Below, one piece after another: positions 1 to 64,000 of a stretch of 64,000 bases of DNA. Source of the DNA: Sacculina carcini (taxonomy: Eukaryota; Arthropoda; Thecostraca; Sacculinidae); NCBI GenBank assembly GCA_916048095.2, contig OU696583.1, positions 5,533,322 to 5,597,321 on the forward strand. The letters run 5' to 3'. Under the pieces are notes generated by a model. That model made no database searches. It was not told where the DNA came from and saw nothing but the letters and a program-made list of their open reading frames with translations. The stretch's first letter is position 1, and each line of letters starts with the position of its first letter. Position numbers and translations under genes: made by a program.

Positions 1-238
1 AAACTAATAGAACTTTGACTTTGAATAAAATTTTGAATTTATATAAACATTTGTTAATTTCCCAGTCACACGTTCATCTATGCCAACTCTCTTTTGTGTC
101 TTCTCCCTTTGGGTGATCTCTAAACATGCGCACAGAAAATATATTTTTTCATCCAAGCGGAACCGGTTCCGGAACCGGTTCCAACGGTTCCACTGCCCTA
201 CGGATCCGGAACCGTGAGTATCAATTTTCACGGTTCCT
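1..238 (-). repeat. hAT-like MITE arm rich in GGAACCGGTTCC
   Basis: Read on the minus strand this begins TAGGGCTGGGCAGGAACC near 238 and runs through several GGAACCGGTTCC palindromes. The same sequence recurs in the opposite orientation at 568-800, including the shared stretches CTGTGCGCAT and GAAGACACAAAAGAGAG. The TAGGGCTG terminus is hAT-like. No coding capacity was seen. Confidence 0.6.
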
Positions 239-411
239 GCCCAGCCCTATTGGGCAGTGCGTTACTGGTGAAGTGAGAGTGTGGTGTTTTGTGCAGTGGT
301 TTAGTGTTGTTCGGTGGAGAGAGTAGTATTTAGTGCATTGTGTTGCGGTGTGATTTTGTGGAATTGTGCTTTCTTGTTCTTTTTTATTTTCCGTGCTTGC
401 ATTCAAATACA
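239..411 (+). repeat. Truncated LTR fragment of family D
   Basis: Closely matches the reverse complement of about 20604-20760 and 24594-24760, the outer half of the LTRs of element D. It ends in the same AATACA terminus at 411. The start of the LTR is missing, so this is a partial LTR fossil lying between the two inverted MITE arms. Confidence 0.75.
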
Positions 412-429
412 GTACAACAACGGTATGAA

Positions 430-567
430 TCGGGATCAAATAGGAAAAGAGATGGACTGTCAAGTCTGAAGATCAAGAAACGTCAAAATGTTGGTTGTTA
501 AGATTTAGCAATTGATATTCACCTTAATATATGTGCTACTTGATATTTATGATGTTTTTGGGTACGC
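430..567 (-). repeat. Internal fragment of the 1566-bp hAT MITE
   Basis: This is the reverse complement of about 40083-40215 inside the complete MITE at 38926-40491, with only scattered differences. It stops at the shared GGGTACGCAG, where the second GGAACCGG arm begins. Confidence 0.75.
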
Positions 568-800
568 AGTAACAGGGCAGGAACCGTAAACATTGATACT
601 CACGGTTCCGGATCCGTAAGTCAGACGAACCGTTGGAACCGGTTCCGCTTGGACAAAAAGTGATATTTTCTGTGCGCATAGGTTGGGACCCCTCAATGTT
701 TAGAAGGCACCCAAGGGGAGAAGACACAAAAGAGAGCTGGCATAGATGAACGTGTTGCTGTGAAAATGTTGTCAAATAGTTTCATAAATTCAAAATTATA
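568..800 (+). repeat. Second, inverted GGAACCGG MITE arm
   Basis: Begins CAGGGCAGGAACC and repeats, in the opposite orientation, the arm at 1-238. The stretch 801-1010 that follows holds only AT-rich and AC-rich unique sequence with no feature I can name. Confidence 0.6.
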
Positions 801-1286
801 TGGTTAATTCAACGTTTCATCAATATAATTTTTGTGCGGCTTCTCACATTGGTTTTTGGGTGAATGAAGCTGTAACACGCAGCTTTTGAAACCGATTATA
901 TTTCCACACAACCAGTAACACTCACATTTACACACCAAACACTGCCACTCGCACAGCACACATATATCCACTCCCCTTCACTTCATGCTACATTACGCCA
1001 AACTACATCAGGTGTCATCTTGCACGCACACTCAACAACTTCCATACTCATACAGTCCATGAAAGATTATTTGAGCGGACGCAAAATGAGAACATTTGTG
1101 AGAGGTGCCAAATCGACGTGGAGAGAAGTCACAAGTGGCGTCCCTCAAGGATCAGTGCTTGGACCGATAATGTTCCTGGTGTACATAAATCAAATGACGG
1201 AGAGAATAGGCAGTTACGTGAACATGTTTGCAGATGATGCGAAAATTATGAGAAGAGTGAAAGATCGGACCAGCTGCCAAGAATTG

Positions 1287-1656
1287 TGTAGTTCTAGGTT
1301 TTCGTTGTGTGTGGGCTTATGCTTCTTGTGTTTGCTGGCGTGGTGCTTTGCGCATTGTGTATGTATGTTTGTGTGCGAGTGTGTGTGCATGTACATGTAT
1401 TGCAGCGAGGAGTGTGCAAGATTGCAAGTGTCGAGTGTCAGGTGTCGTTGTGGCGTTGGTTCGCTCTGCATGTGTATGTGAGTGTGAGTGCGCGTATGCA
1501 ATGGTGTCCTTGGATTGTCCTCTGAGTTCGTGGAGGGAGTCGTGTTCGGGCGTGTTTGCTGTGCGGTGTTGTCTTGTAGGCGCGCGAGGGATGTCGCTGT
1601 CCCACGCGCGCCTGTCTCTTAATATATCTTTTTCAGTTTTGTTTTGTCAAGTTACA
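1287..1656 (+). repeat. 5' LTR of element B
   Basis: TG...CA long terminal repeat of 370 bp, GT-rich in its first half. It contains a GC-rich stem-loop at 1578-1613 just before the ATATATC stretch at its end. Confidence 0.88.
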
Positions 1657-2459
1657 AGCTATTTCGGCCTTTTCAGTGATTTGTTTTTTGTGGTTTTTAT
1701 GGATAGGCGGTTTGATTTTGCTTCGGAATAGTGTAGTTTAGTGTAGATTGTTGTAGTTGCTTCGGGAAAGTGTCATGGAATTGATGAATTGACAATGACT
1801 TCAGCAGTGGCGGTGGTACTGACCCTTGGGCATCAGTGGCAAAGTGGAAGACAGAGGTTGTGTTCGGCGGCGTGGCAAGAGGGTGTGCAGGGGGACGGCA
1901 GTGGAGCATGGTGCCGGCAAGGAGGCAGTCGGGGAGCTGCGCCGAGGTTGCTCGTCGTCCCGCCTGCATTGGTGATGGCTACGTCGCAGAACTGGTGAAA
2001 CAGTCGGTGGAAGCTGCTGGTGCTCAAGGAGGTAGGCAAGGAGCTGCTGAAGTCGCAGAAGGCGTCGTGGCCCGGAAGGCAAGACGGCTTGTCGAAGGTG
2101 GATCACGGCCGGCTGCGACAGGGTGCTGAAGAGCACAGGTGACGGCGGGAGCACGGTGGGTGCTGGGGCCAAGGTGTTGTGCCCTGTCGCGGCGGCCGGT
2201 GATGAAGAAGACGGCAGGTTGCGGCGGAGCACTGAAGAGCACGGGCGAGGCGGGAGCGCGGGGGACGCTGGGGCCTGACGTATTGGCTTCGCCGCAACCA
2301 AGGTGTGTTTCTGGTGGAGCCGTCGAGCTGGATGGGCGGGTCGGAGCTGATTGTGTTTGGTTGTTTCTTTGTATATCTCCGTGATTGTGCTCGCTTTTTA
2401 TTTTTTGTTGCTGTGTTGGCGTTTTTTCATATGTTTGTTTCTTAAGAAACAGGGGGAGG

Positions 2460-2829
2460 TGTAGTTCTAGGTTTTCGTTGTGTGTGGGCTTATGCTTCTT
2501 GTGTTTGCTGGCGTGGTGCTTTGCGCATTGTGTATGTATGTTTGTGTGCGAGTGTGTCTGCATGTGCATGTATTGCAGCGAGGAGTGTGCAAGATTGCAA
2601 GTGTCGAGTGTCAGGTGTCGTTGTGGCGTTGGTTCGCTCTGCATGTGTATGTGAGTGTGAGTGCGCGTATGCAATGGTGTCCTTGGATTGTCCTCTGAGT
2701 TCGTGGAGGGAGTCGTGTTCGGGCGTGTTTGCTGTGCGGTGTTGTCTTGTAGGCGCGCGTGGGATATCGCTGTCCCACGCGCGCCTGTCTCTTAATATAT
2801 CTTCTTCAGTTTTGTTTTGTCAAGTTACA
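2460..2829 (+). repeat. 3' LTR of element B
   Basis: A 370-bp partner of 1287-1656. The stem-loop at 2751-2786 is perfect here: AGGCGCGCGTGGGA pairs over 14 bp across an 8-nt loop. Confidence 0.88.
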
Positions 2830-3137
2830 AATTGCAAGAGGATCTAGACAGGCTATGTGAGTGGAGTAGAGAATGGGGCATGGAGTTTAATGCCAGCAAG
2901 TGCCACGTTATGGAATTTGATAAAGGAAAACTCAGACCATCGAGATGTTATATGTTGGGCGAGCACAAACTGCAGAAGGTAACTGCCGAAAGAGATTTGG
3001 GTGTAACTATTGAGGATGATCTGTCGCCGGAGAGGCATATAGCCAGAGTAGTGAATGCGGCGTATGGAACCATAAATAATATAAGTGTCTCATTTAACTT
3101 CATGGATGAGGAAGTGGTAAAAAAATTGATAACAGAT

Positions 3138-3706
3138 TGTAGTGTGAAGTGGAGATGCTTGCGCATTAAGGCATTTGTATCAGCTGACTGTTTGCGGTGC
3201 AGTGTGTTGAGGCGTGGCTTATAGCCTGCGCGTGCGGGTAGCCTGCGTGTGCGTGTGTGCGAGCGTGCATGTATGCTTGTGTGTGAACTTGCAGGCGTTG
3301 ATGACGTATTGGCGTATTGTTTTCTGATTGGTTGATTATTGGATGAATGTACAAACGATCGCCTGCATCGGGCGATTCTCAACGCGTGAACTGGAGAGTG
3401 AATGTTGGGGAGTGTTTGTGAAGCGTGCGGCGGTGTTGCGTTGTGTTGAAATGGGATTTACGGCGGTCGCGGTGGTTTATTGAGTGGTTCGTTCACTCAC
3501 GGGTTATTGTTACCCGGTGGTTTATTGAGTCGTTTGTTCACTCACGGGTTACTGTTATCTTTTGTTATTATCTAAGTATTTATATTCGTTCAGTCATTCC
3601 GAGTTTATTCGAGACTGTAATTACACGTTTCCTAATTTCTGGTTGTCTACCGAGACATGACGGAGAACGAAGCAACAATGACGGTTGCGGGGAATGCGGA
3701 ACTACA
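3138..3706 (+). repeat. 5' LTR of element A
   Basis: 569 bp, TGTAGTG...ACTACA. The last 50 bp hold two in-frame ATGs (3657 and 3678) that open the gag frame, so the LTR is partly protein coding. Confidence 0.92.
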
Positions 3707-4439
3707 AGCTATTTCGGCCGCAAGTAATGTGGCTTTCGACCTGAGGCTGGTGCCGGAGTATGACGGCAAAAAGGACCCCACAGAATGGCTCAGCAAAGTT
3801 CGGAAAATGTGTCGACTCCGAGGCGTGCGCGATGTGGCCCAAGTTGTTGGGATGAGAGTTACAGGTGATGCATATGCTGTCGTGGACTGCCTCCCCGATG
3901 TGGAACAGCTGGACCTTGAAAAAGTGGAGCAAGCTCTTCAGACCGCGTTTGGCATGGATACTTTCGGAGCGTACGACGCTTTTGTGGGGCGAAGATTGAG
4001 CGAAGGTGAGTGTGTCGATGTGTTGCTGTCCAACCTGCGCAGACTGGGAGCCAGGTGCAATATAACCGACCCAGTCTCAATAAAATGTGCTTTCGTCTCA
4101 GGGATCCCACAGACGGTGCGACATGTCCTCAGGGCGAACGCCAAACTCGACGCTATGACGCTGACCGAAGTCGTGGACAGGACAAGGGTGATTTTGTCAG
4201 AAGCGACCCACACCGTTAACACTGGACTGGCTGCTCGTTCGACAACGCGTGATTACGACCAGCAGATAAAACCCTTCAAGTGTTTCTTGTGTAACCAAGC
4301 CGGGCATTCCGCGTGTTATTGCTCTCGCCGAAAAAATGGCCCTGGAAAAGGGAGAACTGGGCCCACGTGTTTCAAGTGTGGTGAAATCGGGCATATCTGT
4401 TCACGCTGTCCGGAAAACGGCCAAGGAGGGGAGACGTAG
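3657..4439 (+). CDS. gag: Gag-like protein of element A
   Basis: A 260-residue structural protein. The start codon lies inside the 5' LTR, and the frame reads straight through the LTR end and the primer-site candidate before the conserved part (VPEYDGKKDPTEWL...). The N-terminal two thirds resemble the alpha-helical capsid region of Ty3-like Gag. The C-terminus has two perfect CCHC zinc knuckles (CFLCNQAGHSACYC and CFKCGEIGHICSRC), expected to bind RNA. It precedes pol, which lies in a different frame, so pol expression presumably uses frameshifting or another bypass known for the family. A related Gag is in element D at about 24215-24570. Confidence 0.85.
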   Translation: MTENEATMTVAGNAELQAISAASNVAFDLRLVPEYDGKKDPTEWLSKVRKMCRLRGVRDVAQVVGMRVTGDAYAVVDCLPDVEQLDLEKVEQALQTAFGMDTFGAYDAFVGRRLSEGECVDVLLSNLRRLGARCNITDPVSIKCAFVSGIPQTVRHVLRANAKLDAMTLTEVVDRTRVILSEATHTVNTGLAARSTTRDYDQQIKPFKCFLCNQAGHSACYCSRRKNGPGKGRTGPTCFKCGEIGHICSRCPENGQGGET

Positions 4440-4474
4440 GTGCCAGTCTCTTCTCCTCTACCGAAACGGCGCCG

Positions 4475-7400
4475 ATGGTCACCACTCGTGTGTTAGTCAA
4501 CGACGTTCAGTGCCTTGCGTTAGTTGACACTGGATGTACTAGGAGTATAATATCGGAGTCGTTGTGCAGAGGGCTGGCGGAATTTCATGGTGAGTCGTTG
4601 TTGACTATTAGCGGAGCTCAGATGATATGTCAGGGTAGTTGGCCAGCGCAGATCGCGGTGGACGGAGGCAAGGCATTCGAGCTCAGCGTGCTGGTGGTGA
4701 AGCACCGGCCAGCCGGTTTTGATTTCATTCTCGGACTTGACGGTATTGTGGCAATGGGTGGCATGATGTTGGACTCGAGGCGGAAACTGACGTGGGGAGT
4801 AGAAGATGCACTTGCTCAGCGGGAACTGTGTGCTGCGGCAGCAGCGAATGGGAAAGGTGTGGGTGGTGGATGTGAGCTTGAGGGCAAAGACTTTGTGGCA
4901 TATTTCGATGCAAATAAAAACTCGTGGAGAGTGAAGTGGAAGTGGTCGCAACGTCCGAGTGTGCTGACGAACCGGACGGCTGAATATGCGATTGCTCCAC
5001 ATGCCCGCGATGAGTACCGGTCAGAGCTACAATCTTGGATTGACGCCGGATGGCTCGTTGAATACGATGAACGCGCTCATGGGCCAGTAAGAGGACTCAT
5101 CCCACTCATGGCAGTCAGCCAAAAGAATAAATCCAAAGTCAGGCCGGTGATGGACTTTCGCCAATTAAATCAATTCGTGGAAATACATACGGCGGATGCT
5201 GACGTCTGCCATCACAAACTCAGAGAGTGGAGGAGGCGGGGCGACCGTATAGCCTTGTTGGATCTGACGCGCGCCTATCTCCAGGTTGAAGTCGAGCCTG
5301 CACTCTGGTGTTACCAAACAGTAATAATATCTAACAAGCGATATTGTCTGACTCGGTTGGGGTTCGGGCTAAGTGCGGCTCCTATCATAATGAAAGAGAT
5401 CGTCAACTTCGTGTGTAAGCAAGATCCAAATGTCGACAGAGCAGCTTCATCGTACATTGACGACATTCTTGTCGATGAGTCTGTGTTGAGCGCAGATGAA
5501 GTGAGCAAGCATATCTCCAGATATGGGCTGACCTGTAAAACCGCATTGCGGGCCGACCCCTCATGTCGTGTACTGGGTCTGAGCGTTCGGCGACAGCAGA
5601 ACGGATTGGCGTGGAGCAGGGATAATCCTATACCACCAATTAATGGGCCAATGACTCGCAGGTCGGTGTTTTCGTTGTGCGGCCGTCTGGTTGCTCATCT
5701 ACCGGTGGCTGGATGGTTAAGACCTGCTGCTTCCTGGATGAAGCGGTGTGTGAATTCTGTGACTCAAGGATGGGATGATGTCGTTGATGACCGGTCTGTG
5801 GAGAACAAAATTTCAAATGTCATTAACAGACTCAAGAATGAAGATCCAGCGCGGGGAGTATGGCGGGTGACCGGAGAAGAGGTAACTGTGTGGACTGATG
5901 CCAGCGCGATTGCTCTCGGAGTGGTGTTGGAGACTAAGGACTCGGGAGTAATCGAGGACGCATGCTGGCTTCGTCGAGATGAAGTCACTCATATCAACAT
6001 GGCCGAGCTGGACGCTGCCATCAGAGGTATCAACATGGCCGTTTCGTGGGGTATGAAGGTGATAGACCTCCGCACGGATTCTGCAACTGTTCACCATTGG
6101 ATTGGTGATGCACTGAGCGGTCGTACCAGGCTCCGGACAAAAGCGCATGGCGAAATGCTGATACGACGGAGAGTGTGTCTCATCAAACAGATGGTGGATG
6201 AACTCGGATTACGAGTGAAGGTGCGGCTGGTTCGATCCGCCGAAAATTTGGCAGATGCTCTCACGCGTGTGCCAACCAGTTGGCTTGTCAGCGAATCAAC
6301 AGCTGTAGGCGCGGCAGCTGCGGCTCCAGCAGTCCGTGGCTCAGTCGCCGAGGATATTGTAAACATTCATGAGCGAGCAGGGCATCCAGGAATACGTCGA
6401 ACATTATTTTTTGCCAAACGTGACCTCGCTAGACCTGTGAAGCGATCGGATGTACGCGAGGTGGTTCGTCGTTGTGATGTATGCAACGCTATCGATCCGG
6501 CACCGGTCAAATGGCGACACGGCGCGCTGAGCGTTGCTGATATCTGGAGTCGCCTGGCCATTGACGTTACTCATTACGACAATCAGTCGTACCTGACTGT
6601 CGTTGACTGTGGCCCTTCGCGGTTTAGCTTGTGGAGACAACTGCGTGCGGCCGACAGTTATCAGGTCATACAGCACTTGGAGAGGATATTTTTTGAGAGA
6701 GGTGCACCAGCTGAACTACTTTGCGACAACGATACAGTTTTCAGAAGTCGGTCGTTTGCGGCGCTTGCAGCACAGTGGAGCATCAAGCTTCGTTTCAGAG
6801 CGGCGTATGCTGCAAGTGGGAATGCGATTGTTGAGCGCAATCATAGGACCGTGAAAGTCATTGCTGCTAGAAAGGGTTGCAGCATCACTGAGGCTGTTCA
6901 TTTATATAACGTCACGCCTCGCGACGGAGAGACTGGAGACAGTGCACCAGCCAATTGTGTCTACAACTATAGAGTACGAGACTACGCGAGACCTCGGGTT
7001 AACCAGCCAAGAGAAGGAGAGATTTCCGGTAGTGGGCGGTCTAGATTCACGACTGTTGACGCAGTATGGGTTCGTCAGCGTGGGACCAGATGCACCGAGC
7101 GGTCGGCACAAGGAGTGGTAAGTGGTGTTGTGTCTGAGCAGGTGGTCGAGGTTGACGGTGTGCCGCGTCATGTCCGAGATCTTCGACGCAGGAACGAGCA
7201 TGGCGTGGAAGCCGAGCCACCCGACGATATGTCATCAACCAACGACTCTCCGCTGTGGGTCGGTGGTCCCGTGTCCCACTCCACTTCCAATGCAGATGTG
7301 GCTGGACGAGCTTCATCGTCAGTACATGAGCGAGTCGACGCTGTTGGAGTTCATGATGATGCAGCACGTCCAGAAGTTGATGTTGATAGACGGGAACCGA

Positions 7401-7498
7401 CGACCGTGCCAGCCGAAGGCGTTCAGAGAGGGGCGCGGGTACGGCGACCACCTCCCCGGTGTTTATGTTGTGATCTTGGAGATCAGGGTGGGGTGTAG
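4475..7498 (+). CDS. pol: Pol polyprotein of element A (PR-RT-RNase H-IN)
   Basis: A 1007-codon open frame. In order: an aspartic protease with LVDTGCTRSII near residue 16; reverse transcriptase with VRPVMDFRQLN, FGLSAAPI and the catalytic SYIDDIL near residue 330; RNase H with VWTDASAIALG and a closing LADALTRVP; integrase with an H-x3-H/C-x2-C zinc finger (HERAGHPG ... CDVC) and a D,D,E core (AIDVTH, CDNDTVF, GNAIVERNHR). The 160-residue tail is divergent and acidic. It overlaps the start of the 3' LTR. The frame looks open throughout. The start shown is the first ATG; the true start is likely upstream, by fusion to Gag. Confidence 0.88.
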   Translation: MVTTRVLVNDVQCLALVDTGCTRSIISESLCRGLAEFHGESLLTISGAQMICQGSWPAQIAVDGGKAFELSVLVVKHRPAGFDFILGLDGIVAMGGMMLDSRRKLTWGVEDALAQRELCAAAAANGKGVGGGCELEGKDFVAYFDANKNSWRVKWKWSQRPSVLTNRTAEYAIAPHARDEYRSELQSWIDAGWLVEYDERAHGPVRGLIPLMAVSQKNKSKVRPVMDFRQLNQFVEIHTADADVCHHKLREWRRRGDRIALLDLTRAYLQVEVEPALWCYQTVIISNKRYCLTRLGFGLSAAPIIMKEIVNFVCKQDPNVDRAASSYIDDILVDESVLSADEVSKHISRYGLTCKTALRADPSCRVLGLSVRRQQNGLAWSRDNPIPPINGPMTRRSVFSLCGRLVAHLPVAGWLRPAASWMKRCVNSVTQGWDDVVDDRSVENKISNVINRLKNEDPARGVWRVTGEEVTVWTDASAIALGVVLETKDSGVIEDACWLRRDEVTHINMAELDAAIRGINMAVSWGMKVIDLRTDSATVHHWIGDALSGRTRLRTKAHGEMLIRRRVCLIKQMVDELGLRVKVRLVRSAENLADALTRVPTSWLVSESTAVGAAAAAPAVRGSVAEDIVNIHERAGHPGIRRTLFFAKRDLARPVKRSDVREVVRRCDVCNAIDPAPVKWRHGALSVADIWSRLAIDVTHYDNQSYLTVVDCGPSRFSLWRQLRAADSYQVIQHLERIFFERGAPAELLCDNDTVFRSRSFAALAAQWSIKLRFRAAYAASGNAIVERNHRTVKVIAARKGCSITEAVHLYNVTPRDGETGDSAPANCVYNYRVRDYARPRVNQPREGEISGSGRSRFTTVDAVWVRQRGTRCTERSAQGVVSGVVSEQVVEVDGVPRHVRDLRRRNEHGVEAEPPDDMSSTNDSPLWVGGPVSHSTSNADVAGRASSSVHERVDAVGVHDDAARPEVDVDRREPTTVPAEGVQRGARVRRPPPRCLCCDLGDQGGV

Positions 7499-8062
7499 TG
7501 TGAAGTGGAGATGCTTGCGCATTAAGGCATTTGTATCAGCTGACTGTTTGCGGTGCAGTGTGTTGAGGCGTGGCTTATAGCCTGCGCGTGCGGGTAGCCT
7601 GCGTGTGCGTGTGTGCGAGCGTGCATGTATGCTTGTGTGTGAACTTGCAGGCGTTGATGACGTATTGGCGTATTGTTTTCTTATTGGTTGATTATTGGAT
7701 GAATGTACAAACGATCGCCTGCATCGGGCGATTCTCAACGCGTGAACTGGAGAGTGAATGTTGGGGAGTGTTTGTGAAGCGTGCGGCGGTGTTGCGTTGT
7801 GTTGAAATGGGATTTACGGTGGTCGCGGTGGTTTATTGAGTGGTTCGTTCACTCACGGGTTATTGTTACCCGGTGGTTTATTGAGTCGTTTGTTCACTCA
7901 CGGGTTACTGTTATCTTTTGTTATTATCTAAGTATTTATATTCGTTCAGTCATTCCGAGTTTATTCGAGACTGTAATTACACGTTTCCTAATTTCTGGTT
8001 GTCTACCGAGACATGACGGAGAACGAAGCAACAATGACGGTTGCGGGGAATGCGGAACTACA
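7494..8062 (+). repeat. 3' LTR of element A
   Basis: 569 bp, nearly identical to 3138-3706. It is preceded by the purine-rich GATCAGGGTGGGG and followed by the CAGAT duplication. Confidence 0.92.
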
Positions 8063-9278
8063 CAGATGAATAGCATTGCAAGTTGAGGGACAGCTGAATA
8101 GCATCGCTGAACAGACGCATCGTCCCCGCACTCACGGCATGTCGGAGATGCTCGTGCGACGCCGGCTAGAAGTTTTGGCTGAGCTAATTGACACCTATAA
8201 ACTTCAAGTGAAAGTACGGCTAGTGGCATCTCAGGAAAATATTGCCGACGAGTTAACTTGAGTTTCTCGGGATAATTTGAAATATTCCAGGACGTCTGGT
8301 CTGTGCTGCGCGGATTATTCGAGGATGTGGTGAATCTGCATGAGAATACCGGTCATCTTGGTGTTGACAGAACTCGCGAGTTGTTGGTGGAAAATGGGAA
8401 GTCAGTTCCGAGAGCAGTTGTAAACAGAGCCATTAGTCAATGTGAGAATTGTGCTAGAATTGACCCTGCCCCTGGAGAGAAGTGGAAGGTAGGTCAGCTG
8501 TCAACCGACAAGGTGTGGTTGCGACTGTCAATGGACATAACATACGTTAGCGGCCATCCGTATCTAACATTGATTGACTGTGCATCCAGATTCACCATTT
8601 GGAGAAAGCTTTTTAGTGAAACAGCTCGCGCCATTGTCGATACCCTAGAAAACGTGTTTTCTGAGTTTCGACCACCACACACCCTATTGTTCGACAATAG
8701 TCCAACCTTTATGAGCGCGACTATCAATCAGCTGTTGTTGTTCTGGAACGTTACCTCGCAACAATGCTGCGCGTATCGCCATCAGGGTAATGGGATGTGG
8801 GACGAGTGCACCGAACTATAAAGCGGATGGTGGAACGGTCTTCTCGTTCGGTATCAGAGATGGTGTTTTGGTACAATTCCACCACCAGCGGTGTTACCGG
8901 AGAGAAGCCATTTGTCAGTGTTTTTGGTTCGGTGCCCAGTATGCTAGGTGTTGGAAATGGAAGGCGACTTGAAAACACACAGATGAAGCAAGAATGGACG
9001 AAGAATATATGTAGGCAAGAAAATGAAAATTCGTTTTCTGCAGGTGATGCCGTGTTCTTGAAACCGTGAAATCCGTCATGCACGGCTCGCTGGACTGGTC
9101 CACACAGAATCTCGCGCGTACCCAACAGCTGGTCGGTGGATTTGGGTGATGGTGTATCTAGACACTTCAGTCACGTAAGAAGAGTGAGTGATGATTCACA
9201 TATTACAATGTGGTATAACAGATTTCGCGATCGGTCTGATCTGCAAGCGCCTCTGCGTTACCGGAACTGACTTGGGGC
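8063..9278 (+). mobile_element. Fossil pol of an LTR element related to A
   Basis: Translations across 8076-9070 match the RNase H end (VKVRLVASQENIADELT), the integrase zinc finger (HENTGHLGVDRTRELL ... CENC) and the integrase core (SMDITYVSG, LLFDNSPTF) of the element A/D group. It is clearly diverged from A and carries several breaks. The 5' part is missing and the copy joins the LINE remnant upstream. It was already in place when element A inserted, because the A duplication spans the junction. Confidence 0.8.
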
Positions 9279-9760
9279 GGTGTGAGAGATTGTGTGCGCT
9301 GTTATACTCTGCAAATGCTTTTCAGTTGTGATTGAGTCATATGTGTGTCTATATACGTTGTATGCATGTATGTATGTGTGTGTGCATGTATGTGTGTGTG
9401 CATGTATGTGTGTGTGTGTGTGCATGCATGTGTACGTGTGGACGCACTGTGCATTGCTTGCAGAATTGTCATTTGATACGTGTATGTGTTATCTGTATGG
9501 CTGTATCCGAGTGAATGATGTGTTGTGAGAGAGGAGAGGGCAGTTGGTGTTGAGTGAGCGGAGAGTGACGTGTGTGTGTGTCTAGTGTGCAGATGTGGTG
9601 GTTTTGTTGCAGAATACGACGTTGTAGCTTCTCTTGTGCTATCTCATTTTGTTCACTGCTTGTTTGCTTGTGTTAATAAATCACAATAATGATATTAATA
9701 ATAATCATAATATTAATAATCACAATAACAATAATTATAATAGAATTAACAGCATTAAAC
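9279..9760 (+). repeat. Probable 3' LTR of the 8063 fossil
   Basis: Begins TGTGAGAG directly after GGGGCGG, as expected for a polypurine tract and LTR start. It contains a (TG)n/ATGTATG tract at about 9360-9430 and ends in an AAT-rich run (about 9675-9760). No second copy lies in the window, so the 3' border is uncertain. Confidence 0.5.
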
Positions 9761-9769
9761 CGACGCACC

Positions 9770-9983
9770 GTAGTGTTCATGTAGTGTGCGCAGTGCGCAT
9801 ACTTTTCCTGCCGGTCCTGATACTAACATCCGTGTGGACCCGGGTCCGATAATCGTAACCGTGTGGAATCAAAACGTGTGGACCCGGTTCCAGAACCGGT
9901 TCCGAGTCTCGGACCCGGTTCCAATACCCACGTAGCATAATCGTCAGAACCGGTTCCGGAACCGGTTCCTGCACAGCCCTAGT
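9770..9983 (-). repeat. GGAACCGGTTCC-rich hAT-like MITE copy
   Basis: Read on the minus strand it starts TAGGGCTGTGCAGGAACC at 9983 and carries repeated ACCGGTTCC blocks like the arms at 1-238 and 568-800. The far end is not clear. Confidence 0.5.
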
Positions 9984-10425
9984 ACGCAGGATAGTGTCAT
10001 TCCATTTTAGGAAATGTCCACGAACCGGAGGGTGTCGTGAGATGTTTGAAGCGTTGGATAGTAGGATGTGTGAGCTCTCTATACTAGATACTGCACTGTA
10101 CTTGACAGTACACATTTTCGAAACAGTACCCCTTATCAAAAGACTGTATATGCAGGGTGCTTACATGAGGACGGGGTAGGAAGATGAGACATGGGAAAAT
10201 GGCTCCAAAACGGAGAGAGGATGGAAAAGGTGTATTTTCATCCTTCAAAACTATAAAAAGAAATTTACCTTTTTTGGGGGATCATATGTTATTTTTAGTA
10301 TGTGTTCATTTTTTTGTTGATCATGTTTATTTTTTATTTCACTTTTTGGGTTACTTTTTTCAAGTTACTTTTGGTCGAAAATAAAGTGATCTTTCTTATT
10401 TGTAGGTTACTTTTCGACAGCCCTA
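9984..10425 (-). repeat. Partial copy of the 1566-bp hAT MITE, without the SINE
   Basis: Reverse complement of parts of 38926-40491. The terminus GACAGCCCTA ends at 10425. The stretch at about 9985-10100 matches the MITE interior on both sides of the SINE at 39716-40009 but lacks the SINE, so it is an empty-site paralogue. The missing portion lies beyond 9984. Confidence 0.7.
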
Positions 10426-10600
10426 TTGCTTATATAAATGCCTATATTGTCCTATTTTAAGGGTTTTCCAGGTAAATCAGAAATCAGAAATGTATTGCCA
10501 CTTTATACAACAAAGTATTGGTATGGATGGAAATATACATACAAATCACACACTGTACACACAAATGAAAATACATCATAAAAAAAAACTTGGGCTCACA
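10426..10600. other. AT-rich spacer
   Basis: Contains GCCTATAT-like stretches resembling the subterminal repeats of the hAT remnant at 25464-26612 and a short A-run. Nothing else is recognisable. Confidence 0.3.
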
Positions 10601-10984
10601 GCGGAATAAGACAAGAACAAGACAAGAACGTGTATTTGCTATAGCGCCGGTAAAACACAAGCGCGAAAAACGGTAAACATCAATTGAGATAAAGCGACAA
10701 TTGTAAAGAATATGGGAGAAATGAGCAAGTAAAAGAAAGATAAGTCACAAAACAACCGAAATTGGTAAATAGCAAGCACAAGCACAAAGGGCACAGTTCC
10801 AAAAAATCAAGTGGTATGTTCGAACAATAAAATCGACAGAGAATTATTACAGAGAACATTCACAATAGAATAAATAAAGCAGCAAGGAAGGAAAGGAAGC
10901 AGTAACTGTGCTCAAGACAGGGAAAAATAAGACAACGAGGAGAATTGAAACAATCATGAAACGGAGAAATAGTTCAAAACAATA

Positions 10985-13810
10985 TCACAGAGAGGCGAAA
11001 GGAGAGAGAGAGTGAGAGACGGGATCAAATGAAATGTCAAAAAGGTACAGGCGAAGCAGACGGCGGAATGACCGAAATGAAGAAGCGCGGGTGATATGAG
11101 AGGGAAGAGAATTATACAAGCGAGGGGCGTAAAAGAAGAACGATTTAGAGGACCAGGAAGATTCATTAGATGCACGAGGACAAGCGAGAGGAAGAGGGCG
11201 ACGAGAGGAGTGTGAGTCAGTGGGAGACAAAAGATTAGCAAGATAAGAAGGTTGGTGAGGATCATGCAGAAGCTTGTAAATGAGACAGCAAAGGCGAAAA
11301 TGAATTCGTGGGATGATAGGAAGCCAGTGGAGTTGAAAAAGCAGGTGAGACGTGTGGCGAGAAAAGGTAGGATGAAAGACAAATCGACAAGATTGGTTGA
11401 TCACACGCTGAAGGATTAAGAGATGAGAACGAGGAGCACTGAAGTAAAGCGAGTTGCAGTAGACTAACCTGGGGAAAATGAGAGTATGAACAAGAGTGAT
11501 GGCGGAATTTTTATCAAGACCGGGGACGTATAGGGTAGAGAGAGCGCAGAATATGACGACAAGTGCGGGCGACAGAAACGATATTGTCAAAGCAGGAGAG
11601 CGAAAAGACAAAGATAGAGCCGAGATTGCGAACAGCAGTTGATATAGGAAATGGGAGAAGAGGAGTTGAAATACGAGGTGGATGGAGGACGATGAACTCA
11701 GACTTAGAAGTATTCAAGTACAGCTGCCGAGAAGCGGCCCATGAGAAAATTTCAGAAAGTATATCAGAGAGAAAGGAGGGAGTATCAGGAGTGACAGGAA
11801 TGAGGAATTGGATGTCATCTGCATAGATTTTGAAAGTAATGGAATGTTTTCGAAGAACAGGGCAAAGACATATAAAGATTAAATAATAGTGGGCCAAGGA
11901 CGGAACCTTGGGGAACACTAGATCGAAGAGGGAAGTGAGCAGAGGTAGAGGAATTGACGTCAACTGAGTAAGTACGATCAGTGAGGTAAGATTCCAGAAG
12001 AGAAAGGGCGGAAGAAGATAGACCCAAACAGGAAAGATCACGAATAATAATAGGGTGACTAACAAGATCAAAAGCCGAGGACAGATCAAGTAGTACCAAG
12101 AGGACAGATTGACGGTAGGAGAAGTGTGAAAGGGTATCATTACACAAGGAAATAAGTACAGATTCAGTAGAGTGAGCAGAGCGGAAACCAGATTGACACG
12201 GGTCAAGGAATTTAGAGATGTGAGGAGAGAGTTGCAATGAAATAGCGGATTCAAGGAGTTTGGAGGGAAGACTGAGGAGAGATATAGGACGGTAATTGGT
12301 GAGAGCAGCGGGATCAAGAGTAGGTTTTTTATAATGGGTCGAACAATAGCATGTTTGTCTGGCAAGAAAACACCATGCAGAAAAGAAGAGTTGATAAGGT
12401 GGAGAAGGTAAGGCACAAGAGAAGGAAGAGACACAGAAATAGCTCGAAAATTAATTGAGTCCGAGGGAGAGTGGGACATCTTGATTGAAGACAAAAGGTG
12501 GAGAATGTCAGGGAGAGAGACAAAAGAAAATGAAGGAAAATTTTCGGAAGTGCGAGTATGACAGAGGGAGGATCGGAAAGGAGGGATATTCTTTAGAACA
12601 GAATCAATTTTCGCAGAGAAAAAAGACGCAAACTGAGAGGCTGTAAGATCACACGAGGTAGAAGGAGATCGAAGACCGCAGAGAGAATTGAGAGAGGACC
12701 AAAGAGATTTAGAAGAACGGGAAAGGGAAGCAAGTTTGGATTTGTAAAAATCTTGTTTGGCAATATGTAATGCAGAAACGTACGACGACCGGGCAGAGCA
12801 AAGTAGTTCCCAATCCTGTGAAGATCGAGTTCTACTCCAGACAGTTTCGGCACGCCGCTGAGTATGTTTAAGAGAATGAAGATGAGAGGAGAACCAAGGG
12901 GGAGAAGAAGTGAGAGGTTTAGACCGAGTGACCAAAGGAAACATAAAATCATTTATACCTGAGAGAACATCTGAAATGGCTGGAAAAATATCGCGGAGAG
13001 GGAGCCAGTAGAAGCGGTCGAGAGGAAGTAAGGAAGATAAAAGTGAAGTAAATTTAGCAGGATCAAACTGTTTGTAATTGCGATATGAGAATGGTGGAGG
13101 ACAAGCAGCACGTGAGAAAGGAAGTGAATAAAACAAGAGGCAATGGTCAGAAATATTTGGATCAGAAGGCAATGTGAAAACATCAGGAGGAGGACGGTCT
13201 GAGGAGATAGCGGGAGCGGGAGAGAGAAATAGGTCAAGAGAGTGACCAGATATGTGAGTAGGAGAAGAATTCGAAATTGATAGACCGAGTGCCTGGAGAA
13301 GAGAAATGAAGTTCTGACAGTAAGGATTATTAGATGGGGAGTCAACCCAGAAATTGAAATCCCCTACGACGATGAAGTCACTGGAGAAACGTGAGGAGAC
13401 AGCATCGATGAGGTAAGGAAATTCGTTAAGGAAAAGAGGAGATGAGCCAGGGTGATTATGACGGTAGACTATCAAAAAACAAAATTTAGAGTAAGAAGGA
13501 ACAGCAAGGGAGAGTGCAAGGAATTCAAATGAGGAGCAATCCGGAATCAGGTCATTTACAGGAGAAACAGAGAAAGACTTGGAAAATATACAGCCAACTC
13601 CACCGCCAGAAGATTTAGAATGTGAGCGAGATTTGTGCAAGAAATTGTAAGAGGAGGGAATATTTGCAGCGAAAGAAGAAACATCAGAATCGAGAAGCCA
13701 GGTTTCAGTTAAACACAAAATAGAGAGATTGAATGATGAGATTAAATTACAGATCGGAAGAGTTTTATTTCTGCAGGAACGAATGTTAAGAAGCCCAATG
13801 GAAAGATGAG
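10985..13810 (-). pseudogene. LINE ORF2: endonuclease and reverse transcriptase, frameshifted
   Basis: Begins with an N-terminal endonuclease (LTETWLLDSD, VGDFNFWVDSP, SDHCLLF) typical of APE-type LINEs. A linker leads into the RT (LDPCQSGFRSAHSTES, LLDLSSAFDLV, SVPQGSVLGPLLFNLY, IYADDIQFL) and a C-terminal domain ending near SNESSWSSKSFFFYAPRLYNSLP. The YADD catalytic site is present. The reading frame changes near 12335 (after HAIVRPIIK), again near 11830 before the YADD block, and again near 11560, so at least three frameshifts are needed to read it through. It is related to the LINEs at 15172-25463 and 56760-58978 but is a distinct subfamily. Confidence 0.82.
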
Positions 13811-13886
13811 AAGGACGGGATGTTGGAGGGAAAGTAATAGGGATAGCAACAGTAGAGTAAGAGGAGTAGTGAGAAAGGGGAAGTAG

Positions 13887-14954
13887 TCAAGCCTGAGGAG
13901 AAGCAACAGGAGAATCATCAGTCGCAGTGCGGAGGCGAAGAGAATTACGTACACCGATGAATGAAGGGCAAGAGGAGCTGAAAGACGAGTGGGAGTGAGG
14001 ACGTCCTGCCTGAGCACAGTTGCGGCATTTAGCTGCCCCAGTACGATCACATTGAGAGGACCGATGAGGACCTGCACAATGTCCACAAGATTCAGGGTGA
14101 TTACAGTGGATGGCCTTGTGGCCCAGACCAGCACAGCGAAAGCAGCGAGCTACCCAGAAGCGGTCGTACACCGCACACGACTGCAAGCCCACGAATAACC
14201 GGTCTCCCATAGAGCGGATCAGAGAGCGGCATTTCGGTGACAAAGAAAACACCGCATGAACGCCTGAGGTCTTGGGTTTCGTCAAGAAAAGCACATGAAG
14301 TTCAGAGGACGAAACAGCCGACATAAATGAATTTTTCCTCTTGAGGGAGGCGACTATATCTTCGGCTGAAATATCGACAGGCACATGCGCAAGCGTAATC
14401 CTAGGTTGCCGAGGAGAGTCCGCCGGAACACTGACGTCAGTATCGGGCAGCGCCGAGCGAACGCAATCAGCGGCACGCACAGCATCAGCAGACGAATTGC
14501 AGCGCAGAACAAGCCCACCGCTGGCAGTCGGGCGAGAACTTGCAACCGGGACATCCGCGAGTGCCGGAGCCACCGACTCAGCGACCACAGGACAATAACC
14601 ACGCGACTTGACAACGACAGTATAGGAGCGCACAGGGACTCTCTCAGTACCAGACAACGGAAATGCAGAAATCGGCGGAGGAGAGACCGAGGCAGTCACC
14701 AGCGAAGAAATTTTCGACTCTATGGAGGACAGCCGGGCACCGAAACCACCCACATTGCCGGCAATGTCAATGGCCAGCTTGGCGCGACCAATGCATGGAG
14801 AGCAAATCCAATTGATGGACTTAAGAGAGTCCAGCTTCACCCCCTGCAACGACGCGCACTTAGTGTGCGCCCATGAGTCACAGAGCGAACATGTGACACA
14901 TCTCGTGGAGTCACCACCGCCGGTCTTGCATATGACGCAGATGTCCGTGGTCAT
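13887..14954 (-). CDS. LINE ORF1 with PHD-like finger and CCHC knuckles
   Basis: 355 residues, open throughout. The N-terminus is a PHD/RING-like cysteine cluster (CVICKTGGG ... CSLCDSWAHTKC ... WICSPC, residues about 6-54), as known in ORF1 proteins of some CR1-group LINEs. The middle (about 150-250) is an RRM-like or esterase-free linker that I cannot classify. The C-terminal third has zinc knuckles CFRCAGLGHKAIHC and CGHCAGPHRSSQC plus a third cysteine-rich repeat. Its expected role is as an RNA-binding chaperone in the retrotransposition particle. It stops a few bases before ORF2. Confidence 0.8.
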   Translation of the reverse strand: MTTDICVICKTGGGDSTRCVTCSLCDSWAHTKCASLQGVKLDSLKSINWICSPCIGRAKLAIDIAGNVGGFGARLSSIESKISSLVTASVSPPPISAFPLSGTERVPVRSYTVVVKSRGYCPVVAESVAPALADVPVASSRPTASGGLVLRCNSSADAVRAADCVRSALPDTDVSVPADSPRQPRITLAHVPVDISAEDIVASLKRKNSFMSAVSSSELHVLFLTKPKTSGVHAVFSLSPKCRSLIRSMGDRLFVGLQSCAVYDRFWVARCFRCAGLGHKAIHCNHPESCGHCAGPHRSSQCDRTGAAKCRNCAQAGRPHSHSSFSSSCPSFIGVRNSLRLRTATDDSPVASPQA

Positions 14955-15454
14955 GGCGTAGGCGATGCGAAATTCTCAATTGTGTATACGGTTGAGGGTG
15001 CGCAAGGGTCAGGTGCAACGCGCACACAAACAAATGAGCCCACACTCAACACCAAAATAATTGTTGTTGTTATTTTCGTCAGGCGCTTCCTACATCATGA
15101 CATCATGCAAGTAACGATATACGCCCAGACCAATTATTAAATTGAGCAATGTCAATGAACAAGAAAAAAACCGACAACAACAACAAAAGAGATGTAAAAG
15201 TGAAAGTGATGTAAAAGACACACAAGAGTCACACAAAAACACGTATACCACAGAAAAACGAATAATATTGGTGTGGGCTCAAGAATATATGCACACATCC
15301 AAAAGATATTTATATAATTTGCTGCTGAAAGATTTATAGGAGTTGGAAGATGTAATTGAACGCGGAAGTTTATTAAACTGACGGGGGGCAATGTATTGGA
15401 AGGATTTGGAAGACCATGATGATTCGGAAACTGCTCGGGGTTCTAGAAGGGCAC

Positions 15455-15660
15455 TGTGAGGTGGCATCATTGTAAATAATAATTGAGGCGTCATACGCTG
15501 CGCGTTAGCGACAAGGTGACAAGAGATTTTGAGTAGTGTATTACTTTTGAGTGTTTTGCTATGGTGAGAGCGTTCTAATATTGTTATTGGTGTAAGCCTG
15601 TGTTGAATAATATATATATTCGAAAATCGCAATTTCCGTGTTGTTTCATAAAACAATACA
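15455..15660 (+). repeat. 5' LTR of the Ty3/Gypsy element
   Basis: 206 bp, TGTGAGGTGG...AATACA. Its last A forms the first base of the gag ATG. Confidence 0.92.
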
Positions 15661-16736
15661 TGGCGCAGCCGACATCTACTCTTGAAGAGCAGATACAAAA
15701 ACTGACATTAGCAGTCAGTCAGTTGGCAGAGCACAGTGCTCGCCGAGAAGCTGAATATGAGCGAATTCTGTCAGCTGAACGTAATCAGAATATATCGGGC
15801 GAATCCAGAGCAATAAAGCTTCCCAACAACAATGCTCCAATTTTGCATTTTTCATGCTCTTTGAAAGAGTTTGATACGTGGAGATACAAATTCACTGGGC
15901 ACGTTTCTCTCTGTGACATTGATAAACTACCTATAAAAGAACAACAAGCAGTGCTTCATGCTTCAATTGATGAGGACTGGTCACGTTCTCTGCGTTATAG
16001 CCTCGAAATCAGGGAGGATGTTCCACTGACCGAATGTATTTCGAAAATGGAGTCATTCTTGCGCTCTCAGCGGAACATAATTCTCGACCGTCGTGATTTT
16101 TATCTGCGTAGTCAACAAGCCGGTGAGAATTTTGATGATTTGTTGTGCTCTGTCAAAGAAATCATGTTGTTCTGCGATTTCTGCACATCATGCAGCAGCA
16201 ACAGACTGCGCGACAAAATTCTAATGGCTATATCTGACGACATTGCGTTACATCAAATGCTCCAAGAAAAGGATTTGACTCTCGAAAAGTCTGTCGCTAT
16301 TTGTCGATCATCAGAAACCGCTGCGGTCAATTCGTCGGCGATAAAGCAGCCGGAAAAACATATTTTTGTGTCAAATGTTCGCGGCAAATCATCTCACGCC
16401 ACTGAGAAGTCACTGTGTTCAAGATGCGGTCGCTTGGTGGAAGCACAAACCCACAAATGTCCTGCAGCCGGCAAAACGTGCACGGTATGTGGCAAACCGA
16501 ACCACTTTGCAGCAGTGTGTCGCAGTTCCAGTAGACACAACAGATCGGACAAAAATAAATCTTCGCATTCACCAAAACGTCGAGGGACAAATCTCAGGCG
16601 TATCACGATTTGTGATATCAGCCACGGCAAAAAGAAGCGACGAAAAGTGCCACCCGTAAAATTCGTGTCAGACTATCGAAAGGCGCATCGACAGAAGTCT
16701 CGTGGGTCGCCGACACCGGCGCCGAGGTATCCGTGA
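15660..16736 (+). CDS. gag: Gag of the Ty3/Gypsy element
   Basis: Starts MAQPTSTLEEQIQKL. The ATG is made from the last base of the LTR plus the TG of the primer site TGGCGCAGCC. A coiled-coil-like N-terminus is followed by a capsid-like helical region (FDTWRYKFTGHVSLCD, LRSQQAGENFDDLL) typical of Ty3/Gypsy Gag. The C-terminal cysteine/histidine motifs (CSRCGRLVEAQTHKC and CTVCGKPNHFAAVC) make a knuckle pair. A basic tail overlaps the protease region, which is read in another frame. Confidence 0.8.
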   Translation: MAQPTSTLEEQIQKLTLAVSQLAEHSARREAEYERILSAERNQNISGESRAIKLPNNNAPILHFSCSLKEFDTWRYKFTGHVSLCDIDKLPIKEQQAVLHASIDEDWSRSLRYSLEIREDVPLTECISKMESFLRSQRNIILDRRDFYLRSQQAGENFDDLLCSVKEIMLFCDFCTSCSSNRLRDKILMAISDDIALHQMLQEKDLTLEKSVAICRSSETAAVNSSAIKQPEKHIFVSNVRGKSSHATEKSLCSRCGRLVEAQTHKCPAAGKTCTVCGKPNHFAAVCRSSSRHNRSDKNKSSHSPKRRGTNLRRITICDISHGKKKRRKVPPVKFVSDYRKAHRQKSRGSPTPAPRYP

Positions 16737-17825
16737 TCAACGCTTGCGTTGCCAAAAAACCTGGCATCAAACCATCTGAACTTGCCCCGTGCAGTGAGAG
16801 ACTCCGGTCAGCCAACGGTGGGCATCTGTACTGCATAGGCACCTGCACCGCCACTCTTGAGCTGGGTGATGCGTCGTGCAACACTACATTGTATGTGGTG
16901 CCAGCGGCGAACGACGCGCTTTTGTCGTGGGTGGACGCGGTTGACCTGCGTATCATTCACCGAGCGTTTCCACAGCAAATTCCAGTGCAGCATGTAACTA
17001 CTCAAAGAAGGAAGGACTCGACCATCGTGCTAAAAGCAACCGCACAAGCCGAACGCAAGTCACTTCCTGTAATCAACAACCAGATCGACTTGAAACGTCC
17101 GACCTGGAAGCAGATGCGCAGCCCAACGCCTGATGAACGATCACAACATCTTGCATAAATGAAAGCAGCCTTTCCGAGAGTATTTTCAACGAGTGGTCCA
17201 CTGCGAACCATGGATGGACCTCCTATGCGGATATTGCTGTCATCTGATGCGCAGCCCAAGCAAATTTCTGCTCCCAGAGTGATACCGCTGGCGTATCGGG
17301 AATACATGAAGCGTCACATCGATGAACTGCTTCAACAGGACGTCATCGAGGCTGTAACTCACCCGACCGAATGGTGTCATGCTGTTGTGCCCGTGCCAAA
17401 GCGTAGAGAAGGGTCCATTGTTGATTGTAGACTCACTATCGATCTAATACCACTGAACAAGTATTTGAAACGTCCAACTCATCCTGTGAGAGCTGGCATG
17501 GATGTAGTCTCTAGTATAACACCAGGAGCAAAATATTTTAGCACACTGTATGCTAAAAATGGTTATTTTCAAATCTCCATCCACGAAGATGATAGAGATC
17601 TAACATGTTTTCTCACACCTTGGGGTCGCTTCAGACTAAAAAGAGCACCCATGGGCTTGGCTTCAAGCGGCGATGTATACAACACGAGATGCGATGCTGC
17701 TCTTGCTGGTGTGATGAATGTGGGCAAAGTGGTTGATGATATGATTGTGTACAGTGAAGACTACGACAGTCACCTTGAAGACATTTGGCAGTTGTTAATG
17801 CGCTGTGATTCTGCTGGCATAACTT

Positions 17826-19958
17826 TTGAATGGTGATAAGTTTGACTTCGCGCAATCGCAAGTGCATTTTTGTGGTTTTGACGTGGGACCAAACGGATAT
17901 TCGGTAGACCAAAAGAAAATTCGCGCTATCAAGGAATTTCCTAGGCCGAATAATCTATCCGAACTTCGCTCATTCCTAGGGTTAGCCAATCAGCTGGGAC
18001 AATTTTCGACCGAAATTGCTGGTACCGCCGCATCACTATACGAACTTTTGAAGAAAGATGTGGAATGGCATTGGGAGGAGTGCGTTCATACACGCGCTTT
18101 CGAAGCAACGAAAAAGATACTGACTTCTCCCCCAATACCGGATTTCTTCCGGCCGTCACGAGAGACTGTCGTGGAGACAGATGCATCTCGTCTAAAGGGA
18201 CTCGGATTTGTGGTACGCCAGCTAGATGAGAGCAAGAAATGGCGTCTCATCCAGTGCGGTTCGCGTCGACTTTCAGATACAGAAACTCGCTACGCCGCTA
18301 TTGAACAAGAGTTATTGGCTGTAGTATGGGCCTGCAGTAAAGCTAACAACTACCTCGCTGGTCTGATTAATTTAACGATCATTACTGATCATAAACCTCT
18401 TCTTTCAATCCTGAATTCAAAAGGTCTAGCGGATATTGCCAATATTCGTTTGCAGCGGTTACGAGCGAAGATGGCTCATCTCAAATTTACGGCTGCATGC
18501 TGCCCTGGCAAGAAGCACGCAGCTGTCGATTGTCTCTCTCGAGCTCCGCTCGACGACGAAGAAGATGAAGTAACTCTGGATCCGGTTCCTGAAATTGGTG
18601 GTGCAGCAGTGGCTCACTTAACGCATGAGGGCGACCAAGAGAGCTATATAACTGACGATGGGCTTCTAGGTGAAATCGAAGATGCGATAATAAGTGATCC
18701 GGAGTGCATTTGCCTCAAAGAAGCTATTCGACATGGCTTTCCAGATGATCGTCACGCCTGTCGAGATGAGATAAAACCTTACTGGAACATCAGAAGTTCA
18801 TTATATGTAGACGGAAATTTGATACTCTACGGAAACCGTCTTGAAGTTCATCGTAAAATGCGACGAGATATCATCCGCCGACCTCATAGTGGACACCAGG
18901 GCATGAATCGCACTATAGGTCGAGCACGGCAGTCGGTATTCTGGCCGACAATACAAAATGATGTCAAAATGGCTGTATCGTCATGCTCTTCATGTCGTCA
19001 TTATCGCAACAGTCAACCGAAAGAGCCATACTATTGTGACGATCAACCTACCAGAGTGTTTGAAAGTGTTGCCACGGACTACTTTCAGCACGCCGGCCGC
19101 ACTTACCTCATATATGTGGACAGATATTCCAACTGGCCTTGTGTCGCAGAATGCCCACGGTCAGACGCCACATCACGACATCTCATACGGACGCTGCGTC
19201 AGTTGTTCGCAACGTTCGGCGTACCCAACCGTCTTCGCAGCGACGGTGGACCGCAATACACTTCTCGCCGAACGAGAGACTTCCTTATGCGCTGGAAAGT
19301 GCAGCATGATGTGAGCAGTGTCGAATATCCGCAAGGGAATGGTCTTGCGGAATCAGCGGTCAAGCGCATCAAGCGCTTAGTGCAGAAGGTGACGTCTAAC
19401 GGGGAACTCGACGATGACGCTTTCACTGAAGGCTTGCTGGAATTGCGGAACACTCCGGGCGCAGATGGGCAATCACCAGCGGAAATTTTATTCGGCCACC
19501 CTATCCGATCAACCATTCCAATGCATCGTAGTGCTTTTGCACCGAAGTGGAGGAGTAGTGCGAACGCCATCGATGCACCACGCCGCGTTCAAGCTCAGCT
19601 GACTTATAATCAAGTATCGCATCCGTTGCCGCGACTGAGGGTGGGAGATGCAGTGGTCATTCAAAGTCAATCGAGCAAAAGGTGGGACTGTACTGGGACC
19701 GTCGTGGGAATAAAAGGCCCACACAGCTATGTAATCCGCACACCAAGTGGACGCATCACAACGCGTAACAGAAGGCATCTTTTGCTGGAGGCATCTGTAC
19801 GTGAACAACCGAACCAGATGGAAAGCGATGCCGCCATCAGTCCGTCCATCAGCAACAACCGGCAGCAAACTGAAGTGGAGCGGCCCACACCAGCTCCACG
19901 TCGTACCAGTCGCGAACGGCGTCCTCCACGATACCTGTCGGATTATGTTCGTGACTGA
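17826..19958 (+). CDS. pol: RT end, RNase H and integrase of the Ty3/Gypsy element
   Basis: A 710-codon open stretch. It starts at the end of the RT thumb (VHFCGFDVGPNGYSVD, LRSFLGLANQLGQF), followed by RNase H (VETDASRLKGLGFV, TDHKPLLSIL, DCLSRAP), the integrase zinc finger (HSGHQGMNRT ... CSSCRHY), the D,D,E core (ATDYFQHAGR, LRSDGGPQY, GNGLAESAVKR) and a C-terminal GPY/F-like segment. The RT fingers and palm, with the VDDMIVYS catalytic block, lie just upstream at about 17159-17836. Confidence 0.85.
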   Translation: MNGDKFDFAQSQVHFCGFDVGPNGYSVDQKKIRAIKEFPRPNNLSELRSFLGLANQLGQFSTEIAGTAASLYELLKKDVEWHWEECVHTRAFEATKKILTSPPIPDFFRPSRETVVETDASRLKGLGFVVRQLDESKKWRLIQCGSRRLSDTETRYAAIEQELLAVVWACSKANNYLAGLINLTIITDHKPLLSILNSKGLADIANIRLQRLRAKMAHLKFTAACCPGKKHAAVDCLSRAPLDDEEDEVTLDPVPEIGGAAVAHLTHEGDQESYITDDGLLGEIEDAIISDPECICLKEAIRHGFPDDRHACRDEIKPYWNIRSSLYVDGNLILYGNRLEVHRKMRRDIIRRPHSGHQGMNRTIGRARQSVFWPTIQNDVKMAVSSCSSCRHYRNSQPKEPYYCDDQPTRVFESVATDYFQHAGRTYLIYVDRYSNWPCVAECPRSDATSRHLIRTLRQLFATFGVPNRLRSDGGPQYTSRRTRDFLMRWKVQHDVSSVEYPQGNGLAESAVKRIKRLVQKVTSNGELDDDAFTEGLLELRNTPGADGQSPAEILFGHPIRSTIPMHRSAFAPKWRSSANAIDAPRRVQAQLTYNQVSHPLPRLRVGDAVVIQSQSSKRWDCTGTVVGIKGPHSYVIRTPSGRITTRNRRHLLLEASVREQPNQMESDAAISPSISNNRQQTEVERPTPAPRRTSRERRPPRYLSDYVRD

Positions 19959-19966
19959 GGGGGAGG

Positions 19967-20172
19967 TGTGAGGTGGCATCATTGTAAATAATAATTGAGG
20001 CGTCATACGCTGCGCGTTAGCGACAAGGTGACAAGAGATTTTGAGTAGTGTGGTACTTAAGAGTGTTTTGCTATGGTGAGAGCGTTCTAATATTGTTATT
20101 GGTGTAAGCCTTTGTTGAATAATATATATATTCGATAATTGCAATTTCCGTGTTGTTTCATAAAACAATACA
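19967..20172 (+). repeat. 3' LTR of the Ty3/Gypsy element
   Basis: 206-bp partner of 15455-15660, followed by the GGCAC duplication. Confidence 0.92.
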
Positions 20173-20603
20173 GGCACTAGATGATCGAGTGTTAGTGTTG
20201 TGTGAGACTGGCACTACCAGCTCCTTCAGATAGGGTGGAGGGTAGGGGGAGTTGATCAATTTGAAAGTGAGACAACATATATTGTGTTGGGTCATATATT
20301 TAAAAGGAAGCCATCTCAATGTTTTTTAGGTATCGAGAGGTGGGATGACGGGAAGGAAGTCTGAAAACAAAACGGCACGATTGGTTGAGAATTGATTGGA
20401 AGGAAGAAATGTCTTTTTTTGGTGGAGAATAAAACATAGAGGAACAATAATTGAGATGGGGGAAAATGAAAGCATTAATTAGAGCAATGGAGGAACGTTG
20501 ATCTAGTTATTTACGTGACATATAGAGGTTACGTAGTATATAGCGACACTTTCGTAAAGTAATTTTAATGTGATGAGAGAAGCTGAGTGAGGCATCAATA
20601 TAT

Positions 20604-20976
20604 TGTATTTGAATGTAAGCACGAAAAATAAAAAAGAGCAAGAAAGCACAATTCCACACGATCACACCGCAACACAATGCACTAAATGCTACTCTCTCCA
20701 GCGAACAACACTAAACCACCGCACACACACCACACTCTCACTTCACCAGTAACGCACTGCCCAACATGCACGAGCGACTGTTGACTCCGGGCGAATACCA
20801 CCCGCGCATGCATGCACTCATCGCTCGCGCTTGTGTGACGCAGCTACCTCCGCGCGAGTATACAACAACGTACACACAATCACACTCCCACGTACGCACA
20901 AAAATACATATGCACGCACACACTATTAAATATAGTACAAATATAATACAATGCAATATACAATAAACATAATACA
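20604..20976 (-). repeat. 3' LTR of element D
   Basis: About 373 bp. It matches 24594-24978 with some 14 scattered differences and a microsatellite length change. A partial third copy lies at 239-411. Confidence 0.85.
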
Positions 20977-20989
20977 TATCCCCCTGATT

Positions 20990-23131
20990 CTAAGAATCAC
21001 TATGTCGATTAGAATTATACACAACATAATCATTGAACCGCGCCGGACGCTGACTCTGTCGCTGTGGTCGCGCCTGCTGCTGACCGCTACTCGCCGGACC
21101 AGTCCCGGCAGTCCTCTCACCGTACACCATGACGGCAGGCTCGCCGTCGTCCGCCACGTCACCGCTCGCTTCGTCCAATGAGTTCGTGCCGCCACCGTTC
21201 TCCGTCTCCGCCCGTGGTCTGACATCACCCACGTGCCTGTTGATGCCTTCGACGGCCACAACAAGGTCTGACACGACACTTGTGACGGTACCCTTGCGAC
21301 CGACAGCATCACACCGATCTCCGCGCTGCCTCACCCAGACAGGATCGCCGACCTCATAATCGCAGCCACGAACAGATGTGCTGCGCCGTCGCGGGAGTTC
21401 ATCACGCATTCGCACCCTGTATCGATACACACCATCAACAGGTTTGCGACCGGCGTCATCGCTTGGCGTCAAATTGTGCAGCATCACAGCCTCTCTCACA
21501 CTGCACTGTTTCCTCGCAACAATGGTCTTTACTGTCCGATGCGACCTCTCCGCTATGCCGTTTCCTTCTGGGCGAAAGGCACACCGATATCGAATGTTCA
21601 CACCCCAACGTTCCATCGCCCGCACAAAAGCCTGTCCACGAAAAGATGTGTCGTTGTCCAGAATTATATCATTTGGGGGTCCACGCTCACTGAAAATGTC
21701 ATCGAAAATGTCCGCCACTTCATCGCTGCTGCGAGTGCGAACCTTGCGCCAGAGAGAAAACCTCGAAGGACCACAATCGATGACAGACACATACAACAAA
21801 TCACGCACATGCAAAAAATCTGCTGCCAGTCGGTGCCAGTTTTGATTCACGCTCAGATTCCCGTGTCTCCATTTCACTGCCGTCGGACAAATCGAATTGC
21901 AGATGTCACACGACCTCACAACCTCTGCGACTTCCCTCTTGCTGACATAAAGCTTTTTCCTCCGGCAAAAGTACCGCGTTCGGTGGATGCCCGGATGTCC
22001 GGCGTCGTGGTGAATCTGCCTGATGCGAGAACGCACGTCAGTCGGTTCAGCACCTGCGGCACACACTGCTTTGTCCTGTTTCAACCAGTGACCGGGCACA
22101 CGAGTCAGGCAATCTGCTTTATTCCTCTCAGACGCCACCTTCATTACTTCAACAGTCAAGTTGTACTCGTCCAACAATCCACCAATGATCTCTAGTCGGC
22201 GCCTGATCAACAACTCACTACAAGCAGTTGTCCTGACACGTTCTTTTGCCGTTAGAAGTCCTCTGAGCCATAAATGCACCATGGATGAATCTGTGAAAAG
22301 CCGAATTTTTCTAAATTTGAGCTTGATCGCCAGGCCAAGCCCCTTTATCACGGCTTCTAGCTCACTGAGGTTTATGTGGTGGCTGTCCCTTCTCAACCAG
22401 CAAGCATCTTCCACTGTCTCGCCATTTACCTCAACCAACGCACCAATGGCAATGTTGCTGGCGTCCACCCATACATTCGCCAAATCATCATCGATCTTCC
22501 ACACGCCTCTCACGGGATCGCTATGCTGCAGTTTCGACATCACCTCGTTCACATGACTATTGATTGCTGAGTCACAAATCGGTTCGTCCCAGCTGTTTGT
22601 CGCTTCGGATGCAAGTCGCTTGATGTACGAAGCGGCAACTCGCAACCAGCCACCGACAGGATAATGCGACACCAAAGTAATGCACAAAGAAAACACGACT
22701 CGTCTCGTGAGCTGTTGCGGACACTCACCCACAGCATTGTCCCTCTTGCACATCAACTTGCCAGACTCTGATGAAAACACGTGTAAGCCGAGCACACGTG
22801 TTCCGTCAGAGAGCTTTTGAATCTCCTTCGATTCAAGACCGTACTTGGCAAAGTGCTCCTTCACTGTTTCGGGTGACACAATATTTCCCTCAATGAGGAC
22901 ATCGTCAACATATGCCGATGTACCGCGTCTTATCTGGTCGTTTTGTGCCATCACCGAGTCAACCACCGTATGCATGATCATGGGCGCCTCACTCAACCCG
23001 AATCCAAGCCTGTTCAAGCAGTACAGCACACCATTGAACTTCACCGTCTGGAAAGGCCACAATGAACTGTCCACTGATATCTGCAGGTAGGCTGTCTTGA
23101 GGTCCATGATAAACACATTGTCTCCCTTCAT
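20990..23131 (-). CDS. pol: RT-RNase H-integrase part of element D
   Basis: A 713-codon open stretch. RT has IMDLKTAYLQI, FGLSEAPMIM and the catalytic AYVDDVLIEG; RNase H has VWVDASNIAIGALV and DCLTRVPGHW; the integrase zinc finger is HHDAGHPGIHRTRYF ... CDICNSI; the core has LAADFLHV, LDNDTSF and GNGIAERSHRT. It is strongly similar in domain order and motifs to pol of element A, so A and D are sister families. Confidence 0.85.
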   Translation of the reverse strand: MKGDNVFIMDLKTAYLQISVDSSLWPFQTVKFNGVLYCLNRLGFGLSEAPMIMHTVVDSVMAQNDQIRRGTSAYVDDVLIEGNIVSPETVKEHFAKYGLESKEIQKLSDGTRVLGLHVFSSESGKLMCKRDNAVGECPQQLTRRVVFSLCITLVSHYPVGGWLRVAASYIKRLASEATNSWDEPICDSAINSHVNEVMSKLQHSDPVRGVWKIDDDLANVWVDASNIAIGALVEVNGETVEDACWLRRDSHHINLSELEAVIKGLGLAIKLKFRKIRLFTDSSMVHLWLRGLLTAKERVRTTACSELLIRRRLEIIGGLLDEYNLTVEVMKVASERNKADCLTRVPGHWLKQDKAVCAAGAEPTDVRSRIRQIHHDAGHPGIHRTRYFCRRKKLYVSKREVAEVVRSCDICNSICPTAVKWRHGNLSVNQNWHRLAADFLHVRDLLYVSVIDCGPSRFSLWRKVRTRSSDEVADIFDDIFSERGPPNDIILDNDTSFRGQAFVRAMERWGVNIRYRCAFRPEGNGIAERSHRTVKTIVARKQCSVREAVMLHNLTPSDDAGRKPVDGVYRYRVRMRDELPRRRSTSVRGCDYEVGDPVWVRQRGDRCDAVGRKGTVTSVVSDLVVAVEGINRHVGDVRPRAETENGGGTNSLDEASGDVADDGEPAVMVYGERTAGTGPASSGQQQARPQRQSQRPARFNDYVVYNSNRHSDS

Positions 23132-24593
23132 CCGTCATTCCCTCAGCTTCTCATTGCATACGTCAGCATCTGCAGAACGAGTGTCAATGTGTTTATTTAA
23201 TTCTCGGAATTCAAGAACCGGTCTCACTTTGTTCTTGTTCTTTTGGGTCACTGACATCAGAGGAATTAAACAGCGAGCAGGCTCATGTACACTCTCATCA
23301 TAGGGAGTCAACCATTTGTTGCTGATCCACTCATTGATCTCTCTGTCAAATGCCTCCTTGGCGTGTTGCCTCACATGATATTGTGCAGTTTCGTTTGTCA
23401 AACGATGAGGCTCGTGGTCGTCAAGCCACTTCCACTTGCAAGTCCACATGTTTTTAACTGCATCAAACCGTGCCTCATGCCCAGGTTTTGACTCAATAAT
23501 ATCACCAGCCGCAGCACAGTATGCGGCCTTGGCACTCACTTGAAAAGGCACCCTACCGTCAGCTCTTAAACAAACACCCCCCAGCGCTGATATGGCGTTC
23601 ATTCCCAGAATCGCATCATATCCCATCGGCCTGTGCTGCACAACAAGGGCATTTACAACAACTGACTGCTCCTCGACACTCACACAACATTCACCAACAC
23701 CCTAACAGTCAAAGCTCATGCCACCCAGAGTATTCACATGAGTCGTTACTGGTGTTTATGTTTTACAAACACCACTCCACACAATACAGCGAGAACAACC
23801 GGTATCAACAAGCACACAAGGCTCACGTTCATCAATAAACACAGTGACTGAAGGAAGCGCCTCATTGCTCACTGAGGAGAGGGTGCTGGCGCTGACGAGC
23901 CCTCTCCTTCCTCGTTTCCCTGACAGTCCTTCGCCATGTGACCCAATTTGGAACAATTATAACATCGTATCCGATATTTCCATTTGGGGCACTCTCTACT
24001 CAAATGACTAGTCTGAATGCAAATATAGCATTTTCGAGGTGAAAGCGACCCGGCATTGGCGACTAGTCAGTTTGATGGGCTTTTTGTCGTTTGTAACACC
24101 ATGCGAGTTCTGCTCGTAATATCACTCAACGACAGAGACTCCGACACTGTGCTTGCACGAATACTGGTCGCCACGTGCTCGGGTAGGCCATTTACAAATG
24201 CACATATCAGCAGATTATCGGATACGCCACCGAATGAAACAGCGAGTTTTTTTCAAATCTGCTAAATATACGTCAGGCGACTCACCTTCTTGCAGACGAT
24301 GACTGGTGAACAGAGCGTATGCACGGAATCTGTCCACTCCAAACGCCGAGAAAAAAGCGCTGCGAGTCCCTTTCGCACAACGGCGAAGTTCATTCGGTAG
24401 TTGGGACCACACAACAAACGCGCCTTTTGAGAGACGTAGTGGCACTACGCTAATCACATCGACGCCTTTGAGCTGACACATTATCTCCGTGCGAGTCCAC
24501 CATTCCACAATGTCACTCTGACCCTCAAATTCTGGTATCACGTGAGCGTCCAAACCACATGAAGACTCCATTTTTCGGAAGGGCCGGTTAGCT

Positions 24594-24978
24594 TGTATTT
24601 GAATGTAAGCATGAAAAATAAAAAAGAACAAGAAAGCACAATTCCACACGATCACACCGCAACACAATGCACTAAATACTACTCTCTTCACCGAACAACA
24701 CTCTAAACCACCGCACACACACCACACTCTCACTTCACCAGTAACGCACTGCCCAACATGCACGAGCGACCGTTGAATCCGGGCGGATACCACCCGCGCA
24801 TGCATGCACTCATCGCTCGCGCTTGTGTGACGCAGCTACCTCCGCGCGAGTATACAACAACGTACACAAAATCACACTCCCACGTACGCACACAAATACA
24901 TATGCACGCACACACTATTATATATAGTACAAATACAATACAATGCAATATACAATAAACATAATATATATATATACA
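24594..24978 (-). repeat. 5' LTR of element D
   Basis: About 385 bp. It includes an expanded (TA)n stretch at its outer end and is followed on the minus strand by the 12-nt primer-site candidate and then the gag ATG at about 24568-24570. Confidence 0.82.
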
Positions 24979-25463
24979 CCAAGACTTTTTACGTCAGGCA
25001 GTATTTTCAGTTGGTTCACTTGTATATCCATAGAAGGGGTTTGCAATAGAAGGAATTGGGTTTTAGAGTGGTTAATAACAAGTGACCTAGGGGAAACCCA
25101 GGAATTGATGGCGTTGAATATGTTAGGAATATCGTTCTTGCGAAAAGCAGGTAAATATATTTGTATATCGTCGGCAAAGAGGTGATAAGATAGAGACATG
25201 GATTGGAGGAGAGGACAAATGGAGTACATGAAAATGTTGAACAAAATGGGACCGAGGTTAGATCCTTGAGGGACACCAGAAGTGATTGGATGTGAAGGAG
25301 ACTAATCGGAATCAATTTGTACAGAAAAGCTACGGTCGGATAGGTAAGAAATGAACAGTGAAAGAGCAGAATCAGATATACCAAATGAACGAAGATCCTG
25401 GATGAGGACAGAATGATCAACTAAATCAAAAGCTGAGGAAAGGTCGATTAAAATTAGGATAAT

Positions 25464-26612
25464 TGGAGCCTATTTTGCCAATTAATTAAATGCCTATTTT
25501 GTTAATTTTTCAAAAATATTGCCTATTCTATCCAAAAAATGATATAAATTAATATCGAAGGCTTTCAAGTAAATGAGTTTACAGATAAAAGTATACAGAG
25601 GTGATACAGCTGGGCTTGATTTCGCGTTCACATGACTGAGACCGGGTTGCATAGGCATGTATTAGCTATTCTGCATTGACGTTCATCTCCGGTATACTTC
25701 TCGGATGTATATCTAGGCGGGTTTATATGTTTGATCGCACTTAGAGAACAATTAATGTTGCTTCTGCTGAGTCGAAAACTATGGATCACGTGTCGACAGA
25801 GACAGAGTATTGTGTGTATAGCAATACACACTCGATGAATTCCTGCGTGCATTGTTGCTGAATTCGATCTTCTAGTCGTATGTGCGTGTGTTGTGTAAAT
25901 ACTTTACATAAATTATGTGAGGTTTATATATTGTATGTCTGCATGCCTTTGTCTGTATCTGTAATGTTTGTATATGCGCGGAGCTAGTGTGAACGAACGG
26001 GCTAGTAGAACTTTCAGAATGTGTCAAAATGATGTAGTCTTTTCCGATCAAATCAATGCAGCAATGTTTTGTGTTCATAAAGGCACATCTTTTGATATTA
26101 CTTCACGTGAAGTGATAAATAGCAGAAATTAAATTATTCTAGACACATTTACAGAGTTGGAGTCCACTATACACACTGTATACAGCATAAATCCAGTTCC
26201 TGGTGAAAATGGGCGTGATGCATAGGCGAGGATCAGAAACGCACTTGAGGTAAATGAAGATTTTGTGCAATTAAAAAAATTCTAAGGTCACTGATGGGAC
26301 AATCTTGGAGCTGTGCCTTATTCAGGTGCAACAATTATTCCAAACTTCAAATATGCTCCAATCAGGTTTGTAGACGTTGAAAGAACCTTTAACTCTTCAA
26401 GTATCTTTTGCACGATCGTGGAAACAATTTGACTTTTAAAACATTGAAATAATAGTTTTTATGTGTATAAACATTGGTTATTGTGTTAGCAAAGTAATTG
26501 ATCAATAATAATATTTGTCTCAGATTTAATAAATGCCTATATTTGCCTAATTTGTTGTTTTATCGTGCCTTTTTGCCTGCCTATTTTGTCATTTTATTGC
26601 CTAAATATCCGG
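25464..26612 (+). mobile_element. Decayed hAT transposon
   Basis: Both ends are packed with TGCCTATTTTG-like subterminal repeats (25475-25545 and 26530-26605). Near 26340-26420 the translation KYAPIRFVDVERTFNSS matches the C-terminal hAT dimerisation motif (VERSFS). Upstream, fragments such as VFSDQINAAMFCVHK read like an eroded transposase. No frame is intact and the terminal inverted repeats are not clear. It cuts off the 5' side of the neighbouring LINE. Confidence 0.55.
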
Positions 26613-26898
26613 TCTTCATTGATTATTCATAGACTCCCAATGTTGTGACGTGATAATAACACGAAGTGTTTCAACAAAAATACGTTTATATTTTCAACAA
26701 ACAAGTACTCATTCATGAAGAGTATTGATTTTCAACAGAAGCAAGCCTAATTTGGATCTGTCTCCGCCGCTTGTTCTGTGGTAAAGGTATCACCGAATTC
26801 TCATAGACGGTCCAAATGACTAGACAAGCCAAGGTAGACGAAATTGTGTCGGAATGAAAGACAAGCGTAGTCGATGTTCACTTCAGAGGAGCCGTTGC
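26613..26898. other. 3' flank of the cuticle-type gene
   Basis: Presumed 3' UTR and downstream flank of the minus-strand gene. The minus strand has AATATAAA at about 26687-26694, a possible variant polyadenylation signal. No other feature was seen. Confidence 0.4.
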
Positions 26899-27530
26899 TC
26901 AGTTGTACTTGGGAGGAGGAGCGTACGGTTCCGGCTTGTAGGGCTCCGGTTCCTTGTGCTTCTCCTGAGGTCCATGGTTGTACTCGAAGTAGTGCTCTCC
27001 TTGTCCTTGCTTGGAGTCACCCCAGCTGACCTATCGTCAGATCAATCCCATGTGTTGTGTCAAGCATGTGCTGCTAAAGTTCCCATATTGTCATGTAGTG
27101 AATTTGAAATCATGCTTTCTACGTCACGTTTGTTTGAGTTATGGTTGTTTTTGTATATACAAGGCACTGAAATGTGTATGAACAACATTGAATGTATTCA
27201 TTTTGCATTTAAATTTTATCATTTACAGGTTAATTATTTTATTGCATTTCCTAAAATTGTCCATTGTCAAGGGACAGCAAACAACCGATGCTCGTTGGAA
27301 ACTCTTGATTGAGCATGCGTCAAACCCGCTGCTACCTTCGCTCTGAAACGATGGTCCTTGTTCTGTTGGAAGTGACTGCGGTGGTGATGTTCGTTGCCTC
27401 GTCTGTAGCCATGTTCGTACTCCTCGGGAGCCTTGACGTTAGTGTACTGGAAGTAGCCTTTGCCGTAGCCTCCACCGTCTTGACACACCACCACCGTCAC
27501 CATGACTAGCAGTAGCACCAGGCACTTCAT
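26899..27530 (-). CDS. Secreted arthropod cuticle-type protein (host gene, 2 coding exons)
   Basis: Host gene. Exon 27336-27530 (65 codons) has the ATG at 27528-27530. Exon 26899-27030 (43 codons plus TGA) is joined across a 305-bp GT-AG intron (27031-27335) in phase 0. The 108-residue product has an N-terminal signal peptide (MKCLVLLLVMVTVVVC, cleavage about residue 16-18). It then has a Gly/Tyr segment, APEEYEHGYRRGNEHHH, a basic HRFRAKVSWGD block spanning the splice junction, GEHYFEYNHG and a Pro/Tyr/Lys-rich tail ending PPPKYN. The FxAKVxWGD...GEHYxxYNHG pattern is that of a family of small secreted proteins found across arthropods and assumed to be cuticular. The substrate is unknown; chitin binding is not shown. 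Both exons lack stops and the junction recreates the motif exactly, so the gene looks functional. Confidence 0.88.
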
Positions 27531-27538
27531 CACGCACG

Positions 27539-28073
27539 CTGCACGCACATACACGCACACACACACACACACACACACACGTCCAACATTGGTTATTCTA
27601 GCGGCTGACGAAATGACCTAGCGTTCAGAAAGAGCCGATTGTTTCTTCGTTGGGCGAATCGCAGATGATTTCATGCAGATGCTTGTTCCGGGTATTATTT
27701 TCGTTTCTCTTCTCATTATATGGGGTGATAGAGATATTCAATATTCAGACTGTAAATTAAAGTTATCCAAGAAATGAGAGATCATCGGGATTCCACTGGC
27801 TGATATGTACAAAGCGAATATGTTTTTCATTATTATTATTAATTACAGGCAAATGCAGTAGCATACGAAGAGTAAAAGTGTGGTTTTCTCTCTTAAAGGA
27901 GTAGTATTATTTTGAGATTGCTTATTGAAAAACAAATATGTCATTATTTTCGTGTCCGTTCAATCTGATAGTTGAAATATTTGTGTGTGATGCTTGTTCG
28001 CGTACTTCAAGTAGAAACAAGGTTATACACCACTGACCTTCAAGTGAAGACTATTCAACGAGGCGATCCTCAC
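27539..28073 (-). other. Probable 5'-UTR intron of the cuticle-type gene
   Basis: On the minus strand a consensus donor (ACG|GTGAGG) lies at 28073 and an acceptor (TGCAG|CG) at 27539, 8 nt before the ATG. The intron would be 535 bp and includes a (CA)n tract at 27556-27580. This is inferred from splice signals only. Confidence 0.5.
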
Positions 28074-28096
28074 CGTAACAGCTTCCTGCAAGAATG

Positions 28097-28130
28097 TGAA
28101 CCTCAGCTGGTCCGGTGACTCGGCTTATAA
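28097..28130 (-). promoter_or_regulatory. Probable core promoter of the cuticle-type gene (TATA plus initiator)
   Basis: On the minus strand CCTTATAAGCC (TATA core at 28125-28130) lies about 32 bp upstream of TTCACATT (+1 near 28097), normal TATA-to-start spacing. A splice donor follows 23 nt later. Together these fit a short noncoding first exon of 28074-28097. Confidence 0.5.
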
Positions 28131-28207
28131 GGCCCACTCGGGTGCAGCAGACACGCACGCACACTCCCATTTTACGTTATGAAAGACACAAACCATCACG
28201 GGCACAC

Positions 28208-28226
28208 GAACACACACACACACACA

Positions 28227-28314
<88 letters not shown>
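28208..28314. repeat. (CA)n microsatellite
   Basis: Almost uninterrupted CA dinucleotides, about 105 bp, with one T interruption near 28230. Confidence 0.97.
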
Positions 28315-28317
<3 letters not shown>

Positions 28318-28461
28318 CCGCACGTGTCTCTATGTTTCAGTCAAGCTCTTGTGTGCATGCATGTGAGTATGTGCGTGTGTGCACTGCGGGGTGGATGATT
28401 CGGAAATACTTTCACTCTCCGGGCACTTCCGAACATAAATTCATAGACTCACGCATACGCT

Positions 28462-28464
<3 letters not shown>

Positions 28465-28548
<84 letters not shown>
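28465..28548. repeat. (CA)n microsatellite
   Basis: Uninterrupted CA repeat of about 84 bp. The sequences on either side (28315-28464, 28549-28734) are unique, with nothing recognisable. Confidence 0.97.
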
Positions 28549-28734
28549 TTACATGAGTTTAGAATTTGATTTATATAAATGGATATACACAAAAATGGTC
28601 AAATATACGAAATGTTTGAGCACACGTTTAGAAGAGCGGCCCACCCGCCAAACACCTATAGGTCCGCCTTTGGTTATTTGATTTGTTTTTGCATTTGAAT
28701 TGCTGTAATTTAGCTTGAATTGAACAATCTATTG

Positions 28735-29041
28735 CAGTGATTCCAAACCGTTGCGCTGCCGCACCAAGGGGTGACGTGTGATCTTATGAGGGTGCCGCCG
28801 AAATTCAGGGGAAAATTGCATATTTGTATTTTATACCATTTTTTCTAATAGCAGGATCAGTGAAATACAATTTTCATATTTATGTATAAGGTGTTGTTAC
28901 ACCGACGCAAAATATCGAAATAAATAAAACATATATAAAAAGCAACGCAGATTTTAAATATGTTTTCCCTTATAAGGGCACCGGGAACTCTTGAAAGACT
29001 TGCCAATGGTGTCGCAAACTAGAAAAGGTTGGGAACCACTG
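28735..29041. mobile_element. 307-bp hAT MITE
   Basis: Terminal inverted repeats CAGTGATTCC and GGAACCACTG, flanked by the 8-bp duplication ATCTATTG (28727-28734) and ATATATTG (29042-29049), 7 of 8 identical. The interior is AT-rich with GGTGCCGCCG near the left end. The 8-bp duplication and CAGTG ends are those of hAT MITEs. Confidence 0.8.
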
Positions 29042-29141
29042 ATATATTGCATACAAACCATATATTCCCATTTAATTGATTCATTTGAATTATTCAAAAT
29101 ATGAGATACAGAGATATTCACTAATGTAAGACTACCTACAT

Positions 29142-29155
29142 AACACACACACACA

Positions 29156-29228
<73 letters not shown>
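29142..29228. repeat. (CA)n microsatellite
   Basis: CA repeat with one TA interruption. A shorter TG-rich tract follows at about 29385-29440. A 17-bp unit (CCACCACTGACACG-like) is repeated three to four times at 29530-29580. Confidence 0.95.
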
Positions 29229-29233
<5 letters not shown>

Positions 29234-29782
29234 GTGAGTGTTGGTGTCTGGAGTTTGTTTGACCTTGTTTTTATGTCGGGTCGGGTCAACATCGCAACCC
29301 ATCGATTTCCGTCGAATGTTGTGTAATCTCCGTTGCTGCTTCATACAGTATGTGCACACGCGCACATACACGACTGCCACACAAAGTGTGTATGTGTGTG
29401 CATGTGTGTGTGTACGTGTGGGTGTGTGTGTGTGTGTGCTTCACTTTCGTTCATGTGTCGGTAATTGTCACTTGAGAGTCAGTCACGCCGCTGTGTTGCT
29501 TAATGTCACGTGTGGGCTGCAGTAACTGTCGCCACCACTGACACGCCACCATTGACACGCCACCACTGACACGCCACCAATGTAGTCAGTTGTTACGTCT
29601 AGTTGATCTGAGTGTGACCGCCTATGAAATGGAAAGTATGCTCCATAGAGAAATAGTGATGTAATGTTCGTTGCGTGGAAGATGACGTCAGTGATTCTCG
29701 TATGATAAAAATATTTGTCTTCTGGTGGAAATGTCACTAGTATCAAAGCCACAAAGTCTGCGTTATAAAAGTTACTTTGAAA

Positions 29783-30111
29783 CAGTGGTGTTGCCAGGAG
29801 TTTCTTGGGGGGACTGAGGGGGGTAAGGATATATGATTGCGTGGGTTTGCGTGGGTCTAAGGAAAAAGTTGTGGGGACTAAGGAAAAAGTTGAGGGGGCT
29901 TGGCGACACATAAATAGCTACACTCGAACGCTGACTACATAATAATATAATAAGGACTGGGGCACACTGATTGAGTCCTCGAACTTGAACCAAAATGACA
30001 GGACTTCATTTACAGTGGTAAGAAATTGTAATGTCCATGATTATGATTTGGGGGGGGCTGGCATATTTTTGGGGTGTTTCATCCCCACAAGCCCCCTTGG
30101 CGCCGCCACTG
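29783..30111. mobile_element. CAGTGGCGGCGCC-type hAT MITE, copy 1
   Basis: Ends CAGTGGTGTTGCCAGG and GGCGCCGCCACTG. G-rich subterminal blocks (GGGGGG runs, AAGGAAAAAGTTG repeated) are shared with the copies downstream. The left flank CTTTGAAA (29775-29782) pairs with TTTTGAAA at 30621-30628 rather than with the sequence next to 30111. An outer element at 29783-30620 may therefore have been disrupted by later insertions. Confidence 0.7.
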
Positions 30112-30264
30112 TATTAAATAGAACGTTATCTTAAATAGAACGTTGGGTTCGTTATCCTAATTAGATCATTAAAGAGAACGTATGGACACCCTATGAAACA
30201 AACTCGAAATGTTCATGGTCAGGATTTGGGGGAGGCCCAGTGGTGGTGTATTTTGGGGCTTCAG

Positions 30265-30580
30265 CAGTGGCGGCGCCAAGGGGGAGGCTTGGGGGCTGAG
30301 GGTCTCCCAAAAATATGTCAAGATCACCCTAAGCCACCCCCCAAATCATAATCATGGACATTAAAAATTCTTACCACTGTGAACGAAGCCCTTCAATTAT
30401 GGTTCAAGTTCGAGGACTGAATCGGTGTGCTCCAGTTCCATATTATAATATTATGTTGTCAATGTTCGACTGTAGGTCATATTTCGCAGCTTCGCAAGTC
30501 AACATGTTTCGCAAGTCCCCATAACTTTTTACTTAGCCCCCCTCAGTCACCCCATCGGAAAAATCCTGGCGCCGCCACTG
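30265..30580. mobile_element. CAGTGGCGGCGCC-type hAT MITE, nested copy
   Basis: 316 bp with perfect CAGTGGCGGCGCC / GGCGCCGCCACTG ends and a perfect 8-bp duplication GGCTTCAG (30257-30264 and 30581-30588). It sits inside the right-hand end of another copy of the same family, whose terminus AGCGCTGCCACTG follows at 30608-30620. Confidence 0.85.
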
Positions 30581-30639
30581 GGCTTCAGCCCCCCAAGCCT
30601 CCCCCTTAGCGCTGCCACTGTTTTGAAACAGTTGAGAAT

Positions 30640-30947
30640 CAGTGGCGGCGCCAAGGGAGGGCTTGGGGGGCTGGAATCACCCAAAAATATGCCAAGCCCC
30701 CCAACAAATCATAATCATGGACATTAAAATTTCTTACCACTGTAAATGAAGTCCTGTGAGTTCGGTTCAAGTTCGAGGACTGAATCAGTGTGCCCCATTT
30801 CCTTATTATACTATTATGTAGTCAGCGTTCGAGTGTAGCTCTTCATGATTCGCCAAGCCCCCTCTACTTTTTTCTTAGCCCCCACCCCGACTTTTTACTT
30901 AGCCCCCCCTCAGCCCCCACATTGGAAAAATCCTGGCGCCTTCACTT
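30640..30947. mobile_element. CAGTGGCGGCGCC-type hAT MITE, copy 3
   Basis: About 308 bp with the same interior. Flanks TTGAGAAT (30632-30639) and TTGGGAAT (30948-30955) form an imperfect 8-bp duplication. Most similar to the nested copy at 30265-30580. The following stretch 30956-31290 is AT-rich with no feature recognised beyond repeated ATTCATATACCCAAA. Confidence 0.75.
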
Positions 30948-31309
30948 TTGGGAATATTAATTAGTGCGAAATAAACTTTCTAAATACAGATCTTACACAA
31001 ACAACAATGTATTTGTTTAAACATAAAACGTGAAGTAATTTATTGCTCTTTATTGTAATCATTTATAGTTTTGAACCCAAACATTTGTATTTGGGCTCAC
31101 GTCAAAATCCATTCATATACCCAAATAAAAATTATATAAACCCATAAATCCATAATAATGGGCCAAAAATCCATTCATATACCCAAACAAACACAAATAC
31201 ATATTCACATAAATATTTGGGTAAATGTAAATGCCAGTAAGATCGGTACTTCGGCTACAATATAAGGAGTATATCATCAGCTAATTCCACGGAAGTGTTA
31301 CTCTCGACA

Positions 31310-32908
31310 ATGGGACGGCAACGTGAGTTTGTTGGTGTGGAATATTTCGATATTTCATCGAGATACGCTATATGCAAGGTGAGTGACTGCGGATATCGTT
31401 ATGAACCGAAGCCTGGTAGTTATCTACACTCAAAAATTTTGGTGGACCATTTGAAAAGGAAGCATCATGAAAAATATAAAAGCCGAAGAAACGCACAATG
31501 GAAATTCATCAGAGAAAAATTGATCACATCACTAACTACATGCTAAAAAAACGGATTGCAAGCGAGTGAGGCATGAAACTATATCAATTGAGATAAGCAA
31601 AGAGGAAGTACAGGAATGCGCAATTGAAGCAACAAGAGTCAATGGTCTGCCTCTGTCAGTGTTCGAGATATCTGGAATTTCGAAATTGATTTCGCCTCTT
31701 TTATCTAAATTGGAAATATCCTTGAACCAAAAAGCCAATCGATCACTAATAGGCGGAGCCTTCGAAAATAGAATACAACAAGTAAAAAGTGAATTCGGTG
31801 ACAACATGGTTTGTGTCAAAGTCGATCTGTGCTCTCGTCATGGTCGCCACTTCCTTGGCATCAATTTTCAATCCGTCATCAAAGGAGACCTAAAAGTGGT
31901 CACAGCTGCTGTCAAAGAGATGTCACAAAGAGCAACAGGAGCAGAAATTCGGTCAACTTTGCTATCCAGTCTTGAGAAATTGGGCATTAGTGAGAAGCAA
32001 GTTGACACTCTCACGACCGACAATGGCTCCAACGTTCTCAAGGCTGGACAATTATTGCAGGATTTTCACTCGCATGATGGAAACAATGACAGCGAAAGTG
32101 AGCATGATTTGACGCTGTACAATGACACCTCTGAGCTGTTGAGTGAAGAAATACGCAACATCACTCTAGCTGCTAAAAACGTAACCTCCATGCGTTGTGC
32201 TGTCCATACATTACAACTAAGTATACATGACGTCATCACTACAGATGAATGCACTAAAAATTTACTGATAAATGTCAGGAGAATCGTGCGCAAAACTCGC
32301 ACTCAGAACTTCCGCCTGATGTTCCGGCAGAGTGGCATTACATTGCCCAAACTAGACTGTGCTACCAGGTGGGGGTCCACGTATGATATGCTGCAAAGTG
32401 TGAAAGACTGCAAGCTATTTCTGCAACAACTTGGGCTTACTAATGACTCAAATGTTGATGGAAGATGATGACTGGTCGTGCATTAACTACTTGCTCCTGA
32501 GTCTACAGCCCCTGTACATAACTACTAAAGCCATTCAATTAAAGCACGTTACAGCTGGAGAGTTCCTGGTCGAGTGGCTGAAGTGCAAGGTGAAGCTATC
32601 AGCTTTAGGAAGGAGAAATATTTCAGGTGATCTTCTTGAAGCCATGGAAAGCAGAGAAGGCAAGCTTCTTAACAATCCCGCCTTCCTATCCGCGGTGTAT
32701 ATGGACCCGCTGTATCAATGCTTATTATTTGACACACAAAGAGAAGTAGCAAAAACACACATCTGCACATTGTGGAAAAGATTGGAGATGATTGAAAAGA
32801 ACGGTGACGACTTCCAGGAGAGGCATCGCGTACAGATTGCAGAAGAGTGCGAGTCAGACAGTTTAAGTGATGACAATATTGTAGGCGTCATGCATTCGCT
32901 TAAATTGT
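31310..32908 (+). pseudogene. hAT transposase, N-terminal and catalytic part
   Basis: Starts MGRQREFVGVEYF. A BED-like zinc finger (CKVSDC ... HLKRKHH) lies at 31375-31470. The RNase H-like catalytic region follows with KVDLCSRHGRHFLG, TTDNGSNVLKA and MRCAVHTLQLSIHD, then CATRWGSTYDML near 32355. The reading frame shifts near 31555 and again near 32440, and the coding sequence ends at LSDDNIVGVMHSLKL at 32908, where the left palindrome arm has already begun. The missing C-terminal dimerisation region is found 16 kb away at 48984-49240 on the same strand. It would cut and paste DNA with 8-bp target duplications if whole. Terminal repeats were not identified. Confidence 0.8.
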
Positions 32909-34038
32909 GAATGTAGATTATTTGCTGATTCTGCCGCAACTTTTTGTTTCACATGTGCATGTTAGAAAAGTTATTGTTTAAAATTGATGACAAATGTTGT
33001 AGCATGTATTTTCCGAGTAATGTCTGCGATAAACATGTGTAATGTATTGCATCATGTGTTAGGAGAACACACAGTATTGCGAACATAGTCCTGTCTTGTG
33101 CTAGTGCTAATTGTCTTAATTGGACAGATCACAAGCCGCTCGTGCATATGTTCACCAGCTGTACCGATCGCTCGGCTCGTGTGCAACGCCAAATCGCGTA
33201 CCTGAGCGAGCTTTCAACTGATGTGCGTCATATCAGCGGAAGTCTAAACGTCGTTTCCGACTGTCTGAGCCGCTTGCCTACTGACAACACTCGATCGTAT
33301 GCCGATAGTACTGAAGTCACCGTAGCGGCTGTTGAGTCTCAATAATGCATCGATCTCAAGTCATTAGCGCTAGCTCAGCAAACTTCAAGCGACGTTGCCG
33401 AATTAGCTGCCTCGCCTTCTCTCTATTTAGAGTCGCACAGTGCCTGGAACTGAAGCGAAGCTACTGGTCGATGATTCGACTGGAATTGATCGGCCGTTGT
33501 TGCCGGAGGTCATACAGAAAACTGTTTTTGACATCATTCACGGCTTGAGTCATCCCAGCGCGAGAACAAAACGTCGTCTCATGTCAGAACGGTACGTCTT
33601 CAAACGTGTGTCCTCGAAGGCTGCTTCCTGGGTGAAATTGTGTCTTAACTGTCAGGTTTGTAAAATATTTCGGCACCAGCGGACAGCTTTGAAACGCCCT
33701 GCACATCCTTCCGGTCGTTTTGAGTCTTTGAACGTAGAGATCGTGGGGCCTCTTCCTGTCTCGAACGGATTTAGATACCTTTTTACCATCGTAGATCGTT
33801 ACACCCGCTATCCTGATGCCATCCACATGGTCGATGCCACCGCGAATCCCTGCACTCGGGCATTGCTTGATTGGGTATCGAGATTTGGCATGTGTCTCGC
33901 GGTTAGTTCCGATCGCGGCCGGCAATTAGTGCTAATATTTAGTGCATAATGGTCCATTTGTATCATTGGTGGTTAGCGCTTATTCGTTTTATGTGCATCA
34001 ACCTATATGTGTATGTACTGTAATGTATTGTGTATATA
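32876..34038 (+). repeat. Outer left arm of the large palindrome
   Basis: Matches the reverse complement of about 47767-48926 at high identity (single scattered differences). It comprises about 250 bp of hAT-edge and unknown sequence, an LTR-element pol fragment, and an AT-rich end at GTATATA. The arm breaks off at 34038, where a Helitron-like element starts, and resumes at 47140. Confidence 0.9.
33127..33949 (+). mobile_element. Ty3/Gypsy pol fragment (RNase H end to integrase), left copy
   Basis: Encodes HKPLVHMF ... VSDCLSRLPTD (end of RNase H), then an integrase region with HPSARTKRRL ... CLNCQVC (zinc finger) and VEIVGPLPVSNGFRYLFTIVDR with a following SSDRG (core). It is a different family from the other LTR elements here. 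Only this internal piece is present and it has a few breaks. An inverted copy is at 47850-48676. Confidence 0.8.
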
Positions 34039-34058
34039 TCTATATATATAAAAGAGAT

Positions 34059-34059
34059 C

Positions 34060-34122
<63 letters not shown>
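34059..34122. repeat. (TG)n microsatellite near the unit 1 start
   Basis: A TG run 20 bp inside the element. The same position in unit 2 (41368-41412) also carries a TG run, so the tract is part of the element. Confidence 0.95.
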
Positions 34123-34769
34123 TGTGTGTTCACCATCCTTGGTCCATTTTTTATCAGCTAATACTCGGCCACCACTTAGCGTACCCGCTAACAATATATA
34201 CCATCACGTTGGAAATTTTCTTGTCTACACTTAACACTAAATTTCAAATTTTAAAAATAAAATCAACAAAAGTTATTGCGGTGAAAAAACAAAATGAACC
34301 CTAAAAAATGCGAAAATTTTGGTCGATTTTCTGAAGACTACTTTCCTCAAACCAGCAATGGTACAACTATACAAATTATACCACTGTGTATAAAATTTTA
34401 TCTTCTACTCAACGCACTATAATTTATACCCAAAAATTGAATATAAAACATGTGAAATGGAAAACAATTCAATCTACATTAAAAAATTTATTTAAACTCC
34501 ACGCGTCAAATTTTCTATACTTTTTTCTCTATTTCGCAAAAAATAATTATCACACATCTAAATAAATAATACCATCATGCTGGAAATTTTCTTTTCTACA
34601 ACACAGTATAATTTTTAATTTTACAAAGTGTATTAAAAAAAAGTTACGGCGGTGTGAAGTGTAAATGACAAAGTCAAAAAGGCAAAATTAGCACACAAAA
34701 ACGTGAGTATTTTGGTCAATATTCCGCTATCTATTCCTCATAAACCAGCAATGGTACAGCTATAAAAAT

Positions 34770-35795
34770 TATACTATTGTGTAGATAATTTTGTGTTCTA
34801 CAAGGAAAGGTATAATTTATACCCGCAAATGATACAAAAACGTGTAAAATTGGCAAAATTCGCAAATACATCCAAAATTACACTTGAACACCGGGTGATT
34901 AAAATTAATTCATTTTTCTACCTATTTCTCAGGACCTATTTGTCACACATTACAATAAAGTATACCATCGTGCTAGAAATTTTGTTTTCTACAATACGGT
35001 ATAATTTTTAATTTTCCAAAGTGTATCTGAAGGAAGTTACGGGGGTGTAAAGTCAAACGGACATATTGCCAATTTGACAGCTATTATGCGCACTTGCGAT
35101 TACACAGGAATATACTACTGTGTAGAGAATTTTGTGTTCTACAATATAAGCTATAATTTATACCCACAAATGATACAAAAAACGTGTAAAATTGGCAAAA
35201 TTCTCAATTACATCCAAAATTACACTTGAACACCGGGCGACTAAAATATATTCATTTTTCTACTATTTCTCAGTAAATATTTGTTACACATAAAAATAAA
35301 TTATACCATCGTGCTATAAATCTTGTTTTATACAAGACGGTATAAATTTTAATTTTCCAAAGTGTATCTGAAGGAAGTTACGGCGGTGTAAAGTCAAAAG
35401 GACATATTGCCAATTTGACAGCTATTATGCGCACTTGCGATTACACAGGAATATACTACTGTGTAGATAATTTTGTGTTCTACAAGATAAACTATAATTT
35501 ATACCCACAAATGACACAAAAAACGTGTAAATTTGGCAAAATTCTCAAATACATCCAAAATTGCACTTGAACACCGTGCGACTGAAATTAATTTATTTTT
35601 CTACTATTTCTCAGTAAATATTTGTAACACATAAAAATAAATTATACCATCGTGCTAGAAATCTTGTTTTCTACTATACGGTATAATTTGTAATTTTCCA
35701 AAGTGTATCTGAAGGAAGTTACGGCGGTGTAAAGTCAAAAGCACATATTACCAATTTGACAGCTATTATGCGCACTTGCGATTACACAGGAATAT
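34770..35795 (+). repeat. 341-bp tandem repeat array, unit 1
   Basis: The landmark TTGTGTTCTA occurs at 34791, 35132 and 35473, exactly 341 bp apart, within units sharing GGAAGTTACGGCGGTGTAAAG and GACAGCTATTATGCGCAC. Three units. Homologous to 42060-43560. No coding capacity. Confidence 0.88.
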
Positions 35796-35939
35796 ACACC
35801 GATTAAATTTCACTGAAGCCCAATCACAATTAAGAATGCATCATATTAGCTCCAAGCATGGATGGTGTGGTTTTATTGAGTACAGTTTAATTAATGCTAC
35901 ACTATACTGAATAGAATGACTTTATTGTCCTCAATATTT

Positions 35940-38190
35940 ACACATGAATTGTTCCGCCCGACGGGCGGGTAAAATACTACTGGGAACAAAGTTAACTACT
36001 GAATTTTACTGTATAATTTAATTGGTTTAATTTCAAGTTGCATAAGCTTAAGTTGCATAAGCATATGGGTTGTAATATCATGCAATGCCAACTATATGAA
36101 TATGCTGTTTTAGCGGACGCATAAATCTGGAATTATAGAGATGGCAGAAAGTTTCATTGTTTTGATAGTGTTACACTTCTGAATTACTACACACGAAGGA
36201 CGGGTGTGAATTTGAGCAGTGTTGAGGGAAAAACATCGTCAATAATTAAAACAAGAATTTACAAATTTCACTTTTTCTGTTGGTCGTTTTTCATCGATTT
36301 TCTTTTTGTTTGTTTCGTGTTTGAGTTCTGAATTATTCCGCACGACGGGCAGCTTTAAATATGAGGCGGGTTGTGGAAAAACATGTTTTCTAAATTGAAA
36401 CATAAATTTCAGTATGGTAATTGAAATTGTATGGTATAATGTATTGTATTGTATTGTATGGTATAAAATTTCAGGTGGTATTTTCTGCCTTACAGTATGG
36501 TTCCGATACTATATTGGCGGGTTGAGAGATAAGCATTTGTGGGCCGCGTGTTTGGGACCCCTGGGGTAGATAATCTCAGTCTTCTGATTACAAATTATGA
36601 TCGCATCAGTATATTTTGTGATCACAAACTAATAAGTTAAATCACCTCAGACTAGGCTGAGTGCGGTCAAGATTGGATGGTTGGGTTGGGTTGGGTAGGT
36701 TTGACTCAGGTTATATTGGGTTTTAATGATAGCGGAAAATATATAAATTTTAGCAATAAATATTATAGCGGTAAAAGTAAAATAGTACTTAAGCAAATGA
36801 TATTGGGGAATGATGTTAAGTAATAAATATAGTTTGGAAACATTCTGATGAAAAGATTTCATCATCTTTCATTGTTTGTTTCGTGTTTGTGTTCTGAATT
36901 ATACCACACGACGGGCAGATTTATATATCAGGCGGGTTGAGGGATAATATTTGTCAAAATAAGAACAAAAATATTCACATTTAGACTTTTCTATTGGTTA
37001 AGATATTTATAGGTTACATTTTTTGGTTTTCAATTTGTATTAAATATATTTTATGGATTTCATATGAATATTATTGTATGAATTGTTCCGCACGACGGGC
37101 GGGTTTAAAAAAGTGTTTTTTAGCTCATTTTTTTCAAATGGTTCATTTAAAAAAAGGTAATTTTTTAAAAATAAACATGCTCCGCGGTCAGCAACTATAT
37201 ACAATAGAACGTTCAATTTACCCTGTAGAATTAATCCATACACAAAACCAATGGATTTGACTTCAAGATCCAGAACGGATCGTGTTCGAGTTCTTAATTA
37301 TTCAGCACGACGGGCGGGTTTAAAAATGACTCAGGCGGACTGAGGGGAAATATTTTGTCGAAATAAAAATAATTAAACTTATAATTTTCAATAGATGAAT
37401 ATTTTTATGAGTGTACCCTATTTCATTTTTATTTTTACATATTTTTTTATGAATTGAATATGAATTTCATGTTATGAATTGCTCCGCACAACGGGCGGGT
37501 TTTAATGCTATATATATATACATAAAGAAGAAATTATCTGTCTGTCTGTGTATGTATGCTTGAATATGAGGTGACATAATTGCGCTGGTTCATGGTTCGC
37601 TGGTTCAATGATCAGGGGCTTCAAACGCAAACGAAGCGATGGCTCATTTTTATGAAATAAAAATGTCCCGCGGGCAGCAATAAAACGTTCAATTTCACCG
37701 TGTAGAATGAATTCATATACAAAACTAAAGGATTTGACTTCAAGAACCAGAACGGATGGTGTTCGAGTTCTGAATTATTCCGCACGTCGGCCGGGTTTAA
37801 ATATGAGGCGGGCTGAGTGAAAATATTTTGTCAAAATAAAATTAAAAGTAATGAAATTTAGACTTTTTAATTGATTAAGTTTTTTATGAGTTTGCCTTAT
37901 TTGTTTTTATTTTGCAATATTTTTATGAATTGCTCCGCACAACGGGCGGGTTTTAATGCTATATATACATAAAGAAGAAATTATCTGTCTGTCTGTGTAT
38001 GTATGCTTGAATATGAGGTGACATAATTGCGCTGGTTCATGGTTCGCTGGTTCAATGATCAGGGGCTTCAAACGCAAACGAAGCGATGGCTCATTTTTAT
38101 GAAATAAAAATGTCCCGCGGGCAGCAATAAAACGTTCAATTTCACCGTGTAGAATGAATTCATATACAAAACTAATGGATTTGACTTCAA
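35940..38190 (+). repeat. Array of CCGCACGACGGGCGG hairpin modules, unit 1
   Basis: Near-repeats of GAATT.TTCCGCACGACGGGCGGGTTTAAA occur at about 35950, 36340, 36900, 37085, 37305, 37480, 37775 and 37930, each able to form a short CCGC/GCGG stem. The last two belong to monomers of about 445 bp starting TATATACATAAAGAAG (37510 and 37957). The second monomer is completed at 41111-41338, beyond the insertion. Confidence 0.8.
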
Positions 38191-38211
38191 CAACAACAAC
38201 AACAATAACAG

Positions 38212-38772
38212 ACAGTTTTGTCGTGATTAAGAAGGAGGTATCTGGAGGCAGCCCATGACGAAATATTTGAAAGAAGTTTAGATATCAAAGTATAATTATG
38301 TAAAGATAGGGGAAAGTAAATTTGTACATCGTCAGCATAGACGTGAAAGGAAATAGGGTATTCTCTGAGGACAGAACAAAGGGACGAGACGTAGAGGTTG
38401 AGAAGGAGTGGTCCCAGGAGAGAACCCTGTGGGACGCCAGAAGTCAACGGAACATTGGCAGACATCGGGGAATTACAGCGGACAGAAAAGGAACGTTTAT
38501 GAAGGTAGGAAGAGACAAGAGAAAGAGCTGAGGAAGAAAGGCCAATATGGGCGAGATCTTCACAAAGAATGGAATGATTGACGAGATCAAAGGCAGATGA
38601 AAAATCTAATGATATTAGCAGAACAGATTTGCCGAAGGAAAAGTTAGAAGAAATGTCATTAGTGAGGCGAATAAGGAGAGTTTCAGTTGAATGATTTGAT
38701 ATAGAGCCTGATTGACAAGGATCAAGGACCGTAGTAATAATCGGACGAAGTTGTTCAAGGATAGCGTGTTCA
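38212..38772 (-). pseudogene. CR1-like LINE RT fragment with an attached (TTG)n tail
   Basis: Nearly identical to 57430-57995 of the LINE at 56760-58978: LDPCQSG, LISLDFSSAFDLVNHS, SGVPQGSLLGPLL and YADDVQIYFPLS. On its 3' side the coding sequence stops abruptly at HDKTV and is followed by TGTTATTGTTGTTGTTG (38191-38211). The usual LINE 3' UTR is missing. The segment 38773-38925 upstream is a short tandem array of AAAACGTCT-like units and unknown sequence. Confidence 0.8.
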
Positions 38773-38925
38773 AGAGCGTGTCTATAGCGTCTAAAACGTC
38801 TAAAACGCCGTAGCGTGTCTAAAACGTCTTTATACCCTGCCGCATTGGACATGACGTTTTTTTCACCCGATACAGCAGGAAGTAGGCAATTTTGCGTTGC
38901 ACCGCGCAGCTGTTTAACTTATAAC

Positions 38926-40491
38926 TAGGGATGTCAAAAAAGTAACCTAAAAATCAGAAAAAAGTAACTTTATTTTCGAGAAAAAGTAACCTAAAAAGGT
39001 AACCTAAAAATATCCTGAGTTTTAATGTAATTATCACTTTTGTATCGCTTTATCACATGTTTATCACGCCTTTGTTGATTAGTGCGCTATATGAAGTACA
39101 CGGTGTGTTTGTTGTTTGTTTGTGAACATATAAATTAACCTAATAACCAATAAAAAGTAACCTAAAAATAACCTCCTTTAAAAAAGGTCAATTTCTGTTT
39201 GAAGTTCTGAAGAAAGAAAATACAACAGTCCTTCTTTTCTATCCTCTTTCCGAGTTGGTACTATTTGTCCACCTTTTCTCCGATCTGGTACCATTTTTAC
39301 AACAAGCCACCATAAGTGACTTAACATAATTCAGCTAACATCGCAAAAAGGAGCATAAACATCAAAATATAATATAAAATGGAAAGCTAATACAAATGCA
39401 AATTACACTAATTGCAAATGTAAATATTTTAGTAATGGTCGCAATAATGTTATTTATATTGTTCCAATGGAACTTTTGATCAAATATCACGTACTACAGC
39501 TTGTATATTAGTGGGAGCGTAAGCACTGCATGTGTGAATGCCCCCGTCCTCCCAAATGTAGCACCCTGTGCTCACAGTCATATAAATGTCAAACGTGGGA
39601 AAATGGCGCTCTCTCGCGCCCTGAAAATCACGTGCTAATTCCTGTTCAAGTAAATACGTACTGTCAAGTGCTACAGTGCAGTATCTGGTATAGAGAGCTC
39701 ACACATCGTACTATAATAATAATAATTACGCATTTGAACACAGCAGTAGAGAAGGCTATGTTCGCGTGTAATTTTGCGGGGGCAAAGCCTCACGGCCCCG
39801 GCTGGCACACCGCAGGTCCGGCCGCCACACACAGGTCATCGCAGTCACGGCCAGCACAGAAAACTGTACGGCTGCGTACACACGAAGCCCGCCTTGTGGC
39901 AATTGGGATATCACTAAGAAACGAACCCATCCGTTTCACCTCGCCAGGGAATCGAACCCTGGACCTTTCGTGCACAGAGCGTGTCTTAGCCACTCGGCTA
40001 CGAGGCGAACTATACCACGCTCCAAACATCTCACGACACCCTCCAGTTCGTGGACATTTCCTAAAATGGAATGACACTACCCTGCGTACCCAAAAACGTA
40101 TAAATATCGAATAGCACATATATTAAGATGAATATCAATTGCTAAATCCTAACAGCAGAAATGTTGACATTTCTTGATCTTCAGACCTAATATTACATCT
40201 CTTTTCCTATTTTATCCTCATATATACCGTTTGTATGCCTCTTATCTGCAAAAAATCACCAAACTTCGTGGTAAAATTACCTAATAACAAGAAAAATAAC
40301 AAAAGGTAACCTGACGATGAAAAAGTAACCTTAAAAGCAAAAAAGTAACCTAACGATGAAAAAGTAACTTTTGGTAACCTAATAACTTTTTTAATAATTA
40401 TCGTACACACCTTTTTCATGCAGTTTTAGGTAGCTTATAAAAAAGTGACCTTTAGGTGAAGAAGTAACTTTATTAACTTTTGACAGCCCTA
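38926..40491. mobile_element. 1566-bp non-autonomous hAT element
   Basis: Inverted termini TAGGGATGTCAAAA and TTTTGACAGCCCTA with a perfect 8-bp duplication CTTATAAC (38918-38925 and 40492-40499). Both subterminal regions are full of AGTAACCTAAAAA-type repeats. No transposase frame. It carries the SINE at 39716-40009. Partial copies occur at 430-567 and 9984-10425. TAGGG(A/C)TGTC ends and the 8-bp duplication place it in hAT. Confidence 0.88.
39716..40009 (-). mobile_element. tRNA-derived SINE
   Basis: About 294 bp on the minus strand. The head (40009 to about 39938) is tRNA-like: box A TAGCCGAGTGGC, box B GGTTCGATTCC, a six-pair T stem (CCAGGG/CCCTGG) and a seven-pair acceptor-type stem (CGCCTCG/CGAGGTG). 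The D and anticodon stems are imperfect. A GC-rich body of about 190 bp follows and it ends in (ATT)n. The duplication CTATA flanks it (39711-39715 and 40010-40014). Polymerase III transcription from the internal boxes is expected. Confidence 0.82.
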
Positions 40492-40526
40492 CTTATAACT
40501 TGTGTTACAGTTGCAATTGGAAGATA

Positions 40527-41050
40527 AATTCAACAACAACAACAACAACAACATGTATTTAATATAGCGCACTTTCGAGGACAAAGGCGCGAGCAGGAGC
40601 AGAGTAATAAAGTGTAGACACAGAGCGGTATGGGGACAATATGGAGCACAAATCGACAGAAAGTACATGGGTGCTTGCAAAATTGAACACATACATACCC
40701 ACATACACACAAACACATACACACAAACACATGCACAAGAGCACATACACACGCACATATATACACATACTCATGCATACACATATACATATATGAATAA
40801 TGTAATGTAATAGAGCATATAATGGAAAGAGAGAAAATATATAATGGGAATATAGAATAAAAAAGCATAGGATATAAAATAATTGAAATAAATGCTAGAT
40901 GGCCGTTAGCTAGCGAGTAGCTCTTCCGCCCTTGGACAGGTTTTATTTTTAGTCCTGCTGGATGTCTAGCCACCCTCCTCACTGGTGGGAACCAGAGGGA
41001 GAGCCGGTTTAGTCGCCGACCACTCGACTATGAGACTGGTTGTACTGGGC
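40527..41050 (-). mobile_element. Probable SINE with LINE-derived 3' end
   Basis: The minus-strand 3' end GTGCGCTATATTAAATACATG(TTG)n (40527-40580) is the same as the 3' end of the LINE at 56760-58978. Near the 5' end there are tRNA-like boxes: TAGTCGAGTGG and, about 37 nt later, GGTTCCCACC (about 40985-41030). Between them lies about 400 bp of LINE-like 3' UTR with a CA-rich tract. A LINE-derived tail on a tRNA-headed element is the usual design of a SINE that borrows a partner LINE. The TACCAG/TAGCAAG tandem repeat at 41055-41105 lies just upstream. Confidence 0.55.
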
Positions 41051-41363
41051 TACACAGTACCAGTAGCAAGACCAGTACCAGTAGCAAGACCAGTACCAGT
41101 ACCAGTACCAGTTCAAGAACCAGAACGGATGGTGTTCGAGTTCTGAATTATTCCGCACGTCGGCCGGGTTTAAATATGAGGCGGGCTGAGTGAAAATATT
41201 TTGTCAAAATAAAATTAAATGTAATGAAATTTAGACTTTTTAATTGATTAAGGTTTCTATGAGTTCGCCTTATTTGTTTTTATTTTGCAATATTTTTATG
41301 AATTGCTCCGCACAACGGGCGGATTTTAATGCTAGTCTATATCTATATATATAAAAAGAGATC

Positions 41364-41416
<53 letters not shown>

Positions 41417-42059
41417 TCCCACCCTCCTTGGTTCATTTTCTATGAGCTGCTACTCGGCCATCATTTGGCGTACCCGCTAAAAATTTATACCATCATGTTC
41501 AAAAAATTTTTGTCTACACTGTAGGTTAAATTTTTAATATTAAAAATGAAACCAAAAGAAGTTAGAGCGGTGAAAAGACAAAATGAACCCTGAAAAATGC
41601 GAAAATTTGGGTCAATTTTCTGAAGACTACTCTTTCTAAACCAACAAAGGTAAAACTATAAAAATTATACCACTGTGTAGAAAATTTTCTGTTCTACTCA
41701 ACGAACTAATAATTTATACCCAAAAATTAAATATAAAACATGTAAATCGGAAAACAATTCAATCTACATTCAAAACTTTATTTAATTTCCACGCGTCCGA
41801 TTTTCTATACTTTTTTCTCTATTTCTCAAAAATTAATTATCACACATTTAAATAAATAATACCATCATGCTGGGAATTTCGTTTTCTACAACACGGTATA
41901 ATTTTGTATTTTCCAAAGTATATTAAAAAAAAGTTACGGCGGTGTGAAGTGTAAATGACAAAGTCAAAAAGGCAAAATTAGCACACAAAAACGTGAATAT
42001 TTTAGTCAATATTTCGCTATCTATTCCTCATAAACGAGCAGTGGTACAGCTATAACAAT

Positions 42060-43565
42060 TATACTATTGTGTAGATAATTTTGTGTTCTACAGGAAAAGT
42101 TATAATTTATACCCACAAATGATACAAAAAACGTGTAAAATTGGCAAAATTCTCAAATACATCCAAAATTACACTTGAACACCGGGTGACTAAAATTAAT
42201 TCATTTTTCTACTATTTCTCAGTAACTATTAGTTAAACATAAGAATAAATTATACCATCGTGCTAGAAATATTGTTTTATACAATACGGTATAATTTGTA
42301 ATTTTCCAAAGTGTATCTGAAGGAAGTTACGGCGGTGTAAAGTCCAAAGCACATATTACCAATTTGACAGCTATTATGCGCACTTGCGATTACACATGAA
42401 TATACACTGATTTAATTTCACTGAAGTCCAATCACAATTTACGCACTTGCGATTACACAGGAATATACTAATCTGTAGAGAATTTTGTGTTCTACAAGAT
42501 AAGCTATAATTTATACCCACAAATGATACAAAATACGTGTAAAATTGGCAAAATTCTCAAATACATCCAAAATTACACTTGAACACCGGGCGAGTAAAAT
42601 TAATTCTTTTTTCTACCATTTCTCAGTAACTATTTGCTACACATCAAAATAAATTATACCATCGTGCTAGAAATCTTGTTTTCTACAATACGGTATAATT
42701 TTTAATTTTCCAAAGTGTATCTGAAGGAAGTTACGGCGGTGTAAAGTCAAAAGGACATATTGCCAATTTGACAGCTATTATGCGCACTTGCGATTACACA
42801 GGAATATACTACTGTGTAGATAATTTTGTGTTCTACAAGATAAACTATAATTTATACCCACAAATGACACAAAAAACGTGTAAAATTGGCAAAATTCTCA
42901 AATACATCCAAAATTGCACTTGAACACCGTGCGACTGAAATTAATTTATTTTTCTACTATTTCTCAGTAAATATTTGTAACACATAAAAATAAATTATAC
43001 CATCGTGCTAGAAATCTTGTTTTCTACTATACGGTATAATTTGTAATTTTCCAAAGTGTATCTGAAGGAAGTTACGGCGGTGTAAAGTCCAAAGCACATA
43101 TTACCAATTTGACAGCTATTATACGCACTTGCGATTACACAGGAATATACACCGATTAATTTCACTGAAGTCCAATCACAATTTACGCACTTGGGATTAC
43201 ACAGGAATATAGTACTGTGTAGATATTTTTGTGTTCTACAAGATAAACTATAATTTATACCCACAAATGACACAAAAAACGTGTAAAATTGGCAAAATTC
43301 TCAAATACATCCAAAATTGCACTTGAACACCGTGCGACTGAAATTAATTTATTTTTCTACTATTTCTCAGTAACTATTTGCTACACATCAAAATAAATTA
43401 TACCATCGTTCTAGAAATCTTTTCTTCTACAATACGGTATAATTTGTAATTTTCCAAAGGGTATCTGAAGGAAGTTACGGCGGTGTAAAGTCAAAAGGAC
43501 ATATTGCCAATTTGACAGCTATTATGCGCACTTGCGATTACACAGGAATATACACCGATTAAATT
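42060..43565 (+). repeat. 341/404-bp tandem repeat array, unit 2
   Basis: The TTGTGTTCTA landmark occurs at 42081, 42485, 42826 and 43229. Spacing alternates 404, 341, 403 because two units contain an extra segment of about 62 bp (AATTTCACTGAAGTCCAATC...). Three-quarters of the array is nearly identical to 34770-35795. Confidence 0.88.
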
Positions 43566-43679
43566 TCACTGAAGCCCAATCACAATTAAGAATGCATCAT
43601 ATTATCTCCAAGCATGGATGGTGTGGTTTTATTGCGTACAGTTTAATTAATGCTACACTCTACTGAATATAAAGGCTTT

Positions 43680-46600
43680 ATTGTCCTCAATAACGTTCCG
43701 CACGACGGGCGGGTAAAATGCTACTTGGAACAAAGTAAGCTACTGAATTTTACTGTGTAATTTATTTGGTTTAATTTCAAGTTGCATACGCTTAAGTTGC
43801 ATAAGGATACGGGTTGTAATATCATGCAATGCCAAGTATATGCATATGCTGTTTTAGAGGAAGCATTAATCTGGAATTATAGAGATGTTTCATTGTTTTG
43901 ATAGTGTTACACCTCTGAATTACTACACACGAAGGACGGGTGTGAAATTGAGTAGTGTTGAGGGAAAAACATCGTCAATAATTAAAACAAGAATTTACAA
44001 ATTTGACTTTTCTATTGGTCGTTTTTCATCAATTTTCTTTGTGTTTGTTTCGTGTTTGAGTTCTGAATTATTCCGCACGACGGGCAGCTTTAAATATGAG
44101 GCGGGTTGTGGAAAAACATGTTTTCTAAATTGAAACATAAATTTCACATTTAGACTTTTATATTGGCTAAAACGTTCCTATGGGTTTGTTTTTCTTTTTA
44201 AATTTTCACTAATTTTTTATGAATTGAATATTAATTATATTTTATTAACTTTTCCGCACGACGGGCGGGCTTGAATGTATCTATAAAGAGTGGGTTTAAA
44301 TGATAGCGAGGTATATGATATTTTGCTAGCAGTAAATATTCCAGCGTTAAAAGTAGAATAGCTCTTGAGCAAATGATGGTGGAGAATGATGTGAACCTTC
44401 AAATAATTTTGCGATCTGATGATATATGTATTAGGAATAATACGTAGCAGAATATAGATTGCATAATATAATATCGGCTGTAATATCAAGGGCTGTAATA
44501 TCGGTGTAATCCAAAAAATAACAACTGTATGAATATGATGCATTAGTGGAAGCATTAACCGGGAATTATGAGATAATATTATGGAAAAAAGTTCATATAT
44601 ATACTAAAAAAATTATTGTTATTTTGTGTTTACATTTCGAAATTATCCCTGACGACAGGCGGGCTTAAGTATGAGGCGGGTTGACTGAATAATATGCCGT
44701 CAATTATTAGAATAAGAATATGCAAATTCAGAACAGGAATTTTCTATTGGTATAGATTTTTCAATTTAGAGTTTTCTATTAGACTGGCTGTTTGCATTTA
44801 AATATGTATTACTTTTGTTTTATTAATTGTTCCGCACGACGGGTGGATTCAAACATTCAATTTTACCATGTGGAATGAATCCATATACAAAACTCACGGG
44901 CTTGACTTCAAGATCCAGACTCACTAATGTAAATGTGACTTAAATGGTGTATAAATATATCGCATTATGCAACAAATGTGAATTTAGCTGTTTGTAACAA
45001 TTTGGTTCCGATACTATATTGGCGGGTTGAGAGAAAAGTATTGGTGGGCCGCGTGTTTGGGACCCCTGGGGTAGGTAATCTCAGTCTTCTGATTACAAAT
45101 TATGATCGAATCAGTATATTTTGTGATCACAAACTAATAAGTTAAATCACCTCAGACTAGGCTGGGTGCGGTCAAGATTGGATGGTTGGGTTGGGTTGGG
45201 TAGGTTTGACTCAGGTTATATTGGGTTTTAATGATAGCGGAAAATATATAAATTTTAGCAATAAATATTATAGCGGTAAAAGTAAAATAATACTTAAGCA
45301 AATAATGTCGGGGAATGATGTTGAGTAATAAATATAGTTTGGAAGCATTCTGATGAAACGATTTCATCATCTTTCATTGTTTGTTTCGTGTTTGTGTTCT
45401 GAATTATACCACACCACGGGCAGATTTATATATCAGGCGGGTTGAGGGATAATATTTGTCAAAATAAGAACAAAAATATTCAAATTTAGACTTTTCTATT
45501 GGTTAAGATATTTATAGGTTACATTTTTTGGTTTTCAATTTGTATTCATTATATTTTATGGATTTGATATGAATTTTATTGTATGAATTGTTCCGCACGA
45601 CGGGTGGGTTTAAAAAAGTGTTTTTAGATCATTTTTTCAAATGGTTCATTTAAGAAAGGTAATTTTTTTTTAAATAAAAATGTTCCGCGGGCAGCAACTA
45701 TAGACAATAGAACGTTCAATTTCCCCTGTAGAATTAATCCATACACAAAACCAATGGATTTGACTTCAAATATGAATTTTATTGTATGAATTGTTCCGCA
45801 CGACGGGCGGGTTTAAAAAAAGGGTTTCCATTGTTTAGTTCATTTTTTCAAATGGTTCATTTAAAAAAAAGTATTCTTTTAAAAATAAAAATGCTCTGCG
45901 GGCAGCAACTATAGACAATAGAACGTTCAATTTACCCTGTAGAATTAATCCATACACAAAACCAATGGATTTGACTTCAAGATTCAGAACAGATCGTGTT
46001 CGAGTTCTGAATTATTCAGCACGACGGGCGGGTTTAAAAATGACTCAGGCGGACTGAGGGGAAATATTTTGTCGAAATAAAAATAATTAAACTAATAATT
46101 TTCAATTGATTAATATTTTTATGAGTGTACCCTAATTCATTTTTATTTTTCCATATTTTTTATGAATTGAATATGAATTTCATGTTATGAATTGCTCCGC
46201 ACAACGGGCGGGTTTTAATGCTATATGTATACATAAAGAAATTATCTGTCTGTCTGTGTATGTATGCTTGAATATGAGGTGACATAATTGCGCTGGTTCA
46301 TGGTTCGCTGGTTCAATGATCAGGGGCTTGAAACGCAAACGAAGCGATGTCTCATTTTTATGAAATATAAATGCCCCGCGGGCAGCAATAAAACGTTCAA
46401 TTTCACCGTATAGAATGAATTCATATACAAAACTAATGGATTTGACTTCAAGAACCAGAACGGATGGTGTTCGAGTTCTGAATTATTCCTCACGTCGGGC
46501 GGGTTTAAATATGAGGCGGTTTGAGTGAAAATATTTTGTCAAAATAAAATTAAAAATAATGAAATTTAGACTTTTTAATTTATTAAGGTCTTCATGAGTT

Positions 46601-47139
46601 TGCCTTATTTATCTTTAATTTGCAATAATTTTATGAATTTTTCCGCACAACGGGCGGGTTTTAATGCGGTTTTAATGCTATATGTATATATATATACATA
46701 AAGAAGAAATTATCTGTCTGTCTGTGTATGTATGCTTGAATATGAGGTGACATAATTGCGCTGGTTCATGGTTCGCTGGTTAAATGATCAGGGGCTTCAA
46801 ACGCAAACGAAGCGATGGCTCATTTTTATGAAATAAAAATGTCCCGCGGGCAGCAATAAAACGTTCAATTTCACCGTGTAGAATGAGTTCATATACAAAA
46901 CTAATGGATTTGACTTCAAGAACCAGAACGGATGGTGTTCGAGTTCTGAATTATTCCTCACGTCGGGCGGGTTTAAATATGAGGCGGGCTGAGTGAAAAT
47001 ATTTTGTCAAAATAAAATTAAAAATAATGAAATTTAGACTTTTTAATTGATTAAGGTTTTCATGAGTTTGCCTTATTTATTTTTAATTTGCAATATTTTT
47101 ATGAATTGTTCCGCACAACGGGCGGGTTATAATGCTAGT
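43680..47139 (+). repeat. Array of CCGCACGACGGGCGG hairpin modules, unit 2
   Basis: About fourteen further copies of the hairpin motif, at about 43690, 44075, 44255, 44650, 44830, 45410, 45592, 45795, 46015, 46197, 46490, 46642, 46957 and 47110. The last 920 bp comprise two tandem monomers of about 450 bp. Segments 45000-46020 are close copies of 36480-37330 in unit 1. Confidence 0.8.
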
Positions 47140-47400
47140 ATATATATATATATGTGTGTGTGCGTGTGTAAGTGTATATATTAGTACGTTTCCTTCGGTT
47201 CGATGTACGTGTGCGCTCCAGGATACCCCTTTGAGTGATATCGAAAATTTTATCGAAATGTTTTCCACTCGCCTATATCGCCCGCTCATTCAGACCGATA
47301 TCAAATATCGCTCAGCACACCGAAAGTTGCCCCCGGCAATAGCACGAACTTGCACTCGTTGTGGTGGCAGAGCCAATGCCACCTAGACTACTATCTATCT
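47140..47400 (+). repeat. Inner left arm of the large palindrome
   Basis: Continuation of the left arm after the Helitron-like insertion. It is the reverse complement of 47435-47697, ending in ACTACTATCTATCT next to a 34-nt spacer (47401-47434). Confidence 0.9.
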
Positions 47401-47676
47401 AGGTGGCGTTGGCAGAGCGTGTATCTGCACAGACAGATAGATAGATAGTAGTCTAGGTGGCATTGGCTCTGCCACCACAACGAGTGCAAGTTCGTGCTAT
47501 TGCCGGGGGCAACTTTCGGTGTGCTGAGCGATATTTGATATCGGTCTGAATGAGCGGGCGATATAGGCGAGTGGAAAACATTTCGATAAAATTTTCGATA
47601 TCACTCAAAGGGGTATCCTGGAGCGCACACGTACATCGAATAGAAGGAAACATACTAATATATATACTTACACACG

Positions 47677-47694
<18 letters not shown>

Positions 47695-47767
<73 letters not shown>
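47695..47767. repeat. (TA)n microsatellite
   Basis: About 70 bp of uninterrupted TA at the point of the right arm that corresponds to the Helitron insertion site of the left arm. Confidence 0.95.
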
Positions 47768-47772
<5 letters not shown>

Positions 47773-47849
47773 ACATTACAGTACATACACATATAGGTTG
47801 ATCCACATAAAACGAATAAGCGCTAACCACCAATGATACAAATGGACCC

Positions 47850-48676
47850 TTATGCACAAAATATTAGCACTAATTGCCGGCCGCGATCGGAACTAACCGC
47901 GAGACACATGCCAAATCTCGATACACAATCAAGCAATGCCCGAGTGCAGGGATTCGCGGTGGCATCGACCATGTGGATGGCATCAGGATAGCGGGTGTAA
48001 CGATCTACGATGGTAAAAAGGTATCTAAATCCGTTCGAGACAGGAAGAGGCCCCACGATCTCTACGTTCAAAGACTCAAAACAACCGGAAGGATGTGCAG
48101 GGCGTTTCAAAGCTGTCCGCTGGTGCCAAGATATTTTACAAACCTGACAGTTAAGACACAATTTCACCCAGGAAGCAGCCTTCGAGGACACACGTTTGAA
48201 GACGTACCGTTCTGACACGAGACGACGTTTTGTTCTCGCGCTGGGATGACTCAAGCCGTGAATGATGTCAAAAACAGTTTTCTGTATGACCTCCGGCAGC
48301 AACGGCCGATCAATTCCAGTCGAATCATCGACCAGTAGCTTCGCTTCAGTTCCAGGCACTGTGCGACTCTAAATAGAGAGAGAAGGCGAGGCAGCTAATT
48401 CGGCAACGTCGCTTGAAGTTTGCTGAGCTAGCGCTAATGACTTGAGATCGATGCATTATTGAGACTCAACAGCCGCTACGGTGACTTCAGTACTATCGGC
48501 ATACGATCGAGTGTTGTCAGTAGGCAAGCGGCTCAGACAGTCGGAAACGACGTTTAGACTTCCGCTGATATGACGCACATCAGTTGAAAGCTCGCTCAGG
48601 TACGCGATTTGGCGTTGCACACGAGCCGAGCGATCGGTACAGCTGGTGAACATATGCACGAGCGGCTTGTGATCTG
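47850..48676 (-). mobile_element. Ty3/Gypsy pol fragment, right (inverted) copy
   Basis: Inverted twin of 33127-33949 with the same RNase H end and integrase motifs and only a few substitutions, so the duplication is recent compared with the age of the fossil. Confidence 0.8.
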
Positions 48677-48983
48677 TCCAATTAAGACAATTAGCACTAG
48701 CACAAGACAGGACTATGTTCGCAATACTGTGTGTTCTCCTAACACATGATGCAATACATTACACATGTTTATCGCAGACATTACTCGGAAAATACATGCT
48801 ACAACATTTGTCATCAATTTCAAACAATAACATTTCGTAACATGCACATGTGAAACAAAAAGTTGCGGCAGAATCAGCAAACAAGCTACATTCACAATTA
48901 AAGCAAATGCATGATGCCTACAATATCATAGAAAATTGCTCACCTAAGGTGATAAATCAACTCGCAACAATGTAAGTGGCAAA

Positions 48984-49240
48984 ATGACTAAAGTTTCGCT
49001 TACAATAAGTAAATATACAGTAAGCTTCAATAATTCGCCAAGAATCGATAAAAAAGAGAATATTTTTCACTGGTGGCATCATCATTCCCACAATGGTCTG
49101 AAAGCACTAGCAGAAGTTGCCATAGCACTTCCGGTGACTCAGGCCAGCGTTGAAAGAAGTTTTCTGGTCTGAATTACATTCTCAATGAGCGACGAATAAG
49201 ACCAAAATCTGATATAATTGATTCGATCATGGTGCTAAGA
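48984..49240 (+). pseudogene. hAT transposase, C-terminal part
   Basis: Translates as NSPRIDKKENIFHWW, LKALAEVAIALPVTQASVERSF and, after a single frame change, LNYILNERRIRPKSDIIDSIMVLRC. This is the conserved hAT C-terminal dimerisation domain, on the same strand as 31310-32908. It most likely belongs to the same transposase, cut in two by the palindrome. The sequence 49245-49575 beyond it has no recognised feature and no clear inverted repeat. Confidence 0.75.
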
Positions 49241-49581
49241 TGTAACACCTGAGACTGCAATCTTGCTACTGCCAACATTTCGTGCTTGCTCTAATGAATT
49301 TGTCGCTAGTGCCCTATATTCTGGCATGTGCCATGCTTACCATAAAGTGTTAATATGTCTTGTGAATTTGCAAATTGAATGTGTTAAATGTGAATGTGTT
49401 TTATAAACCAATACGTACGTGAATATGTATGGGTGCGGGAGTGTCGTGTGTGTGTATATATCGTATAATTTAGGAGCATATGAATACTTTTGCATTTGTA
49501 TCGAGCTCGACGACATCAATACATTTCTGTGTCTATTATCGTTTTAACTTGTGTTAACATCGGGGTAGATGACCCACTGCC

Positions 49582-49680
49582 ATAACAACAACAATATGTA
49601 TTTGTTTGAGCACAATTCCAGAAATCGGGTGGGAGATACACAATAAAACCGAGTGAGAAAGTATATGCTTGTGAGAAATA
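49582..49680 (-). repeat. Short LINE 3'-end relic
   Basis: AACAACAACAATATGTATTTG on the plus strand is the reverse of the AAATACA...(TTG)n LINE 3' end seen elsewhere. Only about 100 bp at most can be attributed. The stretch 49680-50085 shows nothing recognisable. Confidence 0.4.
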
Positions 49681-50084
49681 ATAGGTGAATGCCATGCTAA
49701 CTCATTGACTATTTCCATGGAACCCGGTATCTAAGACAGTTCATATTTTACTCGCGTATAATGACTGTATGAACATGACGCAGAAACCTCATCATTGTGT
49801 TTGTATTTGCTTCAGCCGCGCCATATTATCATAAGCATATACAACCAACTCAGTGAATTCACCAGGGCTTTCAGTAATTTCACCAATAAAGTGAATATAC
49901 CGATAAAGTAATTTTACTTGATATCGAAGGGTCCCATTCAACGTTTTATTTTTTATAATGTAAAGTTAAATAAACGTATCTCATAAACATTTCGTATTGC
50001 ATTTAGTATTAAATATTAAGTAAAATATAATATCAAGTGTGTAATAATGTATATTATAGAATTCCACATATGGGGACAGCAAAT

Positions 50085-50310
50085 ATCGATTCAAGTCCTG
50101 TTCAAGTCCTGTTCAAGTCCTGTCCGATTCAAGTCCTGTGAGAACGATTGCTGAAGGTACGAAAAAGGTACGAAATTACGGTACGAATTTTTTTTCGTAC
50201 TAGGTCGGTACGATTGCAAAAATGAGGTACGGTACGAAAGTACGGTACGAAATTTTTTCGTTGGTACTAATCACGAAAAACCAATCGTACCGTACCATAC
50301 TTCATTCTCT
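50085..50310. repeat. Short tandem repeats (CAAGTCCTGTT and GGTACGAAA units)
   Basis: Four copies of a unit containing TTCAAGTCCTG (50090-50140) and then several imperfect GGTACGAAATT units (50150-50300). Confidence 0.85.
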
Positions 50311-50339
50311 GCTTATACATACACTTATGATTTAAACAC

Positions 50340-50530
50340 GAAACAAGATTACGTTTTAGTTATGTGTGGTTCCCTAAGACATGGTTCAATACTACACATG
50401 TTTCGCGCAGACAATACTTTGGAAGAACGTGCTACAACATTTTTCATCAAATTAATACGATAGTGTAAGGAATATCGTAACATGCATGTATGTAATAAAA
50501 TGATGCGCCAAAATACACGAATATAACACA
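50340..50530 (-). repeat. Diverged third copy of part of the palindrome arm
   Basis: Aligns with 48725-48890 and with the reverse of 32925-33090: shared pieces include ACACATGTTT, GTGCTACAACATTT, CATCAA and ATCGTAACATGCA. More diverged than the two arms are from each other. Confidence 0.6.
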
Positions 50531-50584
50531 TGAATATTTACATAACTATTACATTACATACAGGCTTACATACAGGTTACAAAT

Positions 50585-51045
50585 ATGCTCTGCCTTAACC
50601 ATGCTGAAACCCAACATGAAACTTGTTGTACATTAAATCTTTTATATATACCTCAATATACATGCTTAACAAAAAAATCGGAGTATACTATTTTTTCCTG
50701 CGAGGTCAAACTTCACATTTGGATGATTTTTTTATTTGACCCTGGAGATACAAAATTACTTAAACTATGTTGTACTACTATTTAACAGCTTTAAAATGGT
50801 GTTCGAATGGTATATCTATGTGATCAAATAGCTGCGATATTGACTGCTGACCGACGGCAATTTTAGCTGAAAATTTTAGGTCAAACTTTTATATGTCATA
50901 TCTCGGGAACGGTGCACCCTAGAATACTAAAATTCTATATTTTCACTAGACTCAGTGAGCTCTATAAGCCTACCAAAAAAACAAATCTGAGTCGGATCCG
51001 GAAAATCAGTGGTTGAACTGACATGGAATGACCCTATATTCGATT
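50585..51045 (+). repeat. Interspersed repeat, copy 1
   Basis: Shares long blocks with 55878-56325, such as AAAATGGTGTTCGAATGGTA, ATAGCTGCGATATTGACTGC and GACGGCAATTTTAGCTGAAA, and ends TGGAATGACCCTATA. Possibly a DNA transposon with TATAGGGTCATTCCA ends, but the other end is not clear. The following 51046-51470 shows nothing I can name. Confidence 0.65.
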
Positions 51046-51469
51046 ATTGGTGTTAAGAACGTATGTATATCATGTATTTTAAATATAACACATTCCAAAT
51101 GCTTCATGTATTGTACAGAGTCGAAAATGTAAAAAACGTGGGCAGCCGTCAGTTGACTGTACAAATACTTCTAGAAAGTTGTATTTTCTATCATCTTAAT
51201 ATGAACCAAATTATAATAGATGGTACACCATTACAAAGATATTAAACTGATATATTGAATGGTGTTTGTTAAATTGCCATACACATTTTCTAACAATGTA
51301 AGTTGAGACAAACGTGCACATTTTTTTATTACAGGCAAATCCAGTAGCATGGGAAGATTGCATGCACTATTACCACCCTAAGGTGGCCCCATATACAGGA
51401 AGCGCCCTTCAGATTCAGAGAGAAAGAGAGCTCGAAAAGAAAAAGTTATAGAAAGAGTGCTGGAAAATA

Positions 51470-52110
51470 AAATAATAAATAAATGGCAATAAATAATGAA
51501 CCATCATCCGATAACATTCCATAACGTCACACCGCCCACGTTCCTCAATAAATAACAATAATCAACAATGATTCAATAAATGATTCAATAAATGACAACC
51601 ATAAATAAATACGAATAAATAGTAATAAGTAAGTAATAAATAACAATCAAGAACAATAAATATGATTCAATAAATAGCAACAACAATAAATATGATTCAA
51701 TAAACAGCAACAACAATAAATATGATTCAATAAAGAACAAAAGCCGACACTGAGTAAAAGTATGATTGAATAAATAACAACAACCAATAATAAATAGTAA
51801 TAAATAGAGAGTAAAATAAGAATAAATATAAATCAATAGAAAATAAATAACAATAAATATAAATAAGTAGAAAATAAATAACAACAAATATGAATACATA
51901 ACAATACATATGATTAAATAACAATACATATGAATAAATAACAATAAATATGAATAAATAACAATACATATGAATAAATAACAATACATATGAATAAATA
52001 ACAATACATATGAACAAATAACAATAAATATGAATAAATAACAATAAATATGAATAAATCACAATAAATACGAATAAATCACAATAAATATGAATAAATA
52101 TGCAATTAAT
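51470..52110. repeat. AATAAATATG/AATAACAA minisatellite
   Basis: About 640 bp of imperfect units built from AATAAATA, ACAATA and CATATGA, most regular at 51880-52100. Confidence 0.92.
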
Positions 52111-52124
52111 AAGACTCAACAGTA

Positions 52125-53016
52125 AATTCCGCTCTTTCAGTAGCATTTCATTTACTTTGGCCTTGAATTTGTTCAAATTGTTCTGCGAGAAAGCCTCCTC
52201 CTTCAACGTGTTCCAAGTAGCACGCCACAGTGGCCGGAAGAAAGCAACGTTGGAATTGCTTTGTTAGACAACGAATTGGAGCCATGTACTGGGAATGCTG
52301 TTTGGATGTATACGGTGTGCTTCTTGCAGCCACTAAATCATCAGGAATTGACTTGCTCATCAGATGATGGTCGTTGTGCTTGATCTTGTACAGCATGCAC
52401 ACGCTGCTGACTTTTCGACGATGGCAAAGATCACCAAGAATCAAGTCACCACAGAGGAACTTGCAAGTTCTAGGATTCTGTTGATGAGATTGAGGTGACA
52501 ATCCGCAGCAGAAGACCACACGGGGGCACAGTACTCCAGAATTGGCAAAATGAAACAGCGAAAACAACTTTTTGAGATTGTGCTGCTACCGAACATCCGA
52601 TATGCCTTTCTTAAAACTCCCAGTTTCCGCGATGCCGAACAAACTAGCTTCCGAATATGACTCGCAAATGTGAGTTTTGAGTCTACATGTACTCCCAATA
52701 TTTTGAGCTCATCACACACGTTGAGTTGGGCGTCATTTATGAGGATAGCTCCATGTGAAGGCTGAACGGAACGTGACCTAGAAACCAACAAGCTTTTAGA
52801 TTTTGAAGTGTTCAGCATCATATTCCACCTCTCGCACCACTTCAGGACGCTGCTGAGATCGCCGTTGACCGCTTGACGCACCTGTGGTTTGTCCGAAGGA
52901 GATGAAATTACAGCCATCAAGGTGATACCATCAGCATATCCATATACAGGGTTGCGTGTGGTTGTGTACAGGTCAGCGGTGTAAATGTTGAACAAAAAAT
53001 AGGTATTTGAACACAA
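52125..53016 (-). pseudogene. Jockey/CR1-type LINE RT fragment
   Basis: Minus-strand RT palm-to-C-terminus: YGYADGITLMA, LKWCERWNMMLNTSKSKSLLVSR, LKILGVHVDSKLTFASHI, FRCFILPILEYCAPVWSSAA, then after a frame change VCMLYKIKHNDHH and PATVACYLEHV. This pattern is common in arthropod jockey-like elements. The catalytic YADD is YADG here, and the fingers and endonuclease are missing, so the copy is dead. It is a different family from the other LINEs in the window. Confidence 0.8.
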
Positions 53017-53690
53017 ATTACTACATCAAAGAAACCATCATCCATAAAACCAGTTCTAAAAGCAGGTTACTAATATAAAACTAATTAAATTGGTTCAACT
53101 TTCTTTGATATGCCGCCAATTTTTTCTAAATCTCAACATCTACGAAAAACGTTTTTCAAATTTTTTTTATATTTAAAAACCATGGTTTAAAAAATACAGT
53201 TTAAATCAAGTGGTTTAACCAGCCGCTTATATGTACCAGCAGGCTACTTGCTATACAAAAGGTATTTGAAAGTACATCAATCAAATCTATCTTACATAGA
53301 TAATGTTTTAGAAAACATTGTTTCATTGAAAAAACGTTAAATATACGTTTGTCAAAAAAACACTTGACCAACCAATTAACTTGTCTTGTTCTGCTGTCAA
53401 CATTTTCTGAATCTGTACATTTATAAAACGAATTTAAAACGAATTTAAAACCAATTTGAAAAACATCATTGCATTTTTTCATAAAAAACATGGTTTCTTT
53501 TGAAGAAAAACACATGATTACTAAATGAATTGGTTTTGTTCTGCTGACAAACTATTTAAAATATCCACATAACTATAACCATCTTTAAAAACATGGGTTT
53601 TCTCAATAAAAAACCTAAACCAACGGATTCGGATGCACTTTCAAACAGCCTCCTGAGGCATTTAATGATAAATATTTATGTTTTTGCTCG
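53017..53690. other. AT-rich low-complexity stretch
   Basis: Rich in A/T runs with repeated AAACATGGTTT and AAACCAATTT-like words. No gene or clear element. Confidence 0.4.
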
Positions 53691-53824
53691 GGAGCGCAAC
53701 TGGTAGCGGTGCTTCGCTGCTTCCCGTGCGCCTTTCGTGGCCCTTTTGTCGCGTGCGGGAACAGCAGGAGCAGTCCGGGTGGAGACCCCGAATACTCGCG
53801 GCGTACGCTGCCTCTCGCGCGCCC
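53691..53824. other. GC-rich island of unknown origin
   Basis: About 130 bp of markedly GC-rich sequence (GCGGTGCTTCGCTGCTTCCCG ..., CTCGCGCGCCCTC) within AT-rich surroundings. No tRNA boxes or frame recognised. Confidence 0.3.
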
Positions 53825-54457
53825 TCAGTGGGGCTCTTGCGATTGCAGTGAGTAAGTCAGGGCTAGGCGGTCACTATACGCGCAACGCCGCGCTACAATA
53901 CAATCGTGTGTGAGGAGGAATTGGAGTTTGTCGCAGAAACTGGTGATGAAGTCATCGGTAAACAGTTTTGGTGTTTGAATGGTTGATCTGTCGGTCGATG
54001 TACACTGCTTAAATTCCAACCGCTTTTCTATCAAAACTGCAATTATAATATCTATTAATTTCTAAACACCAGCACAGTTTGGGCATTTAAAAAAGCACGT
54101 TTCTTGAGGTTGATTACATTGCAAAAGTGCCAAACAATGACAATAGTGGCAGATGTCATCAATGTGCGGCTCATCTTCTGCATTGACCGAATGGCCCGCT
54201 TCATTGTCATCTCGCATGCCTGGCGACATAGTTTTCATTAACGGGGTTATTGCTGTCATCATTAATTTAACATTTTCGTGAGCAGTGCAAACGCAAATTG
54301 CATGTGCACCACTGGCACCAGGCAGCACACACTCTTTTGGTCGTAAGTCTGCGAACTTGGAAAGTCCAATCTTCATGGTGGGTTGCCCGCGTGTATCTAC
54401 ATGAAATCTGTGTATTCGAGAAATTTGCGTTTTAATATGAAATATATTTACATACAT
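53825..54457 (-). pseudogene. Fragment of a conserved, unnamed metazoan protein family (probably transposon-derived)
   Basis: Two minus-strand frames, 54062-54457 and 53825-54034, lie side by side. The first contains LSKFADLRPKECVLPGASGAHAICVC with a following HENVKLM, then a CHYC...C...CPNC cysteine set. The second contains FKQCTSTDRSTIQT and DFITSFCDKLQFLLTHD. I recall this order (LRPKxCVLxGxxGxHxVCVCxxHxNVKLM, then W/CxSTDRSTxET...DEFxxxFCxKL) from multicopy, uncharacterised proteins of aphids, hydra and other invertebrates, but I cannot name the element. The cysteines suggest zinc binding. Both ends are missing. Confidence 0.5.
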
Positions 54458-54513
54458 TTGCTTTGCTGGACCTGTTTTTCACAGTGATCCATTCAATTCT
54501 TGTTTTAAATTAA

Positions 54514-54791
54514 TGTAATATATTAGTGCTGGATATTGTGTATGAATGATTATTTTGTATGAGCGTGAGTGAAGGTGCTATATGTGTATATGAGCGTGCG
54601 TTTGAATGGTGGATTTTCCGGTTTGCTGACTGCGCGTGCCACGTGGTGGCGTGATGTTTCGGGAGCCATGTGAGCGTCGTGGAGTGTGTATCGGTGTGCG
54701 GTGTCTTGTGGGCGCGCGTGAGGCTGCAATGCCCCCGCGCACCCGTCTTCAAATATATATTTTGTTTTTGTTCTTTATATCTGCTTTTACG
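54514..54791 (+). repeat. 5' LTR of element C
   Basis: 278 bp. Contains a GC-rich inverted repeat at about 54709-54745 just before ATATATATTTTG, at the position equivalent to the LTR hairpin of element B. Confidence 0.85.
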
Positions 54792-55485
54792 AGCTAACCG
54801 GCCTGTAACAAGCTATTTCGGCTATTTTATTTCGGTTTGAATGAAGTTTTGGTGAAATTTGAATTCGTTGAAAATTTGGTTCCGGCTTCAGCAGCAGTGG
54901 TGATGCCTCCAGCACCAGGGGAGGACAGCAGCAGTGGAGGCTCTCAGTGGCGTGTCAGAAGCGTGTTGTACGGACGGCGGTGAGGCATGGTGCCGGCTGG
55001 AGGCAGCGGGGAAGCTGTGGCGGATCATGCTCACTCCGTCCGTATTGGAGCTGGACACGTCGCTGAGATGGCGGTGGAAGCTGCTGGTGCTGGAGGGCTG
55101 CTGGAGTGAGAGCTACTGAAGCCGGGGATCTGGAAGAAAGGAAGCCGAGACGACGTGGTCTGTGTGGACGGCGGTCTCGACTAGCTTGGGCAGGGTGCTG
55201 AAGAGCACTGGGGTCGAGGTGTTGTGCTCTGTCGCGGCAGCCATTGATGTAGAAGACGGCAGGCTGCGGCGGAGCACTGAAGAGCACGGGCGGAAGCGGG
55301 AGCGCGGTGGACGCTGGGGCTAGCCGTGTTGTGCTTCGCCGCAGTCATGGTGTGCGCCTGCTGGAGGTCGTGGAGTCGGCAATCTTTGTCCTGTTTATTC
55401 CTGGTGTAATTTTATTCCGCGTTTATTTTTGGGCTTGTATTTTCAGCTAAACTTTCCGTTTTGTTTCTTGAGAAACAGAGGGAGA

Positions 55486-55766
55486 TGTAATAGATTAGTG
55501 CTGGATATTGTGTATGAATGATTATTTTGTATGAGCGTGAGTGAAGGTGCTGTATGTGTATATGAGCGTGCGTTTGAATGGTGGATTGTCCGGTTTGCTG
55601 ACTGCGCGTGCCACGTGGTGGCATGATGTTTCGGGAGTCGTTGTGTGAGCGTCGTCGATTGTGCGTCGGTGTGCGGTGTCTTGTGGGCGCGCATGGGACT
55701 GCAATACCCCCGCGCGCCCGTCTTCTAATACATATTTTGTTTTTGTTCTTTATGTCTGCTTTTACA
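55486..55766 (+). repeat. 3' LTR of element C
   Basis: 281 bp partner of 54514-54791, followed by the ATTAA duplication. Confidence 0.85.
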
Positions 55767-55877
55767 ATTAATCAAACCACAAAAGAGGTGACCTATTCTT
55801 AAAAAAACTATACTTTCTCTGAAATATAGGTCACCCGTTTGAAAAAACTGGTTTAGGGGGTGTATTGAACTGCGTGC

Positions 55878-56325
55878 TCTGCTTTAACCATGTTGAAACC
55901 CAACATGACACTTGTTGTACATTAAAGCTTATATATATATATATATATATACTTATATATATACTATTTTTTTCCTACGAGGTCAAAGGTCACGTTTAGG
56001 TGACTTTTGATATTTGACCTTGTAGATACGAAATTACTTGAGCTATGTTGTAGAGCTATTCAAGAGCTTTAAAATGGTGTTCGAATGGTATATCTAGGTG
56101 GTCAAATAGCTGCGATATTGACTGCTGACCGACGGCAATTTTAGCTGAAAAGACTTTCGAGGTCAAACTTATCGGTGTCATATCTCCGAAACGGTGCGAC
56201 TCAGTGAGTTATTACTCAACTCTGTGAGTTCTATAAGCCTACCAAAAAAGAACAAGATCTGAGTCGGGTCCGGAAAATTGACCCTTTTTATAAACTGACG
56301 TGGAATGACCCTATACTAGAACTAA
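55878..56325 (+). repeat. Interspersed repeat, copy 2
   Basis: Second copy of the repeat at 50585-51045, with an added (TA)n tract at about 55927-55965, ending TGGAATGACCCTATA. The sequence 56326-56758 after it has no recognised feature. Confidence 0.65.
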
Positions 56326-56759
56326 ATTACACAATTATTTAGAAAAATAGAATTGGCATTGGGTTTTAGCATGCGTCCGGCATCAGAATTATTTGACTGA
56401 TCAGATTCATCAGATGGATTCGGATTCAGATTGATTCATCCGATTCCTCAGCGCATTGGAAGCGAAAGAGCGCTTGCTCGACTTCTACTCCATCCACTTA
56501 TTTCTTTTTCCGCATTATTGCACAAAGTGAGTGATATTATATCGTACAAGACCAACGAAAATGTTCAAAACTTAAACACCTCAAAATTGTACAATTTCAT
56601 TATGATACCAAGCCCACAAATGAATAAACGATACTGAAGTTCGCCCGGTGCAGCCTGAACATACCCTAAAAATGTCTAGAGCACCAAGCTGCAGGTGATT
56701 TTCTTACGAGATGTACCCTTATTGACTAAACGAATTCACGAAATCTGTACTGCTATATA

Positions 56760-58978
56760 GTACTGCTATGCTGTGCTGCTGCCCACCCCCTCCTTGGTGG
56801 TCCTCAGATCTGCGCCTCCTGCGCTCCAAATGCCGTCGTACGGAGCGTCTCTGGAGGCGCTTTCGCTCTCCTTCGTCCTGGTCAACCTTTTGCTCGGCTC
56901 GAAATTCCTTCCTCGCCTCTCTTGCTTCCGCCAAATCCATTTATTTCACCTCTCACCTATCCTCACTGGGAAAGGGTTCACACTCTCGGTGGTCCACTCT
57001 GAAATCAATAACTGGTAGTGCCTCCCGGAGTCCAATAATGATTTCAGCTGATCAATTCTCCTCTTTTTTCACTCAAAAAATTGATACAATACTCTCAAAT
57101 ATTCCCAAAAGTCATTTTCCTCTATCATTTCCTACCTCCTCAAATTCAATTTCGGCCTTCGTACCAATTTCTCCCTATAAAACATCTCGTTTTCTCCTCA
57201 AACTCCGCAACAAAAGAAGCCCCTCGGATCCTATAAATTTTTCCGCTCTCTCTGATTCGATCCTCCTCCTTGCTCCCATTCTCACCCATATGGTTAATTC
57301 CGCTTTTCTTCATGGTCAATTTCTAGCTTCTAAGCATGCTATAATCACACCCATACTGAAGAAGCCTAATGTTGATCCTGCCATCCCCTCCAACTATCGT
57401 CCTATATCTATGCTTACGCTCCCTTCTAAACTTCTTGAACACGCTATCCTTGAACAACTTCGTCCGATTATTACTCCGGTCCTTGATCCTTGTCAATCAG
57501 GCTTCATGTCAAATCATTCAACTGAAACTCTCCTTATTCGCCTCACTAATGACATTTTTTCCAACTTTTCCTTCGGCAAATCTGTTCTGCTAATATCATT
57601 AGATTTTTCATCTGCCTTTGATCTCGTCAATCATTCCATTCTTTGTGAAGATCTCGCCCATATTGGCCTTTCTTCCTCAGCTCTTTCTCTTGTCTCTTCC
57701 TACCTTCATAAACGTTCCTTTTCTGTCCGCTGTAATTCCCGGATGTCTGTCAATGTTCCGTTGACTTCTGGCGTCCCACAGGGTTCTCTCCTGGGACCAC
57801 TCCTTTTCAACCTCTACGTCTCGTCCCTTTGTTCTGTCCTCAGAGAATACCCTATTTCCTTTCACGTCTATGCTGACGATGTACAAATTTACTTTCCCTT
57901 ATCTTTACATAATTCTACTTTGGTATCTAAACTTCTTTCCCATATTTCGTCATGGGCTGCCTCCAGATACCTCCTTCTTAATCACGACAAAACTGTCTAC
58001 TTAGCTTTTCATCCTCCAAGGATAACCCCTACCACTCTCTCCTTGCCTCTAGCTTCTCAAATTCGCAACCTTGGCATCACATTTGATCCGACAATATCAT
58101 TTTCTCAACACTTTTCTCAACTCACTCGCTCTTGCCGCTTCATTCTGAGAAAATTGTATCCCATACGTTCTCTTTTGGACGAATCTTCGGCTGTTCTTCT
58201 CGTCAATTCTTACATTTTCACTCGCCTAGATTACTGTAACTCCTTGTTTTTTCACCTTCCCCTCAAAAGTATCCGCCATCTACAATCCATTATCAACCTT
58301 GCCTGTCGCTTCGTTCTTAAACTTCCTCCCAAAGCGCCAACTTCAGCTCACCTTCACCGCCTTGGTTGGCTCACTGCTCATTTCCGAATTCGCTACAAAA
58401 TTTGCTGTTTGGTGTACAAAATCCTTCACTGTCCTTCACCCCCGTCCTATCTACGCTCACTACTTCTGGTTCAAGAGAGTACTTCTGGTTCACGTCGCCA
58501 TCCTACTCCTCTAATCTGTCCCCCTGCGTTGAACCAATCAACTTGGTCTGCGAAATCATTCTTTTTTTCTGCACCCCGCATTTATAATTCACTTCCTCCT
58601 CGCCTCCTCCGAATGAAATCCTACTCATCTTTCTCCTCTGAGCTGCACAAACATTTCCTTTCTTTGGCCTCAGAGTCTTCTTAAGTTTACTTGTTTGCAA
58701 TGTTATAATTGATTTATTCTTCCTATTGATATTGATTTAATCCGTTTTTCCTTTTATTGAATGATTTATCTCTTTTTTGTACATTCAGTTACATATTGCG
58801 GACTCATAATTGCTACCTGTTTGTGTTTCTGTTCTGCGCTGCATGTTTTTACCTCACCCAACCTGCGCAATTGACCCAATTTTCACACTTGCTCCAGTAT
58901 TATTTTGCGTGTCGCGCGCTTGTAACTATTGTGTGCGCTATATTAAATACATGTTTGTTGTTGTTGTTGTTGTTGTAC
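56760..58978 (+). mobile_element. 5'-truncated CR1-like LINE
   Basis: Begins abruptly in the linker before the reverse transcriptase. It carries an open ORF2 to 58684, a 280-bp 3' UTR ending GTGCGCTATATTAAATACATG, and a (TTG)n tail (58957-58975). No convincing target duplication. The 3' end is shared with the SINE-like element at 40527-41050 and relics at 49582 and 62480. Confidence 0.88.
56768..58684 (+). CDS. LINE ORF2 reverse transcriptase (open 638 codons, lacks endonuclease)
   Basis: RNA-templated DNA polymerase of the LINE. Motifs in order: NYRPISMLTLPSKLLE (fingers, about residue 215), LDPCQSGFMSNHSTE, LISLDFSSAFDLVNHS, SGVPQGSLLGPLLFNLY, the catalytic FHVYADDVQIYFP near residue 365, RNLGITFDPTISFS (thumb) and the C-terminal NQSTWSAKSFFFSAPRIYNSLP. 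A complete ORF2 of this type would be about 900-1000 residues, so the endonuclease is missing through 5' truncation. The first ATG shown is internal to the original ORF. The frame has no stops, so this is a young copy. A fragment at 38212-38772 is nearly identical. Confidence 0.85.
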   Translation: MLCCCPPPPWWSSDLRLLRSKCRRTERLWRRFRSPSSWSTFCSARNSFLASLASAKSIYFTSHLSSLGKGSHSRWSTLKSITGSASRSPIMISADQFSSFFTQKIDTILSNIPKSHFPLSFPTSSNSISAFVPISPYKTSRFLLKLRNKRSPSDPINFSALSDSILLLAPILTHMVNSAFLHGQFLASKHAIITPILKKPNVDPAIPSNYRPISMLTLPSKLLEHAILEQLRPIITPVLDPCQSGFMSNHSTETLLIRLTNDIFSNFSFGKSVLLISLDFSSAFDLVNHSILCEDLAHIGLSSSALSLVSSYLHKRSFSVRCNSRMSVNVPLTSGVPQGSLLGPLLFNLYVSSLCSVLREYPISFHVYADDVQIYFPLSLHNSTLVSKLLSHISSWAASRYLLLNHDKTVYLAFHPPRITPTTLSLPLASQIRNLGITFDPTISFSQHFSQLTRSCRFILRKLYPIRSLLDESSAVLLVNSYIFTRLDYCNSLFFHLPLKSIRHLQSIINLACRFVLKLPPKAPTSAHLHRLGWLTAHFRIRYKICCLVYKILHCPSPPSYLRSLLLVQESTSGSRRHPTPLICPPALNQSTWSAKSFFFSAPRIYNSLPPRLLRMKSYSSFSSELHKHFLSLASESS

Positions 58979-58984
58979 TCTAGC

Positions 58985-59800
58985 GGTCAAGCCGCCAATT
59001 GACGACTGCGGTTCATCCAGGTTTCTCATGTTATTTTGCTATGTAGTAGTGAATAAATTGCAACATAATTATATAATTTGATATAACGAAAAAATACTTC
59101 CAATGGTTGTTGTTTTATTGAAATAAATAGTATTTAACGCGACCTAATAATGAAAATGTGCAAACTTTGTCATATTTTGTTCAACATGGAATTTTGAAAT
59201 TAACCTCACGGCACCAAAAATAAATTTATCTCAATTTGATCAAGACCATTATATTCAGCGTTATCTAAACCATAAGAAACTGTATTTTTACAAGCAGTTT
59301 GCCAATAAAAATAGCCAATAAAGCAGCCCTTATTTGCCAGTCATCAATTGACGGCTCCGGTCCTTCTACGTAGTAAATTTTTTTGGTCCTTCAAGTGTTA
59401 AATATTACTCAGCGCCTTTGCTTGCATTGTGTCGTTGGATAGAGCTTGAAAAGATATTTCAAATGGTTGTTGTTAATTGTTCATAAACGTTATATTAAGC
59501 AAATTAATAGCACAAACATGCAAGATTTGTTATTTGTAAAAAAGTTGTGATTTTAAGATTAAATGTACGACTCTTAAATATCTGTCTAGTTTAATTTCTT
59601 GTCACCATTGGATTAAGCGCTGAAAACGTAAATCACCACTCATTTTCACAATCATTTTAGGAAAACATCGCTAGGAAAAAAATAAGTCTTAATTCACAGT
59701 CGTCAATTGGCGGCTCTGGTCCTTTTATGCAGTTCAATTTTCCGGTCCTTCTATAATTTTCCGGTCAATCTATCAATTTTCAATCAATTTTCCGGTTCTT
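58985..59800. repeat. Degenerate ~360-bp tandem repeat
   Basis: The motif CAATTGACG(G/A)CT(C/G)CGGT(T/C)C recurs at about 58998, 59345 and 59708, each followed by AT-rich DNA with a GGTTGTTGTT stretch. The units are strongly diverged. No coding capacity. Confidence 0.55.
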
Positions 59801-60118
59801 CTATATACTGTTAACAGTTTCCATTACATCAGGGCTTCTTAACCTTTTGATGATCTTGTAGGCGCCATATCACACATTTTGCTATTATATTATTGTGAAC
59901 TTGATTGTGTCGATTGTTTATTATTTAATCATAATGTGACTTTAATATTAACCATTTTGCTTCGCGTGTTAATTCGTGTGATTGATGTTCATTATTATGA
60001 TTGTGATTGATTGTGATTGATAATTCATGTGATATGTGTCGTGTATCGTCGTGTTAGATTGCATGTGTGTGTGCTGCATTGGTCGTATTGATAGTGCGTG
60101 TTTTAATTGTAATTGTAT
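59801..60118. other. AT-rich spacer
   Basis: Contains GATTGTGATTGATTGTGATTGAT-like simple repeats near 59990-60020. Nothing else recognised. Confidence 0.4.
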
Positions 60119-60238
60119 ATGGTCGCTGTCGCACATTATGTGTATATGAGCGTTGTGTATATGAGCGTATTGTATTGTGTATATGAGTGTATATGAGCGT
60201 TGTGTATATGTGTATTATGTGTATATGAGCGTTGTCTA
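60119..60238. repeat. TGTGTATATGAGCGT minisatellite
   Basis: Five to six imperfect copies of a unit of about 15 bp with variable spacers. Confidence 0.85.
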
Positions 60239-60745
60239 GTGCTGCATGCTCTCGACAAAAGCACATTTTGCGCAATATTTTTTTTTTAATTTGGATAAAT
60301 TGAAATAAAAACGTTGTGCAGAGGCATTTTGCGCAACTCTCAAGTAGACCCACTCAGCGCGGATTTATGCCAGTATCGGACAACTTCCGGTGAGCGCGCA
60401 TATTGTCCGATACTCACATAAATCCAAAACACACTTAAGCACGCGCATTGCGCTGTTGGGCACCGTGCATCGCTCATCGCGCCTCGATTTCCGACTTGTT
60501 TTCGCTCGACTCGATTGTTCTGCCTCGTCATTACTCTGCTAGTGCTTACTGCGTTGCGTGTCCGTGCGAATATAGCGACCGATAAAAATATTCCCATCGT
60601 TTTGCACGACATAATTAAGCGTCCTTTTAAGGACGGACTGTAAAGCGAATTCCACGCACCGTTGCCTTTTTAAAGGCAAATTGTATTGGCAATTATCGCA
60701 CGCACCAGTCTTTATAAAGACTACACGAATTCAGACGCGATTTGC
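60239..60745. other. Unassigned region
   Basis: Short inverted word pairs (TTTGCGCAA, CCTTTTAAGGACGG/CCTTTTTAAAGGC) but no gene, element end or RNA gene that I can support. Confidence 0.3.
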
Positions 60746-60749
60746 TGGG

Positions 60750-61095
60750 GTTTGATTATCGCTGACGAACGCGCGTTGTTGTCAGTTTTTGGCGTAGCCA
60801 AGGCTACCAACAATCCCATACCCCCAATGGATTGCCGAATATGGTCCCATACCCCCATTATTTGACTGTTCAAATAATTATCACCAATCCTATTATTTTC
60901 CAGTATGTTTTCTAAATCCACCAGTGTTTTAATTGCTTGAATTTATTGTACTTTAGATACGGATTACTAGTAAAACTTTACCATTGATAATTTCATTATT
61001 TATAAGCCATTAATAATCTATGCCATTGCCCAGAAATCGAGTCCCATACCCTCGCTTTTGGTTACCATACCCCCAAGGGGGGAGCGATAATCCAA
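60750..61095. mobile_element. Possible MITE with GATTATCGCT ends
   Basis: GATTATCGCT at 60750 and AGCGATAATC at 61085-61094 form 10-bp inverted ends about 345 bp apart. CATACCCCC recurs in the interior. A target duplication is not clear. The sequence GGCACCGCCACTG at about 61180 looks like the right end of a CAGTGG-type MITE into which this one may have inserted. Confidence 0.4.
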
Positions 61096-61194
61096 CAGGG
61101 TTGGCACCCCCCTTGGGTTAATGCAGCTGTCTCCTGTCCTATCCCTCTACGCCGAAATGAAAAATAAATACTTTCGCTGGCACCGCCACTGGTA

Positions 61195-62035
61195 AACGCA
61201 TACGTTCTATCGCTTACAATTTCGAAAAATCATATTTAGTCTTAAATAAAGAATGGCAAAGTATTCATGGAAACGAAGACAGGCTTATGATAGGACAAGT
61301 CTGAAATAATTACCGAAATTTCAAGAGTCTGCATTGCAATGCCTTGTCAAGCAATAATTTCGCATAATTAAAACTTAACGATAATTTTAAAAAAAATCAA
61401 TGGTTAAAAAAAGTATAAAGATATGAGAATATTTGAAATTTTTTCAACACTTTCTCTATCAGTGCCGGTGTAAAACGTTCTATGATAGTACATACTGTAT
61501 CATCAACCTACAGATACAGTTGACATCGTTTGTGGTGTTTGTGTGGTTTGATCAGCTGTGTGTTTTTTGTGAGTGGTTGGTATAATTTGGCAGAAATTCG
61601 GCTTTGGTTTGTAAAGTATGATAAGGTGTGGTAGTTTGTTGTTAACGATTGGTGGGTGTTGTTTGAAATACTCACAACGAATTGAACTGCCGAATTGTTC
61701 ACGGAATGTCCCTCAATTCGCTATATTTGTATAAATTACTTTTGAAATTGTAGAAATATTCACCCTAGTTTTTAATGAAACGGAGTCATATGATAGTTTT
61801 CGTCGTATACTTGTGATGCATTAATTTGTCAATATATATTTGGTTATTTGCAGTGTGTATTCGAATATGAAGGCCTTTATGCACGTTTTGTAGTGGTAAT
61901 ATCAATTTATCGCTATCAAGAATTAGTTTTTCATCTTAATTTGCAGTATTGGTAGAGATCTTTACCGGCATTTTTAAATTAATCCGCAGCCAATTAATCG
62001 TAATTTTGTATGTTTTTCAAGATTATTAACAATCT
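61195..62035. other. AT-rich low-copy DNA
   Basis: No gene, repeat or element recognised. Confidence 0.4.
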
Positions 62036-62496
62036 TTCATCTCCTTCGTAACTTCAGTTTATCCTCACTGCTCTGAATCGGGCTGATTCTCGCTACCGTT
62101 TCCCACTTTCTTGTCATCTTGCGATTAATTGCTCTACCGGCTCGGCTAAGTTTGTATTTGTCTGCATCCCAATCTATCATATATCATATCTCTCCCCGCT
62201 CATATACTTCGTTTGACATCCTGCCGTTCATTTTCTTCAGAACTTCACAATCACTGCATTTCACCTTCTAGCTGCTAGTTAGTTTTACTTCCGTTTGGCC
62301 TGGATCTGACTCTGGTACCTTATTTTTGATGTTTACTTTCTCTTGTACTCTTATTTGTTGTTTCCTATATCCGTTACACCATTGAGCTATCTTTTTGTGC
62401 CTTCTTATCTTTTTGTGTGCTGTGTTTGCTACGTTCTGTTCATCGCGCCTCTGTTCTGTGTATTGTGCGCTATGTTGAATATGTGTTGTTGTTGAT
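62036..62496 (+). mobile_element. 3' end of a CR1-like LINE
   Basis: Near 62225-62275 the translation SFSSELHNHCISPSSC then stop matches the C-terminus SSFSSELHKHFLS of the LINE at 56760-58978. A 3' UTR of about 200 bp follows, ending GTGCGCTATGTTGAATATGTG(TTG)n at 62496. Heavily 5' truncated and diverged. Confidence 0.65.
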
Positions 62497-62540
62497 CGCT
62501 GACAGTTACGCGATAATTATATAATGCTTTACCTTTAGAG

Positions 62541-62776
62541 TGTGGCGTTTAGCTCGCCACGAAGCGTCACATGCAAGCAGTGCGAGTTCTTTGGACCGAC
62601 TGTATTTGACACAGGTCACACACAAGCATACAAACATACAATTGGTCAAGCACACACATGATCCAACAACACACGCAGTGACAAAGACAAACACGACATA
62701 CAGACATACAAACGAATAGACGTGCAGCTAGACTCGGCGAGGCTGTGCGCGGCGTAATTCCACGTGGCGCACTACA
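62541..62776 (-). repeat. 3' LTR of the TRIM-like element
   Basis: 236 bp, nearly identical to 63267-63502. Confidence 0.88.
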
Positions 62777-63266
62777 AGACTCCCCCACCAGAAGCGGAGC
62801 GGTATGTTTCATGAGTCGGTGAATCGTGCACGGCAGGCATACTGCTTGGCAGCAAGAGAACAGGTATATTTTGGGTAATAAAACCGTAAAGTCGTCCTCG
62901 TGCTGCGCAGTGTGGAGACAAAATTTGACGTTGGTTGCAGAAACTGCATCCAGCAAGAAGTCGAGGCAATATTATTGTGTTGTCTTCTTGCTGCGCAGGC
63001 GTTTGCTATTCGGTGGTTTTACGTCCGGCGTCCGTATGAGAATAAAACACGATTGAGTACGGCACCGGACGGAGTCGGTCTTGGATGGTGTGATGCTGGT
63101 GCGTCTGGTCAGTAGCTGAGAGTGCGTCGCTCGTAGGGAGGCACAGAAGGCTGCGACACAGACGGATAGGCGATGCGCGGAAAAACGAGGCAAAATCACA
63201 GGCAGATGAGACACAGTCAAAACAAAATCACTCAGCATCACACCATCATCACGTCGGGGTCACCAA

Positions 63267-63502
63267 TGTGGCGTTTAGCTCGCCACGAAGCGTCACATGC
63301 AAGCAGTGCGAGTTCTTTGGACCGACTGTATTTGACACAGGTCACACACAAGCATACAAACATACAATTGGTCAAGCACACACATGATCCAACAACACAC
63401 GCAGTGACAAAGACAAACACGACATACAGACATACAAACGAATAGACGTGCAGCTAGACTCGGCGAGGTTGTGCGCGGCGTAATTCCACGTGGCGCACTA
63501 CA
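63267..63502 (-). repeat. 5' LTR of the TRIM-like element
   Basis: 236 bp. On the minus strand it is followed immediately by the TGGTGACCCCGACG primer site. Confidence 0.88.
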
Positions 63503-63506
63503 AGAG

Positions 63507-64000
63507 AGGATATCAGGTGAATACGTCTGACAGTTTTCAGATAGACTCATGGACGAATTCCTGGAAGAGGCTTTTAGATAGCCTGTGGCTCCAGTGATGC
63601 TCTTGTGATTGGTGCTCTGTAATCAAACTTTTGGTGTTGTCCATCCCAGAACCTATCCAGCCTATACTCAAACTGCATTACATTTTAGCCACCTTGACGT
63701 AGGTCATTTTCTGGTAGGCCATTTCATATATTGATGGCTCTATATGTGAAAAAGAGCAGTGTGACATTTAGACGCCCCCGGTTTCTATACACTTACATAT
63801 AACATCCCCTTGTGTTCCTCCTTTCCTCTTGAACATGCCTTCAGTATATTATTTGTGGTATTTTGTCGTTCAGGATGTCCATACATACGATATGTTTCCA
63901 TAAATCAACGATATATTTCCATAAATCCTGTTTTTATTCTCCACTGTAGTTTTACCGTTTCTCAAATATTTACTTTTATCAGAATGGAAAATCATTAGCC
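63507..64000. other. Unassigned right edge
   Basis: No gene or element recognised in the last 490 bp. Confidence 0.4.

Follow-up and report, generated by a model that had tools for sequence, protein, structure and literature searches.

A 64,000-nt stretch of the Sacculina carcini genome (contig OU696583.1, positions 5,533,322 to 5,597,321; hereafter the window) holds LTR retrotransposons in which the left LTR is followed directly by 12 nt complementary to the 5′ end of a tRNA. We propose, with a probability of roughly 0.8, that these 12-mers serve Ty3/gypsy-type elements, and the non-autonomous elements that partner them, as primer-binding sites (PBSs), and that a 5′ tRNA fragment of about 12 nt, presumably released by a cut in the D arm, acts as the primer. 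Read directly from the DNA are an LTR-flush site in many families, its match to nt 1–12 of tRNA-Ile and, in family C, LTRs that end at either of two such sites.

Putative primer sites of elements A to D

The 5′ LTR of element A (3138–3706, plus strand) has TG...CA ends and is repeated as the 3′ LTR at 7494–8062 (plus), with the target-site duplication (TSD) CAGAT on both flanks. Its Phe-type primer site, AGCTATTTCGGC, follows at 3707–3718 (plus). A gag ORF with a CCHC motif (3657–4439, plus; zf-CCHC at 19.6 bits, below the cut-off of 20.8) starts within the LTR, and its reading frame crosses the primer site. The pol ORF (4475–7498, plus) contains protease-like, RT, DUF7047, RNase H and integrase domains in sequence, which is the Ty3/gypsy order; RNase H, integrase and DUF7047 scored above their cut-offs, and protease, RT and CCHC below. 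Element B (5′ LTR 1287–1656 and 3′ LTR 2460–2829, both plus; TSD AATTG), which is without an ORF of at least 250 amino acids, carries the same 12-mer at 1657–1668 (plus).

Element C is likewise without an ORF of at least 250 amino acids. Its LTRs are of a short form: the 5′ LTR (54514–54791, plus; TSD ATTAA) ends in ACG, in which the final G replaces A, and the 3′ LTR (55486–55766, plus) has the regular ACA, as part of TTTTACA, followed by ATTAA. Behind the left LTR lie an Ile-type site, AGCTAACCGGCC (54792–54803, plus), a spacer TGTAACA (54804–54810, plus) that is the LTR end in long-form copies, and a second, Phe-type site, AGCTATTTCGGC (54811–54822, plus), which is absent from the earlier note. 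Element D lies on the minus strand, with the 5′ LTR at 24594–24978, an Ile-type site at 24593–24582 and the 3′ LTR at 20604–20976. The outer end of its 5′ LTR is blurred by a TA run and its TSD is not clean, as ATATA fits only with one altered LTR base. The pol ORF of D (20990–23131, minus) gave RT, DUF7047, RNase H and integrase matches, of which DUF7047 and the integrase zinc domain were above cut-off and RT, RNase H and the integrase core below.

Exact 12-mers thus adjoin the left LTR in all four elements, as the earlier note had stated, and the borders that it took as proven in A, B and C are each bounded by an exact TSD. The Ty3/gypsy assignment rests on the pol order and zinc-knuckle gag of A, on the RT, RNase H and integrase of D, and on TG...CA LTRs with a short target duplication in A, B, C and further copies, D being unclean in this respect. 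The Ty1/copia domain order was not found; integrase comes after RNase H. Searches with A pol among viral contigs and with A gag among phages found no relatives.

One-mismatch matches to the 12-mers at 33397 (minus), 48393 and 32413 were set aside, as their sequence context has no LTR border. Elsewhere in the window, two blocks of related repeats of the 300-nt class (34355–38255 and 41645–46984) are more than 90% alike in places, and the translations of two long ORFs (11514–13718, minus; 56768–58684, plus) resemble LINE reverse transcriptases.

An ordinary 3′-type site in the same host

LTR elements usually prime from the 3′ end of a tRNA, and the sites of A–D might be ordinary sites of this kind that were misread. 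This host does contain them. Element E, probably a Mag-type gypsy element and here the positive control, has its LTRs at 15455–15660 (5′, plus; TSD GGCAC) and 19967–20172 (3′), and its site TGGCGCAGCCGAC (15661–15673, plus), of the ordinary 3′-CCA type, is the exact complement of the 3′ end plus CCA of the host tRNA-Ser(TGA/CGA). ACA followed by TGGCGCAGCCGAC occurs in 285 genome copies, which besides E were counted only. The LTRs of A–D, by contrast, are followed by AGCT... with no TGG, and the tRNA positions matched are 1–12. When tRNAs of 17 anticodon types were folded, none matched the sites elsewhere at up to two mismatches; nt 1–12 of two Lys tRNAs fit the Ile-type site with two mismatches. 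A better 3′ CCA-type match, which the earlier note had named as grounds for rejecting its reading, is therefore not there, and we regard misread 3′-end priming as very improbable.

A further repeat pair was noted at 62541–63505 (minus), where 239-nt direct repeats lie 726 nt apart within a 4-bp AGAG duplication. The pair has the appearance of a small LTR element of the non-autonomous kind, and the sequence after its left LTR, TTGGTGACCCCGAC, is an ordinary 3′-type site.

The matching tRNAs

The first 27 nucleotides of tRNA-Ile, GGCCGGTTAGCTCAGTTGGTTAGAGCG, gave 10 exact genome matches, and all eight loci examined fold as tRNA-Ile(AAT) with the 5′ start GGCCGGTTAGCT. The host genes therefore establish the Ile-type site of C and D as the exact reverse complement of tRNA-Ile nt 1–12, as had been claimed from the vertebrate sequence. 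The Phe-type site is the complement of what we take, from the human sequence, to be nt 1–12 of animal tRNA-Phe (GCCGAAATAGCT). On that footing both site versions match nt 1–12 of their tRNA, in agreement with the common register noted before.

Within the searched assembly, no tRNA-Phe gene was found by GCCGAAATAGCTCAG, by a two-ended pattern or by an anticodon-arm pattern with three mismatches allowed (0 matches each), so that the human sequence is the basis of the Phe match; the gene may sit in an assembly gap or outside the searched sequence. A tRNA family search, in which 63 of 15,013 candidates were scored, gave at least 51 matches and is no census. A human tRNA-Phe query matched only two fragments and no gene. 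These fragments, tRNA-Phe nt 38–72 in L080 and nt 38–67 in L081, are fused into LTR-element DNA and both begin exactly at nt 38, which puts tRNA-Phe near reverse transcription. Such starts would be consistent with reverse transcriptase having copied tRNA-Phe as far as the modified base 37, or with cleavage of the tRNA in its anticodon loop. In L080 an inverted copy of internal sequence stands alongside the tRNA-Phe piece.

Two tandem sites and two LTR ends in family C

Copies of family C read TTTTACA-AGCTAACCGGCC-TGTAACA-AGCTATTTCGGC, with the Ile-type and Phe-type sites 19 nt apart. The right LTR of nine short-form copies (window C, L100, L105, L109, L113, L131, L139, L151 and L157) ends in TTTTACA, flush with the start of the Ile-type site, and that of four long-form copies (L126/L127 and the apparent solo LTRs L090, L097 and L104) ends 19 bases further, in TGTAACA, flush with the start of the Phe-type site. 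The 5-bp TSDs are exact in 12 of the 13 copies, L139 agreeing at four of five bases; they are ATTAA, AATAT, AGAAA, CTAAT, GTAAC, GAATT, CATAC and CCATC for the short form and TTGTG, AAATG, CGGTA and GTAAT for the long form. The count of 9:4 leaves out L132, the LTR start of which lies beyond the sequence read at that locus, and L160, and is no usage ratio, because sampling by the exact Ile 12-mer misses short solo LTRs. Of the eight short copies besides window C, three (L105, L113 and L151) have changes in the unused Phe-type site. A similar tandem (Ile-type site, TGTTATA, Phe-type site) occurs in L145, which belongs to a different family. No tandem repeats were found in element C.

Minus-strand synthesis in LTR elements begins at the U5 end. 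Two LTR ends in family C, one per 12-mer, therefore mean that both sites function as primer sites. This tandem is the strongest evidence that we have, and it shows that the primer position sets the LTR end and that both sites are used. The start of minus-strand DNA from a short 5′ tRNA fragment, as suggested before, thereby gains support at the sequence level, in that the LTR ends of family C move with the site.

Constancy of the 12-mers amid diverse flanks

Across the host assembly (264 Mb in 43 contigs), the Phe-type 15-mer ACAAGCTATTTCGGC, which is ACA plus AGCTATTTCGGC, has 1844 copies (924+920), and the Ile-type 15-mer ACAAGCTAACCGGCC, which is ACA plus AGCTAACCGGCC, has 368 (184+184). 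The reversed-pattern controls for both had no match in the genome, which excludes a chance origin of these counts. A set of 183 site rows (99 Phe-type rows, 72 Ile-type rows and earlier A-type loci; L030 and L092 are among the few that overlap) fell into 91 clusters, 63 Phe-type and 28 Ile-type, when grouped by positions +19 to +50 (32 bases); as the rows were picked by the exact 15-mer, the clusters demonstrate flank diversity and not site conservation. Ten other host tRNA 5′ 12-mers occur only at tRNA loci in the 282,762 bases searched, which are mostly loci picked by the Phe-type site or by A. L029 and L024 look like products of recombination at the primer site: in them, the left LTR end of one family meets downstream sequence of a second family precisely at the 12-mer.

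Site conservation was read from loci picked by Gag similarity instead. A query with the Gag protein of A gave 152 genome matches, of which 20, at 54–71% identity to A, were examined. AGCTATTTCGGC is exact in 19 of these and one base short in L245, whereas the 12 bases before and after the site have a mean per-column agreement of 0.70 and 0.65 (19 loci). Since the Gag matches of this first set span the site codons, with the site mostly downstream of a gag ATG, protein conservation may add to the constancy seen there. A second set of nine loci, at 49–55% identity, has the site exact in eight; the ninth (L269) lies at the edge of the sequence read there, with only the last five bases visible. Here the site is upstream of the gag ATG in six of the eight exact loci, so coding does not explain it at those. 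Over both sets the Phe-type 12-mer is exact in 27 of 29 loci, against a per-column agreement of 70% and 65% in the flanks of the first set, and the decay at the pace of neighbouring sequence that would have told against a primer site is not seen. Among the Gag relatives of A, many have the site just past a plausible gag ATG in the LTR, and others just ahead of the ATG.

Four further C1 copies were examined because the exact 15-mer is absent from them. L262 has an exact site preceded by an altered LTR end. L259, L260 and L261, copies of the A family on one contig, share the same single base change in the site, as if the variant site had been passed on; a mismatched site can thus be inherited, and renewal is not strict.

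These data bear on whether the 12-mer is a conserved cis signal (for packaging, as an integrase end or as the coding sequence of QAISA) that resembles tRNA by chance. The location of the site within gag in A and many relatives speaks for such a signal, and part of the conservation there, where the site is coding, may indeed be at the protein level. However, two site versions match two tRNAs in one register, the site stands ahead of the gag ATG in several families, and the LTR ends shift together with it, which makes a cis signal with fortuitous tRNA likeness most unlikely.

A proposed priming mechanism

We suggest that nt 1–12 of tRNA-Ile(AAT) or tRNA-Phe pair with the site. The tRNA would be cut in the D arm after U12, and the 5′ fragment, a predicted 12-nt RNA GGCCGGUUAGCU or GCCGAAAUAGCU, would anneal with its 3′-OH at the LTR border and be extended by reverse transcriptase into U5 and R. 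Plus-strand DNA would then copy the fragment through tRNA nt 1, which could renew the 12-mer, and in the second strand transfer the copied 12-mer would pair. If the site is renewed from the primer in this way, it would stay exact across families while the flanks diverge. The mechanism would depend on an activity, supplied by the host or by the element, that cleaves tRNA 3′ of U12 and yields a 3′-OH. As for the primer terminus, the site of E is also flush with its LTR; LTR end and primer end would therefore coincide in this host, which would put the 3′ ends of the other primers at nt 12, not nt 10. The LTR border is that of integrated DNA, however, and a two-base trimming by integrase would allow a primer end at nt 10–11.

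Run-off at tRNA nt 1 predicts excess variation at +13. Such an excess is visible (0.229 at +13 versus 0.033 at +19 to +50) and is not significant: only 9 of 22 clusters have +13/+14 above background (p = 0.11), a background that the clustering itself lowers.

Two other sources of the primer were weighed. Self-priming in the Tf1/Sushi mode, in which the site base-pairs with the 5′ end of the RNA that carries it, is documented for Ty3/gypsy elements in sections of PMC6317226 and PMC4600332. It calls for a complement of the PBS in the 5′ LTR, and none was found. Within the 1 kb upstream, complements of the site do not exceed 8 nt in elements A–D and 12 Ile-type loci, or 7 nt in 19 of 20 Phe-type clusters; the only 12-nt match, in L010, has the coordinates of the site in an adjoining inverted A copy. 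The existence of two tRNA-specific site versions also counts against self-priming, which we consider extremely unlikely. A local hairpin at the site was rejected as well, four local folds being no better than shuffles.

An uncut tRNA might instead anneal by its 5′ strand and prime from an internal 2′-OH, or from its CCA end across the LTR border. The body of the tRNA would then emerge exactly at that border, and the register would be explained with no cleavage enzyme. Internal 2′-OH priming occurs in retrons; we know of no case in LTR elements. The LTR end ACA cannot pair with CCA. We therefore hold priming by an intact tRNA to be unlikely and favour the cleaved 5′ fragment.

Comparison with known systems

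Mag-type gypsy elements, to which E probably belongs, resemble A–D as LTR elements in the same host with a 5-bp TSD and an LTR-flush PBS, and differ in that E has an ordinary tRNA-Ser 3′ site; for Mag elements of Culex, part of PMC3286476 gives tRNA-Ser or tRNA-Leu primers and one tRNA-Arg. Also comparable are tRF-5a and tRF-3019 (HTLV-1), which, like the proposed primer, are tRNA fragments with a 3′-OH according to excerpts of PMC7681095 and PMC12192838; the same excerpts state that tRF-3019 can act as a retrovirus primer, and the former gives a length of 14–16 nt for tRF-5a. tRF-3019, unlike the sites here, involves a 3′ fragment at an ordinary PBS. RSV has no reverse transcriptase. A portion of a tRF review mentions, loosely, 5′ fragments as guide primers for RSV (PMC7681095). 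The literature covered, in part as excerpts and with most subscription papers outside its scope, describes no D-arm 5′ tRNA fragment as a primer, which is weak evidence of absence.

If the proposal is true, 5′ tRNA fragments would be linked to retroelement replication, and PBS searches keyed to TGG and tRNA 3′ ends would miss such elements; the sequence test can be applied by anyone to other genomes. According to sections of a plant survey (PMC6317226), LTR-element primers are of three types, namely a whole tRNA, a half tRNA cut in the anticodon stem, and self, and half-tRNA priming is confined in plants to Ty1/copia elements. Half-tRNA priming (Drosophila copia; plant Osser, Bryco, Gymco-II and Bianca; yeast Ty5) is like the mode proposed here in that the 3′-OH comes from a 5′ tRNA piece made by cutting, and this piece has its 3′ end paired to the PBS. 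Those tRNAs are cut in the anticodon stem or loop, as parts of PMC6317226 and PMC5371799 describe, the latter ascribing the internal cut for Ty5 to RNase P, whereas the complementarity here stops at nt 12, in the D arm, leaving no primer 3′ end in the anticodon arm. Unlike half-tRNA sites, it also extends to nt 1, and its users have the Ty3/gypsy domain order. We think it likely that a 12-nt, D-arm-cut 5′ tRNA fragment serves many LTR families of one genome as a fourth class of primer, with switching between tRNA-Phe and tRNA-Ile and, in some cases, tandem sites that give a single family two LTR lengths, in a superfamily other than that of half-tRNA priming.
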